A stretch of DNA of 64,000 nt from Membranipora membranacea (taxonomy: Eukaryota; Bryozoa; Gymnolaemata; Cheilostomatida; Membraniporidae), in the NCBI GenBank assembly GCA_914767715.1, contig OU612074.1, positions 2,867,501 to 2,931,500 on the forward strand. The letters are read 5' to 3'. The notes below the pieces were generated by a model. That model did no database searches, had not been told where the DNA came from, and was given only the letters and a program-made list of their open reading frames with translations. The translations under genes and the position numbers were made by a program. This document shows positions 1 through 64,000 of this stretch, in pieces (the stretch's first letter is position 1; every line of letters begins with the position of its first letter).

Positions 1-1589
1 TAATTCTGTGAGCCAAAACCAAAGACCTAGGATCTCCATGACAAATTCATCAGCTTTAATGATGAAAGAGGCGGTAAGTACATTAACACTAAGCTGTTCA
101 GTGTAGGCATATGGCCCAAGTGTCATTTTTATTCCAAACGGTGCACTGTCTAGCGTGCTGGTCTATGAAACTTAGTAATAGCATCTGAATGATGTGGAGC
201 ACAATTAAGTCAGGTCTTAATTGGTGGGCTTACAACCTCACGACCTATCTATAGGCGAAAGGGCTCGCACCACCCTCACCCTGCCTGCACTCTCACTGCT
301 CACACATAGCTAGCGTTACTTTCCATTAAAAGTTACCTACTCAATAAGTGTGAGCAGACAACTCAGCAAACAAATCATCTAAAGCATATTTCTACACAGG
401 GTCTGAAATATGATGAAGTAATCTTATGGGAAAAATAAAAAGCCCACAGACATCTTTGTCATCTAGACTTAATTTCCCTATAAGACTAGAGGTAGCCTAC
501 TCACACTGATCTTTGTCTCAGTCCTCAATGAATAGAAAAAAGTATGAAGACCACAAATCGCTCTTCTCACAGAAAAACCATCGCCAGTAAGAGAAAAAAA
601 CCTTTTTTCCTGCAACAAGCAAATATCATGCACAAACAGGCCCAGGTAATATCCATACTGTACATTGTTTTCAATGCAATGTGGGTTATGATCTTCAGAA
701 GTAATACATTCAAAAGCATTACTATGGGTAAATTGACAAATTTCTAGTAATCTGAATACAACCACATGTACATTTCTAAGAACCACCAAGCCTCACTACT
801 TTCAGCTTTCTAAAGTGGAGATCATAAGAAGGAGGGGTGTATAGTATATGATTAAGCTAGCTTGAAAAATCTTTTTTTTTTCATTTAGCCATATGGCATA
901 ATCAAACCAAAGCTCAATTTCGGTGTGATGTATTTGTATGCATATCATAACAAGAACTTTTTTATCACACCTTCTAATGTAGGCTACAGCAACTGTGCTT
1001 GATCAAACCAGCAAGTAAGCTAGGGAAAAGACATCGGTATTTTGTAGCTGGCAACAGTAGTGTAGTGTTATTATGCCCATACATAGCTATAGCAATTACA
1101 GGAGCAAACAAATTTTGAGAATTCCATCGACTATTGATATTTCTGTGGTCGAGTACAAAATCAATTACAACACGGACAATGCTTCAGGATATGTCCCCAT
1201 TGATTCCCCAACAACCAATGTAAGAGGAATTAACTGAGCGTTAGGCGATCTACTGACCAAGGAAGCCTTTGAAGCACAGCACATGTTGTTTCAAATGAGT
1301 ACAAATAAATGGCATTTTTATATCGAATTAATATTAATTAAAGTCACTTATTGTTGTGCTGTTGTACGGTGAGTGAGTATAATGCAACCACACGCAGGTC
1401 CCATGTCTCGAGGGCCGTAACATCCACACACAACCCATCACAACCCAGGGTTATGTGTTGTGCGCCATGTGACGCAGGGGGTTGGATCAAGTTGAAGTTA
1501 AAAGTTTAGTTTGAACGCACCAAACCAAGACCTTGACAAGATTATGGACTTGAGTTCCTACCTAGGCTTATATATATAATGTAAAATAA
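1..1589. other. No gene recognised
   Basis: AT-rich sequence with stop codons in all frames. The small open frames near 480-790 have no domain, no plausible splice partners and no repeat-like protein pattern. I see nothing functional here. Confidence 0.5.
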
Positions 1590-2161
1590 GGCTTGCAAGT
1601 AAGTCCCAGGCCAGGGGCACCATGGGACTATCGGCATCTGGAGAACTTACAAGCATGTAATTGTATACTTCGCCAATCCGATGTCCATCGGCAAAGTTAG
1701 TCTGTCTTGAAAAGCTTTGTTTGAGGGTGGTCGCCGAAAAAAGCTTGTCAAGATAGGCTATGGCAAAGTATACATGCTTATAACCTCCACACAGTCACTG
1801 ATCTAAGCATACAATACAGCACTGACTTGAGTAAGTGTAACGTGTTGGTATATAACAGCAGAGTATTGGTTTAGTTCAGTGAGTGGGAAGGCTACTAGAC
1901 TTGTAACTAGTAAGCTGAGTAAGTAGTAGTAATAGTACTACCTACAGTAAAGTCATAGGCATCTTGAGTTACAAGCATGTATACTTTGCCAATGTCCATG
2001 ATCATGGACATTGGTCACCCATCCTAGTCCTTTCCAAGCAAGGTATAGGCCATAGGCATCTGGAGTTACAAGCATGTCCAGTATCAACCATACTGGACAT
2101 GCATGTAACTCCAGATGCCTATAGGGCCTATGGTAAAGGCATGGGCCCCTGGGACCCATGA
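1590..2161. repeat. Cluster of nested palindromes
   Basis: Three inverted repeats in series. About 1650-1785 has arms that read through AAGCATGTA and TATACTT. A perfect 26-bp palindrome lies at 1989-2014 (CCAATGTCCATGA and its complement). An imperfect pair of about 33 bp lies at 2052-2122, with one mismatch and a 5-nt loop. The block ends with CATGGGCCCCTGGGAC near 2140. The same words (CATGGGCCCCTGGGAC, TTTGCCAATGTCCA) form the palindromic core of the MITEs at 34.6 and 61.9 kb, so this is a related repeat. Confidence 0.75.
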
Positions 2162-4588
2162 GTAAAGTAGAAAAAGAAGTGATTAGTTAGTGAAGTAATG
2201 ATGATCATGATTATTATTATTTATACATACATACAAACGTTGGAAATATTTAGCTAAATTAGTGAGTGCTACTACTATACAAGGATGGAAACTGTTACCT
2301 GAAACTTGCTGAGACTGGAAAGGAAAACACTAAAGCAGTATAGTCTTCATTAGCAGAGTAGAGTATGCAGCTTTACAGAGCTTCTTCATGAAAAACACCA
2401 CCAGGCATCAACCAAAATCCTGACCATGTTTTGGATTAGGCAGAAAATGAGATGACGACCCCTGATTGGCTTGGTGGGATTCAATTAACCAATTAGAATG
2501 TGTTTTCCAAATTTCCGCATTTTAGTCATTTCATCGTAAAACTGAGAAACACGCGTGATAACGCGTACTTTCAAGAGAAATTCCGCATTTCCGCATTTTA
2601 GTGAACCCCCTAATATGGTAATAAATTTAGGCTATGGTTTAGGATCCTGGCCTCATATAATATAATGAGTTGTTTATAGAGTCGAATCATAAACACAAAC
2701 CACAACTCAATTCAACTCGAATCACAGGCAACCACAAATCAATTCAAACTCAACTCAGCTGGTGCCAAACTGAGGTCAATTCAACTCTAACTCAACTCAG
2801 ATTCGAATCAAGATTCGAATCTGAGCTGAGTTGCCACAGCTATGTGCATAGCTGCTTCTGGCCTACTAGCATTAACATTGGCAAATAACTAAGTGGCCCT
2901 GTGACAATGCTAGGGTATACACCATGTGACTCTTTTTTATTTTCTGATTGAACTTGGTGGAAGAACGTTAAAAAAACAAACAAATACAGTGCGGGATGAA
3001 GTTCAAATGTGAGTAAATATTGGTGTAACTGGCTCAGAGATAAAATGGTTATCATTACGCACAGAGAAATTCAAAGCAGTGTATTATTTTTTTACTATTT
3101 CAACATCACATCAGTGTGTTTACAACATATCAATAAAATTCTAAAACCTGATCTGCTTGCTCTTGCCGAATAAGCTGACAATCCCCCCCCCCCACACACC
3201 ATCAACAAAACAAGAACCCCCTTGCACAGGCTTGAAATGGCTAACAGTTACACATCCTCTTTACTCTATATTTACTTCACCATTCCTTTGTGCCTAATTT
3301 CACTAATGCCTCAGCCATTGGCGTAGATTGTTCAGGCCCATCGCCTCAAACACCTGCTGATATTTGCCAGCTCATCAGCGCTGCACCAATAACCACTACC
3401 ACACCTCAATTACAAAGTTATGGATGGATAATTCTGGATTAACAGACAATAGTATTACTATGGGTATGTAATCTCTGAAGACTAAATAATACCATATACT
3501 ACCAAAGTAGAGAGACGTAACATCCTTGAATTGTGGAGTAGCAATGACGTACCGTGGATTTGCAGTACACTGTCCAGGTATTGACCAATTTTCAAACTCA
3601 AAATCCTATCAAAATCAGCGGAACCTGGATTGTGGAAATCTAGGTCAAAGGTTTTCCCCTGGAGGCAAATGATGCAGATGTCCGAAAGAATATCCAGGCC
3701 ATTTATGAACTAGCTACAACCGAGAGACTCGTCAAAGGCGGTAAAAAAAGCTTCAAAGTTAAGTTTCAGAACTGAGTTACTGCCAGAATGCCATGCAAAT
3801 GGGATAAACCTACCAACAGTTCACATTTTGTCTCATGCTGACGCTATCAAAAGATTGGGTTAAGCAAACAAATTTCTGATTCTTTTTGTGCATCTGTAAT
3901 GACAAACCTTATTTTGAATGATAATTTTAAACTCCGCACAACTGACAGTACTATGATGGACAACATCATTGCTTCCACTTTCATGACATACCACAACATA
4001 ATCGTTCGTTGTTGAATATTAAACGTTTTAAAACAGTCTAAATTATTTTACTCCACTTTTGATTTACCAAGTAGTGCTTTGTTTTTTTAAATACATTGTG
4101 TTTCCAGCACCAGTCATTTGTCTCCCAGGGGATCACAACACCAACATGAGAGTTTTAACGCAATCGTATCTGCCAGAATTAGAGGAATGCAGTACAACTT
4201 GTACAATACAGTGATGTATATTGTTATCCCGATAGTTGGTGGAGAGGAAACATTATTTTGGATTGAGGGAAATGTACGCTTGTTTGGTTTCTAATTTACA
4301 TTAAAAATATTGACTTCAAATGCAGCATATATAGACTTTACTGATCATGTAAAGTGTAAAGCGGATACATTGACCTCTACCAAGAGCATCAGGCATCAGC
4401 CCAGCTATTCAAAACTGAGTGGATACTTTCCTGACGCTGAAGTTATCTACTACTTTTGCTGTTTATAATTAGTTTGACTGAGGTTTTTTGTTTGGCCTAC
4501 ACTACACTTCTCTAGCTTTTTGTAACAGACTCTCAAGACTATATACAGATATTTTCTTCTGCTATTTGAAACTATTGCTATTACTTAA
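2162..4588. other. Intergenic, minor repeats only
   Basis: No supportable gene. There is a perfect 14-bp inverted repeat with a 2-nt loop at 2796-2825 (CTCAGATTCGAATC). A C homopolymer lies near 3183-3194. A fragment at about 3586-3635 resembles the inner part of the palindromic MITE family seen complete at 19416-19890. Confidence 0.45.
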
Positions 4589-4955
4589 AGGGCAACCAAG
4601 GTTTCGCAGCAATGCATTAATGGGTAGTAAATAATGTGCTAGGCAGCATCAGCTTTGTGCATTACGCGATGCAAAACTCAAAGTAGTTGCTGACTCTAAG
4701 CTGGGTAACACTTCAGTTTAGGGGAGGTTCCAAGACATTGTTGTAATGATTATAGAGCACAGGCTAAACAATAACAGGAACAGGAAACTGCTCTGTGGTA
4801 TTCTATTTTAGCTGAGTTTGAGTATCTGATGGATGAAATGTTTCACAAGAATTCTGGCCGAATAATCATCCGAATTAGATTTCGTATTTTTCCCTAAGCA
4901 GAAGGTGCAATCTGCTGTTAATCAATTAGAAGTTGTTTGAAACCCTGGTTGCCCT
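4589..4955. mobile_element. MITE with TTAA target duplication
   Basis: A 367-bp element with terminal inverted repeats AGGGCAACCAAGGTTTC and its near-complement. TTAA flanks it directly at 4585-4588 and 4956-4959. There is no coding capacity. TTAA duplications are typical of piggyBac and some Kolobok elements. The superfamily is inferred from the target site only. Confidence 0.75.
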
Positions 4956-4959
4956 TTAA

Positions 4960-6051
4960 TTTCTCATTTAGCGCGAGTGCTGGGTGGTTTATTATAGTTG
5001 CACGAAGATGTTTATATTGTATCATCGTTTATCTCACGGATCTAAAACATCTACATTAGCAATAAAACTATTTATTATTTGGAGATAAATTAACTCCTGT
5101 TTAATATACTCCAATGAGAGTAAGCTTCGAATGGGAATTTCGATATATTTAAACAAGGAGGCAAGATAATTTGTGATTAAATAGGGCTACGCAAAGTTTT
5201 CCTCCAAACAACTGTTGGCTCATGTGAATGTCCTGCAATGGCAACAGTCCAAGCACTGTAAAATAAGGACATTTTCTTTAGCATTTTCTGAAGTATTTAT
5301 TTATAAATAAGAATCATAAAATATTACAGAACACACCTAAGCAGAATTTAAGGCGGTTGCATAAGAATATAAATGACATAAGTAAGCATTTTCCCACCGA
5401 AAAACCGATAGGTTTGGAGGTGGTATTAAGGTAATGCCCATGAAGCAACTCTCATAGGGGACTTCTGACAACTTATGTGGCAGCTGAGCCCTATTTTTGC
5501 ACACAATAAACACCTACAGTTTTGCCTATCCATCCTCAATTATTGTCAAGATAACTAGATTCATACCTGATCTTCTCTTTGGGACTAGTATGAAAAACAG
5601 CAGGTGATGCTATGACATAGAAAACTTGCAACAGCCAGCACAGGTTTTTTGGCTTTTTCTAGCCATTTTTATTCAATCCCATAGACATAGTTTTGTCTAT
5701 GTCTGTGAGGTTGCATAAAAATGTTTTGTCTGTGTGCAATCCTCAATCAATCATCTGTGCAACTTAATAAAGCCTAAGTGCCTGGGCAAAATGTGTAAAA
5801 TCTGCTTCAATAGAAATGTTGATGGTTAAAATTTGCTCAAATAGAAATTTCTATGGCTCAAAGGCTAATATCTAAACGAACAGTCATACCTGAGCAAATC
5901 ATTTAAGCCTTAGTGCCTGGTCAAAGCTTTTAAAATCTGCTTTAATAGTAGTATCAATGGTTCAAAGCCACCTGCTTTGATAGAAATTTCCAAGGTTCAA
6001 AGGCTAATCACTGAAGCACCATGTTATATCAAAGCCCAGTTTACTTAGCCA
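4960..6051. repeat. Intergenic with a diverged direct duplication
   Basis: No gene seen. About 5770-5885 and 5905-6020 are two diverged copies of a unit of about 120 bp. Both read AAGCCT(T)AGTGCCTGG, then AAATCTGCTT.AATAG, then GGTTCAAAGGCTAAT or close variants. Confidence 0.5.
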
Positions 6052-6131
6052 GGCTGAATAGCTCAGTGTGTAGTGTCTGCCTTGTACTCACTGTTTATTA
6101 AGAATGTTGTGGGTTCTAGTCGCAACAAGGT
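6052..6131 (+). repeat. tRNA-like sequence, probable SINE head
   Basis: An A-box-like stretch (TAGCTCAGTGTGTAGTG) is followed about 45 nt later by a B-box-like stretch (GGGTTCTAGTCGC). The cloverleaf is poor. A decayed tRNA-derived SINE is more likely than a working tRNA gene. Confidence 0.4.
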
Positions 6132-9100
6132 CAGATTTTTTTCCAAATTGGTGCTTTATAACTGGAGCATTTTTACCGTAATCTTCTACTGCTATTGAGT
6201 TGTTTTCTGCACGTACCCAACAGCTCAGTGGGCTATCGAAATACCTCTCTGCTTGCACTATTTTGCTACCGATATGCAAAATTTCTGTGGTGAGAGGGCG
6301 CTAAAGCGCCCCTCCCACACCCTCCCCGCCACTCCTACGGCATGTGGATCGGGCTGCGCCCGATCATTATGCTCATCTCTAAAAAGTCAGTGAGTGAAAT
6401 TTTTTAGAATATACGGCCCTGGATATACCCATTGTTAAACTCTGTGCTCCTAGGAGTTATCTTATAAAATAATTGTCATGTAATCTGCTTTACACTTCTC
6501 CCATGTGAGTTTAAATAACAGCAGCTATTGCTATGATTTCTTAATTATTTTCATTCATTCATGCAAACTTGTCACAGATTATACTATTATTCAGTTCTCT
6601 TATAGTAGCTGCCCATGTACGGCCTGTCATAAGTTCAGATAGCGGCAATTGCAATCTCCTTATTATGTTCATTTTTTATCTAGACCAAATCGCCTGTATA
6701 ATTTGTTGTGTCGTTGTATTTGTGACGTGTAACACCAATCATAGATATTCCTATTCGTTAAAAGCTTGCCACAGTTCTTTTTTTACCAGGCAGCATATAT
6801 GACATGAGATGAATTATGTCTCAGTAACAATTACCTAATGGGCTGCAAAAAAAGCTGTGGGTTCAATTCTCAGACATAGTTGTGTTTGTGAGATATTGTC
6901 GGATTTTAGAATTTTACACCGATAATTCCTATTGGGTGGAAGTAAAATTCCTACATACCTCTAGATCAGCTGTCGGCAACCTGGTCTATTTTCCATTTTG
7001 TAATCTTGATATTCAAGTTTGTAGGCACAATATATTTCAAAAAAGTGGCCATTCAGCATTAAGCATGTAGCTTCCAAAGCCGTTTCTAGACATAATCATC
7101 TTAACTGTATTGGTGTTAACTCCTTTTTCAAGTGCTTTATTTTCAAAATAACCCAGAACGGTGACCTTTGGGAATTTGAATAAAATTTTTTGTTAATATC
7201 ATAGTAATTAGTTTTTTTAGCAAATCTGTCACCTTGAACAAGAAATGCAGATGAGTATCAACAAGTTTACATGTTACAAATGCTCCTGCTTTATCGCTGA
7301 AATGTTCCAGATTGCATCTAATTTTACAGGCATTCGCAAAAAACTTCCCCGTTGCGGAGGGGTGCCAGCACCCCTCCCACACCCGCCCTGCCCTTTTCCA
7401 TACACATGCAAAACTTCACAAGATTTTTTAAATTAGTATTTTTGTTGAGCTGAAGTTCCTTGCAACATACCACAGCTTTTACAAATAAATCTGTTTTAGT
7501 TTGTACATAGTTGTTACTCCGGTTCCGATGTTTTACCTGAAAGATATGTTGCGCCTTATTGTGTTGAGCCTGTGTAAAATGTGGAATTTTTTTAGAAAAA
7601 GGTTGCCCACCCATGCTCTGGCTCAATATTGATCTATTTGCTTAAATTCGGAGTTGTTTTTCCTCCAATGGACAGGGGAGCAACTCCAAATACAGACAAA
7701 TGAATTGTATATATGTTCACTCTGACCAGTGAACCATGAGTGAACTAAGCTATGATCTGCCCAACTGAGCCGAATAGTTTTGCTCCTTTTCGGTGGTCTC
7801 TGATCTTATCAGTTCTAGTAGTAACATATAACTATGTAATTTGTATATTTCACAAGCTTGTTAAGTCTAACTTGGCTCATAACATCAAACAGCAAATAAA
7901 ATGTGGTGGCTTTTAATTGCCATCACAAAATGTTAAAAATATCTAATATAAAGAAGATAAAATAATAGGTAAGGGCATGGGGTGCAGACCCATGAAATGT
8001 ACTCATTGTAGACAAAGTGCATTGGTTAAAAGCTATGTTTAACAATTATTGAAACACACTTGATCATGTTGAAGTCATACGAAATCGATGACACATAAAA
8101 GCATTCAATTGAAAATAATAGACAACGAATACTTTGTTTTTTATTATTATGTAATATTTTGCTATGCAGCTTCGATAATGCAGCCACCCAAAAATGCTGA
8201 TGGTGATGGTATTTGCAGCAATCCAGCAGTATTTTGGTGAAGCAACACAAGGACTTTTTTATATTCAGGAGAAAACAGCGAGTAGCCATATTCTGTTCTC
8301 TATTCAATGGTAATTTAAGTGCAGTATAAGAACACTTGCTTTAGATGTCAGTTCGTTCAATATGCAGTATCAAGTATCAGTATTATACAGCATCCAGTAG
8401 TAACCACATGACTGCGCTGCAGTGTTAGTCGTAAGAAATTTACCATCAAAGCGATGTTATTTATTCAGGTAGAATATGGAAATAATCGCAGCAGGTACAT
8501 TGTACAGGTTCATGTTAGCACTAAAAGGTTAAAATTCATTGTGACACAAAGTATAGGTTTTAATTTAGCAGATTGACCTCTTCTTGGTGAATAATGTCTC
8601 ACTGCAGTAATGCAATGAAAGTTGATCAAAACAAGTTAGGTATGGCATAATTTGAAGAATCAAGATCACAACTATTATATTAGCCTCTCCACATTGCATT
8701 TCAAGATCAATCGTTGCACAGGTCTTAGAACATGAAACTCAATCTCTAATTCGAAACGATAATGTGAGAAAAGCAGACGATGAGGTGTATACTCATACAG
8801 GATCGCGCGAGTTCCTATATGGCTATCGAAACAGAGCGGTTTGACAATTGCAATGAATGGAATGGCATAAGTCATAGGGCTTGAATAATGAAGTGCTGTT
8901 GAAGAGTCAGAAAGAGTGTCAGAACTAAGTTTTCTGTCCAATCTTTGTTTACACATTTCAAAAACAGAAGATGATATTATGAAGAAGCAGAGAAGATGTG
9001 AAAATTAATGTGTGTTGAGATTGGGTGCAGGGACATAACTAAAACCAATGCAGGGACTAGTGATCGTGTGTTCTTCTAAACATGTCCATTCAGTATGAAG

Positions 9101-9510
9101 CCTACGAGGCATCTAGACTCATGTCAAAAGATTGTGTGAGTGAGTGTGTGATCGTGTTAAGATGGTACTGATAACTCGTGTATGTCACTCCGATAATCCT
9201 AGCTGATCCCAGCAGAGTTTGCATCACTAGGTCCTATCGCTGCAACTTGTAATCTTTAATCTGAAAAAATGACAACATGATTTTATATTAAACCATCATT
9301 AAATGAAAAGTTGGGGGAAAACATTCAGAAGATCAGTTTACACCAGTCGTTCCAAAAAGCAGTGCACATGATGAAAAGCCTTGAAATACGGAAATTGGCT
9401 TTCCACTGCTGTGTAACAAGGATTTGGAAATAAAAACTATTTTTATAACAATTTTATTGTCATTGACTATGGGACAAGTAGCATAACTGTTTAGCGTATA
9501 TAATTCACAA
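6132..9510. other. Intergenic, no gene recognised
   Basis: AT-rich, with no ORF showing a recognisable domain. Two GC-rich islands share the pattern GGGGxGC..GC.CCCCTCCCACACCC, at about 6290-6340 and 7350-7395. Both look like parts of one repeat family. A B-box-like word (GGGTTCAATTC) occurs near 6860 without a convincing A box. Confidence 0.4.
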
Positions 9511-9798
9511 CCAGTGGTCTAAGCAGACCATCTTTCTTTGTGGGTAGGCCTACTCTACTCTCCAAGTCGGAAAGTGCTTCTAAATGGTTTTGCATATCTT
9601 AATCAAATTCAACATAAGAAATTATGCAGAAATGTAGATCTGTAATAAGGATTGATTTTTGATAGTATGATTGATATCTGGTCAAAAAGAGCAAATTTCA
9701 CACTGTTCTTTGCACAGAATCCAATGGGAACTGTTTTCTAAACGCTCTCCCTATACGTTTCTTTGTGGGTACTCAGTTCCAACCAGTTCTTACTCACT
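9511..9798 (+). repeat. Interspersed repeat of about 290 bp, copy 1
   Basis: From CCAGTGGTCTAAG to TTCTTACTCAC this matches, at about three quarters identity by eye, the reverse complement of 19168-19415. It is non-coding and I could not find clear terminal repeats. Confidence 0.65.
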
Positions 9799-10289
9799 TT
9801 TAACACTTTCACAACCACAGATCAATATTTATGGCTAGTAGTGTTGTAAGTAAGAAATTTCCCTCTAAATGGAGGATATACTTCACTGAGCGGCAAAACG
9901 AATTGGTTGTACAGGTTCAACATATTAAGTGAAAAAAAATCATATCTTTTTTTCAACCCAATTCAACACATTGTGTCTGCTTTTTCCAACGATGGCGAAT
10001 TCCCATTTAGAAAATCCCATACCAAGAAGTAAGAGCATTGCAACCTTAAAACATTACGAACTGATACTCCCCCTGAGTTACAAGGGAAAAGTTGCAGAAA
10101 TATTGATAAATCAACAAGTATTGTAAGTAAGTTGCAACTGCACAGCTCAGGCTATGTTTTATCGCTCGTATGTGGCCTGACCTTTATCATTCTTGGTCTA
10201 AGCCTGTAATGCATCACATAAACTTATTATGATTCTGAACTGCTTATGTACACTTAATCTGGTTAATTTATAGCTGTGCATAAATATCA

Positions 10290-10630
10290 ACAATCACTAT
10301 GGTCCCATGCTTCGATTTTGTGGTTCACTCCAATTTCGAATGGTAAGAATCCAGTGGATTCTAACCATTCCCATGATGGGAAAAACATGAAAAGAATCTG
10401 CCGCGGCTGGGACTAGAACCCCGGGCTGCCGCGTGGAATCCCTTTGAGAGCATTGTGTGCAAGCGCACTAACCATTCGGACAATTAGGAAATAGTTCGAA
10501 TAAACACGGTATGAATATTCGCGTCTAAAAAGTCATTCGCCACAATCGGAATTTGATTTTAATGCCATTTCCATGGGGCGGTTACTCCCGAAATCCTTAC
10601 AAAATCGAACCTTGGGAACATAGTGATTGT
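10290..10630. mobile_element. TIR element carrying a tRNA-like segment
   Basis: A 341-bp element. Its ends form a 32-bp inverted repeat (ACAATCACTATGGTCCCATG.. against ACAATCACTATGTTCCCAAG..) with four mismatches. The interior holds a tRNA-like sequence on the minus strand. I could not define a target-site duplication. Confidence 0.65.
10401..10486 (-). tRNA. tRNA-like sequence (type II-like, probably non-functional)
   Basis: On the minus strand an A-box-like GGTTAGTGCGC and a perfectly shaped B box (GGTTCTAGTCC, 10410-10420) are spaced as in a tRNA with a long variable arm (Ser/Leu class). The acceptor halves do not pair well and it lies inside a TIR element, so this is likely a captured tRNA or SINE head. 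Confidence 0.35.
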
Positions 10631-11799
10631 CTATCTTTTATACAGTCTGATGTGAAATATAGGTGATTTTGAAGTTGTACAAATGACCGAGAAAATTAAA
10701 TTTAATCATGCGCTTATATTTGCTGCTGACCTGAAACCGGCTTGGCTCAGAATGTTGTGTGTTTCTCAGGATCGGAATTTTCTGAAAACACATCAATATG
10801 ATGAAGGAAATTTGAAAAATTAACGTTTAAATGTAGTCTCATCCACACCATTCACACCAGTGAGATTATCGATGAGTAGTAAGAGTATAATGGAGGTGTT
10901 GGGCACAAAAAAGATTTCGGACTACAAATATGTTATGGAATATCTCTAGCTCTAGGTCAATATTACTTGTTACAAGCAGTGGACTTTATGCCACACTTTG
11001 AGCTAAACTGTGTTGAGCTAATGTTCTAAGATACTACTTGGCTCCACCTGGCGGAAAGAAACCTCCTCCCACCAACAAACCCAAGCAGCTCCAGCAGCAG
11101 GGTTTTCCCAAACCATCAGGCCCAAAATATTAGCAGCAAGTGATACAAGTCACACACCAGCTATACATCATCAAAGATCAAGCTATTAGGCCCAAAAACC
11201 CAACTCAATAAAAAAATGGGAGTAATAGCATGAGTTTAAAAAAATTAGTTCAAAACTTTGCTTTCCGTCCTCCCAAAGCCACCCAGTCAATCTCATGAGT
11301 TTTAAACATTGAATTCCATATCTGGAATAGCATCATTAGCTTTCTTTTGCAAAACAAAGGGCTTGCAAAAATAGCCAGTCCCTAGTAGCAATCTAGAAAT
11401 GCCCTAATCATCGACACTGTAGGGGTATAATTACTGTTTGCAATTTTGTAAACAAGGCAATTTCTCACGCTAATTATTCATGCTACTAGGGACAGCCAAT
11501 CAGATAACAGTCAGATGGGTCCCTGTGTTTAGTGTCCTAACCGTATAACGCTATGATACTATTTCCATTCTAAGAGAAGAATCTAATTCAGTGGTTTTAA
11601 ACTATAGCACCACCATCCCTAATCACATCAACTTCCAACAATCAGCCTTTCTGAAAGACAAACCCTATTAAAGACATTGAGCTTATCCCCAATTGTAAAT
11701 TGGTGTAAATCCCTTTATCAGCCAGACATCCCTTAACCGTTCACCCATATTTTTATAACCCTTGTTACAGTTCTCCCTACAGCAATCAGAATCGTTATC

Positions 11800-12143
11800 A
11801 TTTCTAAACCATGACGGGAAACATCAGCAAGATACGATTTGTCCAGATCAACATGCAAAGTATTCCAAAGCTAGCACACACTTACTATGTGCTCCGCTCT
11901 CACAGCTGCATACATGCATAGCCCTCATCCAAGAACCTTGGGTTCTGAAGAGTGTGGTGCAAAAGCCTCCAACCATTCCAAACTCCAACTGCTTCTACTT
12001 CAATAATGATGGAAGACCAAGAGCTGCTATTGTGGTCTCCTTTAACGTTCAAATAGATCCGCTTCCCTATTTTCCGAACAGCGACATTGTAGCCATCTTC
12101 ATTCGACTTCACTCAACGAAGCCCATCACTTGTAGAATTTGAA
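11800..12143 (+). pseudogene. LINE endonuclease fragment
   Basis: The plus strand encodes pieces typical of the N-terminus of non-LTR retrotransposon ORF2 endonucleases. VQINMQS lies in one frame. After a frame change come ALIQEPWV, GRPRAAIVVS and DIVAIF. The order and spacing match the APE-type endonuclease of Jockey/R1/I-like elements. The frame break and missing body mark it as dead. A Pro/Gln-rich stretch near 11045-11130 may be left over from ORF1. Confidence 0.65.
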
Positions 12144-12685
12144 ACCAACTAATGTAACCTCATTTATCTTCCAAATGAAGATCTAAAGATTATGCACACA
12201 GCTCAAGAATCAACATATTGCAAGACAAGTAATCTCTAATTTATTTAATAATGTGACAGAAATGCACATATCATTATCTGGGTAAGCAGATCTACCAACT
12301 AAGGGGTCAGGTTTTTTCTAGATTTTTTTAAATATCCAGCAACCTGGAGATCGCTTACCTGATCAACAAACCAATTTTGTGACAACCCGTGCACAAACAC
12401 TCATAGACATCAACGTTATACCTTGTCTACTCTAAAAGCTTGATATGTAGCATGTGACACCTCGTGACAGCTTCAGTGACCATATATAGATAAAACACAA
12501 TCTACTCACTGAGAAGTGCACTCATGAATACCAACCCTTCCAAAATAGATAGAAACTCAATCGGCAGTTATATAATGTCGCGCTAACACTTTCTATTCTT
12601 TGTTGAACGAAGCCTTGCAGTCAATTGATAACACTGCCAATGCACCTACCACCATAATCAAAACAGGCATCAGCACCACAGCTAA

Positions 12686-13393
12686 AGCTGCGTTTACATG
12701 TGAGACAAATCGGCTAATAATAACAACTCCGACACGGGTCACCGATTTGATTGACCGTGTAAACAGTTAATCTGTGTTTAAATCGGTGTTTAAATCTGTA
12801 TTGTTCAAAATCGTTCACTTGTGACAATGTCACAAGTGAACGACAGATCTTAACGATTATGAATGGCTCAGCCAATAAATGAGTATAAGTAATGATGATC
12901 ATTATATTTCTCTCACCCTTTCCTTGTCCTTAGCAGCAACTTGTACAGCTGTTATAACAGTTATTGCTGCTGCTGCTATTATAACATCTTCATCAGATGA
13001 TGAATCATACTATACTACTACTAATAATCTTACTATACATGACTCTCTGTCAGTCTCAGTCTGCAGGGGCACAACAGTAGCCTTTCAGTTAGTTAGTTAG
13101 TTAAATCTTTTAGTAGCCTTTCAACTAGGGAGACTAGTGAAGGAGTCTCCGTCTCCAGCTATGAATTACTAACTAGTTACTAGCTAATACTACTACTGAA
13201 TAAACCAACTAGTTGTCTTACTAGCCAATCAGAGACAAGTTGAGTTGCAAGTTTGTGTTGAAATCGGTTAGGCATGAACAGTGTGTAAATAGCGTATCGT
13301 TGACATGTTGACAGACAACGATTATAGAGCAGATTCATACTCTGTGTCGGAGTTGTTATTATTAGCCGATTTGTCGCACATGTAAACGCAGCT
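12686..13393. mobile_element. 708-bp MITE inserted in the LINE relic
   Basis: Ends AGCTGCGTTTACATGTGAGA.. form a 50-bp inverted repeat with a single mismatch. TAA flanks both sides (12683-12685, 13394-13396). A three-base TAA duplication suggests PIF/Harbinger-like transposition. Inside is a hairpin (CGTTCACTTGTGACA and its complement, about 12812-12843). It separates two parts of one degraded LINE. Confidence 0.75.
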
Positions 13394-13504
13394 TAACACC
13401 CAACATCCACAAACTTTTATTTAAATATAATATATATATGTGGTGCCTAGGCTACCCTGATGACTTGTAGTCGTTAAAAAAAGCACCAACATACCAAATA
13501 TTAT

Positions 13505-13710
13505 GAAGTGGGTAAATATCCAACAGAAATCAACGCTCAGATACATTGGCGTGCACTTTGACCAATATTTGACCTTGCCTTCGAAAATTGATAAAGCGTT
13601 GGTTTTGGTAGACACACAATAGGGATGGTATGGGGCCTCGAACCCGCCAAACTGTTGTGGGTCTTGCAAACACTCATCCGCCGTTTATTCCTACCGGGCA
13701 TTATTGTATA
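13505..13710 (+). pseudogene. LINE reverse-transcriptase C-terminal fragment
   Basis: Plus-strand reading gives RYIGVHFDQYL and, further on, WGLEPAKLLWVLQTLIRR. These resemble the conserved YLGVxxD and GLxPxxxLWLYxxxIRP motifs at the end of LINE reverse transcriptases. Frame changes and a stop lie between them. It is probably the far end of the element whose endonuclease starts near 11800. Confidence 0.6.
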
Positions 13711-16700
13711 GTAGGAGGCCCAACCAAAACCAACAAACCAAAACAACTAAATCAGAACAAATGTTTGCAAAAGGAGCCTTTTAAACTACCTCCCACTTTA
13801 GCATTGAAGAACAGCCTAATCATTCCTCCACTGAAGTTTCAAGCCCAGCAGTTTGCAACAACAGCCGGTACAGGCTAATCAGATCCAAATCCAACCAAAT
13901 CTGGGCCACCATAAATTCCACAAACTAATGATGGATTCAACTAATACATCTACTCACCCATCTCAATTGAGAAATAAGCAACTGATCTTCTCATGTGATG
14001 ATTTTTATCAACAGAGAAAGAGCAATGGCTTGAGGACAATTTTTTCACCGATCACACACGCTCCTGAGATAACTGAATATCACTTTTTTGGATCTATTAA
14101 GCTGTATTTTCCCGGCAGTAAAAACCGAAGGTTCCAGTGTCACTTAGTCATAAAGTTATTTTTTCTGGATAGAATATCCTAAGACTTCATTCTATCCCCA
14201 GAATAAATATTATACACGGTGCAAATTTGAATCTGAATAAACTGATCCCCTATCCATATTGCCATCCAGCTAGCCACCCAGCTACCAGAAATATCAAGTT
14301 TTTGCTGACGTGTCGCACAGTTTCAACTTTCTTGCTGAAAAGTCAGCATAACACAGTTTCCTTTCATTGAGTGGGCCCTTATCAGTATGCCCAACATATG
14401 TTTATGTCTCTAAACTCATTATGCTGACTTACCTTACCTGTAGTTCAGTAAGGTGACATTATTACTCAGCAAGCCTCTATCAGTTCTCCTACTATTCCAT
14501 ACCTTCCATGTGACATAATTAGGCATTCTCTACCTCATCTCATTACTTGGAATAGTCTTTTTTAGCATTGTTGGCACTGAGGTCAGATCAAAGACTGATT
14601 GATGAGCTAAGCAATTAGCAGTGTGTCTGTATTTAGGGGTGAATGAAGTTCTGTTGCGGTTGTGACAGGGTTTTAGATCACATCCACCTGCAACAATACT
14701 TCAAAGGGAAGGAGGTACAAAGCGCCACCTGAAATATGCTCCCTTTCTCCCAATAGTCTTCTGTTTCTAAATATTGGCAATAGCATACAAGTTTCGAGAT
14801 GATATAGGTAGCGTAATATTCATCTGTCATGTGTGATGTGATGCTATTGTGGTTCAGTTATTTGGTGGACCAGGTGCAGGTACCTGGACGGTGACTTAGT
14901 CAACATTTTGTCGTATAATCATCATACGGTTTTGTAGTGGTTGTGCAAATCTCAAGCACTGTTTGGCAAACAACTGTTGTGCCAGCTCCCCAGCAACAGC
15001 AGCAGTGTAAACAATGGGAATTCATCTCAGACGGGAAATGTTTCAATATTTGAGCCGGTCATTCCCTGCTCAGTAGAATAGTGGAGAAAGCAGTCACATG
15101 ACCCAATGTGTTATGGCAGTTAAAAGTCATCCATACAGTTGTATAAGTCCGAACAAGCTGATTCAGGGTCAGTCATTTTATAAGATATCTGCTTTCCATT
15201 TGAGGCTCGGATTACAATCTGTGAGATGAATCCTCGAATTTCATCCCGCTAAAAAGAATCGCAGAAAGCTTAATCGAGGTCTTAGTATATAGACAAACGG
15301 TCATGGTCAAAACAGCTCCGAATCACCTCAAACAAAATAAATTTGATATGACTGATTGAGAGATGACACCAAAATTTCTAGACAAAAAAAAGAGTTATCA
15401 ATTCATTATAAACTGTGTGGCAAAGATTGCAAATAGGACAAATCAATCCATGCACTTGCAGTGAGGCCTGAACCAAATCCTTGCTTGACACATTACTTTT
15501 CAATTCTTGTTGGATGTAAACATTAAAAAAATGACAATTATAGGCTATAACTTACATATAGGAGGTTATTGTTGAATCTCCAATGTCGAGGTTTGATATT
15601 CAGCATCTCCAGTCTGATAATCCATAGCCATAAGCTACACAGCAATGTTATTGTACTGAAGTAATGTTACTGAAGATTACCATCAGCTTGGCGGAAAGTT
15701 TGAATAAACTTTGACTAATGTCTACTGTGAATGTTTGAATCCTTAGGTGACAGTTGATTCAATGGAAACTCTGACAAGTTAAAGTCAAAGCGTATAGTAT
15801 AACTTTAAACTTGTCAAATGTCTTGACTTGTTGCTTAATATATATTACATTACGGGAGCTTTTTAAAGCAATTTTTATAAAATAAGAGTTAATTTTTTAA
15901 ACGAGATGAGTTGAAGTTGGGAAGTGATTTGAATTTGTAGTACTGTTGTCAACGGGGTCGACATTATCCATTAGCTATTGAAATATTGCGGATCTCTTTG
16001 TAGTTAAATTGTAGATTGGCGGTAGATTAAAGATTATAATGATGCCCAAACAGAGCTGATTCGTTTAAATATACAGTTCTGTTAAGGTATCACTGTTTAA
16101 TTCCCAAGTTTCTTGAAGTAAATTGGTCTCCAGTGATGTAAGTGAGTTATTTTAGTATTGTATAGTCGTGTTCCATTTGTTATTAATCTGTAAAATAAAT
16201 TGCATGAAACGGAATAAGTTTTGGGGATTTGATATTGACCACAAATAGCACCCATCAACCCAACATTTTGTAAGTAACAAATGAAATTACACTTTGCGCA
16301 AAAAATAAATCTCCTGATGAAACGACCAATGTGTAAGATTTCCACACAAGAGTATATGCATGCACTAGAATCTATCATGCGTTACAAAATAAGACTGATT
16401 ATTGTAGGAATGGTGTACACAGCGTAGTATTACACTTGAAATTTATGCAGTCCTTAGATTTCCCTATCATTCTATCCAAATCAATTTATAGAAAATGGAA
16501 GATTAAAAATTAAAGCATCGCAACTTTAGATGACTGATAAGGAAGCATCATTACAAATCATGTTGCTTACACAGCACCAGCAAAGTATGCAGGTTTAAAA
16601 GGCCACGTCAACGTAAAGCAATCACTCGTCTGCATCAAATTCAAATAGGGTTAGAACTGCTGCTAACCCATAGATTAATATTAAGTCTATGGGTTACTAC

Positions 16701-17428
16701 CATTCAAATTCGTCCAGCTTTTTAGGGACGAAAGAGAAGTAGTGCATCTTTTAGTGGGAATAGAATATGCTGCGAAACACTTGTCATTCCAAAAATCAGA
16801 TATAAAAGAGGTGAAATGACATCTGATTTCATTCAAAAATGCCTAGCTAACTGATTTCAAATTATCCTCTGCAAATTATTGGTTGATTTTGACATTTAAA
16901 ATTTATGGATTCAGAGATTGTCTAGACTCTAGATATGGTTGTCATGGTTAAAATTCACTGTAGCATAATTCTGAAGTGTGACGACATAGAATAACGATAC
17001 ATATATTATACACTGCTAGCAGTTGTGATCTTGTGGACTATGTAAGTTGGTTGCATGTGTTAAGCATATTGTAGCAAATTATCATCACTTCTCCACACAT
17101 TTCCGAGCTTGTTAGCGCCATAGCAGTCTTTTAACTATCAACTATTTTATGAGCAATGTGCTTGAGGAAAAGAGAGTATCAGCTTGATTGCAGAATGTTA
17201 AGATATGTTTTTAAAATTAGAGTTAGTTGTTCAGAAGCTAGCTATCAACCAATGGCTATGACAACAAGAAGATTGATTGCAGAATCTAAGTTTTTAAATG
17301 CTACATACAGCAGAACAGTGTTCCTTTTTAAAACCACTGACAAGGTTTTGTAGCAAGAATAAACTCAGTTTATGCTATCCAAAGATTTGTTTATGATACA
17401 TAGAATGTGTTTCAACATTTTGCATACT
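13711..17428. other. Intergenic, no gene recognised
   Basis: This is the 3' flank of gene 1. A Lys/Pro/Gln-rich open stretch at about 13720-13790 may be another LINE ORF1 remnant. A short hairpin with AACCCATAGA arms lies near 16665. No exon with convincing splice sites or a recognisable domain was found. Confidence 0.4.
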
Positions 17429-17434
17429 TTTATT
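17429..17434 (-). terminator. Poly(A) signal of gene 1
   Basis: AATAAA on the minus strand, 28 nt past the gene 1 stop codon. It is the first such hexamer downstream and implies a very short 3' UTR. Confidence 0.6.
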
Positions 17435-17461
17435 GTTGTAGAAGAAGGTAACAGTAGACAT

Positions 17462-17623
17462 CTATATGCGGTAAGTCTTAAATGTGCCGGTCAAAGGAGC
17501 TCCGCAGTTGCTGAATGGGCATCTCGGCTTGTAGCTGTAGTCGTTTCTCAGTTTGATGTTCTCGTCATTGTTGCATTTCTCACAATATATCATGTGACCA
17601 CAGGGAAGTCCAATATAATTCGC
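17462..17623 (-). CDS. Gene 1 exon 23: RING second half and stop
   Basis: Encodes LPCGHMIYCEKC, the central Cys/His ligands of an IAP-type RING. A 17-residue spacer follows, then CPFSNC, then GTFKTYRI and TAG. The end resembles the short hydrophobic tail of cIAP/XIAP RINGs, which takes part in RING dimer activity. Oddities: the last zinc pair is C-x4-C rather than C-x2-C, and the preceding spacer is longer than usual. Acceptor TTTTAAAG joins exon 22 in phase 0. Confidence 0.85.
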   Translation of the reverse strand, partial: ANYIGLPCGHMIYCEKCNNDENIKLRNDYSYKPRCPFSNCGAPLTGTFKTYRI

Positions 17624-20600
17624 CTTTAAAATGTCACAAATAAAACATGTTTAAGGTTTGTATTGGGGTCAATGAATTTTCATGAAACCTATATGGCTGA
17701 ATAGGTAATTTGAAACTAATTTGTGGAAAAAATATTTAATTGCAATATCATGGGCAGTTTATATTTTGTTGCTAATTACAATATTTATTACAATTACTAG
17801 GAAACAGACCAAGAGAAAGAATTATTCACGAATGAAAATATGCAGAACTAGCACCTGGCACAACAAATGATATCAGGAGTATCTAAGCCAATGCTTCTCA
17901 CATGAAACAATTGGATAAAGTGGAAGTCAAGCATGCGCTCATAACATTCACAGCAATCACCTCAGGCAATCATTCACCAAGCAGAGATTCGCAGTCAGCA
18001 ACCATACAGTGTCTAAGGATTGTCGCAAGTCAGTCTTGTCAGTCTCATAAACCAATTTGGCAAAAAATCAACCTTTCAAATTACCTAAAAAAATCACTAC
18101 TTACTTTTCTATGTGTTGTTTCGGTGTATTAGAGAGAATATGATCTAAATCATTCTCTCTGTTACCTTGGAAACTTTGATTAAATTCCTCTAGCCCAGTG
18201 ATGGAGTAAAGGTTAAGTTTGGACATGAGACGACCTGATTGAGATTGGTTACATTGATAAGCAAGATTCAACTTTCAACTCTAGGGATGGTGACATTTAA
18301 AATCACTTGTGCACAACCTGGCAACACGTGCGATATAAAGGGGGATTCTGCTAGAATCAGGCATTTGTGCATTACGTCAAGCATGATTTTGTTTCAATGA
18401 ATGGGATACTTTGATTTGATGTTGAAGATGCTTACCTCATATTGCATGCTGGGATACATGGCCTGCATCACAACAATGAACTCACCTCAGTAATCATTCC
18501 AGTCTTCATACGGCAGTATTTGCATGATCCCTCAGGTGCGGTGTTGAATTCTGACCGCTTGTCGTGCATCACACCTGGTGCTGGTGCGCTGAGGCTGTCC
18601 ATTCCAATTTCTACAATCATTTTGATGATACAGCTATAATATATATACCGTGCAAATTCAAAAGATTAACAGAGTTTCTACCGCATATCCGCTGCTGTCT
18701 GCACAAAGCTCCTGTATGGATAAAAAATTACCTCATACATATCCAAACTAAATGCATACACTCATTAAATGATACGATACCCTATGAGTAACCTTGATAC
18801 AAAGTGTATATGAGCGCTAGGCCACTCGGCGTTCAAGCATTTTCTTGAGAATACAGCAATAGGAGAAAATAATTGGTATGTTTAAATAGGCACTATATAT
18901 AGCAAAATTATTGATCTGTTCCTTACGTAAGGATCTGAGGTCCTCCTCTGGCATTCTCGAGTGCGAACTACCAGCGTCTGTGTTTATACTTTGTAATATC
19001 TGCTCTTCTACCTGTATTAATAAAATATTGAAACTTGTAACACTTTGAATTGATGCATTTGAAAGAATCAATTTATTATATGAAAATAATTAGTAAATGT
19101 AACACTATTCTATCATGAAAGTTTTCTGATTCAGTACCATCTAAGAATCTCTGTTGTCAGTGTTCTGAGTGAGTGGGAACTGTGGGAACTGAGTTCTCAC
19201 AAAGAAATATAGAGGGGGAACCTTTAGAACACAGTTCCCACTGGATTCCGTGCAAAAACAGTGTCAAGTTGTCTCTTTTGACCAGATATCAATCTTACTA
19301 TTACAGATCCATATTTATGCATAACTTGATCTAGAAATTGCAAAAAATTCTCAAAAGAATTTTCAACCCAGAAAATAGAGTTCCCACAAAGAAAAAAGTC
19401 CACTTAGACCACTGCATAGACTTTATAATAAACCTAGACAGGACACTATGCGGAGCAATGGCATTGAGGCACAGAGGCATTTAATTGTGGACGGCCTAAC
19501 AACATTGGAAGGTGTAGTAGCATTGGTGTTATCACTGACTTGAAGCTCATATACCAGGTTTTTTGTTGATAATTAGATCAACTTTGATGGATTTTGAGTT
19601 TGAAAAGTATAATAGATTTACCAGCTTGTTGTAAGCAGTTTGATACAAATTTAAGGCAAACAATTTTTTTGAAGACAAATTAACATCAAGCTGATAACAA
19701 GATGCTGCTGATTGTAAAGCAATTTTCAAACTCAAAATCTGATCAAAATTAATCGAACCTGAATTATGGACAGTAAATCAATGATAACACCAATGCTACT
19801 ACACCTTCCAATGACGTTACGTCGCCCCACAATTAAGTACCTCACTTTAGCTGTATATAGTGTCCTGTCTGGTTAGTCATGAAGTCTATGGTTGTCATTC
19901 ATCTTAGGATATACCTTGTGTTCTTTTTACTTATCTATTTTTCGCTATCAAATTTTGTTGCTGTGATGGCATATGGTTTCGTTTTGCTAGAAGTAGTAGT
20001 AAAATGAGCTCCTTCATGGTTTCTTAAATACTGTCTTTCATGTTGAATTTGCTTTAAGTTTCCTTTGGACGTATCATAGTTTTGCAGATCATTTTCACTT
20101 TCTTTCCAGTGTTTGTCTTATCTAGTCTTTCAAATTCCACAGATTGCTCTATATTTCTTCAGCCAGGGCCGTTTATGTTGTCATGCCAAACGTTTTATCT
20201 GTTTTTTTCCACTGTTGTACTTATTTATGCATAGGTTGGTTTCCACTGTGAGTACGATTTATCGTCACAGGGAGAGGGATTTTCTCACATTGTGTTTGCG
20301 ATATGCCTGCATTTCCATCCTATGCTCTTGCCATGCTCTCTCCTTTTCCTTAGTTTGTAAATCATTTCAAACTTTACTTTATAGTCTCAAGTTTTTGATT
20401 CTTTGTAATGTCATTGCTCATTTGATTAACCATTAATATTACTGGTTGAGCCGCTTTGATTTTCCCATCTTTCAAAAAGAACCCATTCATTCTCTCACAT
20501 CTTTCTGCCAGTTTGAAAGCTATTTCTGTTGAATGTAAGTTTTTGCTGGGTGAGACGTGTTTGTAGAAATAAGTATACTCGGTCATTTTGGCACAGTGGT

Positions 20601-23600
20601 AGGATGCCTGCCTCTTGAACGCCAGTCCCGGTTTCGATCGATTCCAGGGGGATCAGATAAGGACCATGAAAATAATGCGAGCCCCGTGTTATGCCTAGCC
20701 AGATTGGTTGGAGCACGCATATGAAAGACACCCACTCTGCCTCTTCGTAAGAGTAGCCGTACGCGGCAGGCATGGGTATAAAGAACCAAACCTCAGATCC
20801 GATGATCTGGAGCTGCAAGCTGATGCCGCTTGCGGTACTTCGCAGTACACATTGTAGATGTTAATGTAAATTATGCTAATCCAACGTTCAGAAATTCTTT
20901 GTTGAGTTCATACCCCAGCTCTTCGTTATCATCTTCGAGTTCAGGGTGTTTTTTCTAATTTTTCGCATACTACGAAACGTCGTTCCTTTAGATATAGTGG
21001 AATTAGCCTTACTCGGGTGTTCTACACTTCAGTCCTCATCCTTCATGAGGGCTGAAGCTGGCTAAATTTAGTACATCGAGGTTGTCATTCCTTGCGTTTC
21101 CTAGTTTGTCATCATTTCTGTTACCACACTTATTTTCAGCACCTTGAAGCAAGGCTTATGGTCTCAGGTTGTCATCATAGTGCTACGATTCTTCATCACA
21201 GAAATATTTTTTGTCATCCTGCCCTCGTTAGACAACTCACTTGTGTCTTGTTCGCTTGACCTCTTCATCACCTCACATCCTCACCAGCTCCTCCTTCCCT
21301 CTCTCTTTTAAACTGTTAAACTTATTGCCTTGGAAGTTTTGTGACCAAAATAGATAGCAGAGCAGATTCATACATTACTTTAAAAGATTGTCTTTGCTAG
21401 TAATTCTCGCCCATAATAATTGGTGTATTCACAAAACCTGCAAGGACTATAGAAATAAACGTAACGTTGGAATATTCATCACAATGCAAAAATTTTAGGA
21501 ACATTCCAATTTGACTAAATTACCTCTGGATCGAGCGGTCCTTTCTCCTCAATCTCATATATGACTTCTATCAGGTCTTTGATATTTTCAAGCTTAGGCC
21601 CACGGCTCTTCATGGCTAGTATTATCACTGCATCATCATGTCCAAACTTTTTGCACTCATCAAACATTGCTGGAATAATCAGAATATATTGTGTTGTTGC
21701 TGTCAAAGGAACGCAATCTATGAGGTTTAATGCTTGCACCCTTAGATTGCATGACAGGATAAATTCTACATTGTTCGAGGCCTTCCCTGGTACGACCTCC
21801 TCATGGCCGGCCCCAGCAGCACCTCTGTGCGAGCAACCTAAGACAACAGGACTCCATCAAACCTACCTTCAACCATTGTCTCTTTGTCCTGCTTGGCTTT
21901 TGCTTCTTTCTTCTGAGCCTTGGTGGTTCTGGTTGTCTAATAGTTGGTAAAAAAAAAGGAAAACACTGTTATTAAAGTACAATTATTTCAATTATTTAAT
22001 ATAGCCTATACAATAAAAAAATTAAAAAATTGATACGATATTCTTATTTTGAAGGCTGGTTGCAATAGGTTCTATTATTTCATGACCCTTGCTTCATAAA
22101 TACATTCACTGACTGTGCTATTGAGACCTGGAGTTTGTATCAGCCTGTTCTAATAGCGCGGATGTCTTTATGGTAATTCAGAGCATCAATCATAGCTTGC
22201 AGTTATTGCTTTCTATACACATGGAGCAATAATTACTAATCATGAATTTTAAAATCTGTGTAAACTTGATTATTTACTTTATCTGTTGGCATTCACATCG
22301 TGTATGCCGGTATAAAGATGGTGTGTCATGAGTGGGATAGGCAGTGGGCAGCAAATCATTTCCTAGTAGGTGTAAAATTTAGATAACACTTTTCATTGTT
22401 TCGCATTCCTCAACCTACTGTAATATTTATGTCAATGTATTGGTATCATGTTGCCAAAAACAGAGAGTGAAGTAGGATGGCGATGAAATATTACAAATGT
22501 CAAGAGCAACCCTCAAACATCACTCACGGGCCTCACACTAACCAATAAACCAATAACCATAAAATTCTCAGGCTTCACAGTAACTGGTTTTTCCAGTACA
22601 GTACAGATGACTAGTTTATGGTGTAAGTGTTTATGGGATAATACTCTGATAAATGTTATCTTTACCGATAAGTGTCATTCAAATGACAAACAATGCCAAT
22701 GAAGATAGATAACACTCATGGGAGTGATGACCATCTGGTGTACTGTGAGACACAGTCATGAGTATAACCTTTGGATAGTTGTTTGAAAATTATTTTGAAT
22801 TTGTCTCTTTGTCTGCAAAAAAGATGAATTTTCTTGCCTAAACAGCATATTTTCTTACACCAACTAGCTGTTAGTTTGATTTGGTGAATGATCATAAGGT
22901 TTGAAAGATGGCCCAGCTACAGGGGAATACTCCAAACGAGTCTTCCAACGTTTAAGAACATTGTAAGATTTACGAATTTCTATATCATATTACAAGTCAT
23001 TAGATCATTGGAGTGAAAACAGGCATGTTAAAACTGTACAAGGGTCAGAATTAAACGTGTTTATGTAGAATGATTTAATTCCTTCACTGACATGATCCTC
23101 TATCTAATTCAGTGAAAATACCCAATGAAAACAGCCGCAGGTCGGTCAAACATCAGCCCATTTAGCTACTATAACGTATTTCAAAACTACGCCAATGCAA
23201 TGCCTAATAGTAATAAAAATTTATGTGGTTCTCTTGAGGATTTTAGGCATTTTGGAGTTACGCTGTTTTCAAACCAGGAAAAGCAACTCCTAATCATAAA
23301 GATTAATTAATAATGCTCTTCTTAGAATATTGAGTTCAAATGCAATGTATAAATAGAAGGATATTTCTCGCTAATGGGATGGGCAGCTTGGCATTAATTC
23401 TCTTCCTTGTATATTCAATTATATGCTACAAGGAAGTGATAAATCATGCCACGTCTTGCAAAATTCACAAAATATAGCAGTCGATTAAATTCACAAATAT
23501 CCACAACATCCTAACGAATGGACGACAACATACGGGCTCCTCATGGGCAAGGGCGCAGTATCTGAGATAGATTTTGCTGAATAGCACCCCCCCCCCCCCC

Positions 23601-26600
23601 TTACCAACTGGGCCACCTCTTTCGCCTGTAATGAGCGAAATAAATAAAGCTACAAATAACTACCCAATTTTTCATATCGCACATCAAACTATACACCAAA
23701 GCTCAGTTGCTGGTTTTTCCAGGACGGTCCCGATGACTGGATGAATTGCTAAGTGATGCATTGATAAGATAAAAATGTCAACCGCAATCAAACCCACAAC
23801 CGTCAAATGCCAAAAATAATATGACAAAATGCCAACACAATCTGATTGTTATACATTGATATTACATTCCCCAGTGCCTTCCACATAGTAAGAGCAATGA
23901 GCGAGTCAGTTTTTATGTTATTAGCCAGATCAAATAATCAGGAGACCCAGGAGCTCATGTCATGGACATTTCCAATTCCGCACTGACACATCATGCATAA
24001 CTTTCTATACGCTTTCTCTAATTCTATACTTTCTGTTCCACATGCACTTCTATTATTTAAAGCATGAAAAGCGGATAATGAAACTTATTCCTCTCAGCTG
24101 AATCAAAGCAATAGTATTGATTTACTTTTTGTTTTCTCTCTATTGATTTTTGAGATGAAATCATGTAATCTGACTCTGAGGAATTATATTATTAGAACTT
24201 TTCTCTGGGGTTATTTCCCCTTACCGGGGAGGGGGCATCAGACTAGGATTATGCACGAGTATACTCAAGTAGTAACAGGGAGCGACTCTCCTGTTACATC
24301 ATCTATACTTCTTATACAAACTTTTTACCGAAATTCAAGGGTTGCAGTCAAATTCAGAGAAACCTAAACCGGGAAAGACAGATTATCAAGCTGTGTGAGA
24401 TACGTCACAGCAAAGTTCCACTCTTATAAAATCACAAGTACGCCCATTATGGTTTGTTGTCCCTGCATATTCCCTATCCCCTTATTTATAGCTGATCTGG
24501 GGTATAGTACTAGGTGAGGATTTGAAAGGGGTTACCTTTTTATTGGCTGGTGTTCTGGAGTGAACCTCACTCACATACTCTTCACCCTTCTTCTGTAGTA
24601 CATACTCACACTCTGGGAACCACCTGAGCAAATAAAGTTTGATTGATAATCAGGTCTATACAAGTTTGGACATCTGGGTTCACTCGATGACCTTCTTATC
24701 AAAGCAATTCCTTTTTATCGATAATACAAAGGGATATGATGATAACGATTGAAATGTGACTGAATATTGATTGTGTCGTGGTAACAATCAAGGAGTAACA
24801 ATCAACCAATTGTCTGTTGGTTAAAACGGTTGATTAAATTCAGGTAGTCTTATCACTCGACACATCCCGAAGCATGGACGGCAATATATTGGTTGCGTTA
24901 AGGACAAGGCTGCAATTGCTGAGCCAGATTCCTCTCTGATCGTTACCAAACAGTATTGGATTCCTCAGAGCAAATATTTGTATCAAACTTCACATTGTTC
25001 TTATTTGACGTCCCCATTTGACAAAATTGTTATAATTTTTATGACTAGTTATAGCAGGCCCTTCACAGTTAGGATTTGATACCGCATCAGTAAACAGTCA
25101 ACTTGCACACTCAGGTAGTCAAGTACATACTCTAGTGTATGATATTTGAAAAGTGTGGAAGCTTCCATCAGTAGGTGGTCTTAATAATTGTGTACTTCTA
25201 AAAGTTTTCTGTAGTTTGTTTTAACGATATTTGAGCGCATAATATGTGCTCAAATATCGTTAAAACAAACTACAGAAAACTTTTAGAAGTACACAATTTA
25301 GAGATCTCAATGATTATTTGATCTAATAAGTTTTGTGTTTGTAGAACTGAATTTAAATAGGCCTGCAGTCAATTAGGTACTAACAAGGAACCTTTTGTGT
25401 TGATTGATTGTTATTTCAAAGCTGTGTGTAACTCATGGGAATTCATGATGTTTTGTCAATTATAGCTCAACTCATATTGTGTGAATCAGAAAAAAACTAT
25501 TTCCAAAGAAGTAAAACTTCACACTTCTATAATGCAATTTCATAGAAGTGAATAAGCAAAAGATGGAGGAAACTGTTTAACATTTACAGCATAAAGCGTG
25601 CGACATTGGTGAATATGATGCGAAAGACTGAAGGTGGTGGTCTAAGGGGCGCCGTGGTGTGACTGAAGCACCATGTGGACAACGCACAAGTGACTCAAAG
25701 ACAAAGTTTGAGAATTTAAATATAACTCATAAGTCTCAAACTCACCTAGCATGCTCCTCCCAGGCTATATCTGTAGTCGCCCATTCTCTGATACCACCAG
25801 CACAATAAAAACATCGCACCTGGTCATCGAAGCCGGTGTAGTAAAAACCTACAAATCACCAGTATATATATTAGAACTTAACTCAAATAATTATCTGGAC
25901 ATTTGTAGAATGGATGAACGATTTGTGAAATGCAGTGCAGCGGGGTGAACTATGCTGGTGTGCATTGATTGTGTGGTGGGTAGCATCTTGGTTGTCTTCG
26001 GCGTAAGGACAATACAACTCAACTGCATGGATGGTTGGTTGATGGGTAGTTATGCAGCAACTGAGTATAAGGAACTGGGAATATTGATCATAAAGGTGCT
26101 GATATTAAAACAAATGAAACTGGTTGATATTGAAAGAGGCCAGGAATGGGCAGTAACCTGTTGCATGGTGTAGGGTACATATCTGGTGGTGTACGTGTTC
26201 GGGGAGTGGGGGCTAGTTCCAAGAGTCCATCACTGATATGTTATTTTTGTACCGAGAGTTTGGTATATTTTGATAATGGTCTGTTAGCAACTAGCAAGCG
26301 TGTTCAGAATTGGATGATCAGCCACCAAAATTTTCATGGAGTAATGTCCTTGTTGATTATTATCATAGAATGGCCTGCAAAATGCGAGGTGCTAACAACA
26401 TGACAGCGGGTTCAGCTCTTGTGGCGCGAGAAAGCTTTGTTTACCTGCTTCACACAAGTCATTAGCGAACACAGGAGATGCAGCAGGCCAGCGATTATAT
26501 GTCTTTAGTCTGGAGGCATCAGGAGCATATTCTATCATAGCTGCTCTGTTAGTAGATATACCGAGTGCACTACCATCTGTCTCAACACTACCATCTCTGC

Positions 26601-29600
26601 TTGTCCTCATTTCTGTTAACAAATATTATGTGCTACATCAGGTATTGTGTAACTTTGAGGCTTCATACCCAATCATCTGATAACTCTGGTGTGGCCTTTA
26701 GAAAGTTAGATGACTTTGAGTGATAGCAGGTTCTAAATGCTTCAATGCCATTGCATCCCAAATAGAATGGGATCACATTCAAGGATAAAGCCTTGATCTT
26801 GAAAAAACATAATATAAGGAAATCAGGAAGCCAGTGAGGCCATGATACTGCCATTCTCCTTTCAATCACAAAGAAAAAAACTTATTGATCATTGAGTGAG
26901 AGTATGATACGTACTGATACACCGTTGCCATGCACTGGATAAGATATGCCACAAGGAAAAAAGTGTGTCAACAATCGCTGGAAGGGTTGACACCCTCATC
27001 ACACTGTGAATGTTTAAGTCAAGCCCTGTGTTTAGTTCACCTGGTTGTTTATACAGATTGATATTCTTCATGTCATCTCTGGTCAGTTTATGACTGATAT
27101 ATTCTCTGTTTCCACAGTTTAAGCCCTTCACAAATCTGCAGAAAGCGAAAGACCTGGCGTGCTCGAGCATCGGTACATCATCTTGCTCCCATCGGTGGAG
27201 GGATCCTCGACAGAACACACACTGAACTCTGTCATAGTCATCTAGAATGGTAAAAAAAGATCGGTGGTGTCCAGTAAATCATGTTCATGACTGGTGATTG
27301 AAATTTTTAATTTCAACAATTAAAGTACCCTAAATCATTGATACTATGTAATGTAAAATTTAAAGAATCAATCAGAGAAATGGTGTAACTAGTTGGGTAC
27401 CCAAAACCATCCAGAGTGTATCTTTGAATCGGCTCTTCTGTAAGTTTGGGGTTTAGAACAGGACATCCAAGAATCCAGCCTGCGTCAGAAAGATTTGCAA
27501 TCAGTAAAATTAGCAATACCTACCAACAGAATAGAATCCAGCCTGAGCCAACTTCACACCACTAAGCTGGTTATCATAGGGCCAGTTTACTAGAAAGGAT
27601 TTCCTTCTCTGTCGCTCATCTACCATCAAAGACTCTCTCTCCTCTAGTGTCAACTCATTAAGAACGTAGGTGAGGAACTCCCGGGGGCTCATCTCATCTG
27701 AGATATAAAGACATCATGCTAGAGACACCAACAAGCTTGAAGATAGGGACTTCACACCCATACAAGAGTCAACATGAATAAAATGGGAGCCTGAAGTAGA
27801 AACTCAAATCTGTTGTGGTTTGTCAGAATATACAATAAGACATAATTCTCACCTAGCTTCTTCTGCAGTGAAAGCGGAAGTAGTGGGTTGTGATTATCAG
27901 GATACCGTGGTACAGTATAGACAGGAACGACTACTCTCTCTGGGGCGAAGTCATGTGGTACGCTGGTTATACCTCTCACCACCTGAAGGTACTCATCATC
28001 ATCAAAGTCAGGGTCTTCTCCATCAAACATCTTCTTTGCTGGTACAGACTGCAGACACTGCTGCAGTTCTCCATTGTACACTACGGGGTGCACTGCCTTG
28101 ATTAATGAACATTCCTCAGTGTCTGACACTGTGACATAGTCACAGAACTCTGAGCTGGGGTGTTGGCTGTCTGTGGTTATCCTTCTTTCTTGAAGATCTG
28201 CTTCAGGGATGAGGATGTAGTCTGGTGTCTTCAACACAATAAAGTCATCGGCTGGGTGGCTTATCTGAAGATCTTCAGTTGGTAGTTCACTTTCATCATC
28301 TGTTGGACGGCATATGACTGAAGAATGCTTCACTCTTCCTAATTCACAACCATTCAGGAGTGAATCAATAGAATCTCCGCTCTCCTGCGCTGAAAGGGTA
28401 TGCTGTTGGTTTTTGGTGGTAGCATCTGTGCTGCTGCCTCTGCTTAATAGCTGCTGTCTCTTGTTTTCGTTCTCTTTTGCTGCGGGCGCTGCTGTTCCTG
28501 CTGCTGCTTCTTCTACTTCCTTGTTGCTGTTGTATCCTGTTTGCTGCTGTTTAGATTTATCTTCTTCACAGACAGACAGTCGTGTTGTGCTGACGATGTT
28601 GTGTTGCTGCTGATTTATGTCTGCCTGCTGTCGGTGATGATCAGTGATGTGATTTCTTTGGTTACAATGATGTACATTGTGTTGTTGTTGGTCCTGTAGT
28701 TGTTGCTTGTTGCAGTGTGAGTGTTGGTGATCACAACCTGAATCAAGTTTACTCTCTGAAAATAAACAGTAAGTGGTCATGTTCCCAAAGAAGTCAGAAG
28801 CTATTGCTGTCACCCATGATCAGCTGCGCATGATTTCTCTTTCTCTTTCTGTTCGCATCAACCAAGAGAAAAATGTAGTCTGAGGAAAAGTCACAACTAT
28901 CAGTCAAGGAAAAAAATGTCCTCATAACTCAGAGAAAACTTTTTTTAGATTATTTCCATTCAAATTTGATAGAATTTCAATTTTCAAGTCTGAGGAAATC
29001 CTTGCAAATCTGATATATTTATTGGTGGAAAGAGTTTAACTATGAACAAGCAATTTTAACAAGTGGAAATGCTAACTGATCAATGCTTGATAGACTGCTT
29101 TACCTTGGCTTGGTTGGGTAAAACCATGTAAGAAAGTCTCCTTGGCTGCTTCAGCTAAAGTCCGGGTGCCAAAAACCCGACTCTTGGTAAGCCGCGTCAG
29201 CCATCGGAGTTTTCTCTAGCAACAGAAACAAGGTTTGAAATTTGAAGGAAAACAAGGTGTCATAGCAACAAGATTTCGAATCCGACAAGTTATGCAATAT
29301 TGAATGCAATATTAATGCAGATGTGTCTATTATACTCCATATGTGAGTGTTTGTATGGTTCACCCAGGGGAAATAACATCAGCGAAGTTTTGTTCAGCTA
29401 GATTGGGGGTGACGTAATTTGAATCAGCGCATATTTTCACTAGCCAGGTCGGAGTAAATATATTACAGAGATTGAATAAATGTTAGCTAGACATAGACGC
29501 CACTATGTTGGGCTTTGGCGTGAGGCTAAAGCTGCGTTTACATTAGGCCGTCTTTTGGCCCAGTCTTGAGTCTGACCTACAAATTACTAAGACGGAGGCT

Positions 29601-32600
29601 GAAACTGTGTAGTGTGAATAACAAAAACGGTTGACTGACCTTGTCTGAAATGCTTTTAAGACGGTGTCTGGCAATTCGAGCACAATACTGCCCTTTGTTC
29701 TATCACTCACATTTATTTTCTCTGATACTGACATTGGCTAAGCCGGTGCTATGTAAACACATGCCAGTCTCAGACTCTGGCTCAGACTTGGAGTTGAAGA
29801 CTGCTCAGTCTTGAGTTGGTGGCCAGCTGACGGAGACGGCCTAATGTAAACGCAGCTTTAGATTTCCTTTTGATAATAACTTTCTCATCTAAGGTATGTA
29901 GCTATTCATCAGCAAACAGGTACCAAAATATAAAAAAAGTCATCAATGATTCAAGCCTGGGAACCACCATAGCTTTTTAATCAATCTGTAACTCACCCTT
30001 CTTGATGACGCATGCTGTCCCTTTGCTGCTCTGACAGGTCGGAAATCATTCTTCATTGACTCTGAAATACTCTAAAAAACATCCAGTTTCCTTTACTGTG
30101 AGTGCTATGAAGAGTTTACAATGGCATCACCAAGACATAGCGATAATCTTGAATTGATGGCAGGATCTAGTTTATACAACAATGTTATATGCCAAACTTT
30201 CAGACACGGTGATGATGATTCTTATCCATGTATAGAGCTTCCGTTATCATTTTTTGAAGAGGATGATTTTAACTGACATTTGCTCTATTTAATTTTCTCC
30301 AAATAGTTTTAAATAGGCTCAATCTAAAGATGCTATAAATCCATCTAAAGACCACAGACCAGATTACAGTCGCTCTTCTTGGGAGTTGTCCTTAGGATTA
30401 GATTGATAAGAGACCATTTTTGTGATTATTTACCGCAATATGATAGAGCTCCAAAAATTATAAAAGAGGAGTGCAAGTTGTTGATACCAATTGACAACAT
30501 AAGGTACAGAACTGAATATGACTAAGCAGCATTCGTTTTACAGAATAAAAAAAGAGAGTTTCATCTGAGCCATTGAATTTAGACATGGCTAGGAGTGCAG
30601 CATGTGTTCTAGTGCACTGAGTGGAAGGGCTGGCAAAGCTAGATAAACTATCTTACATACACCCTGTATGGTTAACCCTGATGCAATCTTGATGGAATGG
30701 TCAATATTATGCTATAGTAAGTTTATCCACGCTTTTTATAGCTTACCTCATTACTTGTAGGATTCTGATTTTGGAGATCTATAATCACAAACATATCATG
30801 TTTACCACAATCACATGAAAATGGATGAATAGATAGATGGATTCACCAATTGACTCAGAAAAAAAACACTTGCAAGTTCTTGGCTAAGTGACAGCCCAAA
30901 TTATAGGACCAAGCGCATTACACAAGTTATCTTAAATGTTGTATTCAAATATATAACTACTCAATCATTGTCGCAGGATGGTGCGAATAGGTATATTGCA
31001 GGCTTAAGATAATTGAATGTAACAAATGTGAGAGAAAATAAAGAAAGAAATAGTGCAATTCAAATCAATTCAAAGTTTTACAAAATTCATGAGTCAACCC
31101 TTCACTAATATTTCACCTATAGCAAACATTGTAGACAATGTGTACATGTATGCCCCTAACATTTAAAATATGTGTGATTGTTCAGGGTAGACACTGACAG
31201 GTACTAACAAATATATAAATCTGAGTACCTATATGCGTGAGTGTAACACGGCCTAATGTAAGGCATACCTTGCTTTATCTTAATAATGAATGCTTTGACA
31301 GTCTGGAGAGAGGAAGGCCCAATCAGTGACTGAGTCAGGGATGTATGGTGGCGGTGAAGTGACACATGGTTCCCGTGGTTATCCACCATCAGCTGCTGGT
31401 GAGAGGGACTCTGTATAAAAAGGTGGAAAAAAAACATGGCAGAACCCAACTTCAGGAGGGCAGAAATAATTTACCGTGTACTTGCATCCATTTTGAATTG
31501 ACATTGATCAGTTTTGCCTGATTAGACAATTTTTCTTCTGATTCATAAGAAGGGAATCAGTAGCCCACTTGTATCTATAACACACCTGGTTAGTTAGACA
31601 TGATCTCGGTTTTCCTTTTCTTCTACTCAACTTGGATTCCCACACTCTCATGCGTGTTTTTCTAGGTGAAAGTTTCTTCTTTCCCAGAAGGCTCTGAAAG
31701 AAATAGAAGAAGTTTTACTATCTTATTAAGTGTGTGGTTAACTAATTTCACTCGCTCGAAACTGCGGTGCAAGCCGTGTTCATACATTATTACTTAAAAT
31801 ATCAAGTGACCTTAAATTGCATAATCGAAGTAATTACTGCTGAAGCTGCTTAGTTGGCCCGTGATTAGTATTGCTGACCATGTTAACGATACAGTAAAGT
31901 CTGTGACGAAGCTGCCAGTAAAAGTTGGAAATTTTTATTCATACCGGTTTTATCTTGATATCCCTTCTAGAACTCTGGTATCTGAGCTCCTCATCGTCTT
32001 CGCTGTCATTGCCATTTTGATATTCTGCAGGGTAGTAATCAAAGGAGTGAATGGTAGCTGACCCACCTATCGTTGGTTAAGGAAAATAGGATAATGTTCA
32101 TAATAATAAAGTTAAATGATAAAACACTCAATAAAATTGTTGTACTCAAATGGTTACTGTGAGTTTTACACTATTGTGAGGTAAAATATTAAAATTCAAA
32201 GACACAATTATCAAACTCAGCCTTTGGCTTAGATAATTATCATGAGCTTCAGCTTCATGTCTGTCGTCAAACTCTTTGGTGTTGACGCCTCTAATATCAC
32301 TAATATATGTTAAGGTTTATCGTAATTATCACTATTAGGGGGAAGAGTCTGTATTAGAACAATCATCAATAAATTTGGATTTTTGGATGTGTTACCCCTT
32401 AGTGTAGATTTGAAATCTTTTGACATGATTTAGAAATTTTGTCATACAAGCTGTTTGTCTCTCAGGATGTTTATGTTCGAGACAATAACGTAACAGTTTG
32501 CTGTATGAGTGAACAACAAATTGCCATTACAATGCCAATTTTGTAGCTAAAGGTCCATTGCTATGTATGTATTTCAAAATTAATATGTGAATTTTTAAAA

Positions 32601-35600
32601 AAGAGTGGCGAGTGTGATCATGTCTACCACTACCCGGTAAGATTATCTCAAACTTTACAGCCCGCAATTTCTGAGCTGAGCTGAGTGTAAGATAATGTAT
32701 ACCATGTATCAATATATTAGTGTCACCCATAGATTTAATAATAAACTTAGACAGGACACTAGATGGAGCATTAGCATTGAGGCGCTGAGGCATTCAATTG
32801 TGGGCAACGTAACAAAGGTGTTCTAGCATTGGTGTTATCATTGAATTGCAGCTCATACACCAGGTTATTTGTTTATAACTCGATCAAATTTGTTTGGATT
32901 TGAGTTTGAAAATTACAATAGATTTAGCAGCTTGTCCTGAACAGTTTGATTTAAATTTTAGACAAAAAATTTCATTGAAAAAGAAATAACGTTCAAGCTG
33001 ATAACAAGATGCTGCTGATTGTAAAGCAATTTTCAAACTTGAAATCCGATAAAAAATTGATCGAGTTATGAACAAAAAACCTGGATTATGGACAGTAAAT
33101 CGATGATTACACCAATACACTATATACAGCTGAAGTGAGGCACTTAATTGTGGGCAACATAACGTCATTAGAAGCATGGGCCCCTGGGACTTACATGCCT
33201 TACTTTGCCAATGTCCAGTATGGGGTGGTTGATACTGGACATTGGCAAAGTAAGGCATGTAAGTGAAGGTAAAGGTAAAATAGGTTAATATGCAATACAA
33301 CAAAAATTCTTTTTATATCTCAACATTAGTTTTGAGGTTTCACCAGTCCCCCAAGTGATAGCTGTCCAACCATACCACTTGGTCAGGTCAGGGAAGCATA
33401 ATTATCACATCCTCTGAAGGACGTTGGATAATGCTATCAGGATATCAGTGATTGAAAATGAATTTAGTCAGGCGATGGAAAAAACTCACCACTCCTAAGT
33501 GCATTCTTTTTGTATCTCAACATTAGTTCCAAGGTTTCACCAGTTGCCAACTCAAAAGCAAATATAAAACGCCACTGGGCTGTAAGGAGCTGCAGCTGCT
33601 GATCCGCTGTCAGTGAGTCGAGTATAGCCTTCACAGACTCTGTATGACCTCTAAATGCTGCTATGTGTAGAGGTGTGTTACTCTCCGCCATGAGAAGCTT
33701 CAGTCTGTCTGAAGATTGGAGAGATGAGAGTATAGTTCTCATCATCTCAGCCTGCCCTCTTTCTACAGCTTTGTGTAGGGGAGTTGGTTCAGCAGAGCCC
33801 CGTGTGAAGAAACTTTGCCTGCTGTAGGATTCTCTCCTGTAGAATTTCTTCAGGATTTGCAGCTTCTTTTCCTCTGATACTTTACTGAGTAGATTTCTCA
33901 GCCTCTCCATATCTGGATACTCTGACCAGTTCACATACTCACTCATCATATCCTCTAGTTGCTCTGCTGGTGATGCTAAAAATATGGTCAGTATAATGGT
34001 AAGTTAAAATCAACATTACATTGATTTATACAGGGTGGGTATGAGGGGAGTAATACTCTTCCTTCCCTACCTTCCTTACTTGGTGATTCGTGGTGTATTT
34101 CTTGATTCTCACACCAAATGATCTGATTTTCTGATCAATTATAGTCCCAGACCAGTAAATGAAATTTTTTTGAAAGTCTGACTTGCATTAGCATTGAAGC
34201 ACTGAATTGTGGGCGATGTAATGACATTGGAAGGTGTAGTAGCATTGGTGTTATCATTGAATTGCAGCTCATACACCGGGACATTTGTTTATAACTCGAT
34301 CAAATTTGTTTGGATTTTGAGTTTGAAAATTACAAAAGATTTAGCAGCTTGTCCTGAACAGTTTGATTTAAATTATAGACAAAAAATTTTGTTGAAAGAG
34401 AAATAACGTTCAAGCTGATAACAAGATGCTGCTGATTGTAAAGCAATTTTCAAACTTGAAATCCGATAAAAAATTGATCGAGTTATGAACAAAAAACCTG
34501 GATTGTGGACAGTAAATCAATGATAACACCAACACCCTATATTCAGCTGAAGTGAGGTACTTTATTGTGGGCAACGTAACGTCATTGGAAGCATGGGCCC
34601 CTGGGACTTACATGCCTTACTTTGCCAATGTCCAGTATGGGGTGGTTGATACTGGACATTGGCAAAGTAAGGCATGTAAGTCCCAGGGGCCCATGCTTCC
34701 AATGACGTTACGTTGCCCACAATTAAGTGCCTCACTTCAGCTGTATATAGTGTCCTGTCTAGCTTTATTATTAAGTCTATGGAGTCACCATATATTCCGT
34801 ATCCTTCATTGGCTAAAATTTATGTATTCAGCTCAGTATATACAGAATTGTGGATCGACAGTTACACAGCCTTCACACACTTACTTGTAGCCAAAATAGG
34901 TCAGGATCAATCTGGAATACTTATATTCTTATAAAGACACAATATACAGCAGTCACTCAGCACAGTTTGTGTGTGACACATTCATCGGTATTATCGGTGT
35001 TTTATCCAATGGGAACACTGTATAGCTGTCAAACTACATGATAGAATTATATTCTTAGCTAACAAGATACAGAATATTAACATTCTCTACTTGAGCTGAC
35101 AGAAAGATCTGTGTGACTATTACTGCTGACAGTAATATAGTAGAGGTCATACAAATAAATACTCACTTCTCGGGATCATCTTCACACACATCTCTACATC
35201 ATAAAAGAACAAGTTTATGTTAAACACGCATAGAAAGCTAAGTAAACATGACACACATTTGACTAATAACCTAAACTGCAAAATAAATCCCAAATTGAGT
35301 GAAGGGAAGAATAACTCTATCAATACAGAGTATAACTTAAATAATATATATTTGGCTTTTATTTGACAGAGGATGCCATTGACTGGTTAAGATAAACATT
35401 ATGATAAAGGTGTACTTCAAGCTAACAGAATATCACCAGCCTCTAACTGATGAGCTGATATGAAACTCTGGGTCTATGATGGCTGATAGTCTCATCATGG
35501 TATGTGTAGGACACTTACTAATTATATGTTCTTTTTGTTAACCATAGGCTACTATTATACTCACTTATATATATAGGATCACACTCGTGCGAGAGGTTTA

Positions 35601-36524
35601 ATATGTTGGTTCTCCTACATGATTCTACATCATGTGAGGAAAAGTCTATAAAGAAGAAGCACAAGAAGGGATGCGATGATAAGGATTGTTTGATAAATCA
35701 TTTAGAATATCACTACCGCTGGTCGCTACAGCATGTATTTCATCAAACTGACTAAACAATGTGATGATGCTTATATCTAACTATAAACCTATCTTCATCG
35801 CCTCGATGTGACTGTGTATGACATTTACTAATTATATGTTCTTTTTGTTAACCATAGGCTACTATTATACTCACTTATATATATAGGATCACACTCGTGC
35901 GAGAGGTTTAATATGTTGGTTCTCCTACATGATTCTACATCATGTGAGGAAAAGTCTATAAAGAAGAAGCACAAGAAGGGATGCGATGATAAGGATTGTT
36001 TGATAAATCATTTAGAATATCACTACCGCTGGTCGCTACAGCATGTATTTCATCAAACTGACTAAACAATGTGATGATGCTTATATCTAACTATAAACCT
36101 ATCTTCATCGCCTCGATGTGACTGTGTATGACATTTACTAAGTGTATGTTCTTTTTGTTAACCATAGGCTACTATTATACTCACTTATATATATAGGATC
36201 ACACTCGTGCGAGAGGTTTAATATGTTGATTCTCCTACATGATTCTACATCATGTGAGGAAAAGTCTATAAAGAAGAAGCATAAGAAGGGATGCGATGAT
36301 AAGGATTGTTTGATAAATCATTTAGTGTATTTCATCAAATTGACTAAACAATGTGATGATGCTTATATCTAACTATAAACCTATCTTCATCGCCTCGATG
36401 TGACTGTGTATGACATTTACTAATTGTATGTTCTTTTTGTTAACCATGGGCTACTATTATACTCACCCAAAAATGAAGTTCTCCGGAGAACTGGTGGAAC
36501 AAAATCATCTTTAGTGTCTCCCAT
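17462..36524 (-). CDS. Ankyrin-BIR-BIR-UBA-RING protein (IAP-family E3 ligase)
   Basis: Hand-built model of 23 coding exons, 1193 aa, 3582 nt. Exons, 5' to 3': 36524-36467, 36265-36185, 35955-35875, 35645-35565, 35193-35167, 33975-33490, 32057-31945, 31693-31586, 31410-31269, 30778-30747, 30071-29997, 29215-29104, 28755-27853, 27697-27524, 27241-27041, 26612-26445, 25848-25746, 24623-24575, 21936-21867, 21669-21524, 19011-18927, 18610-18486, 17623-17462. All introns are GT..AG and all junctions keep phase. IAP proteins bind caspases or signalling partners through BIR domains and ubiquitinate them through the RING. The role here is inferred from the domains. The Met at 36524 is conserved in the paralogue (MGDTxDDF) and has a purine at -3 and G at +4. 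The exon stays open upstream of it, so a start in an earlier exon is possible. Confidence 0.88.
18486..18610 (-). CDS. Gene 1 exon 22: RING first half
   Basis: About 42 aa. A Ser/Pro/Ala-rich linker leads into GSCKYCRMKTGMITE, which supplies the first two RING cysteines (C-K-Y-C). The donor is GAG|GTGAGT. Fifteen residues of this exon plus the start of exon 23 carry the domain to PCGH, about five residues longer than in vertebrate cIAPs. Confidence 0.85.
18927..19011 (-). CDS. Gene 1 exon 21: acidic linker between UBA and RING
   Basis: 28 aa (VEEQILQS.. PEEDLRSL) with no recognised domain. Acceptor TTAATACAG, donor TTAC|GTAAGG. Phases 0 and 1 fit both neighbours. Confidence 0.75.
19168..19415 (-). 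repeat. Interspersed repeat of about 290 bp, copy 2
   Basis: Reverse-complement relative of 9511-9798. It lies in intron 20 of gene 1 and directly abuts the MITE that follows. Confidence 0.65.
19416..19890. mobile_element. MITE of the CATAGACTT family, simple form
   Basis: Complete non-coding element whose ends are CATAGACTT....AGACAGGACACTAT and the complement. A second inner pair (TTGGAAGGTGTAGTAGCATT near 19507-19525 and its complement near 19793-19812) lies inside. This form lacks the 214-bp palindrome found in the 34-kb and 62-kb copies. Confidence 0.75.
20577..20860 (+). mobile_element. tRNA-derived SINE
   Basis: Head with A box (TGGCACAGTGGTAGG) and B box (GGTTTCGATCGATTCC), followed by a tRNA-unrelated body of about 200 bp. 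It sits in gene 1 intron 20 on the opposite strand. The 3' end is not sharply defined. Confidence 0.65.
21027..21057. other. Short stem-loop
   Basis: CTTCAGTCCTCAT pairs with ATGAGGGCTGAAG (one G-T pair) around a 5-nt loop, in gene 1 intron 20. No function can be assigned. Confidence 0.5.
21524..21669 (-). CDS. Gene 1 exon 20: UBA domain
   Basis: 49 aa: MFDECKKFGHDDAVIILAMK, then ENIKDLIEVIYEIEE. The spacing of hydrophobic positions fits the three-helix ubiquitin-associated domain found between BIR3 and RING in cIAPs and XIAP, with KFGHDD at the usual MGF loop. Family knowledge says this domain binds ubiquitin chains. The call rests on pattern and on its position between BIR2 and the RING. 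Acceptor TTATTCCAG, donor GAG|GTAATT. Confidence 0.75.
21867..21936 (-). CDS. Gene 1 exon 19: Lys-rich linker
   Basis: 23 aa rich in Lys, Ala and Glu (KAQKKEAKAKQDKE), probably a charged helix joining BIR2 to the UBA. Acceptor CTATTAG, donor GAAG|GTAGGT. Phase 0 to 1. Confidence 0.75.
24575..25848 (-). CDS. Gene 1 exons 17-18: core and C-terminal part of BIR2
   Basis: Exon 17 (25848-25746) encodes GFYYTGFDDQVRCFYC and REW..AWEEHAR. Exon 18 (24623-24575) encodes RWFPECEYVLQKKGEEY. With exon 16 they give a full BIR with zinc ligands C, C, H and C. Tryptophans are kept at the REW, AWEEH and RWFP positions. Those are the groove residues that hold IAP-binding tetrapeptides in XIAP/cIAP BIR3, so BIR2 is BIR3-like. 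The donor of exon 18 is TAT|GTGAGT. Confidence 0.88.
25186..25298. other. Perfect 51-bp inverted repeat (hairpin)
   Basis: 25186-25236 and 25248-25298 are exact reverse complements. Pairing continues into the 11-nt spacer, leaving a loop of about 3 nt. It lies in the intron between BIR2 exons 17 and 18. Transcribed from either strand it would form one long perfect hairpin. Confidence 0.85.
26445..26612 (-). CDS. Gene 1 exon 16: inter-BIR linker and BIR2 N-terminus
   Basis: 56 aa. A polar linker is followed by RLKTYNRWPAASPVFANDLC, the first helix and RxxTYxxWP motif of a BIR, ending EAG. Acceptor TTAACAG, donor GCAG|GTAAAC. Phase 1-1. Confidence 0.88.
27041..27697 (-). CDS. Gene 1 exons 14-15: BIR1
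   Basis: Exon 14 (27697-27524) encodes an acidic helix (LTYVLNELTLEERESL) and then RRKSFLVNWPY...LAQAGFYSV. Exon 15 (27241-27041) encodes DRVQCVFCRGSLHRWEQDD, MLEHARSFAFCRFVKG and a tail. Zinc ligands C, C, H and C are all present. The Trp that follows the EHA(K/R) motif in peptide-binding BIRs is Ser here. That suggests a type I-like BIR without a normal peptide groove (inference). Confidence 0.9.
27853..28755 (-). CDS. Gene 1 exon 13: Gln/His-rich segment with conserved 75-aa module
   Basis: 301 aa, phase 1-1. The N-terminal half is rich in Gln, His and Asn and is probably disordered. A module at about 28312-28085 (PTDDESE.. PTEDLQISHPADD.. VLKTPDY.. ERRITTDSQ.. SSE.C.YVT.SD.. AVHP) is shared with gene 2 at 44540-44303 at roughly 70 percent identity. 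I recognise no known family. Tyr motifs (TPDY, CDYVTVSD) could be signalling sites (inference). The exon ends CTAG|GTGAGA. Confidence 0.85.
29104..29215 (-). CDS. Gene 1 exon 12: N exon
   Basis: 37 aa, basic, with core FGTRTLAEAAK. Homologous exons occur twice in gene 2 (58933-59038, 54677-54839) at the same place just before the Gln-rich exon. Phase 0 to 1. No known domain. Acceptor GTTGCTAG, donor CAAG|GTAAAG. Confidence 0.8.
29530..29857. mobile_element. 328-bp MITE of the AGCTGCGTTTACAT family
   Basis: Terminal inverted repeat AGCTGCGTTTACATTAGGCC and complement, flanked by TAA on the left and TTA on the right. It shares its outer 15 bp with the 708-bp element at 12686-13393. It is non-coding and lies in gene 1 intron 11. 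Confidence 0.7.
29997..32057 (-). CDS. Gene 1 exons 7-11: charged linker
   Basis: Five exons: 32057-31945 (acidic, NDSEDDEELRYQ), 31693-31586 (very basic, GKKKLSPRKTRMR.. SRRKGKPR, a possible nuclear localisation signal), 31410-31269 (His/Ser-rich), 30778-30747 and 30071-29997 (basic). Phases run 1-0, 0-0, 0-1, 1-0, 0-0 and fit both neighbours without a stop. No known domain. The 32057 acceptor has a weak pyrimidine tract and is the least certain junction. Confidence 0.7.
32727..33265. mobile_element. CATAGA-family MITE, rearranged right end
   Basis: The left end (CCATAGATTTAATAATAAAC, AGACAGGACACTA) is intact. The right side carries the palindrome's first arm and core (33100-33265) but not the far terminal repeat. 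It lies between the ankyrin exon and exon 7 of gene 1. The 300 bp on its left (32430-32726) also precedes the same MITE at 56.9-57.2 and 61.1-61.4 kb. Confidence 0.65.
33300..33345 (-). pseudogene. Decayed 3' end of an ankyrin exon
   Basis: ATTCTTTTTATATCTCAACATTAG and nearby bases match the 3' end of the functional ankyrin exon 190 bp away (33490 onward). The frame contains a stop and the donor is gone. The same relic sits at about 60180-60225 in gene 2. Confidence 0.6.
33490..33975 (-). CDS. Gene 1 exon 6: ankyrin repeats
   Basis: 162 aa in one exon. A helical lead-in (LEDMMSEYV.. LLSKVSEEKKLQILKKF) is followed by about three ankyrin repeats with TPLHKAVERG and TPLHIAAFRGHTESVKAILD. Ankyrin repeats are protein-binding scaffolds. 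Acceptor TATTTTTAG, donor AGTG|GTGAGT. Phase 1-1. The copy at 60365-60850 differs at only about eight residues, all in the N-terminal half. Confidence 0.9.
34187..34790. mobile_element. CATAGA-family MITE with 214-bp palindrome
   Basis: The left terminal repeat is truncated. The right end (GTCCTGTCTAGCTTTATTAT.. CTATGG) is intact. 34537-34750 is one near-perfect palindrome of 214 bp with a short spacer (GGGGTGGTTG). Open frames in it are palindrome artefacts. It lies in gene 1 intron 5. Confidence 0.75.
35167..35193 (-). CDS. Gene 1 exon 5: 27-nt microexon
   Basis: Nine codons (K-MCVKMIPR) between GATGTAG and GTGAGT, phase 1-1. A homologous 27-nt exon at 62455-62481 precedes the ankyrin exon of gene 2 at the same place, which supports it. 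Confidence 0.7.
35521..36460. repeat. Tandem 310-bp repeat, three units
   Basis: Units start at about 35521, 35831 and 36141. The first two are nearly identical. The third has a 28-bp deletion (310 to 282 bp) and a few changes. A partial fourth copy (about 40 bp) borders exon 1. Each unit carries one 81-nt exon on the minus strand. Confidence 0.95.
35565..36265 (-). CDS. Gene 1 exons 2-4: triplicated 81-nt exon
   Basis: Exons 36265-36185, 35955-35875 and 35645-35565, each 81 nt and phase 1-1, with an identical acceptor (CTTCTTTATAG) and donor (AA|GTGAGTATA). Each encodes FSSHDVESCRR.NILNLSHEC and DPIYI. The first copy has Ile where the others have Thr. Any one, two or all three can be spliced in without a frame change. 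No known domain. Cys and Asp/Tyr positions are conserved. Confidence 0.8.
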
Positions 36525-36550
36525 CACCACTAGAGTTAGTGAGTGACCTC
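36467..36550 (-). CDS. Gene 1 exon 1 (start exon)
   Basis: 84 nt between CTTCTGCAG and GTGAGT. ATG at 36524-36522 begins MGDTKDDFVPPVLRRTSFLG. The exon has an acceptor, so at least one exon lies further upstream. As a whole it is phase 1-1 and open, so it could be fully coding. The gene 2 copy (62848-62913) is 66 nt, also phase 1-1. Confidence 0.65.
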
Positions 36551-37213
36551 CTGCAGAAGAAGTACATAAAAAAAAAGATTTACAAAATCTCATCTTCTCT
36601 GTACATATCGTTTCTATACTGAGATACACTTTGTGATAATTATTGTCACCTCTTACATGGCAAACCTCAATTATTGTATCACAATTAATACAATGATTAT
36701 AACTAAATATATGTTGCTAAATGTTCTAACAAGACAAAAAACCTCCTGCAATATGGAGGTCTGTTAAATAGTATTTATGATCAGATCAATTATGGATTAC
36801 AACAATGAGATATAATTTCGGTAATTCCAAATATTTATCTTCTCATTTACTTATATTTAGATAAAATGCTCAAACTATGCCGGTATGTTTATTTTACCAT
36901 CAACCAAGTGGAAAGTGGTTGAGAACAAAACGCTAATACCACCAGGGCACAGTTTGAGCACTAAAGCTAACTTTCTTTTGAGATAACCACAAAATGTTCC
37001 AATTTTTTGTTTAATCACCCGCCTATGCAATAGGGACGGGTTGATATATAATAACTTTGTCTGCTGAAGTTAAGTACTGGGTGTATATAAGTTATTTACA
37101 GATCAGCCTTATTCATCAGTCTGCAGTAATCCTTGATTGACGTTACAAATATTGAGCCTGTTCTGAATGTGCACTACAAACCATTGCTGCCATGGGTACT
37201 GTGAGGCAAAGTG
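36551..37213 (-). promoter_or_regulatory. Upstream region of gene 1
   Basis: Aligns by eye with 62914-63560 upstream of gene 2, so both genes inherited the same 5' region. It should hold the first exon and promoter. I could not identify a TATA box or an upstream exon with confidence. A small CCTCC..GGAGG stem at about 36742-36760 is kept in both. Confidence 0.5.
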
Positions 37214-39318
37214 CATAGAGTTATTATATACTCTAGAGTGGACAATGTGTACAAAAATAGCATCAGTTTTTGTCCTACTTAATTATTGCGAAATCCATGA
37301 CACAACGCAATCTGGTTGTGCATGGCTAGTGGCTGTATCATATAACTTATCATTGAGAATATACGTAGTGGGCATGGAAATTTAGATTTTAAGAGCGCTT
37401 ATAGCCATTTTTATGGAAAAAATTTTATGTGACACTATGTGGATCACTTACAGGTATTTCCACTCGTAGCCATTGGAAAATATTTCTATGCTTTTTCATT
37501 AAGATAAGCCAAAATTTCAACCGCAAACACAGCATTGTGTTGAAATAGAAATTAACGTCCTAGCTTAATTTTTTATCACTGCCACTTGTCAGCTGTTTTA
37601 GCTGTGTTTTATTTTTGATTAAATGACGTACAAGAAGACTGTGTAGAAGTGATCGGAGGTGTAAAAATATTGTATATGATGTTGATGTTGACATTTACAA
37701 ATAAACAACCATCAGAGAAAATTGCATCACACCCCCCCCCTCCCCTCGAAGCAAATGATCTCTTATTTTGAGTATGGTGAGAAATCTGAAATATCTGTAG
37801 ACTTAAAAATGTCACATCGGTGAGAGAGCGAAATTATATTGGCTTTCTCAGCACTCGTATAACCATGTTAGTATCAGTCAGTGGGTAGAATTTTCTGAAA
37901 GTTGGTAGAACGCAGGGGTGAGTGCAATTAGAAAGATTTGGACCAATGAGATATATAAATTTGGTTAAAAGATTTTAATACACATTGTATACTATTATAT
38001 GTGGTTTAAAGATGAAATAAATTATTAAAGTCTCAATTTACGCACTCTGTACTCTTCTCAACTGAAGATTTGAGTTGCAAAGACGCAATATTACGGTGTT
38101 TTCTCCATAATGTGTTGCAACTGATAACTGACAGCCATTTTCATACAATTTTCTAGACTGAGTGAAGGAATTTAAGAAAATCTAGAGTCAATCTGGACAA
38201 GTATGAATCTTGAGTTGTCCATTCGACGTTTGCTTGACATTCTGCGACTCAGCAAAAGAGTTAATGCAGTTATTGATTTAGCCTGCTGTGTTGGCTTGAA
38301 TAGTTTCAGCAATACAAACACGAGTGACCCGAGATCTTTAAGCTCAAATTTTTTTCACCACGGGTTACTTGCACGCCTTGTATAATTGGAAGTCATAATA
38401 CTGGACGGATAAATTGTGTGTGTGTAACATTTTAGTTAGAGAGACAGGACACAGTTAAACTGACAGGGAAGTGGTAGGGGCAAAATGGGTGTGATGTGTT
38501 TGCAGTTGAGATTTTAGTGTTTTAAGGGGATACCAAAAATCATTTTGTCCCCTGACTGCTAAAGAAATCACTCGCAAGTCATCTAACAGTGTGATAAGTT
38601 TTACAAAGATATTGCTAAAAATGCTTTTAAAACGATAAAGGTAAGCAGCAAACTTTTTCACCTCCAATCGCTTTTCCACAGGCTAATGGTACCCCATGTT
38701 ATCACAAATCTTCGTCAGTAGCTGGAACTGAACAGACAAAATAAACCGACTGAGTGTGCAAGATATTAGTTAGATAGACAGGACTCAGTTAAATGCCTGG
38801 CAAGTGTCAGAAACTAGCCCTTGCATTGCGATTTAAGCTCATGCGTTCTCGGTTGATATTTGGCTTATTTTAATGGGAGAATAAGAAAATTCTTGTACTG
38901 ACGGAAGAGAAAATGACTGCAGGTGATGTAAATGGTGTTACATGTGAAATTCTCTGAAAAAATGGCTGTAGTGCTCCATAAACTAAATTTGTATGCCCAA
39001 ATTTAATATTTTCAATGATAAAGTCAATGATTTATGCACTACCCACGCACAACCTGATTGTTTTGCTTCACGGAGTTGAAAGTGAAAATACCTGCGAGTG
39101 ATCCACATGGTATCACATGAAAAATTTTCCGAAAAAATGGCTCTAAGCGCTCTAAAAATCTAAATTGTCATGCCGATACGTATATTCTCAATGATAAGTT
39201 ATATGATACAGGCACTAGCCATGCACAACCAGATTGCGTTGTGTCATGGATTTCGCAATAATTAAGTAGGACGTTTTAGCACTGCATTGTCCACTCTAGA
39301 GTATATAATAACTCTATG
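37214..39318. mobile_element. 2.1-kb foldback element with long TIRs
   Basis: 37214 to about 37467 is the inverted complement of about 39076-39318 (CATAGAGTTATTATATACTC and complement at the tips). A diverged direct copy of the right arm lies at about 38925-39070. No transposase frame. The homologous site near 63565 lacks the insert, which fixes the ends. Confidence 0.8.
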
Positions 39319-41039
39319 GACATGTGACAGGTACTGTATGGGACATGTCTTACAGCACTCAAGGCCTGTAAAGCACTGTTGTTTGTGTTGGACAGGCCGC
39401 ATGAGTGCTGAAGGACAAGTCCCATACTTCACCTGCAAACGCTTCACAACACCCATGAGTTGGATTGGACTTACTACCTAAAATATGTGTTAGTACACAA
39501 CATGGGCTGCACCAACGAATCCTCTACTAAGATTCTTTCATATAACTGGCTACTGCGCCCATACAGAAATGGACTTTTTCTGTAATGTATGTCCTGATGG
39601 GCTATGTGGCAAATACCTTAGTAGTTTAATCTTATGAAATCATTACACTAGGCACAGAGTAGTACTAATCCTTGGCTAGGTAGTAGATACTATTTACCAA
39701 CACAATTCCTCAAACCATCTTAGGCCAAACGCTATTTTTATAATAGATAATAGTGGTAGTACTACCAGTGGTCATGGAATTACAAGATTCAGTCATGGGT
39801 TCTTAATAAGCATCACGCACCTTGTTTAAAGTTATTCTGCTTACTGGTACAAAAGTACACCATTAAAAATCTTTGATGGTTTGGCAACCTATTGTATCAA
39901 GAATAATGAACTGTGACCCCAAAAACTGAACAGACAAACTCAACTATTTTATTTAGTATTCCATTTGCTTTCAAATCATCTTTGTTAAATCCTTTCTGTA
40001 CGGTCAAGAACAATGGTACTCACTTCTTTGGTATTAGAAGTCCCTAGTTTGAGTATGTTTTTGTACAAGTAGTAACAGAATCTGAGCTCTTGTAGTCAAA
40101 ACATTTGATCTTACCTACAGTTTGGGCTTGATTTAGTGAGGTGACTCAAAATTGGAATTTGGAAATCCCCTGAAAACGAAGTAAGTTATTGACAGGACGG
40201 GCACATTTGCAACCTGCCATAGATTTGTAGAGGAAAACAACCAAGGTTTTCTTCTAGAGTATCAAGGATGAATGGAACCAATCACAGTCCAAGGTTTTTA
40301 CTGACCAATGAAAAGGGAGAATTCTGAGCCCCCTGATTGGTCTACCATGTAAATGAATGAGAGTTGCCTACCTTTCTTGTTAGGATGGGATAACTCAGGC
40401 TTCCTGCCTCAGTGTTAATTTTAAACAAGGGAGATATGTCCCAAATCCCTGTTTAATCCAAGGAGTAAAACTTGTTGGTTAAACAAGGGAGAATTATTCC
40501 TGGTTAGGAAGGCAGAAGGATCTTTATCAGCATTGATGAGTCGGATCTGTGTTCCTACATGTAGTCATATCCAGTGGAGTGCCAGTAGTAATATAATTTT
40601 CGTCAACTTTAGAAATATAACAGATGTTTGTGGGATGGTGTACAGCAGTCAGTAATAAGTAATTGTCAACTTGGTGGCACAATTTACTACTAGCTTCAAT
40701 TCAAGTGGCAACCGATAATGCTAACTGGGCTGGATGACGTTTCAATGGCCAGCCGGTGGGTTATAAGAAGGAAGAAAATAAATAGAAAGACATGACAAGT
40801 AACTATATACATGTACATAATACAACATAGCTGCATCCGCCCCCTCCCACAAACCACCCACGACCAACAGCAAATACAGGGCAAGATGACAACTTCCAAG
40901 AGTAGCCAGCAGGCCATCATGATCAGGTGAGCTTTAATTCAAGAAATTTGGTGCCATAACATCTAATAGCATTATTTACAGGAAGTAAAATTGTATCAAG
41001 ATGGAAGGAGTGTTTCCTGACATCAGTGCTGATGTGACA
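39319..41039. other. Duplicated intergenic sequence and gene 2 3' flank
   Basis: 39331-39720 matches 63577-64000 and begins with an imperfect foldback (GTACTGTATGGGACATGTC with its complement about 60 nt on). The rest, to 41039, has no gene I can support. ATTAAA at about 40935-40940 on the minus strand could serve as the gene 2 poly(A) signal. Confidence 0.5.
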
Positions 41040-41345
41040 CTAAGTGGCTCCGTGTCTGGTGTTGTGCTCAGAGTGATGTGGTAGGAACCTGTTCATATCA
41101 ACTGCGGCGTCATATGTAATGATTGTAATGTAATGCATTGGGTCTTCTTGTTTCCAAGTCAGGCCAATCATGTGCATCGTAAGGTCAGATAATGTGGCCA
41201 AATTGCTGTTTGTTAAAAACCAGCGAAATGCTTTTCGGTTAATAATCACTACCATCCAAATCGTACTACTGATTATCATTGCAATATGAGGGTATGAGGG
41301 TATTAAATAAATCTCACCTAAGTCTAACTGAATGTACTGTACTGT
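41040..41345 (-). CDS. Gene 2 last two exons
   Basis: 41345-41318 (28 nt, phase 1-2) and 41268-41040 (76 aa and stop). They are separated by an intron of about 49 nt. The C-terminus has a hydrophobic start (TIWMVVIINRKAF) and a polar, His-rich end. No known domain. Support is the unbroken frame and phase from the coiled-coil exons. The 1.5-kb gap upstream could hide another exon. Confidence 0.5.
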   Translation of the reverse strand, partial: TVQYIQLDLGEIYLIPSYPHIAMIISSTIWMVVIINRKAFRWFLTNSNLATLSDLTMHMIGLTWKQEDPMHYITIITYDAAVDMNRFLPHHSEHNTRHGAT

Positions 41346-44052
41346 CTGACAAATAATAGTCTCACATAATCATACTTTATCATTTGGGAGAATAAGTCCC
41401 ATAAACTCTGCGATCCTGTTGTTACAGTTACCTAGCCTGGCTTAGACCAGAACCCTACAGGATCTAAAGACAAAGCCGATTAATGGAAGGCAGTTTGAAG
41501 CAGTGGAATGATTTTTCAATAGATTGAGTATATTATATTATTCGGTTTACAGTGCCAACCAGACTAAGATATCTAACTCAGTCAAGGACACAACTAAACA
41601 TACAATACATACAATGCGATGACCGGTAAGCCTAATAAAAGAAAAAGTTTTATATATATAAGATGTATGAAATTCTCACAACGTTTCTAGAGGATCTTGG
41701 ACCTTAATAATAAGTATCTGCTCTTGGAAACATAGACACGCTTGATTTTAACACAGGGTGAATCCAAATAGCATCCTGAATGTAATCTTCCGATGTTCTG
41801 TATCTTCTATGTGTTGCGCTGTGTTGTCCTAGCCTAGGGTCTATCAGCTCCTGTCGGTTATAATATAACAAACATAATGTATTATTGTAACATTAATCGT
41901 TATTACTTATGGCAAATATTAAATGCTCCTTACATTAATATATTACAATGAGAATTTTGATGCCAAAAACATCTTCAACAAGTTTATCTAGAAATAGTCT
42001 AATTATTACACAGCCCTACTAAACCTGCTTTCTGCCGAATAATGGTAAACACATTTTATATCTAACCTAGAATACAGAAATTAAGCAGTTCAAGAGTTCC
42101 AGTCATGGCTGCAATATTAAAGCACCATACTTTAGAAACCATAAGAAGACTAGTCAGTATCGAATCCAATACTGTGGTTTTAGTAGTCTCTGGAACAATA
42201 TAAACTCATGTGGCCTATTGCTCAGATTCAGCACTGCTGGTCATGTCATGTTGTCCTGGGTTTGATTCAAGGTGGGGAGTTTTTTGGCCTACTAGTCGTA
42301 CAATGTACTATGTACAATGTACTATGTACAATGTACTGTTATTGGTTGTAAAACTAATGTGACTTGGCCTGAGTGAGCTGGTAATAACAAAGCTGAAACT
42401 CGACCGAGAGGGCAATAATACCCGTTGGTGAGGCCCGGGTTCAGTACCAGATCCACCCCTAGTGGTAACAGGCACGGTAGATACATGTATTGTTTTTCAC
42501 TACACTGCTTTTCACTATTGGTTTTTCACTACAGCTGCCGAGCTACTGATTTTGAACATCTCAACAAAAAATGTAATCCGATGTCGCATCATTATTTCAA
42601 AGAAATGAGGCAACACGGATTAAATAAAAAAACTTTTTGTTGGTTCTTTTGGTGAGTTTGTACTAGTATGTCTGATCATGATCATCACATCATTTGGTGC
42701 ATGTTATAGTGACAATTTTGCTGAGCTGTTCACTTTAAGTGGCTTGTCAGCTTTTCAGCAGTGTACCATAAGTAAATATTTACCGACTCCGTTACAAAAC
42801 CTCAACACTATGAAGTATTGAATACAAATATGTCTGGTTGAGAGTACCCTGACCTATGACTTGGTCATTCTTACCTATCAGTGTTGACAAGACAGTGTCC
42901 AACTTCGATACTATGTCTACAAGCATTAAAACATGACATGAACAAAAAAACTAAGATTGATGTATTCCACTGGATTGGTTTAAGATGGGTTAACTTCGAC
43001 CAGGATATTATGGATTTAACGTGCCCACTATATCGTTCAAAAAATTTGTATCTCAGACAGGCAGAGCCAGATAACCTTACAAGATAATTTGGATTGCTTT
43101 CACCGAATTGAATTGCACTGATTGTGGATTGGTAGAAATCAGACACTGGAGAGGTGTTCAACCAAGGGTGCTGGGGCTGGGACAATCAACTCAACTCAAC
43201 TCCTGCGGAATCAATCACCTGGCAGTGAGAAGCAAGCACGCTTCCCGATTCCATCATCACACCATCCCCGAAAAGAATTAATGGCTTGATGGCGTTAACT
43301 AGCACGCCCGCTATTTAATTAGATAGAGTTGTATTCTCCCATCTCACAGCACAGTCTGTTCCACCATCACCACCCTATGCAACCAGCGTACATTTCAGGG
43401 CTATTGGAATAACATGGCCTATTGCTGGGGCACCTTGCTGAGGCTAAATCAGCTTTATCAAAGAGACTTATTCCGTCAATACTATATTAATCAAGTCAGG
43501 TTAATTTAGCCTACCGTAGCTATACAAAGGAACTTACTGTTTGTACGTTGATCAATAGTGTCCATCTTAGCTCCCATACCTAACATAAAAAGAACAATCA
43601 TGCTAGTGTTAACCAACTGAGCCAGCTTGAAATGATGATAAATCAAAAGACTGAGCTAAATACACCTTCCCCATTGCCCCTCTTTACAATATATGGGATG
43701 ATGATGTCACACGACCTTTGTGTGATACAGATAATAATATGCTTACTTCCAGTCTGTGATAGAACTTCTGTAATCTGACTTTGAAATTCTGTTTGGAGAG
43801 ACATAACCAGAGTATGTAAAGCAGTAATCTGACTGAGTGCCACACGCATCATATTTTTCAGATTCTCCAGCGCATTCTCGTCTGAATCAAAAGAAAGATG
43901 CGTGTCAAATATCCTGCCAGATGAGCCAAACAAAGCATACACGCCATAGGCTGCATCACTCATTTGTCATTTGTCATTTGCCAACCAAAAAAGAGAGAAA
44001 ATAAAATATTCAAGAGGCAATGTAAATAATCGTGTGATATATATGAAAAAAT

Positions 44053-44086
<34 letters not shown>

Positions 44087-47000
44087 GGATTGAGAAATGG
44101 CTCCAGTCTCTTCAAAATCTGATTGATCTTGGTGATGAAAAGGAGAAACTCCAAAAAAACGAGTAGTATTCGAATACACACCCGGAAAATACGGTGCTGC
44201 CGGATACACTGTGTATGTAGTATCTCCACTACTAGGTCTAGGAAGATGTTGTATTCCTGTAATGTCATTTATGATCTCATTCAGTTCCAGAGTTTTTGCT
44301 GCCACAGGATGCACTGCTTCGATCAAAGAACGTTTCTCAGCATCTGACGCTGTGACATAGTTGCACCACTCTGAGCTGGGTTGTTGGCTGTCTGTGGTTA
44401 TCCTTCTTTCCTCACGATTTGCCTCAGGGCGGAGGCTGTAGTCTGGTGTCTTCAAAACAATGATGTCATCGGCTGGGTGGCCTATCTGAAGATCTTCAGT
44501 GGGTTGTTCACTTTCATCATTTGTTGGACTGAATATGACTGTAGATTGGTTCACTTTATCCTGTGTAAATGAATCTGATTTGTGCGAGGTATTGATATCC
44601 TGGCAATCAAGGGTTGAAGTCATAGACGTGACCGAATCGCTGTGAAGCTGCTGTTGATTTAGGAATAAAGGTTCTGCTGTTTGGTTGATGCTTCTGTTAT
44701 AATGCTGCTGTTGATTCTCCTGGTAGTTGTCTGATTCCGTTTCCGGGTCGCTGTAGTTTAGATTCTGTTGCCAGTTTACTTCTCCCTGCTGTCTGTACCG
44801 CTGCTCTTCCTCATCTTGCCGATGTCCATTGTGTTGTTGTCTGTTGCTGTGTGAGTTTTGGTGATCACCTACTACAAAGAGAAAAATGTTGATCATTATT
44901 TGAGGGAAGTCAGAACGGTAATCTAATATTACTACTTCGTCCATGCCAGGAAAAAAGTATCACACCGATAAAAATAATCAAGGGAAAAACCAAGGAAGGA
45001 AGAAGCATCACTTAAAAGATCTAGCTTTGATAAATGAGTATGATGGGCAAAACACTTCATGCTAAGAAAATATAGCTGTCCTGATATGTATTGTATTGTA
45101 ACTATTTTCTTATCAGTATTGTGCTTGAGGAAATACATACTGACCATGTTGCCTGTTGGTGAGATCAGACATTTGTCTCTGTTTCTGTGAATCACTGGCC
45201 TCCAAGGTCTCAACTTTCCAAAGCAAGGTGTTCATCCCCCATTTTAAGTCGTTCACCTCCAAATGCAGTCTTGTTGCCTCTGAAAGAGAGCAAGGCAAAT
45301 GGCATGTAATGCATAAATGATAATGCATCTAAAACCAAAATCTCAAATTAGTCATGTGGACACTGAGCATTGTACCCTAGCTACACAAACGACCATTTTA
45401 AGCTAGCAGCAGCAAGTCAAGTCACTAAATTGATATTCTCCCTGTTGGATATCAAAGTTTTATTACCTGGACATGGGCAGACACCAGATGAAGAGTGACC
45501 TGATCCAGCACTGCCCAGCACCTGATTCAGTGCACTGTACACCCTCGTTTCCGACTGATGGCAAATTCTCACAAGCTGCAAGCTATTTTCTCGGGATTGT
45601 TGATTCTGCTGGAGTACATTCATACCATCATGTGTGAATGATGAGCTAGTGGAGTGCTTTTCTGTACCTGTGAAATAAAATGTGAATCAATTGAGAGAAG
45701 TGCTTCTATCAATTTGGTATCCAGTGAGGAAACAGATATCAAATACGGTACAATTGTCCAACAGATTGTAAAGATAGACCTGGTGCTGCTATCCCTTGAG
45801 AGAACAAAATTCTCTTTGGGATGTCAAATTAAACAATATTCGGACTGTTGACTAGAGACAGTTAAAATTGACCAAATTGTACAAACCGTTTGTTATTCCT
45901 TGTGATGACCCTGATAGGTCATGTCTCTCAGATTCATGAGTAGGCAAATACGGTGTTGTAGAGGATACCCTCCTCCTGTCAAAGGAGCAGAATATAATAT
46001 CAACAAGGAATACAATAAGATAAATCAGCGGAGTTGTCTCCTTATTTCAGACTAAAAGGCTATAGTCTTTGTGACATTTTATTGTATCGGAACAGACGTC
46101 ACCGATGGGCGATGACTCAACTCATAATGACAAACAGCCATATCAAACATGTCATATGAGTTTTCGCTGATTATCTGATTTTGGCAGGCTCGAAGATGCA
46201 GGTCAATGTGATATATTTGTTTCTCATGAGCCAGAAACAAGCACCAAAGAATACGCTATGAATCATTGGTATAATCATAAACCTATAATATAAATATAAT
46301 ATATATAATAATATTATATGTTTTTTGGTATAATATATATATATCAGTGCTATGAATACTGAACTTTACAAGCAGACTAAATTTGAAAGTGAGTTAACCC
46401 TTACTGTTTAGGAGATGAGGTTGACGGCTCAGCAGGTTCAGAATCCAGTGTAGCCTGCTCATAACTTCTCTTTGATGCACCTGAAGCGGCTGATCCTGGA
46501 GAATTCCCCTCGGTACTGCTGTCATCACTGTCATTACTCACTGTTACCAACTCTTCATTATTTGTCTCATCTGTTATACAATGATCATAATGAGGTCAGT
46601 TTAGGGTATCAGCAAACTATCCAAGGAAAATTTGCCGGAAATGTCAATTTCTTTTAGTAAAATGAGATGTATCCGTGCCAGAGTATTTATGTTGAATGTT
46701 GGATCTTTGTATCCTAGAGAAGAAAGGTATTTGCAGGTGGAAAATTTTGCCATTTAGCACAGGTTTGAAATAGCCTAAACTGAGATAAGCTAACTTTTAC
46801 TCAACGTCTTTACTTTATTTATTTAGACCCCAAACCCAACTAGCCAAAATTAAGTCCTAGCTAATTTAAGTCATCAAAAATAGCCAAACTAAACTGTAGC
46901 TAGCATTTACAGCTCAAGGATAGGCTGGATGTAACTTATTGTTTAGTAAACACACCGAAGATTTTGGCTATCCCTGTTGGGTCAGAAAGTGCCTTAAATC

Positions 47001-50000
47001 GTCATACTGAGGATGTGACGCATCCTAAAAACTAGAATGTGTTCAATAGGAGTGACTTCCTGAATTATAGGTGTTCAGCAAGTGGTCAAAACTATAACAG
47101 GCACATATCAGCCATTTGTAGTGACACTGTCTTGATCATGTCAGTGATCTAAGCCGATAGGCCTAGAGAATATTGGATGTGATTTAATCATTCGCGTTAA
47201 TTGTGCTGTGTTTGAGGTTTTACTAAGCGGTATGTAGTGAGGATTTAAGCCTTCAAACCTTGAACTTTGAAGTGCACTTATAGTTTTAGTGACCTGCAGC
47301 AGACAATCTATTCAAATATACAATATGCATTATCTCTTATTGAAACTCGGACGTGACAAAACAGTGTTATTAGAGGGGCAACTCCTCAATTCAACTCAAT
47401 TATTAATTTCAAGCAACAAATAACTAGCAGTGAGCTGTTTGGGATTATTTACAATAAAATGTCTCTGAAGGTGTCAACAAATATTTTCATAGCTTCTGAC
47501 AGTGTCCGAATTATGATTATGAACTGCTGTCTAAAACTGTCAGGACATCATATGAGGTAGAAAGTTTGTATTTGCTAAGATGTTTTTTGGAGGATTGTTG
47601 ATTCAATGAAAATGCAGGAAAATTATGTACTACATGACTTCAGAACGTACATCCTTTGTGCTTTCAGAGATTCAACCTCAACTCAATTTAAGGTTAACAA
47701 ATTTCAAAGCTGAGATAATTTAGAGTTCTGACTTGTGCCATAAAAGTGTGATTGACCTACTTTCACCAGTCCCTGGTGGAGAGGTGTCAGATAGGTCCTG
47801 TACTGATTGATCGGTGACAGATAACTCTTCATTGATAACATCATTGGTATCATCCTCTGCCTGGTTCTCACTCGCGCTCCCTGTAGCTTCTACAATACAG
47901 ATTTTTGGAAACAGACAATATCAGATCAGCTTGGAAGCTGATATGTAGAGCGATCGCAAATCTGCTTGGTGGCTGGTTATATGAGACCCAGAGTGATTAA
48001 CTCTGGTTCAAGTATAAATCAGAAAACATACTGTGAGAAACTAGAATACATTTTATAACACTTCTTTGTTGTGTGCTTTATTCCCTGTTATGTCAAATAA
48101 ATAATCAATCATGACAATCTTCACACTCACCATCTTGATCACTCATAGTAACTGGGCAAGCAGTCAAAACAGGGTTGGAGATGAGAAAATCAGCTGGCAT
48201 TGTAGTCAAATCCTTGATAACACTTTTGTAATCTTCATAGTGCATCTCTGATGAGGCATAGGCGTTTTCTTCATGAGGTTCTTCGAGCCTATCTCCACAG
48301 TCATCATAAGTCTCCTGATCACAAGAATCATCTACTTGATGACATTCGGTAAACTCACTGACATCATCGTGTTCACTGCAAGCTGTGAAATGAAATAGTC
48401 GAAACAGACTCTCAAAATCTTTTCACTTTCAATACCAAAATTGCAATGTTAGTAAGTGAATTTAGTCTCAGCAAGGAGTAATAGCGTTACTCCTTGGTCT
48501 CAGGAAGCACAGTATAGTGGTTGCCATATAGATAAGAGACATGATATATGATATGATAACTTTTATTGGTAAACTTTGTCCAAGGAAACTTGCAATAAAA
48601 TTTAGGAGCTCTTTTGATATTCATACAATCGCCATTAAAAATTTGAATGCTAATATGAATAAAACTGTTCAAAAATCTCCCAGTCTTCGGCATGCAATAC
48701 AGTGATCTGTCTGTCTCAAAGCAGTGATGTAAGATATGCCTATCACAACTAATAAAATTCTGAGCAGATTTTTCAATCCTGGTATAAACTTGGTACACCA
48801 TGTCTAGAAATTAAGAATTTCTATCAAGTTTCAAAACTGTACAGTAGATATAGGTATCATTATCTGGTTGTCATACTGTGATGATCTTACCACTTGTCTC
48901 AGTCTGATCTACAGCTCCCACAGACTCCTCTCCAACCTCCCAGCTGACTGTAGTGACGTCATGATCATCTGCCGCCCTACTGTTACCCTCAGATAGCATT
49001 TTTTCGCCACCAACTGAATGTCCACCTATAAATTTACATCAGAGACTATAGATAATCCGTATCCATATCATAGTCTCCGGTTACATGACACATTAAATAT
49101 TGCATTTATGTAGCTATTAATAACTGTTTTTATTGAAGCGAAATCAAGCAAAGGACATGTGGCTGGGTTTGATGCGGACAATAGGCAGCTTTGATTGCTC
49201 GATGTGTTATACCTGATATCGAACTAATGACATTTTTAACAGCTTGTGACCTTTGTCGGTTTATCTGTGAGGTGTGTAATGGTTGGAAATTGTTTTCAAC
49301 GGTAGCTACGAGGTCGGTGAGCATGACAATTGTTGTACAAGCTGAGCTTCAAATTTCATGGTAGATGATGTAGCTCTTATTCATTTTCTGTTTGTGAAAG
49401 GTTCTATGAAGACTAGGATATGATCACAAAGTAATGCCATATTTCTTTTAAAATATAATAAGAACAAAAATTCTTACTTTCTCTGTCAGTTAGTCTGTCT
49501 GCTTGATTATCTGATGATGACTGAGAGCCATCTGGTCCACCTCTGTCATTCACAGTATCTACTTGCCCTCGATGTTTCAGGTCAGAATCGAGAGGATTGC
49601 AGCCTTTCATGTCTCTCCTCTCTAATAACGATACACCAGACGGTCTGACACATCTCTTCCCACCCTTCTCTATAAAACCAGCACATACAGACCTTTACAA
49701 AATACATATATCAGGTTAGCCTAGTGGTTACTGGGTTGGATCATCGATCTGACGACCGGGGTTCGATTCCCGTGCATGTCCACTGGTGTTACCTGAGAAG
49801 CCGAGTTCGGTAGGGTGTTCCAATGAGTACCAGCGCTTCATGCGATGTAGGTACTCATTAGTCAGGGTTGGCTATGGAGTGCTTGGACCCAGTGACCGGG
49901 CGGTAATGATGTTGTGTTCACCGCTTAGAAGTACCCACTGTGGCTTACATTAAGCGGTATATAAATGAACTCATTATTATTATTATCATTATAATGACAT

Positions 50001-53000
50001 CACAACAACGATATTCTGATCCATAAGATGTTGATGCAAGCTCAGAGAAAAGGCTGAGTAGCAAAACAATCTTAACACTTACAACTTTCATATCTAGTCG
50101 TGACCAAAAATGTTGCATTTTTTTGCATTGTAAAGATTTCAATCACAATTGTTGCAATCAACCACAATTGTTGAAATTTTAACATCAATTGTCGCAATTT
50201 GATTGCCAAAAGTTGTCTCAACGTCAACAACTAATGGGGTAACTTTGTCGGGAAAAATGGGAGCGCCCCGATGGGGAATGGGTATGAGTGAAACTGCAAT
50301 ATGTTGGGTGACAAATTGTGGCTGGTTTGCAGTAAATTGGTTGATTTTACAGAGTAAAATATTTAAAATCCATCGTAGAAATTCATCCATGTATTTTCTC
50401 AAACAAGAAGCTCTAATGAAAACTGAGGTAAATACTAAAGCATGATTTGGGTTATCCAGGCACAAAATCTTGCATCGGTTATTACTGATCATCACTCTCC
50501 TTTAGATATCACTGATTATACTTTATTTATTATCATATTATACAGGAAGGGTTCTTGTTATAATTAGCTTACCATTGCTATGAAAGCCTAATTTGAATCT
50601 GCCATCAGCAGGTTTGACTACATAAAACTCATCAGGCCCACACAAATGTCTCCTGTCCTGCTCTAAGTCTTCCTCTCCTGGACGGTACACTGTTATGGGC
50701 CCGTCTTCCTGTCTCCTATCAGCAGCCTTCCCACCTAGATGTGCAGAGAACCTCCCAGAGTCAGGGTTGTCATCACCACCATAGCACATAATGAACCAAA
50801 CTTCAAATTTAATACCAAAAACATGCTGTGATGGCAACGGAAAAAATTCAGCAAATTTTATATCCGATGACTGTGATCCTTGTTTCTTCACATTTACCAT
50901 CATAATACGGTACAATCACATAATACTGTACATGAACTAACCTCTTCTATCATTATAACCTTGTTCAAAACCTGCACTCGTGTCAGGAATACACTCTCTA
51001 TCTTCAGAACTACCAAGCTCATCCAATATCCTAGAGTGACCAAAGTTTTCATCAGTGTTTCTGTTTGGAGCTGCTCTTTCTGCTCTCTGAAGATTCGCAT
51101 CATCCATCACCTTTGGTGGATCACCTGGAAAAAAATATTATTTAACAATTATAAGTTTAATTGAAAATAGCACTGGAGACTTTTTCTCTATATTGTTAGG
51201 TATGGGTTTATATCATGTGGATACTTTATTCCAAAAGAGAGGATGAATAAATGAATAGAAAATTTCAAATAAATTTTCCTACAAGCAATACTGGCGTATC
51301 CTGGCTTATCACCCTCTTACCCTTACTATCAAAGCACAAGTCACATCTCGTCCTTTCATAGGGAGGTCTCCCCCCACAAGACTCATCAGTACCATTGCTA
51401 TGAAAGCCTAATTTGAATCTGCCATCAGCAGGTTTGACTACATAAAACTCATCAGGCCCACACAAATGTCTCCTGTCCTGCTCTAAGTCTTCCTCTCCTG
51501 GACGATACACTGTTATGGGCCCGTCGTCCTGTCTCCTATCAGCAGCCTTCCCATCTAGATGTGCAGAGAACCTCCCAGATTCAGGGTTGTCATCACCAGC
51601 TGGGAACATAACAGAACAAATTTCCATTTTACATCAAAAACAAGCTGTAATAAAAAAACCACAGCCAGGAGATTTAATCACTATGAAGAAAAATTTGCTA
51701 GTTTAAATCCAGTGACTGTTACCATTAATTATTCCATATCAATATTTTACACAAACTGACCTATTTTCTTTGTTGTACCGCCTGCAGGACTGACTGAGTG
51801 ATTGATGGCAGCTGTAGAATGTAATCTGTGTGTCTCACTATCACCGGGGTCAAAACTAGCTCTCAAGTCAGGAATACACCCTCTCTCTTCAGAACTACCA
51901 AGCTCGTCCAACATCCCTGAGTGACCACAGCTACCTTCAGTGTTTTGATCAGGTGCTGAAATATAATACGGCTGTGAGAACTCCTACCTCCCTAACCAAT
52001 TTTAAGATTTGGATCAGTTATCATCGTCTGATCCTTTGAGTACCATTGATTCTTTGTTATCATTAGCTTACTCTTGCTATCTAAGCCTAAGCTGAAGTTT
52101 CCATCAACAGGTTTCCCCCCACAAGTGTTATTAGTCCCACACAAAGGCCTCATGTCTTCTTCTCCTGGACGGTACACTGTGATGCACCCGTCAACATGTG
52201 CTACACCAGAAGCCTTCTCATCTAGAGGTGTAGAAAATCTCCCAGAGTTATGAGTGTCATCACCAACTAGTCAGATAATACACTTCAATTATATATCAAA
52301 AACATACTGTGATGGCGATGTAAAAAATTCAGCAAATGTTATATCCACTGACTGTGATCCTTGTTTCTTCACATTTACCATCATAATACGGTACAATCAC
52401 AGAATATTGAACATGAACTAACCTCTTCTATCATTATAACCTGGTTCAAAACCTGCACTCGTGTCAGGAATACACTCTCTATCTTCAGAACTACCAAGCT
52501 CGTCCAATATCCTAGAGTGACCAAAGTTTTCATCAGTGTTTCTGTTTGGAGCTGCTCTTTCTGCTCTCTGAAGGTTTGCATCATCCATCACTTTTGGTGG
52601 ATCACCTGGGAAAAATATCATTTAACAATTATAAGTTTAATTGAAAAACGCACTGGAGAATTTTTCTCTATATTGTTAGGTATGGGTTTATATCATGTGG
52701 ATACTTTATTCCAAAAGAGAGGATGAATAAATGAATAGAAAATTTCAATTAAATTTTCCTACAAGCAATACTGACGTATCCTGGCTTATCACCCTCTTAC
52801 CCTTACTATCAAAGCAAAAGTCACATCTCGTCCTTTCATAGGGAGGTTTCCCCCCATATGACTCATTTATCCTACACAAAAGAGACACATCCTCCTGTCT
52901 CGTCTCCTGTCAGCAGCCTTCTCATCTAGATGTGGAGAGAATCTCCCAGAGTCAGGATTGTCATCAACAATTAGTCAGATTACAAAACAAACTTCCATTT

Positions 53001-56000
53001 TATAGTAAAAACAAGCTGCAATAAAAAAAACACAGCCAGGACTTTGAATGACTTATGAAGAAGCATTCGCTTGTTCAGATCCAGTGACTGTTACCATTAA
53101 TTATTCCATATTAATATTTTACACAAACTGACCTATTTTCTTTGTTGTACCGCCTGCAGGACTGACTGAGTGATAGATGGCAGCTGTAAAATGTAATCTG
53201 TGTGTCTCACTATCACCTGGGTCAAAACTAGCTCTCAAGTCAGGAATACACCCTCCCTCTTCAGAACTACCAAGCTCGTCCAACATTCCAGCATGGCCAC
53301 AACTTCCGTCAGTGTTTCGATCATGTGCTGTAAAATAATACGGCTGTGAGAACTCCTTCCTACCTCCCTGATCAGTTTTAGATTTGGATCAGTTATCATA
53401 CTGCAATCATTTAAATACCATTAATTCAGAATAGAGTCCTCAAAATATGTTGTAGTACTTTATCCACGTATTCTCTCAAGCAGAAAGCTGAGTTACCAAG
53501 TCTTGCATTGGTTCTACTGATCTTCACTTCCCCTAGATATGACTGATTATGCTTAACTTAATCTCAACTCATTCAGGAAATGTTCTTGTAATCATTAGCT
53601 TACCCTTGCTATCAACGAGTAAATTAAAGCTGTTATCGGAAGATTTCCCCCCATAAGACTCATCAGTCCCACACAAATGTCTCCTATCCTGCTCTAAGTC
53701 TTCCTCTCCTGGACGGCACACTGTGATGGACCCGTCCTCTTGTCTCCTATCAGCCACCTTCCCATCTAGAGGGGCAGAGGACCTCCAAGTTACAGGGTTT
53801 TTATCACAAGCTGGGAACATGACAGACCTAACTTTCATTATAAGTTAAAACAAGCTGTGATGGCAATGAATACAATACAACAAAGGTTATATCCAGTTAT
53901 CCATTTTCTGTGACCATTACATATTCTATATCAATATTTTACACAAACAAACCTTTTGACTTTATCATACCACCTGCAGGATTGACTGAGTGGTGGAAGG
54001 CAGCTGGAGACTGTAATCTGTGTGGATTATTATCACCTGGGTCAAAACCCGATCTCAAGCCAGGAATACACCCTCTAAAGTTTGCATCAGCCACCACTTT
54101 GCTGGGATCACCTGGAAAAAAATCATCAAATAACTTTGCAGCGGGACTGAATAGTATGTTAGGCTGCGAGTCTCCGATGATAAAAATGCATCATGTAATG
54201 TGAAGCCTTGAAAGTTCTGAGATCCTACACAGAGAGCCTTCTGATGGTATATAAAACAATATTATTACCTGATGCTGCTTCCAGGTTGGCGCAATTTAGA
54301 TTCTGTAGCTTGGGTGTATCTTCTTCTGTATAGTTGCACTTCTGTTGTTGGTTTGCTCCTCCCTGCTGCTCATTAGTACCAAGCTGTTTCTGATCATAAT
54401 GATGTATATTGTGTTGCTGTGCCTTAACTTGTTGTTCGTAGCTGTGCGAGTTTGGATTATCACAACCTGATTCATAACTACTCTCTGAAAAGAGACAATA
54501 TGTTGATCATATTTTGAGAGTAGTCAGTTGGAAAATCTGATGTACGATGGTGTAGAACACTCAGAGAAATCTTCACAGATGTATAAGCTATTACCAGTAA
54601 AGTTTTGCCGATCAGGTATGTGCTTCGAAAGACCGGCCAATATTCCTTGAATTAACATTTAGCTTGTCCTTCTCACCTTTGAAATATCTGTGTTGATAAA
54701 TAGTATGAAATAGGAGCTTTATAAAAAACCATTGTTGGCCTGCTTGGTTACACCTGGAATTCAGTTTGGCTACTTTAGCTAAGGTTCGTGTACCAAAATC
54801 CCGATTCTTACTCAGCTTATTCAACGCCCTTATTTTACTCTACAAACAGAAAAGGCTAACACTAAATAAAGGTGAAGGTTACATGGTACCTATTAAATGA
54901 CCAGCAGCTAGATTTTAGATGTCGCAATATTGCAAAAATTGACTTAGCTAAGCAAGATTTGAGCCAGCTTCCTTTCAAAATCTCTTACCAATAAAATCGA
55001 ATCACTAGATACCTCTTACAACATTTCTGAAATGTAAAATGATAAGTTGAAACACTGATACATATCATCTATACCTCCTCAGTCCAGTGAACTTTGCCTG
55101 TCCCTCATGGCACAGAAGAGATGAAAAGGTACCTTATTACTCTATAACTGATCCTGCCTCATCAGATATGTAAAACCCAAGTAAAATAAAACTGAACAAA
55201 TCTGATCACGCTGTTCAACAACAATTGCTTTAAAGTCTGAAACCTTTTCCTACCTTATATAACTTATAGAGCCAATCAAAGGTTCTTCTGAAACAGATCT
55301 AATGTTTTAGTTCTGCAGGAGTTCTAAAACTTAGTCTTTAGAAATCAAGGTATGAACTGGTAGTTCGTAATATGGTTAAGAAAAGGGTATATTACAGTGA
55401 ATAGATTCGGGTTGCAAAGCAGTTATTCAAGCGCACCCAGGCAAGATGAATTTCACAAATCCAAAGAAATTCATACATACCGATCTTGACATTCCCAACA
55501 TGTCACGGACTGCAATCAATCAAAAAAAGTAAATTACACAATAACATAATCATCAAACTAGCCACAGCAAACACATTTGCAAGTAAGACAACTTTTTTTG
55601 ATGCAAGTATGAGGTGTGATCTGAGTTTGATGGAAACTGATATTGACTCTGGAAGACATTATATCACATTACATCACATTTACACTAGTCTGAGCCCCCC
55701 AGACTTTGCCCCCCCACGTTCGACGGCCTCCCTCACTCACCATATTCTCAAAGAGCTCTGCTGGTGACAATAATAATACAGGCAGAATAATGGTGAGTTT
55801 AATATCAATATAACATTGATAAGAAGATAGGTCTGATTTATACAGGATGGGTTTGATAAGGGATCAAATATAATGAGTTTTGTTTCCTTATCTCATGATT
55901 CTTGCACCATTTATTGTTATTGTCTCATTTTTTTATCAATTAGACTCAGATTGATGAAGATAACCATAACATTGGAGACATAATTTTTCAAGTCTCAGCG

Positions 56001-59000
56001 TTTAAAAATAAATTTTGTCACACCAAGGAGTCTCTTACCCCTTGGTCACACAATGGAAAAAACTCACCACTCCTAAGTGCATTCTTTTCGTATCTCAACA
56101 GTAGCATAGAATTTCGACCAGTTGCCAGCTCAATAGCAGTCCCATCCCAACACTCTTCTGTTCGGAGCTGCAATTGTGGATTTGCTGTCAGTGAGTCGAG
56201 TATAGCCTTCACTGACTCTGTATGACCTCTACGTGCTGCTTTGTGTACAGGCGTGTATCTCTCTGCCATGAGAAGTTTCAGTCTGTCTGAAGGCTGGAGA
56301 GATGAGAGGATAGTTGTTATCATCTCAGCGTACTCTTTACTTATGGCTGTGTGTAGAGGAGTTGGTTCATCAGGGGGCGATGAGTAATAATAACCATATA
56401 GTGCAGTGTAACTGGACCTGAACCGGTAGTAGGATTTCTTCAGGATCTCCAGCTTATTCCACTCTGGTACTCTACAGAGCAGATCTCTCAGCTTCTCTAT
56501 ATCTGGATACGAAAACCGTGTCACACACTCTCTCATCATATCATCTAGTTGCTCTGCTGGTGGCGCTAGTAACATGGTCAGAATAATGGTAAGTTAAGAA
56601 TCAACATCAAATTGATAGGAAGATAAATCTGATTTGTAGAGGATTTGTTAGTACATTTATTGATTCTTGGGGGGAGTAATACTCTAAGTTCCTTCCTTAC
56701 TTCGTGTTTCTTAGTGTATGTCATGATTATCACACCATATGATCTGAATTTCCGATCAATTATAGTCCCAGACCAGTGAATGAATTTTCTTTTGAAGTCT
56801 GACAATATTTGATTTGGTCGTACCAGTGATTCTCAAAGTTGATTAACACTACGCAACTTTGGATTTTTGATGTGTTACCCTTAAGAGTAGAATTGAAATG
56901 TTTAGCGTTAGAAATTTCGTCATACAAGCTGTTTGTCTCTCAGACGGTTTATGTTTGAGACATTATCGTAACAGTTTGCTGTGTGGATGAACAACAAATT
57001 GCCATTACAACGCCAATTTTGCAGCTAAAGGTCCATTGCTATGTATGTATTTCAAAATTAATATGTGAATTTTCAAAAAGAGTGGCGAGTGTGATCATGT
57101 CTACCACTACTTTACAGCCCGCAATTTCTGAGCTGAGCTGAGTGTACGATAATGTATACCATGTATCAATATATTAGTGTCACCCATAGATTTAATAATA
57201 AACTTAGACAGGACGCTAGATGGAGCATTGCATTGAGGGACTGAGGCATTTAATTGTGGGCAACGTAACGACATTGGAAGGTGTTGTAGCATTGCTGTTA
57301 TCATTGACTTGCAGCTCATACACCAGGTTATTTGTTGATAACTAGATCAAATTCGTTTGGATTTTGAGTTTGAAAATTACAATAGATTTAGCAGCTTGTC
57401 CAGAACAGTTTAAATTTTAGACAAAAATTTTGTTGAAAAAGAGATAACATTCAAGCTGATAACAAGATGCTGCTGATTGTAAAGCAAATTTCAAACTTGA
57501 AATCTTTCTGCTCTCTGAAGGTTCGCATCAGCCACCACTTTTGGTGGATCACCTGGAAAAAATATCATTTAACAATTATAAGTTTGATTGAAAAACGCAC
57601 TAGAGAATTTTCCTCTATATTGTTAGGTATGGGTTTATATCATGTGGATACTTTATTCCAAAAGAGAGGATGAATAAATGAATAGAAAATTTCAAATAAA
57701 TTTCCCTACAAGCAATACTGGCGTATCCTGGCTTATCACCCTCTTACCCTTACTATCGAAGCACAAGTCACATCTCGTCCTTTCATAGGGAGGTTTCCCC
57801 CAATAAGACTCATCAGTCCCACACAAATGTCTCCTGTCCTGCTCTAAGTCTTCCCCTCCTGGACGGCACACTGTGATGGACCCGTCCTCCTGTCTCCTAT
57901 CAGCCACCTTCCCATCTAGAGGTGCAGAGGACCTCCAAGTTACAGGGTTTTTATCACAAGCCGGGAACATGACAGACCTAACTTTCATTATAAGTTAAAA
58001 CAAGCTGTGATGGCAATGAATACAATACAACAAAGGTTATATCCAGTCATCCATTTTCTGTGACCAACACATATTCTATATCAATATTTTACACAAACAA
58101 ACCTTTTGACTTTATCATACCGCCTGCAGGATTGACTGAGTGGTGGAAGGCAGCTGGAGACTGTAATCTGTGTGGATTATTATCACCTGGGTCAAAACCC
58201 GATCTCAAGCCAGGAATACACCCTCTAAAGTTTGCATCAGCCACCACTTTGCTGGGATCACCTGGAAAACAATCATCAAATAACTTTGCAGCGGGACTGA
58301 ATAGTATGTGAGGCTGCGAGTCTCCGATGATAAAAATGCATCATGTAATGTGAAGCCTTGAAAGTTCTGAGATCTTACACAGAGAGCCTTCTGATGGTAT
58401 ATGAAACAATATTATTACCTGATGCTGCTTCCAGGTTGGCGCAGTTTAGATTCTGTAGCTTGGATGTATCTTCTTCTGTATATTTGCACTTCTGTTGATG
58501 GTTTGCTTCTCCCTGCTGCTCATTAGGACTAAGCTGTTTCTGATCACAATGATGTATATTGTGTTGTTGTGCCTTAACTTGTTGTTCGTAGCTGTGTGAG
58601 TTTGGATTATCACAACCTGATTCATTAACACTCTCTGAAAAGTGACAATATGTTGATCATATTTTGAGAGTAGTCAGAAGAAAATTTGATGTATGATGGT
58701 GTAGAACACTCAGAGAAATCTTCACAGATGTATAAGCTATTACCAGTAAAGTTTTGCCGATCCGGTATGTGCTTCGAAAGACCGGCCAATATTCCTTGAA
58801 TTAACATTTAGCTTGTCCTTCCCACCTTTGAAATATCTGTGTTGATAAATAGTATGAAATACGCGCTTTATAAAAAACCATTGTGAATATGATGTGAATG
58901 AGAATTCATCAAGTTAGCATTGTCTGCTTTACCTTGGCTTGCTTGGTTACACCTGGAATTCAGTTTGGCTACTTTAGCTAAGGTTCGTGTACCAAAATCC

Positions 59001-62000
59001 CGATTCTTACTCAGCTTATTCAACGCCCTTCTTTTACTCTACAAACGGAAAAGGCTAACACTAAATAAAGGTGAAGGTTACATGGTACCTATAAAATGAC
59101 CAGCAGCTAGATTTTAGATGTCGCAATATTGCAAAAATTGACTTAGCAAAGCAAGATTTGAGCCAGCTTCCTTTCAAAATCTCTTAACAATAAAATCGAA
59201 TCCCTAGATACCTCTTACAATATTTCTGAAATGTAAAATGATAAGTTGAAACACTGATACATATCACTTATACCTGCTCAGTCCAGTGAATTTTGCCTGT
59301 CCCTCATGGCACAGATGAGTTGAAAAGGTACCTTATTACTCTATAACTGATCCTGCCTCATCAGATATGTGAAACCCAAGTAAAATTTAACTGAACAAAT
59401 CTGACCACGCTGTTCAACTGTTTGAAGTCTGAAACCTTTTCCTGCCTTTTATGACTTATAGAGCCAATCAAAAGTTCTTCTGAAACAGATCTAATGTTTT
59501 AGTTCTGCAGGAGTTCTAAAACTTAGTCTTTAAAAATCAAGGTATGAACTGGTAGTTCGTAATATGGTTAAGAAAAGGGTATATTACAGTGAATAGATTC
59601 GGGTTGCAAAGCAGTTATTCAAGCGCACCCAGGCAAGATGAATTTCACAAATCCAAAGAGATGCATACATACCGATCTTGACATTCCCCACATGTCACAG
59701 ACTGCAATCAATCAAAAAAAGTCAATTACACAATAACATAATCATCAAACTAGCCACAGCAAACAATTTGCAAGTAAGACAACTTTTTTTTGACGCAAGT
59801 ATGAGGTGGTCCTGAACAGTTTGATTTAAATTTTAGACAAAAGATTTCATTGAAAAAGAAATAACCTTCGAGCTGATAACAAGATGCTGCTGATTGTAAA
59901 CCAATTTTCAAACTTGAAATCCGATAAAAAATTGATCAAGTTATGAACAAAAAACTTGGATTATGAACAGTAAATCAATGATAACACCAACACCCTATAT
60001 ACAGCTGAAGTGAGGCACTTAATTGTGGGCAACGTAACGTCATTAGAAGCATGGGCCCCTGGGACTTACATGCCTTACTTTGCCAATGTCCAGTATGGGG
60101 TGGTTGATACTGGACATTGGCAAAGTAAGGCATGTAAGTGAAGGTAAAGGTAAAATAGGTTAATATGCAATACAACAAAAATTCTTTTTATATCTCAACA
60201 TTAGTTTTGAGGTTTCACCAGTCCCCCAAGTGATAGCTGTCCAACCATACCACTTGGTCAGGTCAGGGAAGCATGATTATCACATCCTCTGAAGGACGTT
60301 GGATAATGCTATCAGGATATCAGTGATTGAAAATGAATTTAGTCAGGCGATGGAAAAAACTCACCACTCCTAAGTGCATTCTTTTTGTATCTCAACATTA
60401 GTTCCAAGGTTTCACCAGTTGCCAACTCAAAAGCAAATATAAAACGCCACTGGGCTGTAAGGAGCTGCAGCTGCTGATCCGCTGTCAGTGAGTCGAGTAT
60501 AGCCTTCACAGACTCTGTATGACCTCTAAATGCTGCTATGTGTAGAGGTGTGTTACTCTCCGCCATGAGAAGCTTCAGTCTGTCTGAAGATTGGAGAGAT
60601 GAGAGTATAGTTCTTATCATCTCAGCGTGCCCTCTTTCTACAGCTTTGTGTAGAGGAGTTGGTTCAGCAGAGCCCCGTGTGAAGAAACTTTGCCTGCTGT
60701 AGGATTCTCTCCAGAAGAATTTCTTCAGGATCTGCAGCTTCTTTTCCTCTGATACTTTACTGAGTATATTTCTCAGCCTCTCCATATTTGGATACTCTGA
60801 CCGGTTCACATACTCACTCATCATATCCTCTAGTTGCTCTGCTAGTGATGCTAAAAATATGGTCAGTATAATGGTAAGTTAAAATCAACATTACATTGAT
60901 TTATACAGGGTGGGTATGAGGGGAGTAATACTCTAAGTACCTTCCTTACTTGGTGATTCTTGGTGTATTTCTTGATTCTCACACCAAATGATCTGATTTT
61001 CTGATCAATTATAGTCCCAGACCAGTAAATGAAATTTTTTTGAAAGTCTGACTTGAATTGGTCGCATCAGTGATTCTCAACACAGAGATTAACACTCAAT
61101 TTTGGATTTTGTCATGCGTTACCCTTTAGTGTAGATTTGAAACTTTTGTCATACAAGCTGTTTGTCTCTCAGAAGGTTTATGTTCGAGACATTACCGTAA
61201 AAGTTTGTTGTACAGATGAACAACAAATTGCCATTACAACTCCAATTTCGTAAAAGGACCATTGCTATGTATGTATTTCAAAATTAATATGTGAATCTTT
61301 AAAAAAGAGTGGCGAGAGTGATCATGTCTACCACTACCCGGTAAGATTATCTCAAACTTTACAGCCCGCAATTTCTGACCTGAGCGTAAGATAATGTATA
61401 CCATGTATCAATATATCAGTGTCACCCATAGATTTAATAATAAACTTAGACAGGACACTAGATGGAGCATTAGCATTGAGGCACTGAGGCATTTAATTGT
61501 GGGCGACGCAATGACATTGGAAGGTGTAGTAGCATCGGTGTAATCATTGAATTGCAGCTCATTCACCAGGACATTTGTTTATAACTCGATCAAATTTGTT
61601 TGGATTTTGAGTTTGAAAATTACAATAGATTTAGCAGCTTGTCCTGAACATTTTGATTTAAATTTTAGACAAAAATTTTGTTGAAAAAGAAATAACGTTC
61701 AAGCTGACGACAAGATGCTGCTGATTGTAAAGCAATTTTCAAACTTGAAATTTGATAAAAAATTGATCGAGTTATGAACAAAAAACCTGGATTATGGACA
61801 GTAAATCAATGATAACACCAACACCCTATATACAGCTGAAGTGAGGTACTTAATTGTGGGCAACGTAACGTCATTGGAAGCATGGGCCCCTGGGACTTAC
61901 ATGCCTTACTTTGCCAATGTCCAGTATGGGATGGTTGATACTGGACATTGGCAAAGTAAGGCATGTAAGTCCCAGGGGCCCATGCTTCCAATGATGTTAC

Positions 62001-62887
62001 GTTGCCCACAATTAAGGGCCTCACTTCAGCTGTATATTGTGTCCTGTCTAGCTTTATTATTAAGTCTGTGGTGTCACCATATATTCTGTATCATTCATTG
62101 GCTAAAATTGATGTATTCAGCTCTGTATATACAAAATTGTGGATCGACAGTTTCACAGCCTTCACACACTTACTTGTAGCCAAAATAGGTCAGGATCAAT
62201 CTGGAATACTTATATTCTTATAAAGACACAATATACAACAGTCACTCAGCACAGTTTGTGTGTGACTCATTCATCGGTATTATGGGTGTTTTATCCAATG
62301 GGAACACTGTATAGCTGTCAAACTACATGATAGAATTATATTCCTAGCTAACAAGATACAGAATATTAACATTCTCTACTTGAGCTGACAGGAAGATCTG
62401 TGTGACTATTACTGCTGATAGACCTATCATAGAGGTTATACAAATATTACTCACATTCTTTTCTCCATCTCATCACAATATCTACATCATAAAAGAATAA
62501 GTTTCTGTGAAGCAGGCATAGAAAGCTAAGTAAATATGACACACATTTGACTAATAACCTATACTGCAAAATGAATCCCAAATTGAGTGAAGTGAAGGGA
62601 AGAATAACTCTATCAATACAGAGTATATATATTTGGCTTTTATTTGACAGCGGATGACATTGACCGGTTAAGATAAACATTATGATAAATGTGCACTTCA
62701 AGCTAACAGAATATCACCAGCCTCTAACTGATGAGCTAATATGAAACTCTGGGTCTATTATGGCTGATAGTCTCATCATGGTATGTGTATGACATTGTAT
62801 GTAATTGTATGTTCTCTGAATTAACCATAGGCTACTATTATACTCACGGATGAATCTTAGAACAAAATCATCTCTAGTGTCTCCCAT
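41040..62887 (-). CDS. Modular ankyrin / acidic-repeat / coiled-coil paralogue of gene 1
   Basis: Hand-built model, about 2139 aa over 35 exons. It omits the dead exon at 52801-52970 but includes 57960-57748, whose acceptor is mutated; leaving that one out also keeps the frame. Exons: 62887-62848, 62481-62455, 60850-60365, 59701-59673, 59038-58933, 58634-58419, 58261-58103, 57960-57748, 56565-56068, 55509-55481, 54839-54677, 54484-54269, 54111-53953, 53810-53604, 53327-53133, 52605-52423, 52266-52072, 51955-51761, 51599-51321, 51124-50942, 50800-50573, 49621-49478, 49025-48891, 48382-48131, 47889-47761, 46570-46405, 45975-45887, 45667-45467, 45279-45145, 44868-44182, 43881-43747, 43579-43538, 42916-42875, 41345-41318, 41268-41040. 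Phases agree throughout. It shares the N-terminal plan of gene 1 but has no BIR, UBA or RING exon. The function is unknown; a scaffold or regulator of gene 1 is a guess. It could also be two transcripts. Confidence 0.7.
42212..42285 (+). repeat. tRNA-like SINE relic
   Basis: A-box-like TTGCTCAGATTCAGC and B-box-like GGGTTTGATTCAAGG about 35 nt apart. A second, weaker B-box-like word (GGGTTCAGTACC) lies near 42438. No cloverleaf. Confidence 0.35.
42298..42343. repeat. Short tandem repeat, 14-bp unit
   Basis: About three copies of ACAATGTACTATGT, the last ending ACTGT. Confidence 0.85.
42875..43881 (-). CDS. Gene 2 coiled-coil exons
   Basis: 43881-43747 encodes a 45-aa helix with heptad spacing (NLKNMMRVALSQITALHTLV). 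43579-43538 and 42916-42875 are two 42-nt, phase 1-1 exons (GAKMDTIDQRTN, NIVSKLDTVLSTLI). Each is two heptads long and they look like an old tandem duplication. In gene 1 this position is taken by BIR1. A role in self-association is inferred. Confidence 0.7.
44055..44082. repeat. (TA)n microsatellite
   Basis: About 14 TA units just after the Gln-rich exon of gene 2. It makes a false poly-Tyr/Ile extension if the exon is read through. Confidence 0.9.
44182..44868 (-). CDS. Gene 2 Gln-rich exon with conserved 75-aa module
   Basis: 229 aa, phase 1-1, homologous to gene 1 exon 13 (27853-28755). A Gln/Asn/His-rich start is followed by the shared module at 44540-44303 (PTNDESE, PTEDLQIGHPADD, VLKTPDY, ERRITTDSQ, YVTASD, AVHP). 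The donor chosen is CCGG|GTGTGT near 44182. It joins the next exon in the same phase as in gene 1, but an alternative end is possible. Confidence 0.75.
45145..45975 (-). CDS. Gene 2 exons: coiled-coil linker
   Basis: 45975-45887 (basic/Ser-rich), 45667-45467 (Ser-rich, then LQQNQQSRENSLQLVRICHQ, ending VCPCPG) and 45279-45145 (RLHLEVNDLKWGMNTLLWKV, a clear amphipathic helix). Phases 2-1, 1-1, 1-1. No known family. Confidence 0.7.
46405..49621 (-). CDS. Gene 2 exons: acidic Ser/Asp/Glu-rich segment
   Basis: Five exons: 49621-49478, 49025-48891, 48382-48131, 47889-47761 and 46570-46405, four of them phase 1-1. They are low-complexity acidic sequence (DDCGDRLEEPHEENAYASSE, SNDSDDSSTEGNSPGSAASG), probably disordered. 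All have good GT..AG sites. No domain recognised. Confidence 0.75.
49705..49996 (+). mobile_element. tRNA-derived SINE with LINE-like tail
   Basis: Complete structure: A box (TAGCCTAGTGGTTA), perfect B box (GGGTTCGATTCCC), a body of about 200 bp, then AAGCGGTATATAAATGAACT followed by (ATT)n. The tail resembles 3' ends of L2/CR1-like LINEs. It is antisense in a gene 2 intron and well preserved, so fairly young. Confidence 0.8.
50573..52605 (-). CDS. Gene 2 A/B exon array, lower half
   Basis: Alternating symmetric exons: B 52605-52423, A 52266-52072, B 51955-51761, A 51599-51321, B 51124-50942, A 50800-50573. A exons share SGRFSAHLDGKAADRRQ, ITVYRPGEED and LCG. B exons share GHS.(M/I)LDELGSSE, CIPD and F.PG. 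All are phase 1-1. The A copy at 51599 is longer and ends with a second motif (PPYERTRCD). The last A copy lost its ordinary AG at about 50780. An AG 21 nt upstream restores an in-frame acceptor (exon start 50800). Confidence 0.75.
52801..52970 (-). pseudogene. Dead A exon
   Basis: Homologous to the A exon at 52072-52266, but the acceptor AG is AA (CTGACTAATTG against CTGACTAGTTG). The frame also reaches a stop after a deletion (..CLFCVG*). It must be skipped; neighbours on both sides still join in phase 1. Confidence 0.8.
53133..54111 (-). CDS. Gene 2 A/B exon array, upper half
   Basis: B 54111-53953 (GDPSKVVADANFRGCIPGL), A 53810-53604 (DKNPVTWRSSAPLDGKVADR.. LLVDSKG) and B 53327-53133 (GMLDELGSSEEGGCIPDL). 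All are phase 1-1 with good splice sites. The first B exon lacks the central LDELGSSE block. Confidence 0.78.
53570..55600. repeat. Local duplication, copy 1 (pairs with 57700-59806)
   Basis: Exon A, exon B, Gln-rich exon, N exon, 29-nt exon and their introns are nearly identical, in the same order, to 57700-59806. The offset is about 4.15 kb. Confidence 0.9.
54269..54839 (-). CDS. Gene 2 second N exon and Gln-rich exon
   Basis: The N exon (54839-54677) lost its normal donor by a deletion of about 50 bp. The next usable site, AAAG|GTGAGA, restores phase 1 and adds 19 codons (QQWFFIKLL.. RYFKG). The Gln-rich exon (54484-54269, 72 aa, YEQQVKAQQHNIHHYDQKQ) is the short form without the 75-aa module. 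Confidence 0.65.
55481..56565 (-). CDS. Gene 2 second ankyrin exon and 29-nt exon
   Basis: 56565-56068 encodes 166 aa: lead-in helix (LDDMMRECV.. LLCRVPEWNKLEILKK), then ankyrin repeats (TPLHTAISKEYAEM, TPVHKAARRGHTESVKAILD). It is clearly more diverged than the 33.5/60.4-kb pair and has a 4-residue insertion. 55509-55481 (VRDMLGMSRS) is phase 1-0 and leads to the N exon. Confidence 0.82.
55741..55768 (-). pseudogene. Relic of an ankyrin exon start
   Basis: TCACCAGCAGAGCTCTTTGA followed by GAATATGGTGAGTGAG matches the first bases of the ankyrin exon, and the flanking intron also matches. The rest of that exon copy is gone. Confidence 0.55.
57187..57505. mobile_element. CATAGA-family MITE, left part only
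   Basis: Begins CCATAGATTTAATAATAAAC and stops at CAAACTTGAAATC, where sequence switches directly to the inside of a B exon. The right half is missing, so this is a rearrangement breakpoint. Confidence 0.75.
57506..57552 (-). pseudogene. Truncated B exon
   Basis: The acceptor and the first 15 or so codons (GDPPKVVADANLQRAER) are kept. The rest was replaced by the MITE fragment at the breakpoint, so there is no donor. Confidence 0.8.
57748..59038 (-). CDS. Gene 2 first N, Gln-rich, B and A exons
   Basis: N 59038-58933 (KLSKNRDFGTRTLAKVAKL, phase 0-1), Gln-rich 58634-58419, B 58261-58103 and A 57960-57748. The A exon is open and in phase, but its acceptor reads CCGG where the 53.8-kb copy has CCAG, so it may be skipped. 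That A exon is a mosaic: the first two thirds match 53604-53810, while the end (PPYERTRCDLCFDSKG) matches 51321-51599. Confidence 0.72.
59673..59701 (-). CDS. Gene 2 29-nt exon, first copy
   Basis: VCDMWGMSRS between TTGATTGCAG and GTATGT, phase 1-0. It connects the ankyrin exon (ends phase 1) to the N exon (starts phase 0). Homologous to 55481-55509. Confidence 0.65.
59807..60145. mobile_element. CATAGA-family MITE, right part
   Basis: Starts inside the element (GTCCTGAACAGTTTGATTTA) and includes the palindrome's first arm and core. It matches 32938-33265 almost base for base. The left end is absent. Confidence 0.7.
60365..60850 (-). CDS. Gene 2 first ankyrin exon
   Basis: 162 aa, the near-twin of gene 1 exon 6 (33490-33975): the same splice sites and phase, about eight residue differences, all before the second repeat. 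A decayed exon tail lies just downstream at about 60180-60225, as in gene 1. Confidence 0.88.
61427..62071. mobile_element. CATAGA-family MITE, complete palindromic form
   Basis: Both ends present (CCATAGATTTAATAATAAAC and GTTTATTATTAAGTCTGTGG-like) with a 214-bp palindrome at about 61823-62040. Length about 645 bp, non-coding. Best reference copy for the family in this window. Confidence 0.8.
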
Positions 62888-62913
62888 CACCACTAGAATT
62901 AGTGAGTAACCTC
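62455..62913 (-). CDS. Gene 2 start exon and 27-nt exon
   Basis: 62913-62848 carries ATG at 62887 (MGDTRDDFVLRFI). 62481-62455 is the 27-nt microexon (IVMRWRKE). Both align with gene 1 exons 1 and 5. The 81-nt tandem exon of gene 1 has no counterpart between them. An upstream exon is expected because the first exon has an acceptor. Confidence 0.6.
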
Positions 62914-64000
62914 CTGCATCAGAAATACATATAACAAGATTTACAAGCGCTAATCTTCTATACTAAGATATATTTTGTGATAATTAGTGTCACATCTTAG
63001 ATGACAGATCTCAATCATTGTAACTCAATGATATAAAATGAATTTAGCAAACCATTATTACTAGATAACTTTTAACAAGACAAAACCTCCTGCAAGTTAT
63101 ATGGAGGTCTGTTAAATAGTAATTGTGATCAGATCAATTACGGATTACAACAATGCGATATAATTTCGGCAAATCCCACTATTTATCTTTTCATTTACAT
63201 ATATTTACTCAAACTATGCATGCATTTTCATTTCACCATATCAACCAAGTGGGAAGTGACTTTGAAAGTGGGTGAGATGAAACGCTACTACCAGCAGTCC
63301 CTGCATAGTTTGAGCACTCAAGCTAACATTTCTTTTGAGATCACCACAAAATGCCCAATTTTTTGTTTAATTCCCTGCCTATGCAATAGAACGGGCTGAT
63401 TTAAAATGACTTTGTCTGCTGAAGTTATGTACTGGGTATATATAATTTATTTTCAGATCAGCCTTATTACTTACCAGTCTAGGCCTACAGTAATCCTTGA
63501 TTTACGTTACAAATATTGATCCTGTTCTGAATGTGCACTACAAACCATTGCTGCCGATGGGTACTGTTAGAAATATGGCAGGTACTGTATGGGACATGTC
63601 TTGCAGCACTCAAGGCCTGTAGAGCACTGTTGTTTGTGCTGTACAGGCCGCATGAGTGCTGAAGGACAAGTCCGATGCAGCACCTGCCAAACGTTTCACA
63701 ACACCAGAGTGTTGGATTGGACTTACTACCTACAATATGTTTTAGTACAAAACATGTTGCTGCACCAACGAATCCTCTACTATGATTCTTTCATAAAACT
63801 GGCTACTGTGCCCATACACAGAACTGGAATTTTTCTGTAATGTAGGCTATGTCCTGAGTAGCCTAACCAGGGGCCTGTGATGCGCTGGTGTGGCGAATAT
63901 CTAAGTAGATCTTATGAAGTCACTACACTAGGAACAGGAGTAACACTAATCCTTGGCTAGGTAGTAGATACTATCTACCAACACCATTCTTCAACCCATC
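62914..64000 (-). promoter_or_regulatory. Upstream region of gene 2, homologous to gene 1
   Basis: Matches 36551-37213 and then 39319-39720, skipping the 2.1-kb foldback insert. Minus-strand GACTG|GTAAGT at about 63477 could be the donor of an untranslated first exon; gene 1 lacks that exact site. The duplication probably continues past the window. Confidence 0.5.

Follow-up and report, generated by a model that had tools for sequence, protein, structure and literature searches.

Structure of the locus

The minus strand of the window (the whole stretch of DNA analysed, 64,000 nucleotides) contains 16 predicted exons that assemble into one stop-free open frame with matching phases, running from the ATG at 36524 to position 18927, and a RING open frame follows on the same strand. 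The elements are given below in reading order.

36467..36524, minus: putative first coding exon (MGDTKDDFVPPVLRRTSFL), with an open frame, a strong donor and phase 1 at its end
36185..36265, minus: repeated exon copy 1, 81 nt, phase 1-1
35875..35955, minus: repeated exon copy 2, 81 nt
35565..35645, minus: repeated exon copy 3, 81 nt
33490..33966, minus: ankyrin exon, phase 1-1, two clear repeats between divergent flanks, Pfam Ank_2
29997..30061, minus: exon K, short and basic, leading from phase 1 of the ankyrin exon into phase 0 of exon R
29104..29215, minus: exon R, Arg/Lys-rich, phase 0-1, relatives in copies A and B
27853..28755, minus: exon Q, Gln-rich in its first half, then a variable middle and a near-invariant C-terminal block
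27524..27697, minus: exon B1a, N-terminal half of BIR1 with the segment ahead of it, 7 metagenome relatives
27041..27241, minus: exon B1b, C-terminal half of BIR1 (type I), ligands C-x2-C-x16-H-x6-C, Pfam BIR
26445..26612, minus: exon B2a, a linker and the beginning of BIR2, phase 1-1, Pfam BIR
25746..25848, minus: exon B2b, zinc-binding core of BIR2 with type II groove residues, Pfam BIR
24575..24623, minus: exon B2c (RWFPECEYVLQKKGEEY), C-terminal end of BIR2, supplying the last zinc Cys in frame
21867..21936, minus: charged linker exon (TTRTTKAQKKEAKAKQDKETMVE), phase 0-1, placed by splice sites and phase only
21524..21669, minus: UBA-like exon, three-helix model
18927..19011, minus: pre-RING exon (..PEEDLRSL), phase 0-1, placed by splice sites and phase, weak donor
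17465..17650, minus: RING open frame, 62 codons, IAP-type tail GTFKTYRI, stop codon at 17462-17464

The ATG at 36524 and the stop ending at 17462 lie exactly where the first-pass annotation had put them. Its repeated exon is also there, as the three 81-nt copies sit within a tandem repeat of 310 bp, present in 2.7 copies with 98% matches. The phase consistency that it described holds for all 16 exons from the ATG up to the pre-RING exon but breaks down at the entry into the RING frame. The chain encodes 1013 aa, and not the 1193 aa expected earlier. Exon K is the better of two candidate exons leading from phase 1 to phase 0 at the thresholds used, and no conservation was seen for it. Exon B2c was the sole match of a pattern search within 21000-25760, and the pre-RING exon resembles the IAP helix that immediately precedes the RING. 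An AATAAA at 17434 lies 28 nt beyond the stop codon of the RING frame. Two minor observations concern the 5' part: an open frame akin to the first coding exon is present in an upstream copy (62717-62962), and a second candidate acceptor of the ankyrin exon, 9 nt upstream, is in phase too.

Domain content

A Pfam search with an 890-aa query (without exon K and the exons preceding the ankyrin exon) places the minus-strand domains in the order ANK-BIR-BIR-RING, with Ank_2 at 2e-08, two BIR stretches at E 1.3e-36 and zf-C3HC4_3 at 1.1e-06. The C-x2-C-x16-H-x6-C spacing of the BIR ligands can be read directly from the translation. BIR2, previously called BIR3-like, indeed looks like a type II domain: it carries G, I, W, D, E and W at the groove positions of XIAP BIR3, a comparison of residues only. 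The closest PDB sequences to the BIR pair are BIRC1 (NAIP, 1.3e-26), 'Apoptosis 1 inhibitor' (which we take to be DIAP1) and BIRC2; exon B2b matches BIRs of BIRC2 (cIAP1) and 'Apoptosis 1 inhibitor'. Metagenome relatives were obtained for exon B1b (3, 61-75% identity) and exon B1a (7, 72-94% identity).

No additional BIR or RING was detected by a profile scan of the minus-strand frames from 2.5 to 64 kb (a scan that exon-split domains can escape), nor by a pattern search over the whole minus strand of the window. The neighbouring ankyrin/Q copies likewise showed neither a BIR nor a RING in the frames scanned. A death-fold domain ahead of the ankyrin repeats was considered and dropped: Pfam returns none at cut-off, and by eye the segment looks like a divergent ankyrin unit.

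Exon Q and its probable junction with BIR1

Exon Q has the 300 aa claimed for it, though it is Gln-rich in only half of its length (9.7% Gln overall, 15% in the first 140 residues). Its most prominent part is the C-terminal block VRGITSVPHDFAPERVV..PVYTVPRYPDNHNPLLPLSLQKKL (28000-27854, minus strand; DDEYLxxVRGITSxPHDFAPERVVxPVYTVPRYPDNHNPLLPLSLQKKL). In an alignment with the seven metagenome relatives of the exon, 45 of 50 block positions (window-ORF 274-323) are invariant in all eight sequences, window included, against a mean column identity of 36% for the whole alignment. The block stops at the splice donor, and both the block and the donor Gly are kept in 8/8 sequences. As P0004/P0006 and P0013/P0016 are near-copies, these eight sequences do not amount to eight independent tests.

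Exon B1a lies on the other side of the 155-nt intron. In the five B1a relatives that reach upstream of the Met, similarity sets in each time at Asp-Glu-Met, where the exon begins (judged from protein letters only), and Asp-Glu is kept in 6/6 sequences showing these residues, window included. After shuffling, any in-frame join between Q and B1a was found in 19 of 2000 cases and a join as good as the real one in a single case. With the acceptor fixed, an in-phase donor scored at least 2.5 in 117 of 5000 shuffles and at least 5.05 in 22 (the real donor score rounds to 5.1). Taken together, the shuffles and the conserved exon ends in metagenome relatives make the Q-BIR1 joint well supported at the sequence level.

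These results also bear on a different division of the locus, into three genes: one for ANK, one for Q and, starting from an ATG inside exon B1a (MSPREFL...), a short two-BIR IAP of the ordinary kind. An in-frame ATG does lie 5 nt into B1a, gene callers began P0014 and P0017 at this Met, and two-BIR IAPs of such size are common in animals. However, some 155 nt would have to hold a promoter, a 5' UTR and the last part of the Q gene, unless an untranslated first exon is assumed, and no AATAAA or ATTAAA is present between exon Q and B1a. Given the Q block ending at a donor there, the rarity of an equally good join and the Asp-Glu kept ahead of the Met, we regard three genes as improbable.

None of the metagenome relatives combines ANK+BIR or Q+BIR, all being single open frames. 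By the length of their longest contigs, Q relatives match B1a relatives in 0/7 cases, but BIR1b relatives also match B1a relatives in 0/3; such matching is uninformative for linkage, given that B1a and B1b encode the two halves of one domain.

Ankyrin copies in the window

The window holds three ankyrin copies (A, B and C), two of them paralogs of the ankyrin exon of the gene. Each of the three is followed, in the same orientation, by relatives of exon R and then exon Q, and the donor after the ankyrin exon is identical in all of them. Exon R is open in phase 0 alone in all three copies, so that an upstream coding exon is needed. Against the older copies exons R and Q show dN < dS (for exon R versus copies A and B, dN 0.35 and dS 0.92-0.94). 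In the ankyrin exon, compared with copy B, the core has dN 0.15 and dS 0.31, which favours its being part of the gene; the values for the whole exon (dN 0.29, dS 0.32) and the N-terminal flank (dN 0.44, dS 0.35) count against it.

The ages of the parts differ. Between B and C, dS is 0.32 for the ankyrin block and 0.9 to 2.1 for R and Q, and this younger age of the block shows that recombination has moved it. On one alternative reading, exon Q belongs to a genuine IAP gene (Q-BIR-BIR-UBA-RING), and the ankyrin block at 33-36 kb is a gene or fragment of its own, duplicated recently and lying upstream by chance. The ankyrin block of copy C is 97% identical to that of copy A over 1.26 kb even though R and Q are old, the B/C similarity ends 26 nt past the ankyrin donor, and exon K, the link, has no conservation behind it. 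In addition, the ANK-K intron measures 3.4 kb and contains an AATAAA at 31939; together with those at 29717 and 29023 this places three such signals between the ankyrin exon and exon Q, which speaks against a single gene. So do copy B, in which the R donor of A and C is missing (the next one in phase lies at 54677), and a Q-type exon at 44 kb that occurs without BIR. Chance proximity, on the other hand, does not readily account for the three-fold order, the phase restriction of exon R and the identical donors. A separate ankyrin gene thus seems rather unlikely to us, and the common order in three paralogous copies lends support to the ankyrin-to-Q joint, although the ankyrin block and the later exons differ in age.

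The UBA-like exon and the RING end

The UBA domain annotated between BIR and RING has no Pfam match at E ≤ 1, and its exon no PDB sequence match at E ≤ 10. Modelled alone, the exon is predicted to form three helices (pLDDT 82.9 for the best model, 81.9 to 55.1 for the other four). Two of five Foldseek matches are UBA-type structures, all five being weak (E at least 3.5). The UBA is thus weakly supported, by the predicted fold.

The RING frame alone matches Pfam zf-C3HC4_3 at 2.4e-08, scores 26.1 bits in the raw frame against a cut-off of 27, and has the cIAP1 (BIRC2) RING as its nearest PDB sequence (E 0.0041); its structure prediction is uninformative (pLDDT 38). All eight Cys/His ligands are present, the last pair being C-x4-C (CPFSNC) with a Gly after the last Cys. 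Ligands six and seven are separated by 17 residues, against 6 in the cIAP1 RING.

A TAA lies immediately 5' of the codons for the first CxxC, and of the 71 AG dinucleotides that follow the pre-RING exon and precede the RING, 0 would serve as an acceptor into the RING frame without a stop. Combined with the altered ligand spacing, this might indicate a decaying IAP copy whose RING end is no longer spliced and which is hence no functional ligase. Nonetheless, the remaining exons are open and in phase, the ligands, IAP tail, stop and AATAAA are all there, and an error in the sequence or splicing at a non-canonical site would also account for the missing acceptor. Decay of the copy is in our view very improbable.

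Comparison with known ligases

XIAP, cIAP1/2 and DIAP1/DIAP2 share with this gene the BIR zinc pattern, a type I followed by a type II BIR and, less certainly, a UBA-like bundle between BIR and RING and a C-terminal RING with IAP-type tail. cIAP1/2 have three BIRs and a CARD, and XIAP has three BIRs, whereas here there are just two BIRs and no CARD at E ≤ 1 (Pfam, minus frames 17.0-37.0 kb). The ANK and Q exons at the N-terminus and the RING spacing with its C-x4-C end also set the gene apart from these proteins. NAIP/BIRC1, the top PDB match of the BIR pair, differs in that the present gene has a RING and no NACHT or LRR was found in the three minus frames scanned (2.5-64 kb). Ankyrin repeats upstream of a RING occur in plant XB3/XBAT and animal Mind bomb, but these are not known to carry a BIR, and the RING here is IAP-like (the Pfam XB3/XBAT31 RING model reaches just E 0.3). 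As candidate sources, viral contigs (queries exon Q, ankyrin exon and Q alignment A2) and prokaryotic genome contigs (queries IAP part and Q alignment A2) returned no relative, in collections that may omit records close to the genome of the window itself.

The expanded IAPs of oyster and hard clam gained new layouts via tandem duplication and domain shuffling, according to the main texts of PMC8917759 and PMC7831173, and the present locus resembles them in both respects. Hard-clam IAPs are described there with the RING within one last exon; the word 'ankyrin' occurs in neither main text.

Interpretation

Overall, we consider it probable (roughly 0.6) that the locus is one minus-strand animal gene for an IAP RING ubiquitin ligase, in which ANK, a basic exon and Q are fused to BIR1, BIR2, a UBA-like bundle and a RING. 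An IAP-type RING ligase with added N-terminal exons is the best-supported reading of the DNA, and the layout would combine known parts in a new way. The proposal that a cIAP/XIAP-type ligase is joined to ankyrin exons, in the order ANK-BIR-BIR-UBA-RING, is thus supported in part: the ankyrin repeats, both BIRs, the C3HC4 RING match and their order hold, the two N-terminal joints have the support given above, and the UBA, the RING spacing and the splice entry into the RING are weak points.

If the RING end is intact, the RING would accept E2~ubiquitin and might dimerise through its C-terminal tail. BIR2 may bind proteins exposing an IAP-binding motif (caspase or Smac-like), BIR1 and the invariant block could dock an adaptor, the UBA-like exon might hold ubiquitin chains, and the ankyrin part may recruit a further target or partner.

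More tentatively, and with some doubt, the ligase could be aimed by its own ankyrin domain, with the near-invariant block of about 50 residues, absent from Pfam, fused directly to BIR1. Upstream tandem duplication and recombination would then exchange the ankyrin heads, whose flanks change fast, on an otherwise fixed ligase, giving a recognition-variable E3 family in what may be an early animal. IAPs control at what point cell death and immune signalling set in. An ankyrin-headed IAP, if true, would mean that early animals attached separate recognition modules to one ligase core, much like the expanded mollusc IAPs. The Q block beside BIR1 is a concrete new target, and its conservation relative to its alignment points to some strong contact or regulation.

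Exon chain and domain content

The gene was reconstructed from the sequence using simple splice-site scores, built on consensus frequencies, together with domain evidence. The final minus-strand chain comprises 16 exons from an ATG at 36524 to 18927 and yields 951 aa, with the frame kept at all junctions and no stops; because phase partly guided the choice of exons, phase agreement is not independent evidence at every joint. A RING open frame (17650-17465) adds a further 62 aa beyond this chain, and the 1193-aa product of the first-pass annotation was not reproduced.

Pfam was run on a joined 890-aa translation, made without exon K (a short exon upstream of exon R) and the exons before the ankyrin exon (ANK). 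BIR was found twice (1.3e-36), next to Ank_2 (2e-08) and zf-C3HC4_3 (1.1e-06), all above cut-offs. Most of the layout first proposed (ankyrin, two BIRs, UBA, RING) is recovered by profile search, but the putative UBA exon is unrecognised at E<=1. Among solved structures, the BIR pair best matches BIRC1 (NAIP), Apoptosis 1 inhibitor (DIAP1) and BIRC2 (cIAP1), and the RING best matches BIRC2 (E 0.0041). Raw frames were scanned with stops read as X, a setting in which domains split over exons can escape detection. On this basis, the three minus frames of 2.5-64 kb contain BIR and RING at the IAP locus only and ankyrin at three sites, and no further family reached its cut-off; on the plus strand no family was found in three frames of 2.5-17.5 kb or in two of the three frames of 22-37 kb. 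Introns and multi-exon genes in tandem point to an animal as the source of this DNA.

BIR1 has the pattern CVFC-16-H-6-C, with Ser at the position of the type II groove Trp. BIR2 reads CFYC-16-H-6-C and has G, I, W, D, E, W at the positions that form the groove in XIAP BIR3. Judging from these residues, BIR2 should bind IAP-binding motifs.

For the putative UBA exon, a search against PDB sequences (E<=10) gave five matches, all unrelated. The predicted structure of the exon alone has three helices (residues 2-8, 13-23 and 30-43; best pLDDT 82.9, other four models 81.9, 67.8, 61.6 and 55.1), and two of the five weak Foldseek matches (E 3.5 to 9.7) are of UBA type (UBAP1 SOUBA and USP13 UBA). 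The exon between BIR2 and RING is here termed UBA-like.

The RING ligands follow C-x2-C-x11-C-x-H-x3-C-x2-C, 17 residues and C-x4-C, and then an IAP-like tail, GTFKTYRI. The final cysteine spacing departs from that of IAP RINGs, and so does the Gly that follows the last Cys. A TAA lies immediately 5' of the codons for the first CxxC (17640-17670, minus), and none of the 71 AG dinucleotides between the pre-RING exon and this CxxC is usable as an in-frame acceptor. This may reflect an error in the sequence, a splice site of unusual type, or decay. Near this stop codon (17640-17670, minus) stands CCTTAAAC, which resembles a U12 branch site.

Predicted junction between exon Q and BIR1

27854-28000, minus strand: near-invariant block DDEYLxxVRGITSxPHDFAPERVVxPVYTVPRYPDNHNPLLPLSLQKKL, common to seven metagenome proteins

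Exon Q had been described as a 300-aa Gln-rich segment. The length holds, and Gln makes up 15% of the first 140 residues, but in the rest D, V and P are the most frequent residues. A protein search with its open frame gave seven relatives, whose alignment with the window has 45 invariant positions within window-ORF 274-323; the near-invariant block matches no Pfam family (890-aa translation). Conservation ends at a Gly whose codon opens the splice donor in 8/8 sequences, including the window, though these are not eight independent tests because some relatives are nearly copies of one another. Exon B1a, which holds the pre-BIR segment and the first half of BIR1, likewise has seven relatives (72-94% identity). 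In the five with a frame upstream of the Met, likeness begins at Asp-Glu-Met, directly after the acceptor here.

The intron between both exons measures 155 nt. In shuffles retaining both coding anchors, any in-frame join occurred in 19/2000 and one matching the real join in quality in 1/2000. With the acceptor fixed, an in-phase donor scoring at least 5.05 arose by chance in 22/5000 cases, and one of at least 2.5 in 117/5000. Exon Q very probably splices to B1a.

A (D/E)SGC motif, resembling the DSG of phosphodegrons, opens the Q-type exons just past the acceptor (about 28725-28755, and exon starts 58634 and 54484, minus); it is present too in the metagenome relatives P0002, P0004, P0005 and P0007.

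Probable junction between the ankyrin exon and exon Q

60.9-60.3 kb, minus strand: ankyrin copy A, 96% identical to C, the copy of the IAP gene candidate itself
56.6-56.0 kb, minus strand: ankyrin copy B, 63% identical to C
43500-45300, minus strand: further gene with a Q-type exon (44.87-44.1 kb)

Downstream of both A and B, on the same strand, come a relative of exon R and one of the initial part of exon Q. All three copies share an identical ANK donor, and in each of them exon R is open in phase 0 only; copy B (54677-54839, minus) has lost the R donor that A and C use, and the next in-phase donor downstream lies at 54677. A 29-nt exon, in phase and with good splice sites, would link ANK to R in A and B. 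Copy C lacks this exon, and there exon K could form the link.

R and Q change as coding sequence relative to the older copies (R: dN 0.35, dS 0.92-0.94; Q against A and B: dN 0.43-0.44, dS 1.1-2.1; Q against the 44 kb copy: dN 0.56, dS 0.85); A and B differ too little from each other for a verdict. For the ANK exon of C against B, dN is 0.29 and dS 0.32 overall (core 0.15 and 0.31, N-terminal flank 0.44 and 0.35, tail 0.38 and 0.30). Given the same 116 changes, a simulated neutral sequence remained open in 93/5000 trials.

Two observations speak against a single gene: between copies, ankyrin blocks and R/Q exons are unequal in age, and B and C cease to be similar 26 nt past the ANK donor, inside the intron. 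The ankyrin blocks have been relocated by recombination, which can mean either that heads are swapped within a single gene family or that a separate ankyrin gene lies upstream. Overall, we predict that the ankyrin exon joins exon Q in one gene, with a probability of roughly 0.7.

Published layouts and proposed function

Oyster IAPs are grouped into 14 architectures and clam IAPs into seven types, and the word ankyrin is absent from the main texts of the oyster and hard-clam papers (PMC8917759, PMC7831173). A count of 15 BIR sequences is reported for the demosponge Dysidea avara, and according to a ctenophore paper invertebrate NLRs lack BIR. Among the matches listed in the literature of one open library, no ankyrin-BIR protein is named.

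The core would act as an IAP RING ligase, the RING binding E2 and its tail forming a dimer. The groove of BIR2 would accept motifs like those of caspases or Smac, and the UBA-like unit might handle chains. The ankyrin repeats could recruit a partner or target. The near-invariant Q block may belong to a docking surface of BIR1.

Neighbouring exons and repeats

50500-58400, minus strand: repeated 80-90-aa open frames with motifs such as PGDPPKVMDDANL and ITVYRPGEEDLEQDRRHLCG
32371-34681, 19415-19897, 57185-57505 and 59809-62076: dispersed repeat family with inverted arms

At 44.87-44.1 kb the Q-type exon is retained and its end block has diverged; it sits among exons that look coiled-coil-like by eye, and no BIR was found nearby (frames of 37-50.5 kb). 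The 80-90-aa frames lie 3' of the Q-type exons of A and B, with dN below dS in 11 of the 12 pairs computed. A 310-bp tandem repeat (35503-36325; 2.7 copies, 98% matches) contains three 81-nt phase 1-1 exons. The dispersed repeats are MITE-like in look; they surround the ankyrin copies and also lie within the intron that separates the UBA-like exon from the pre-RING exon.
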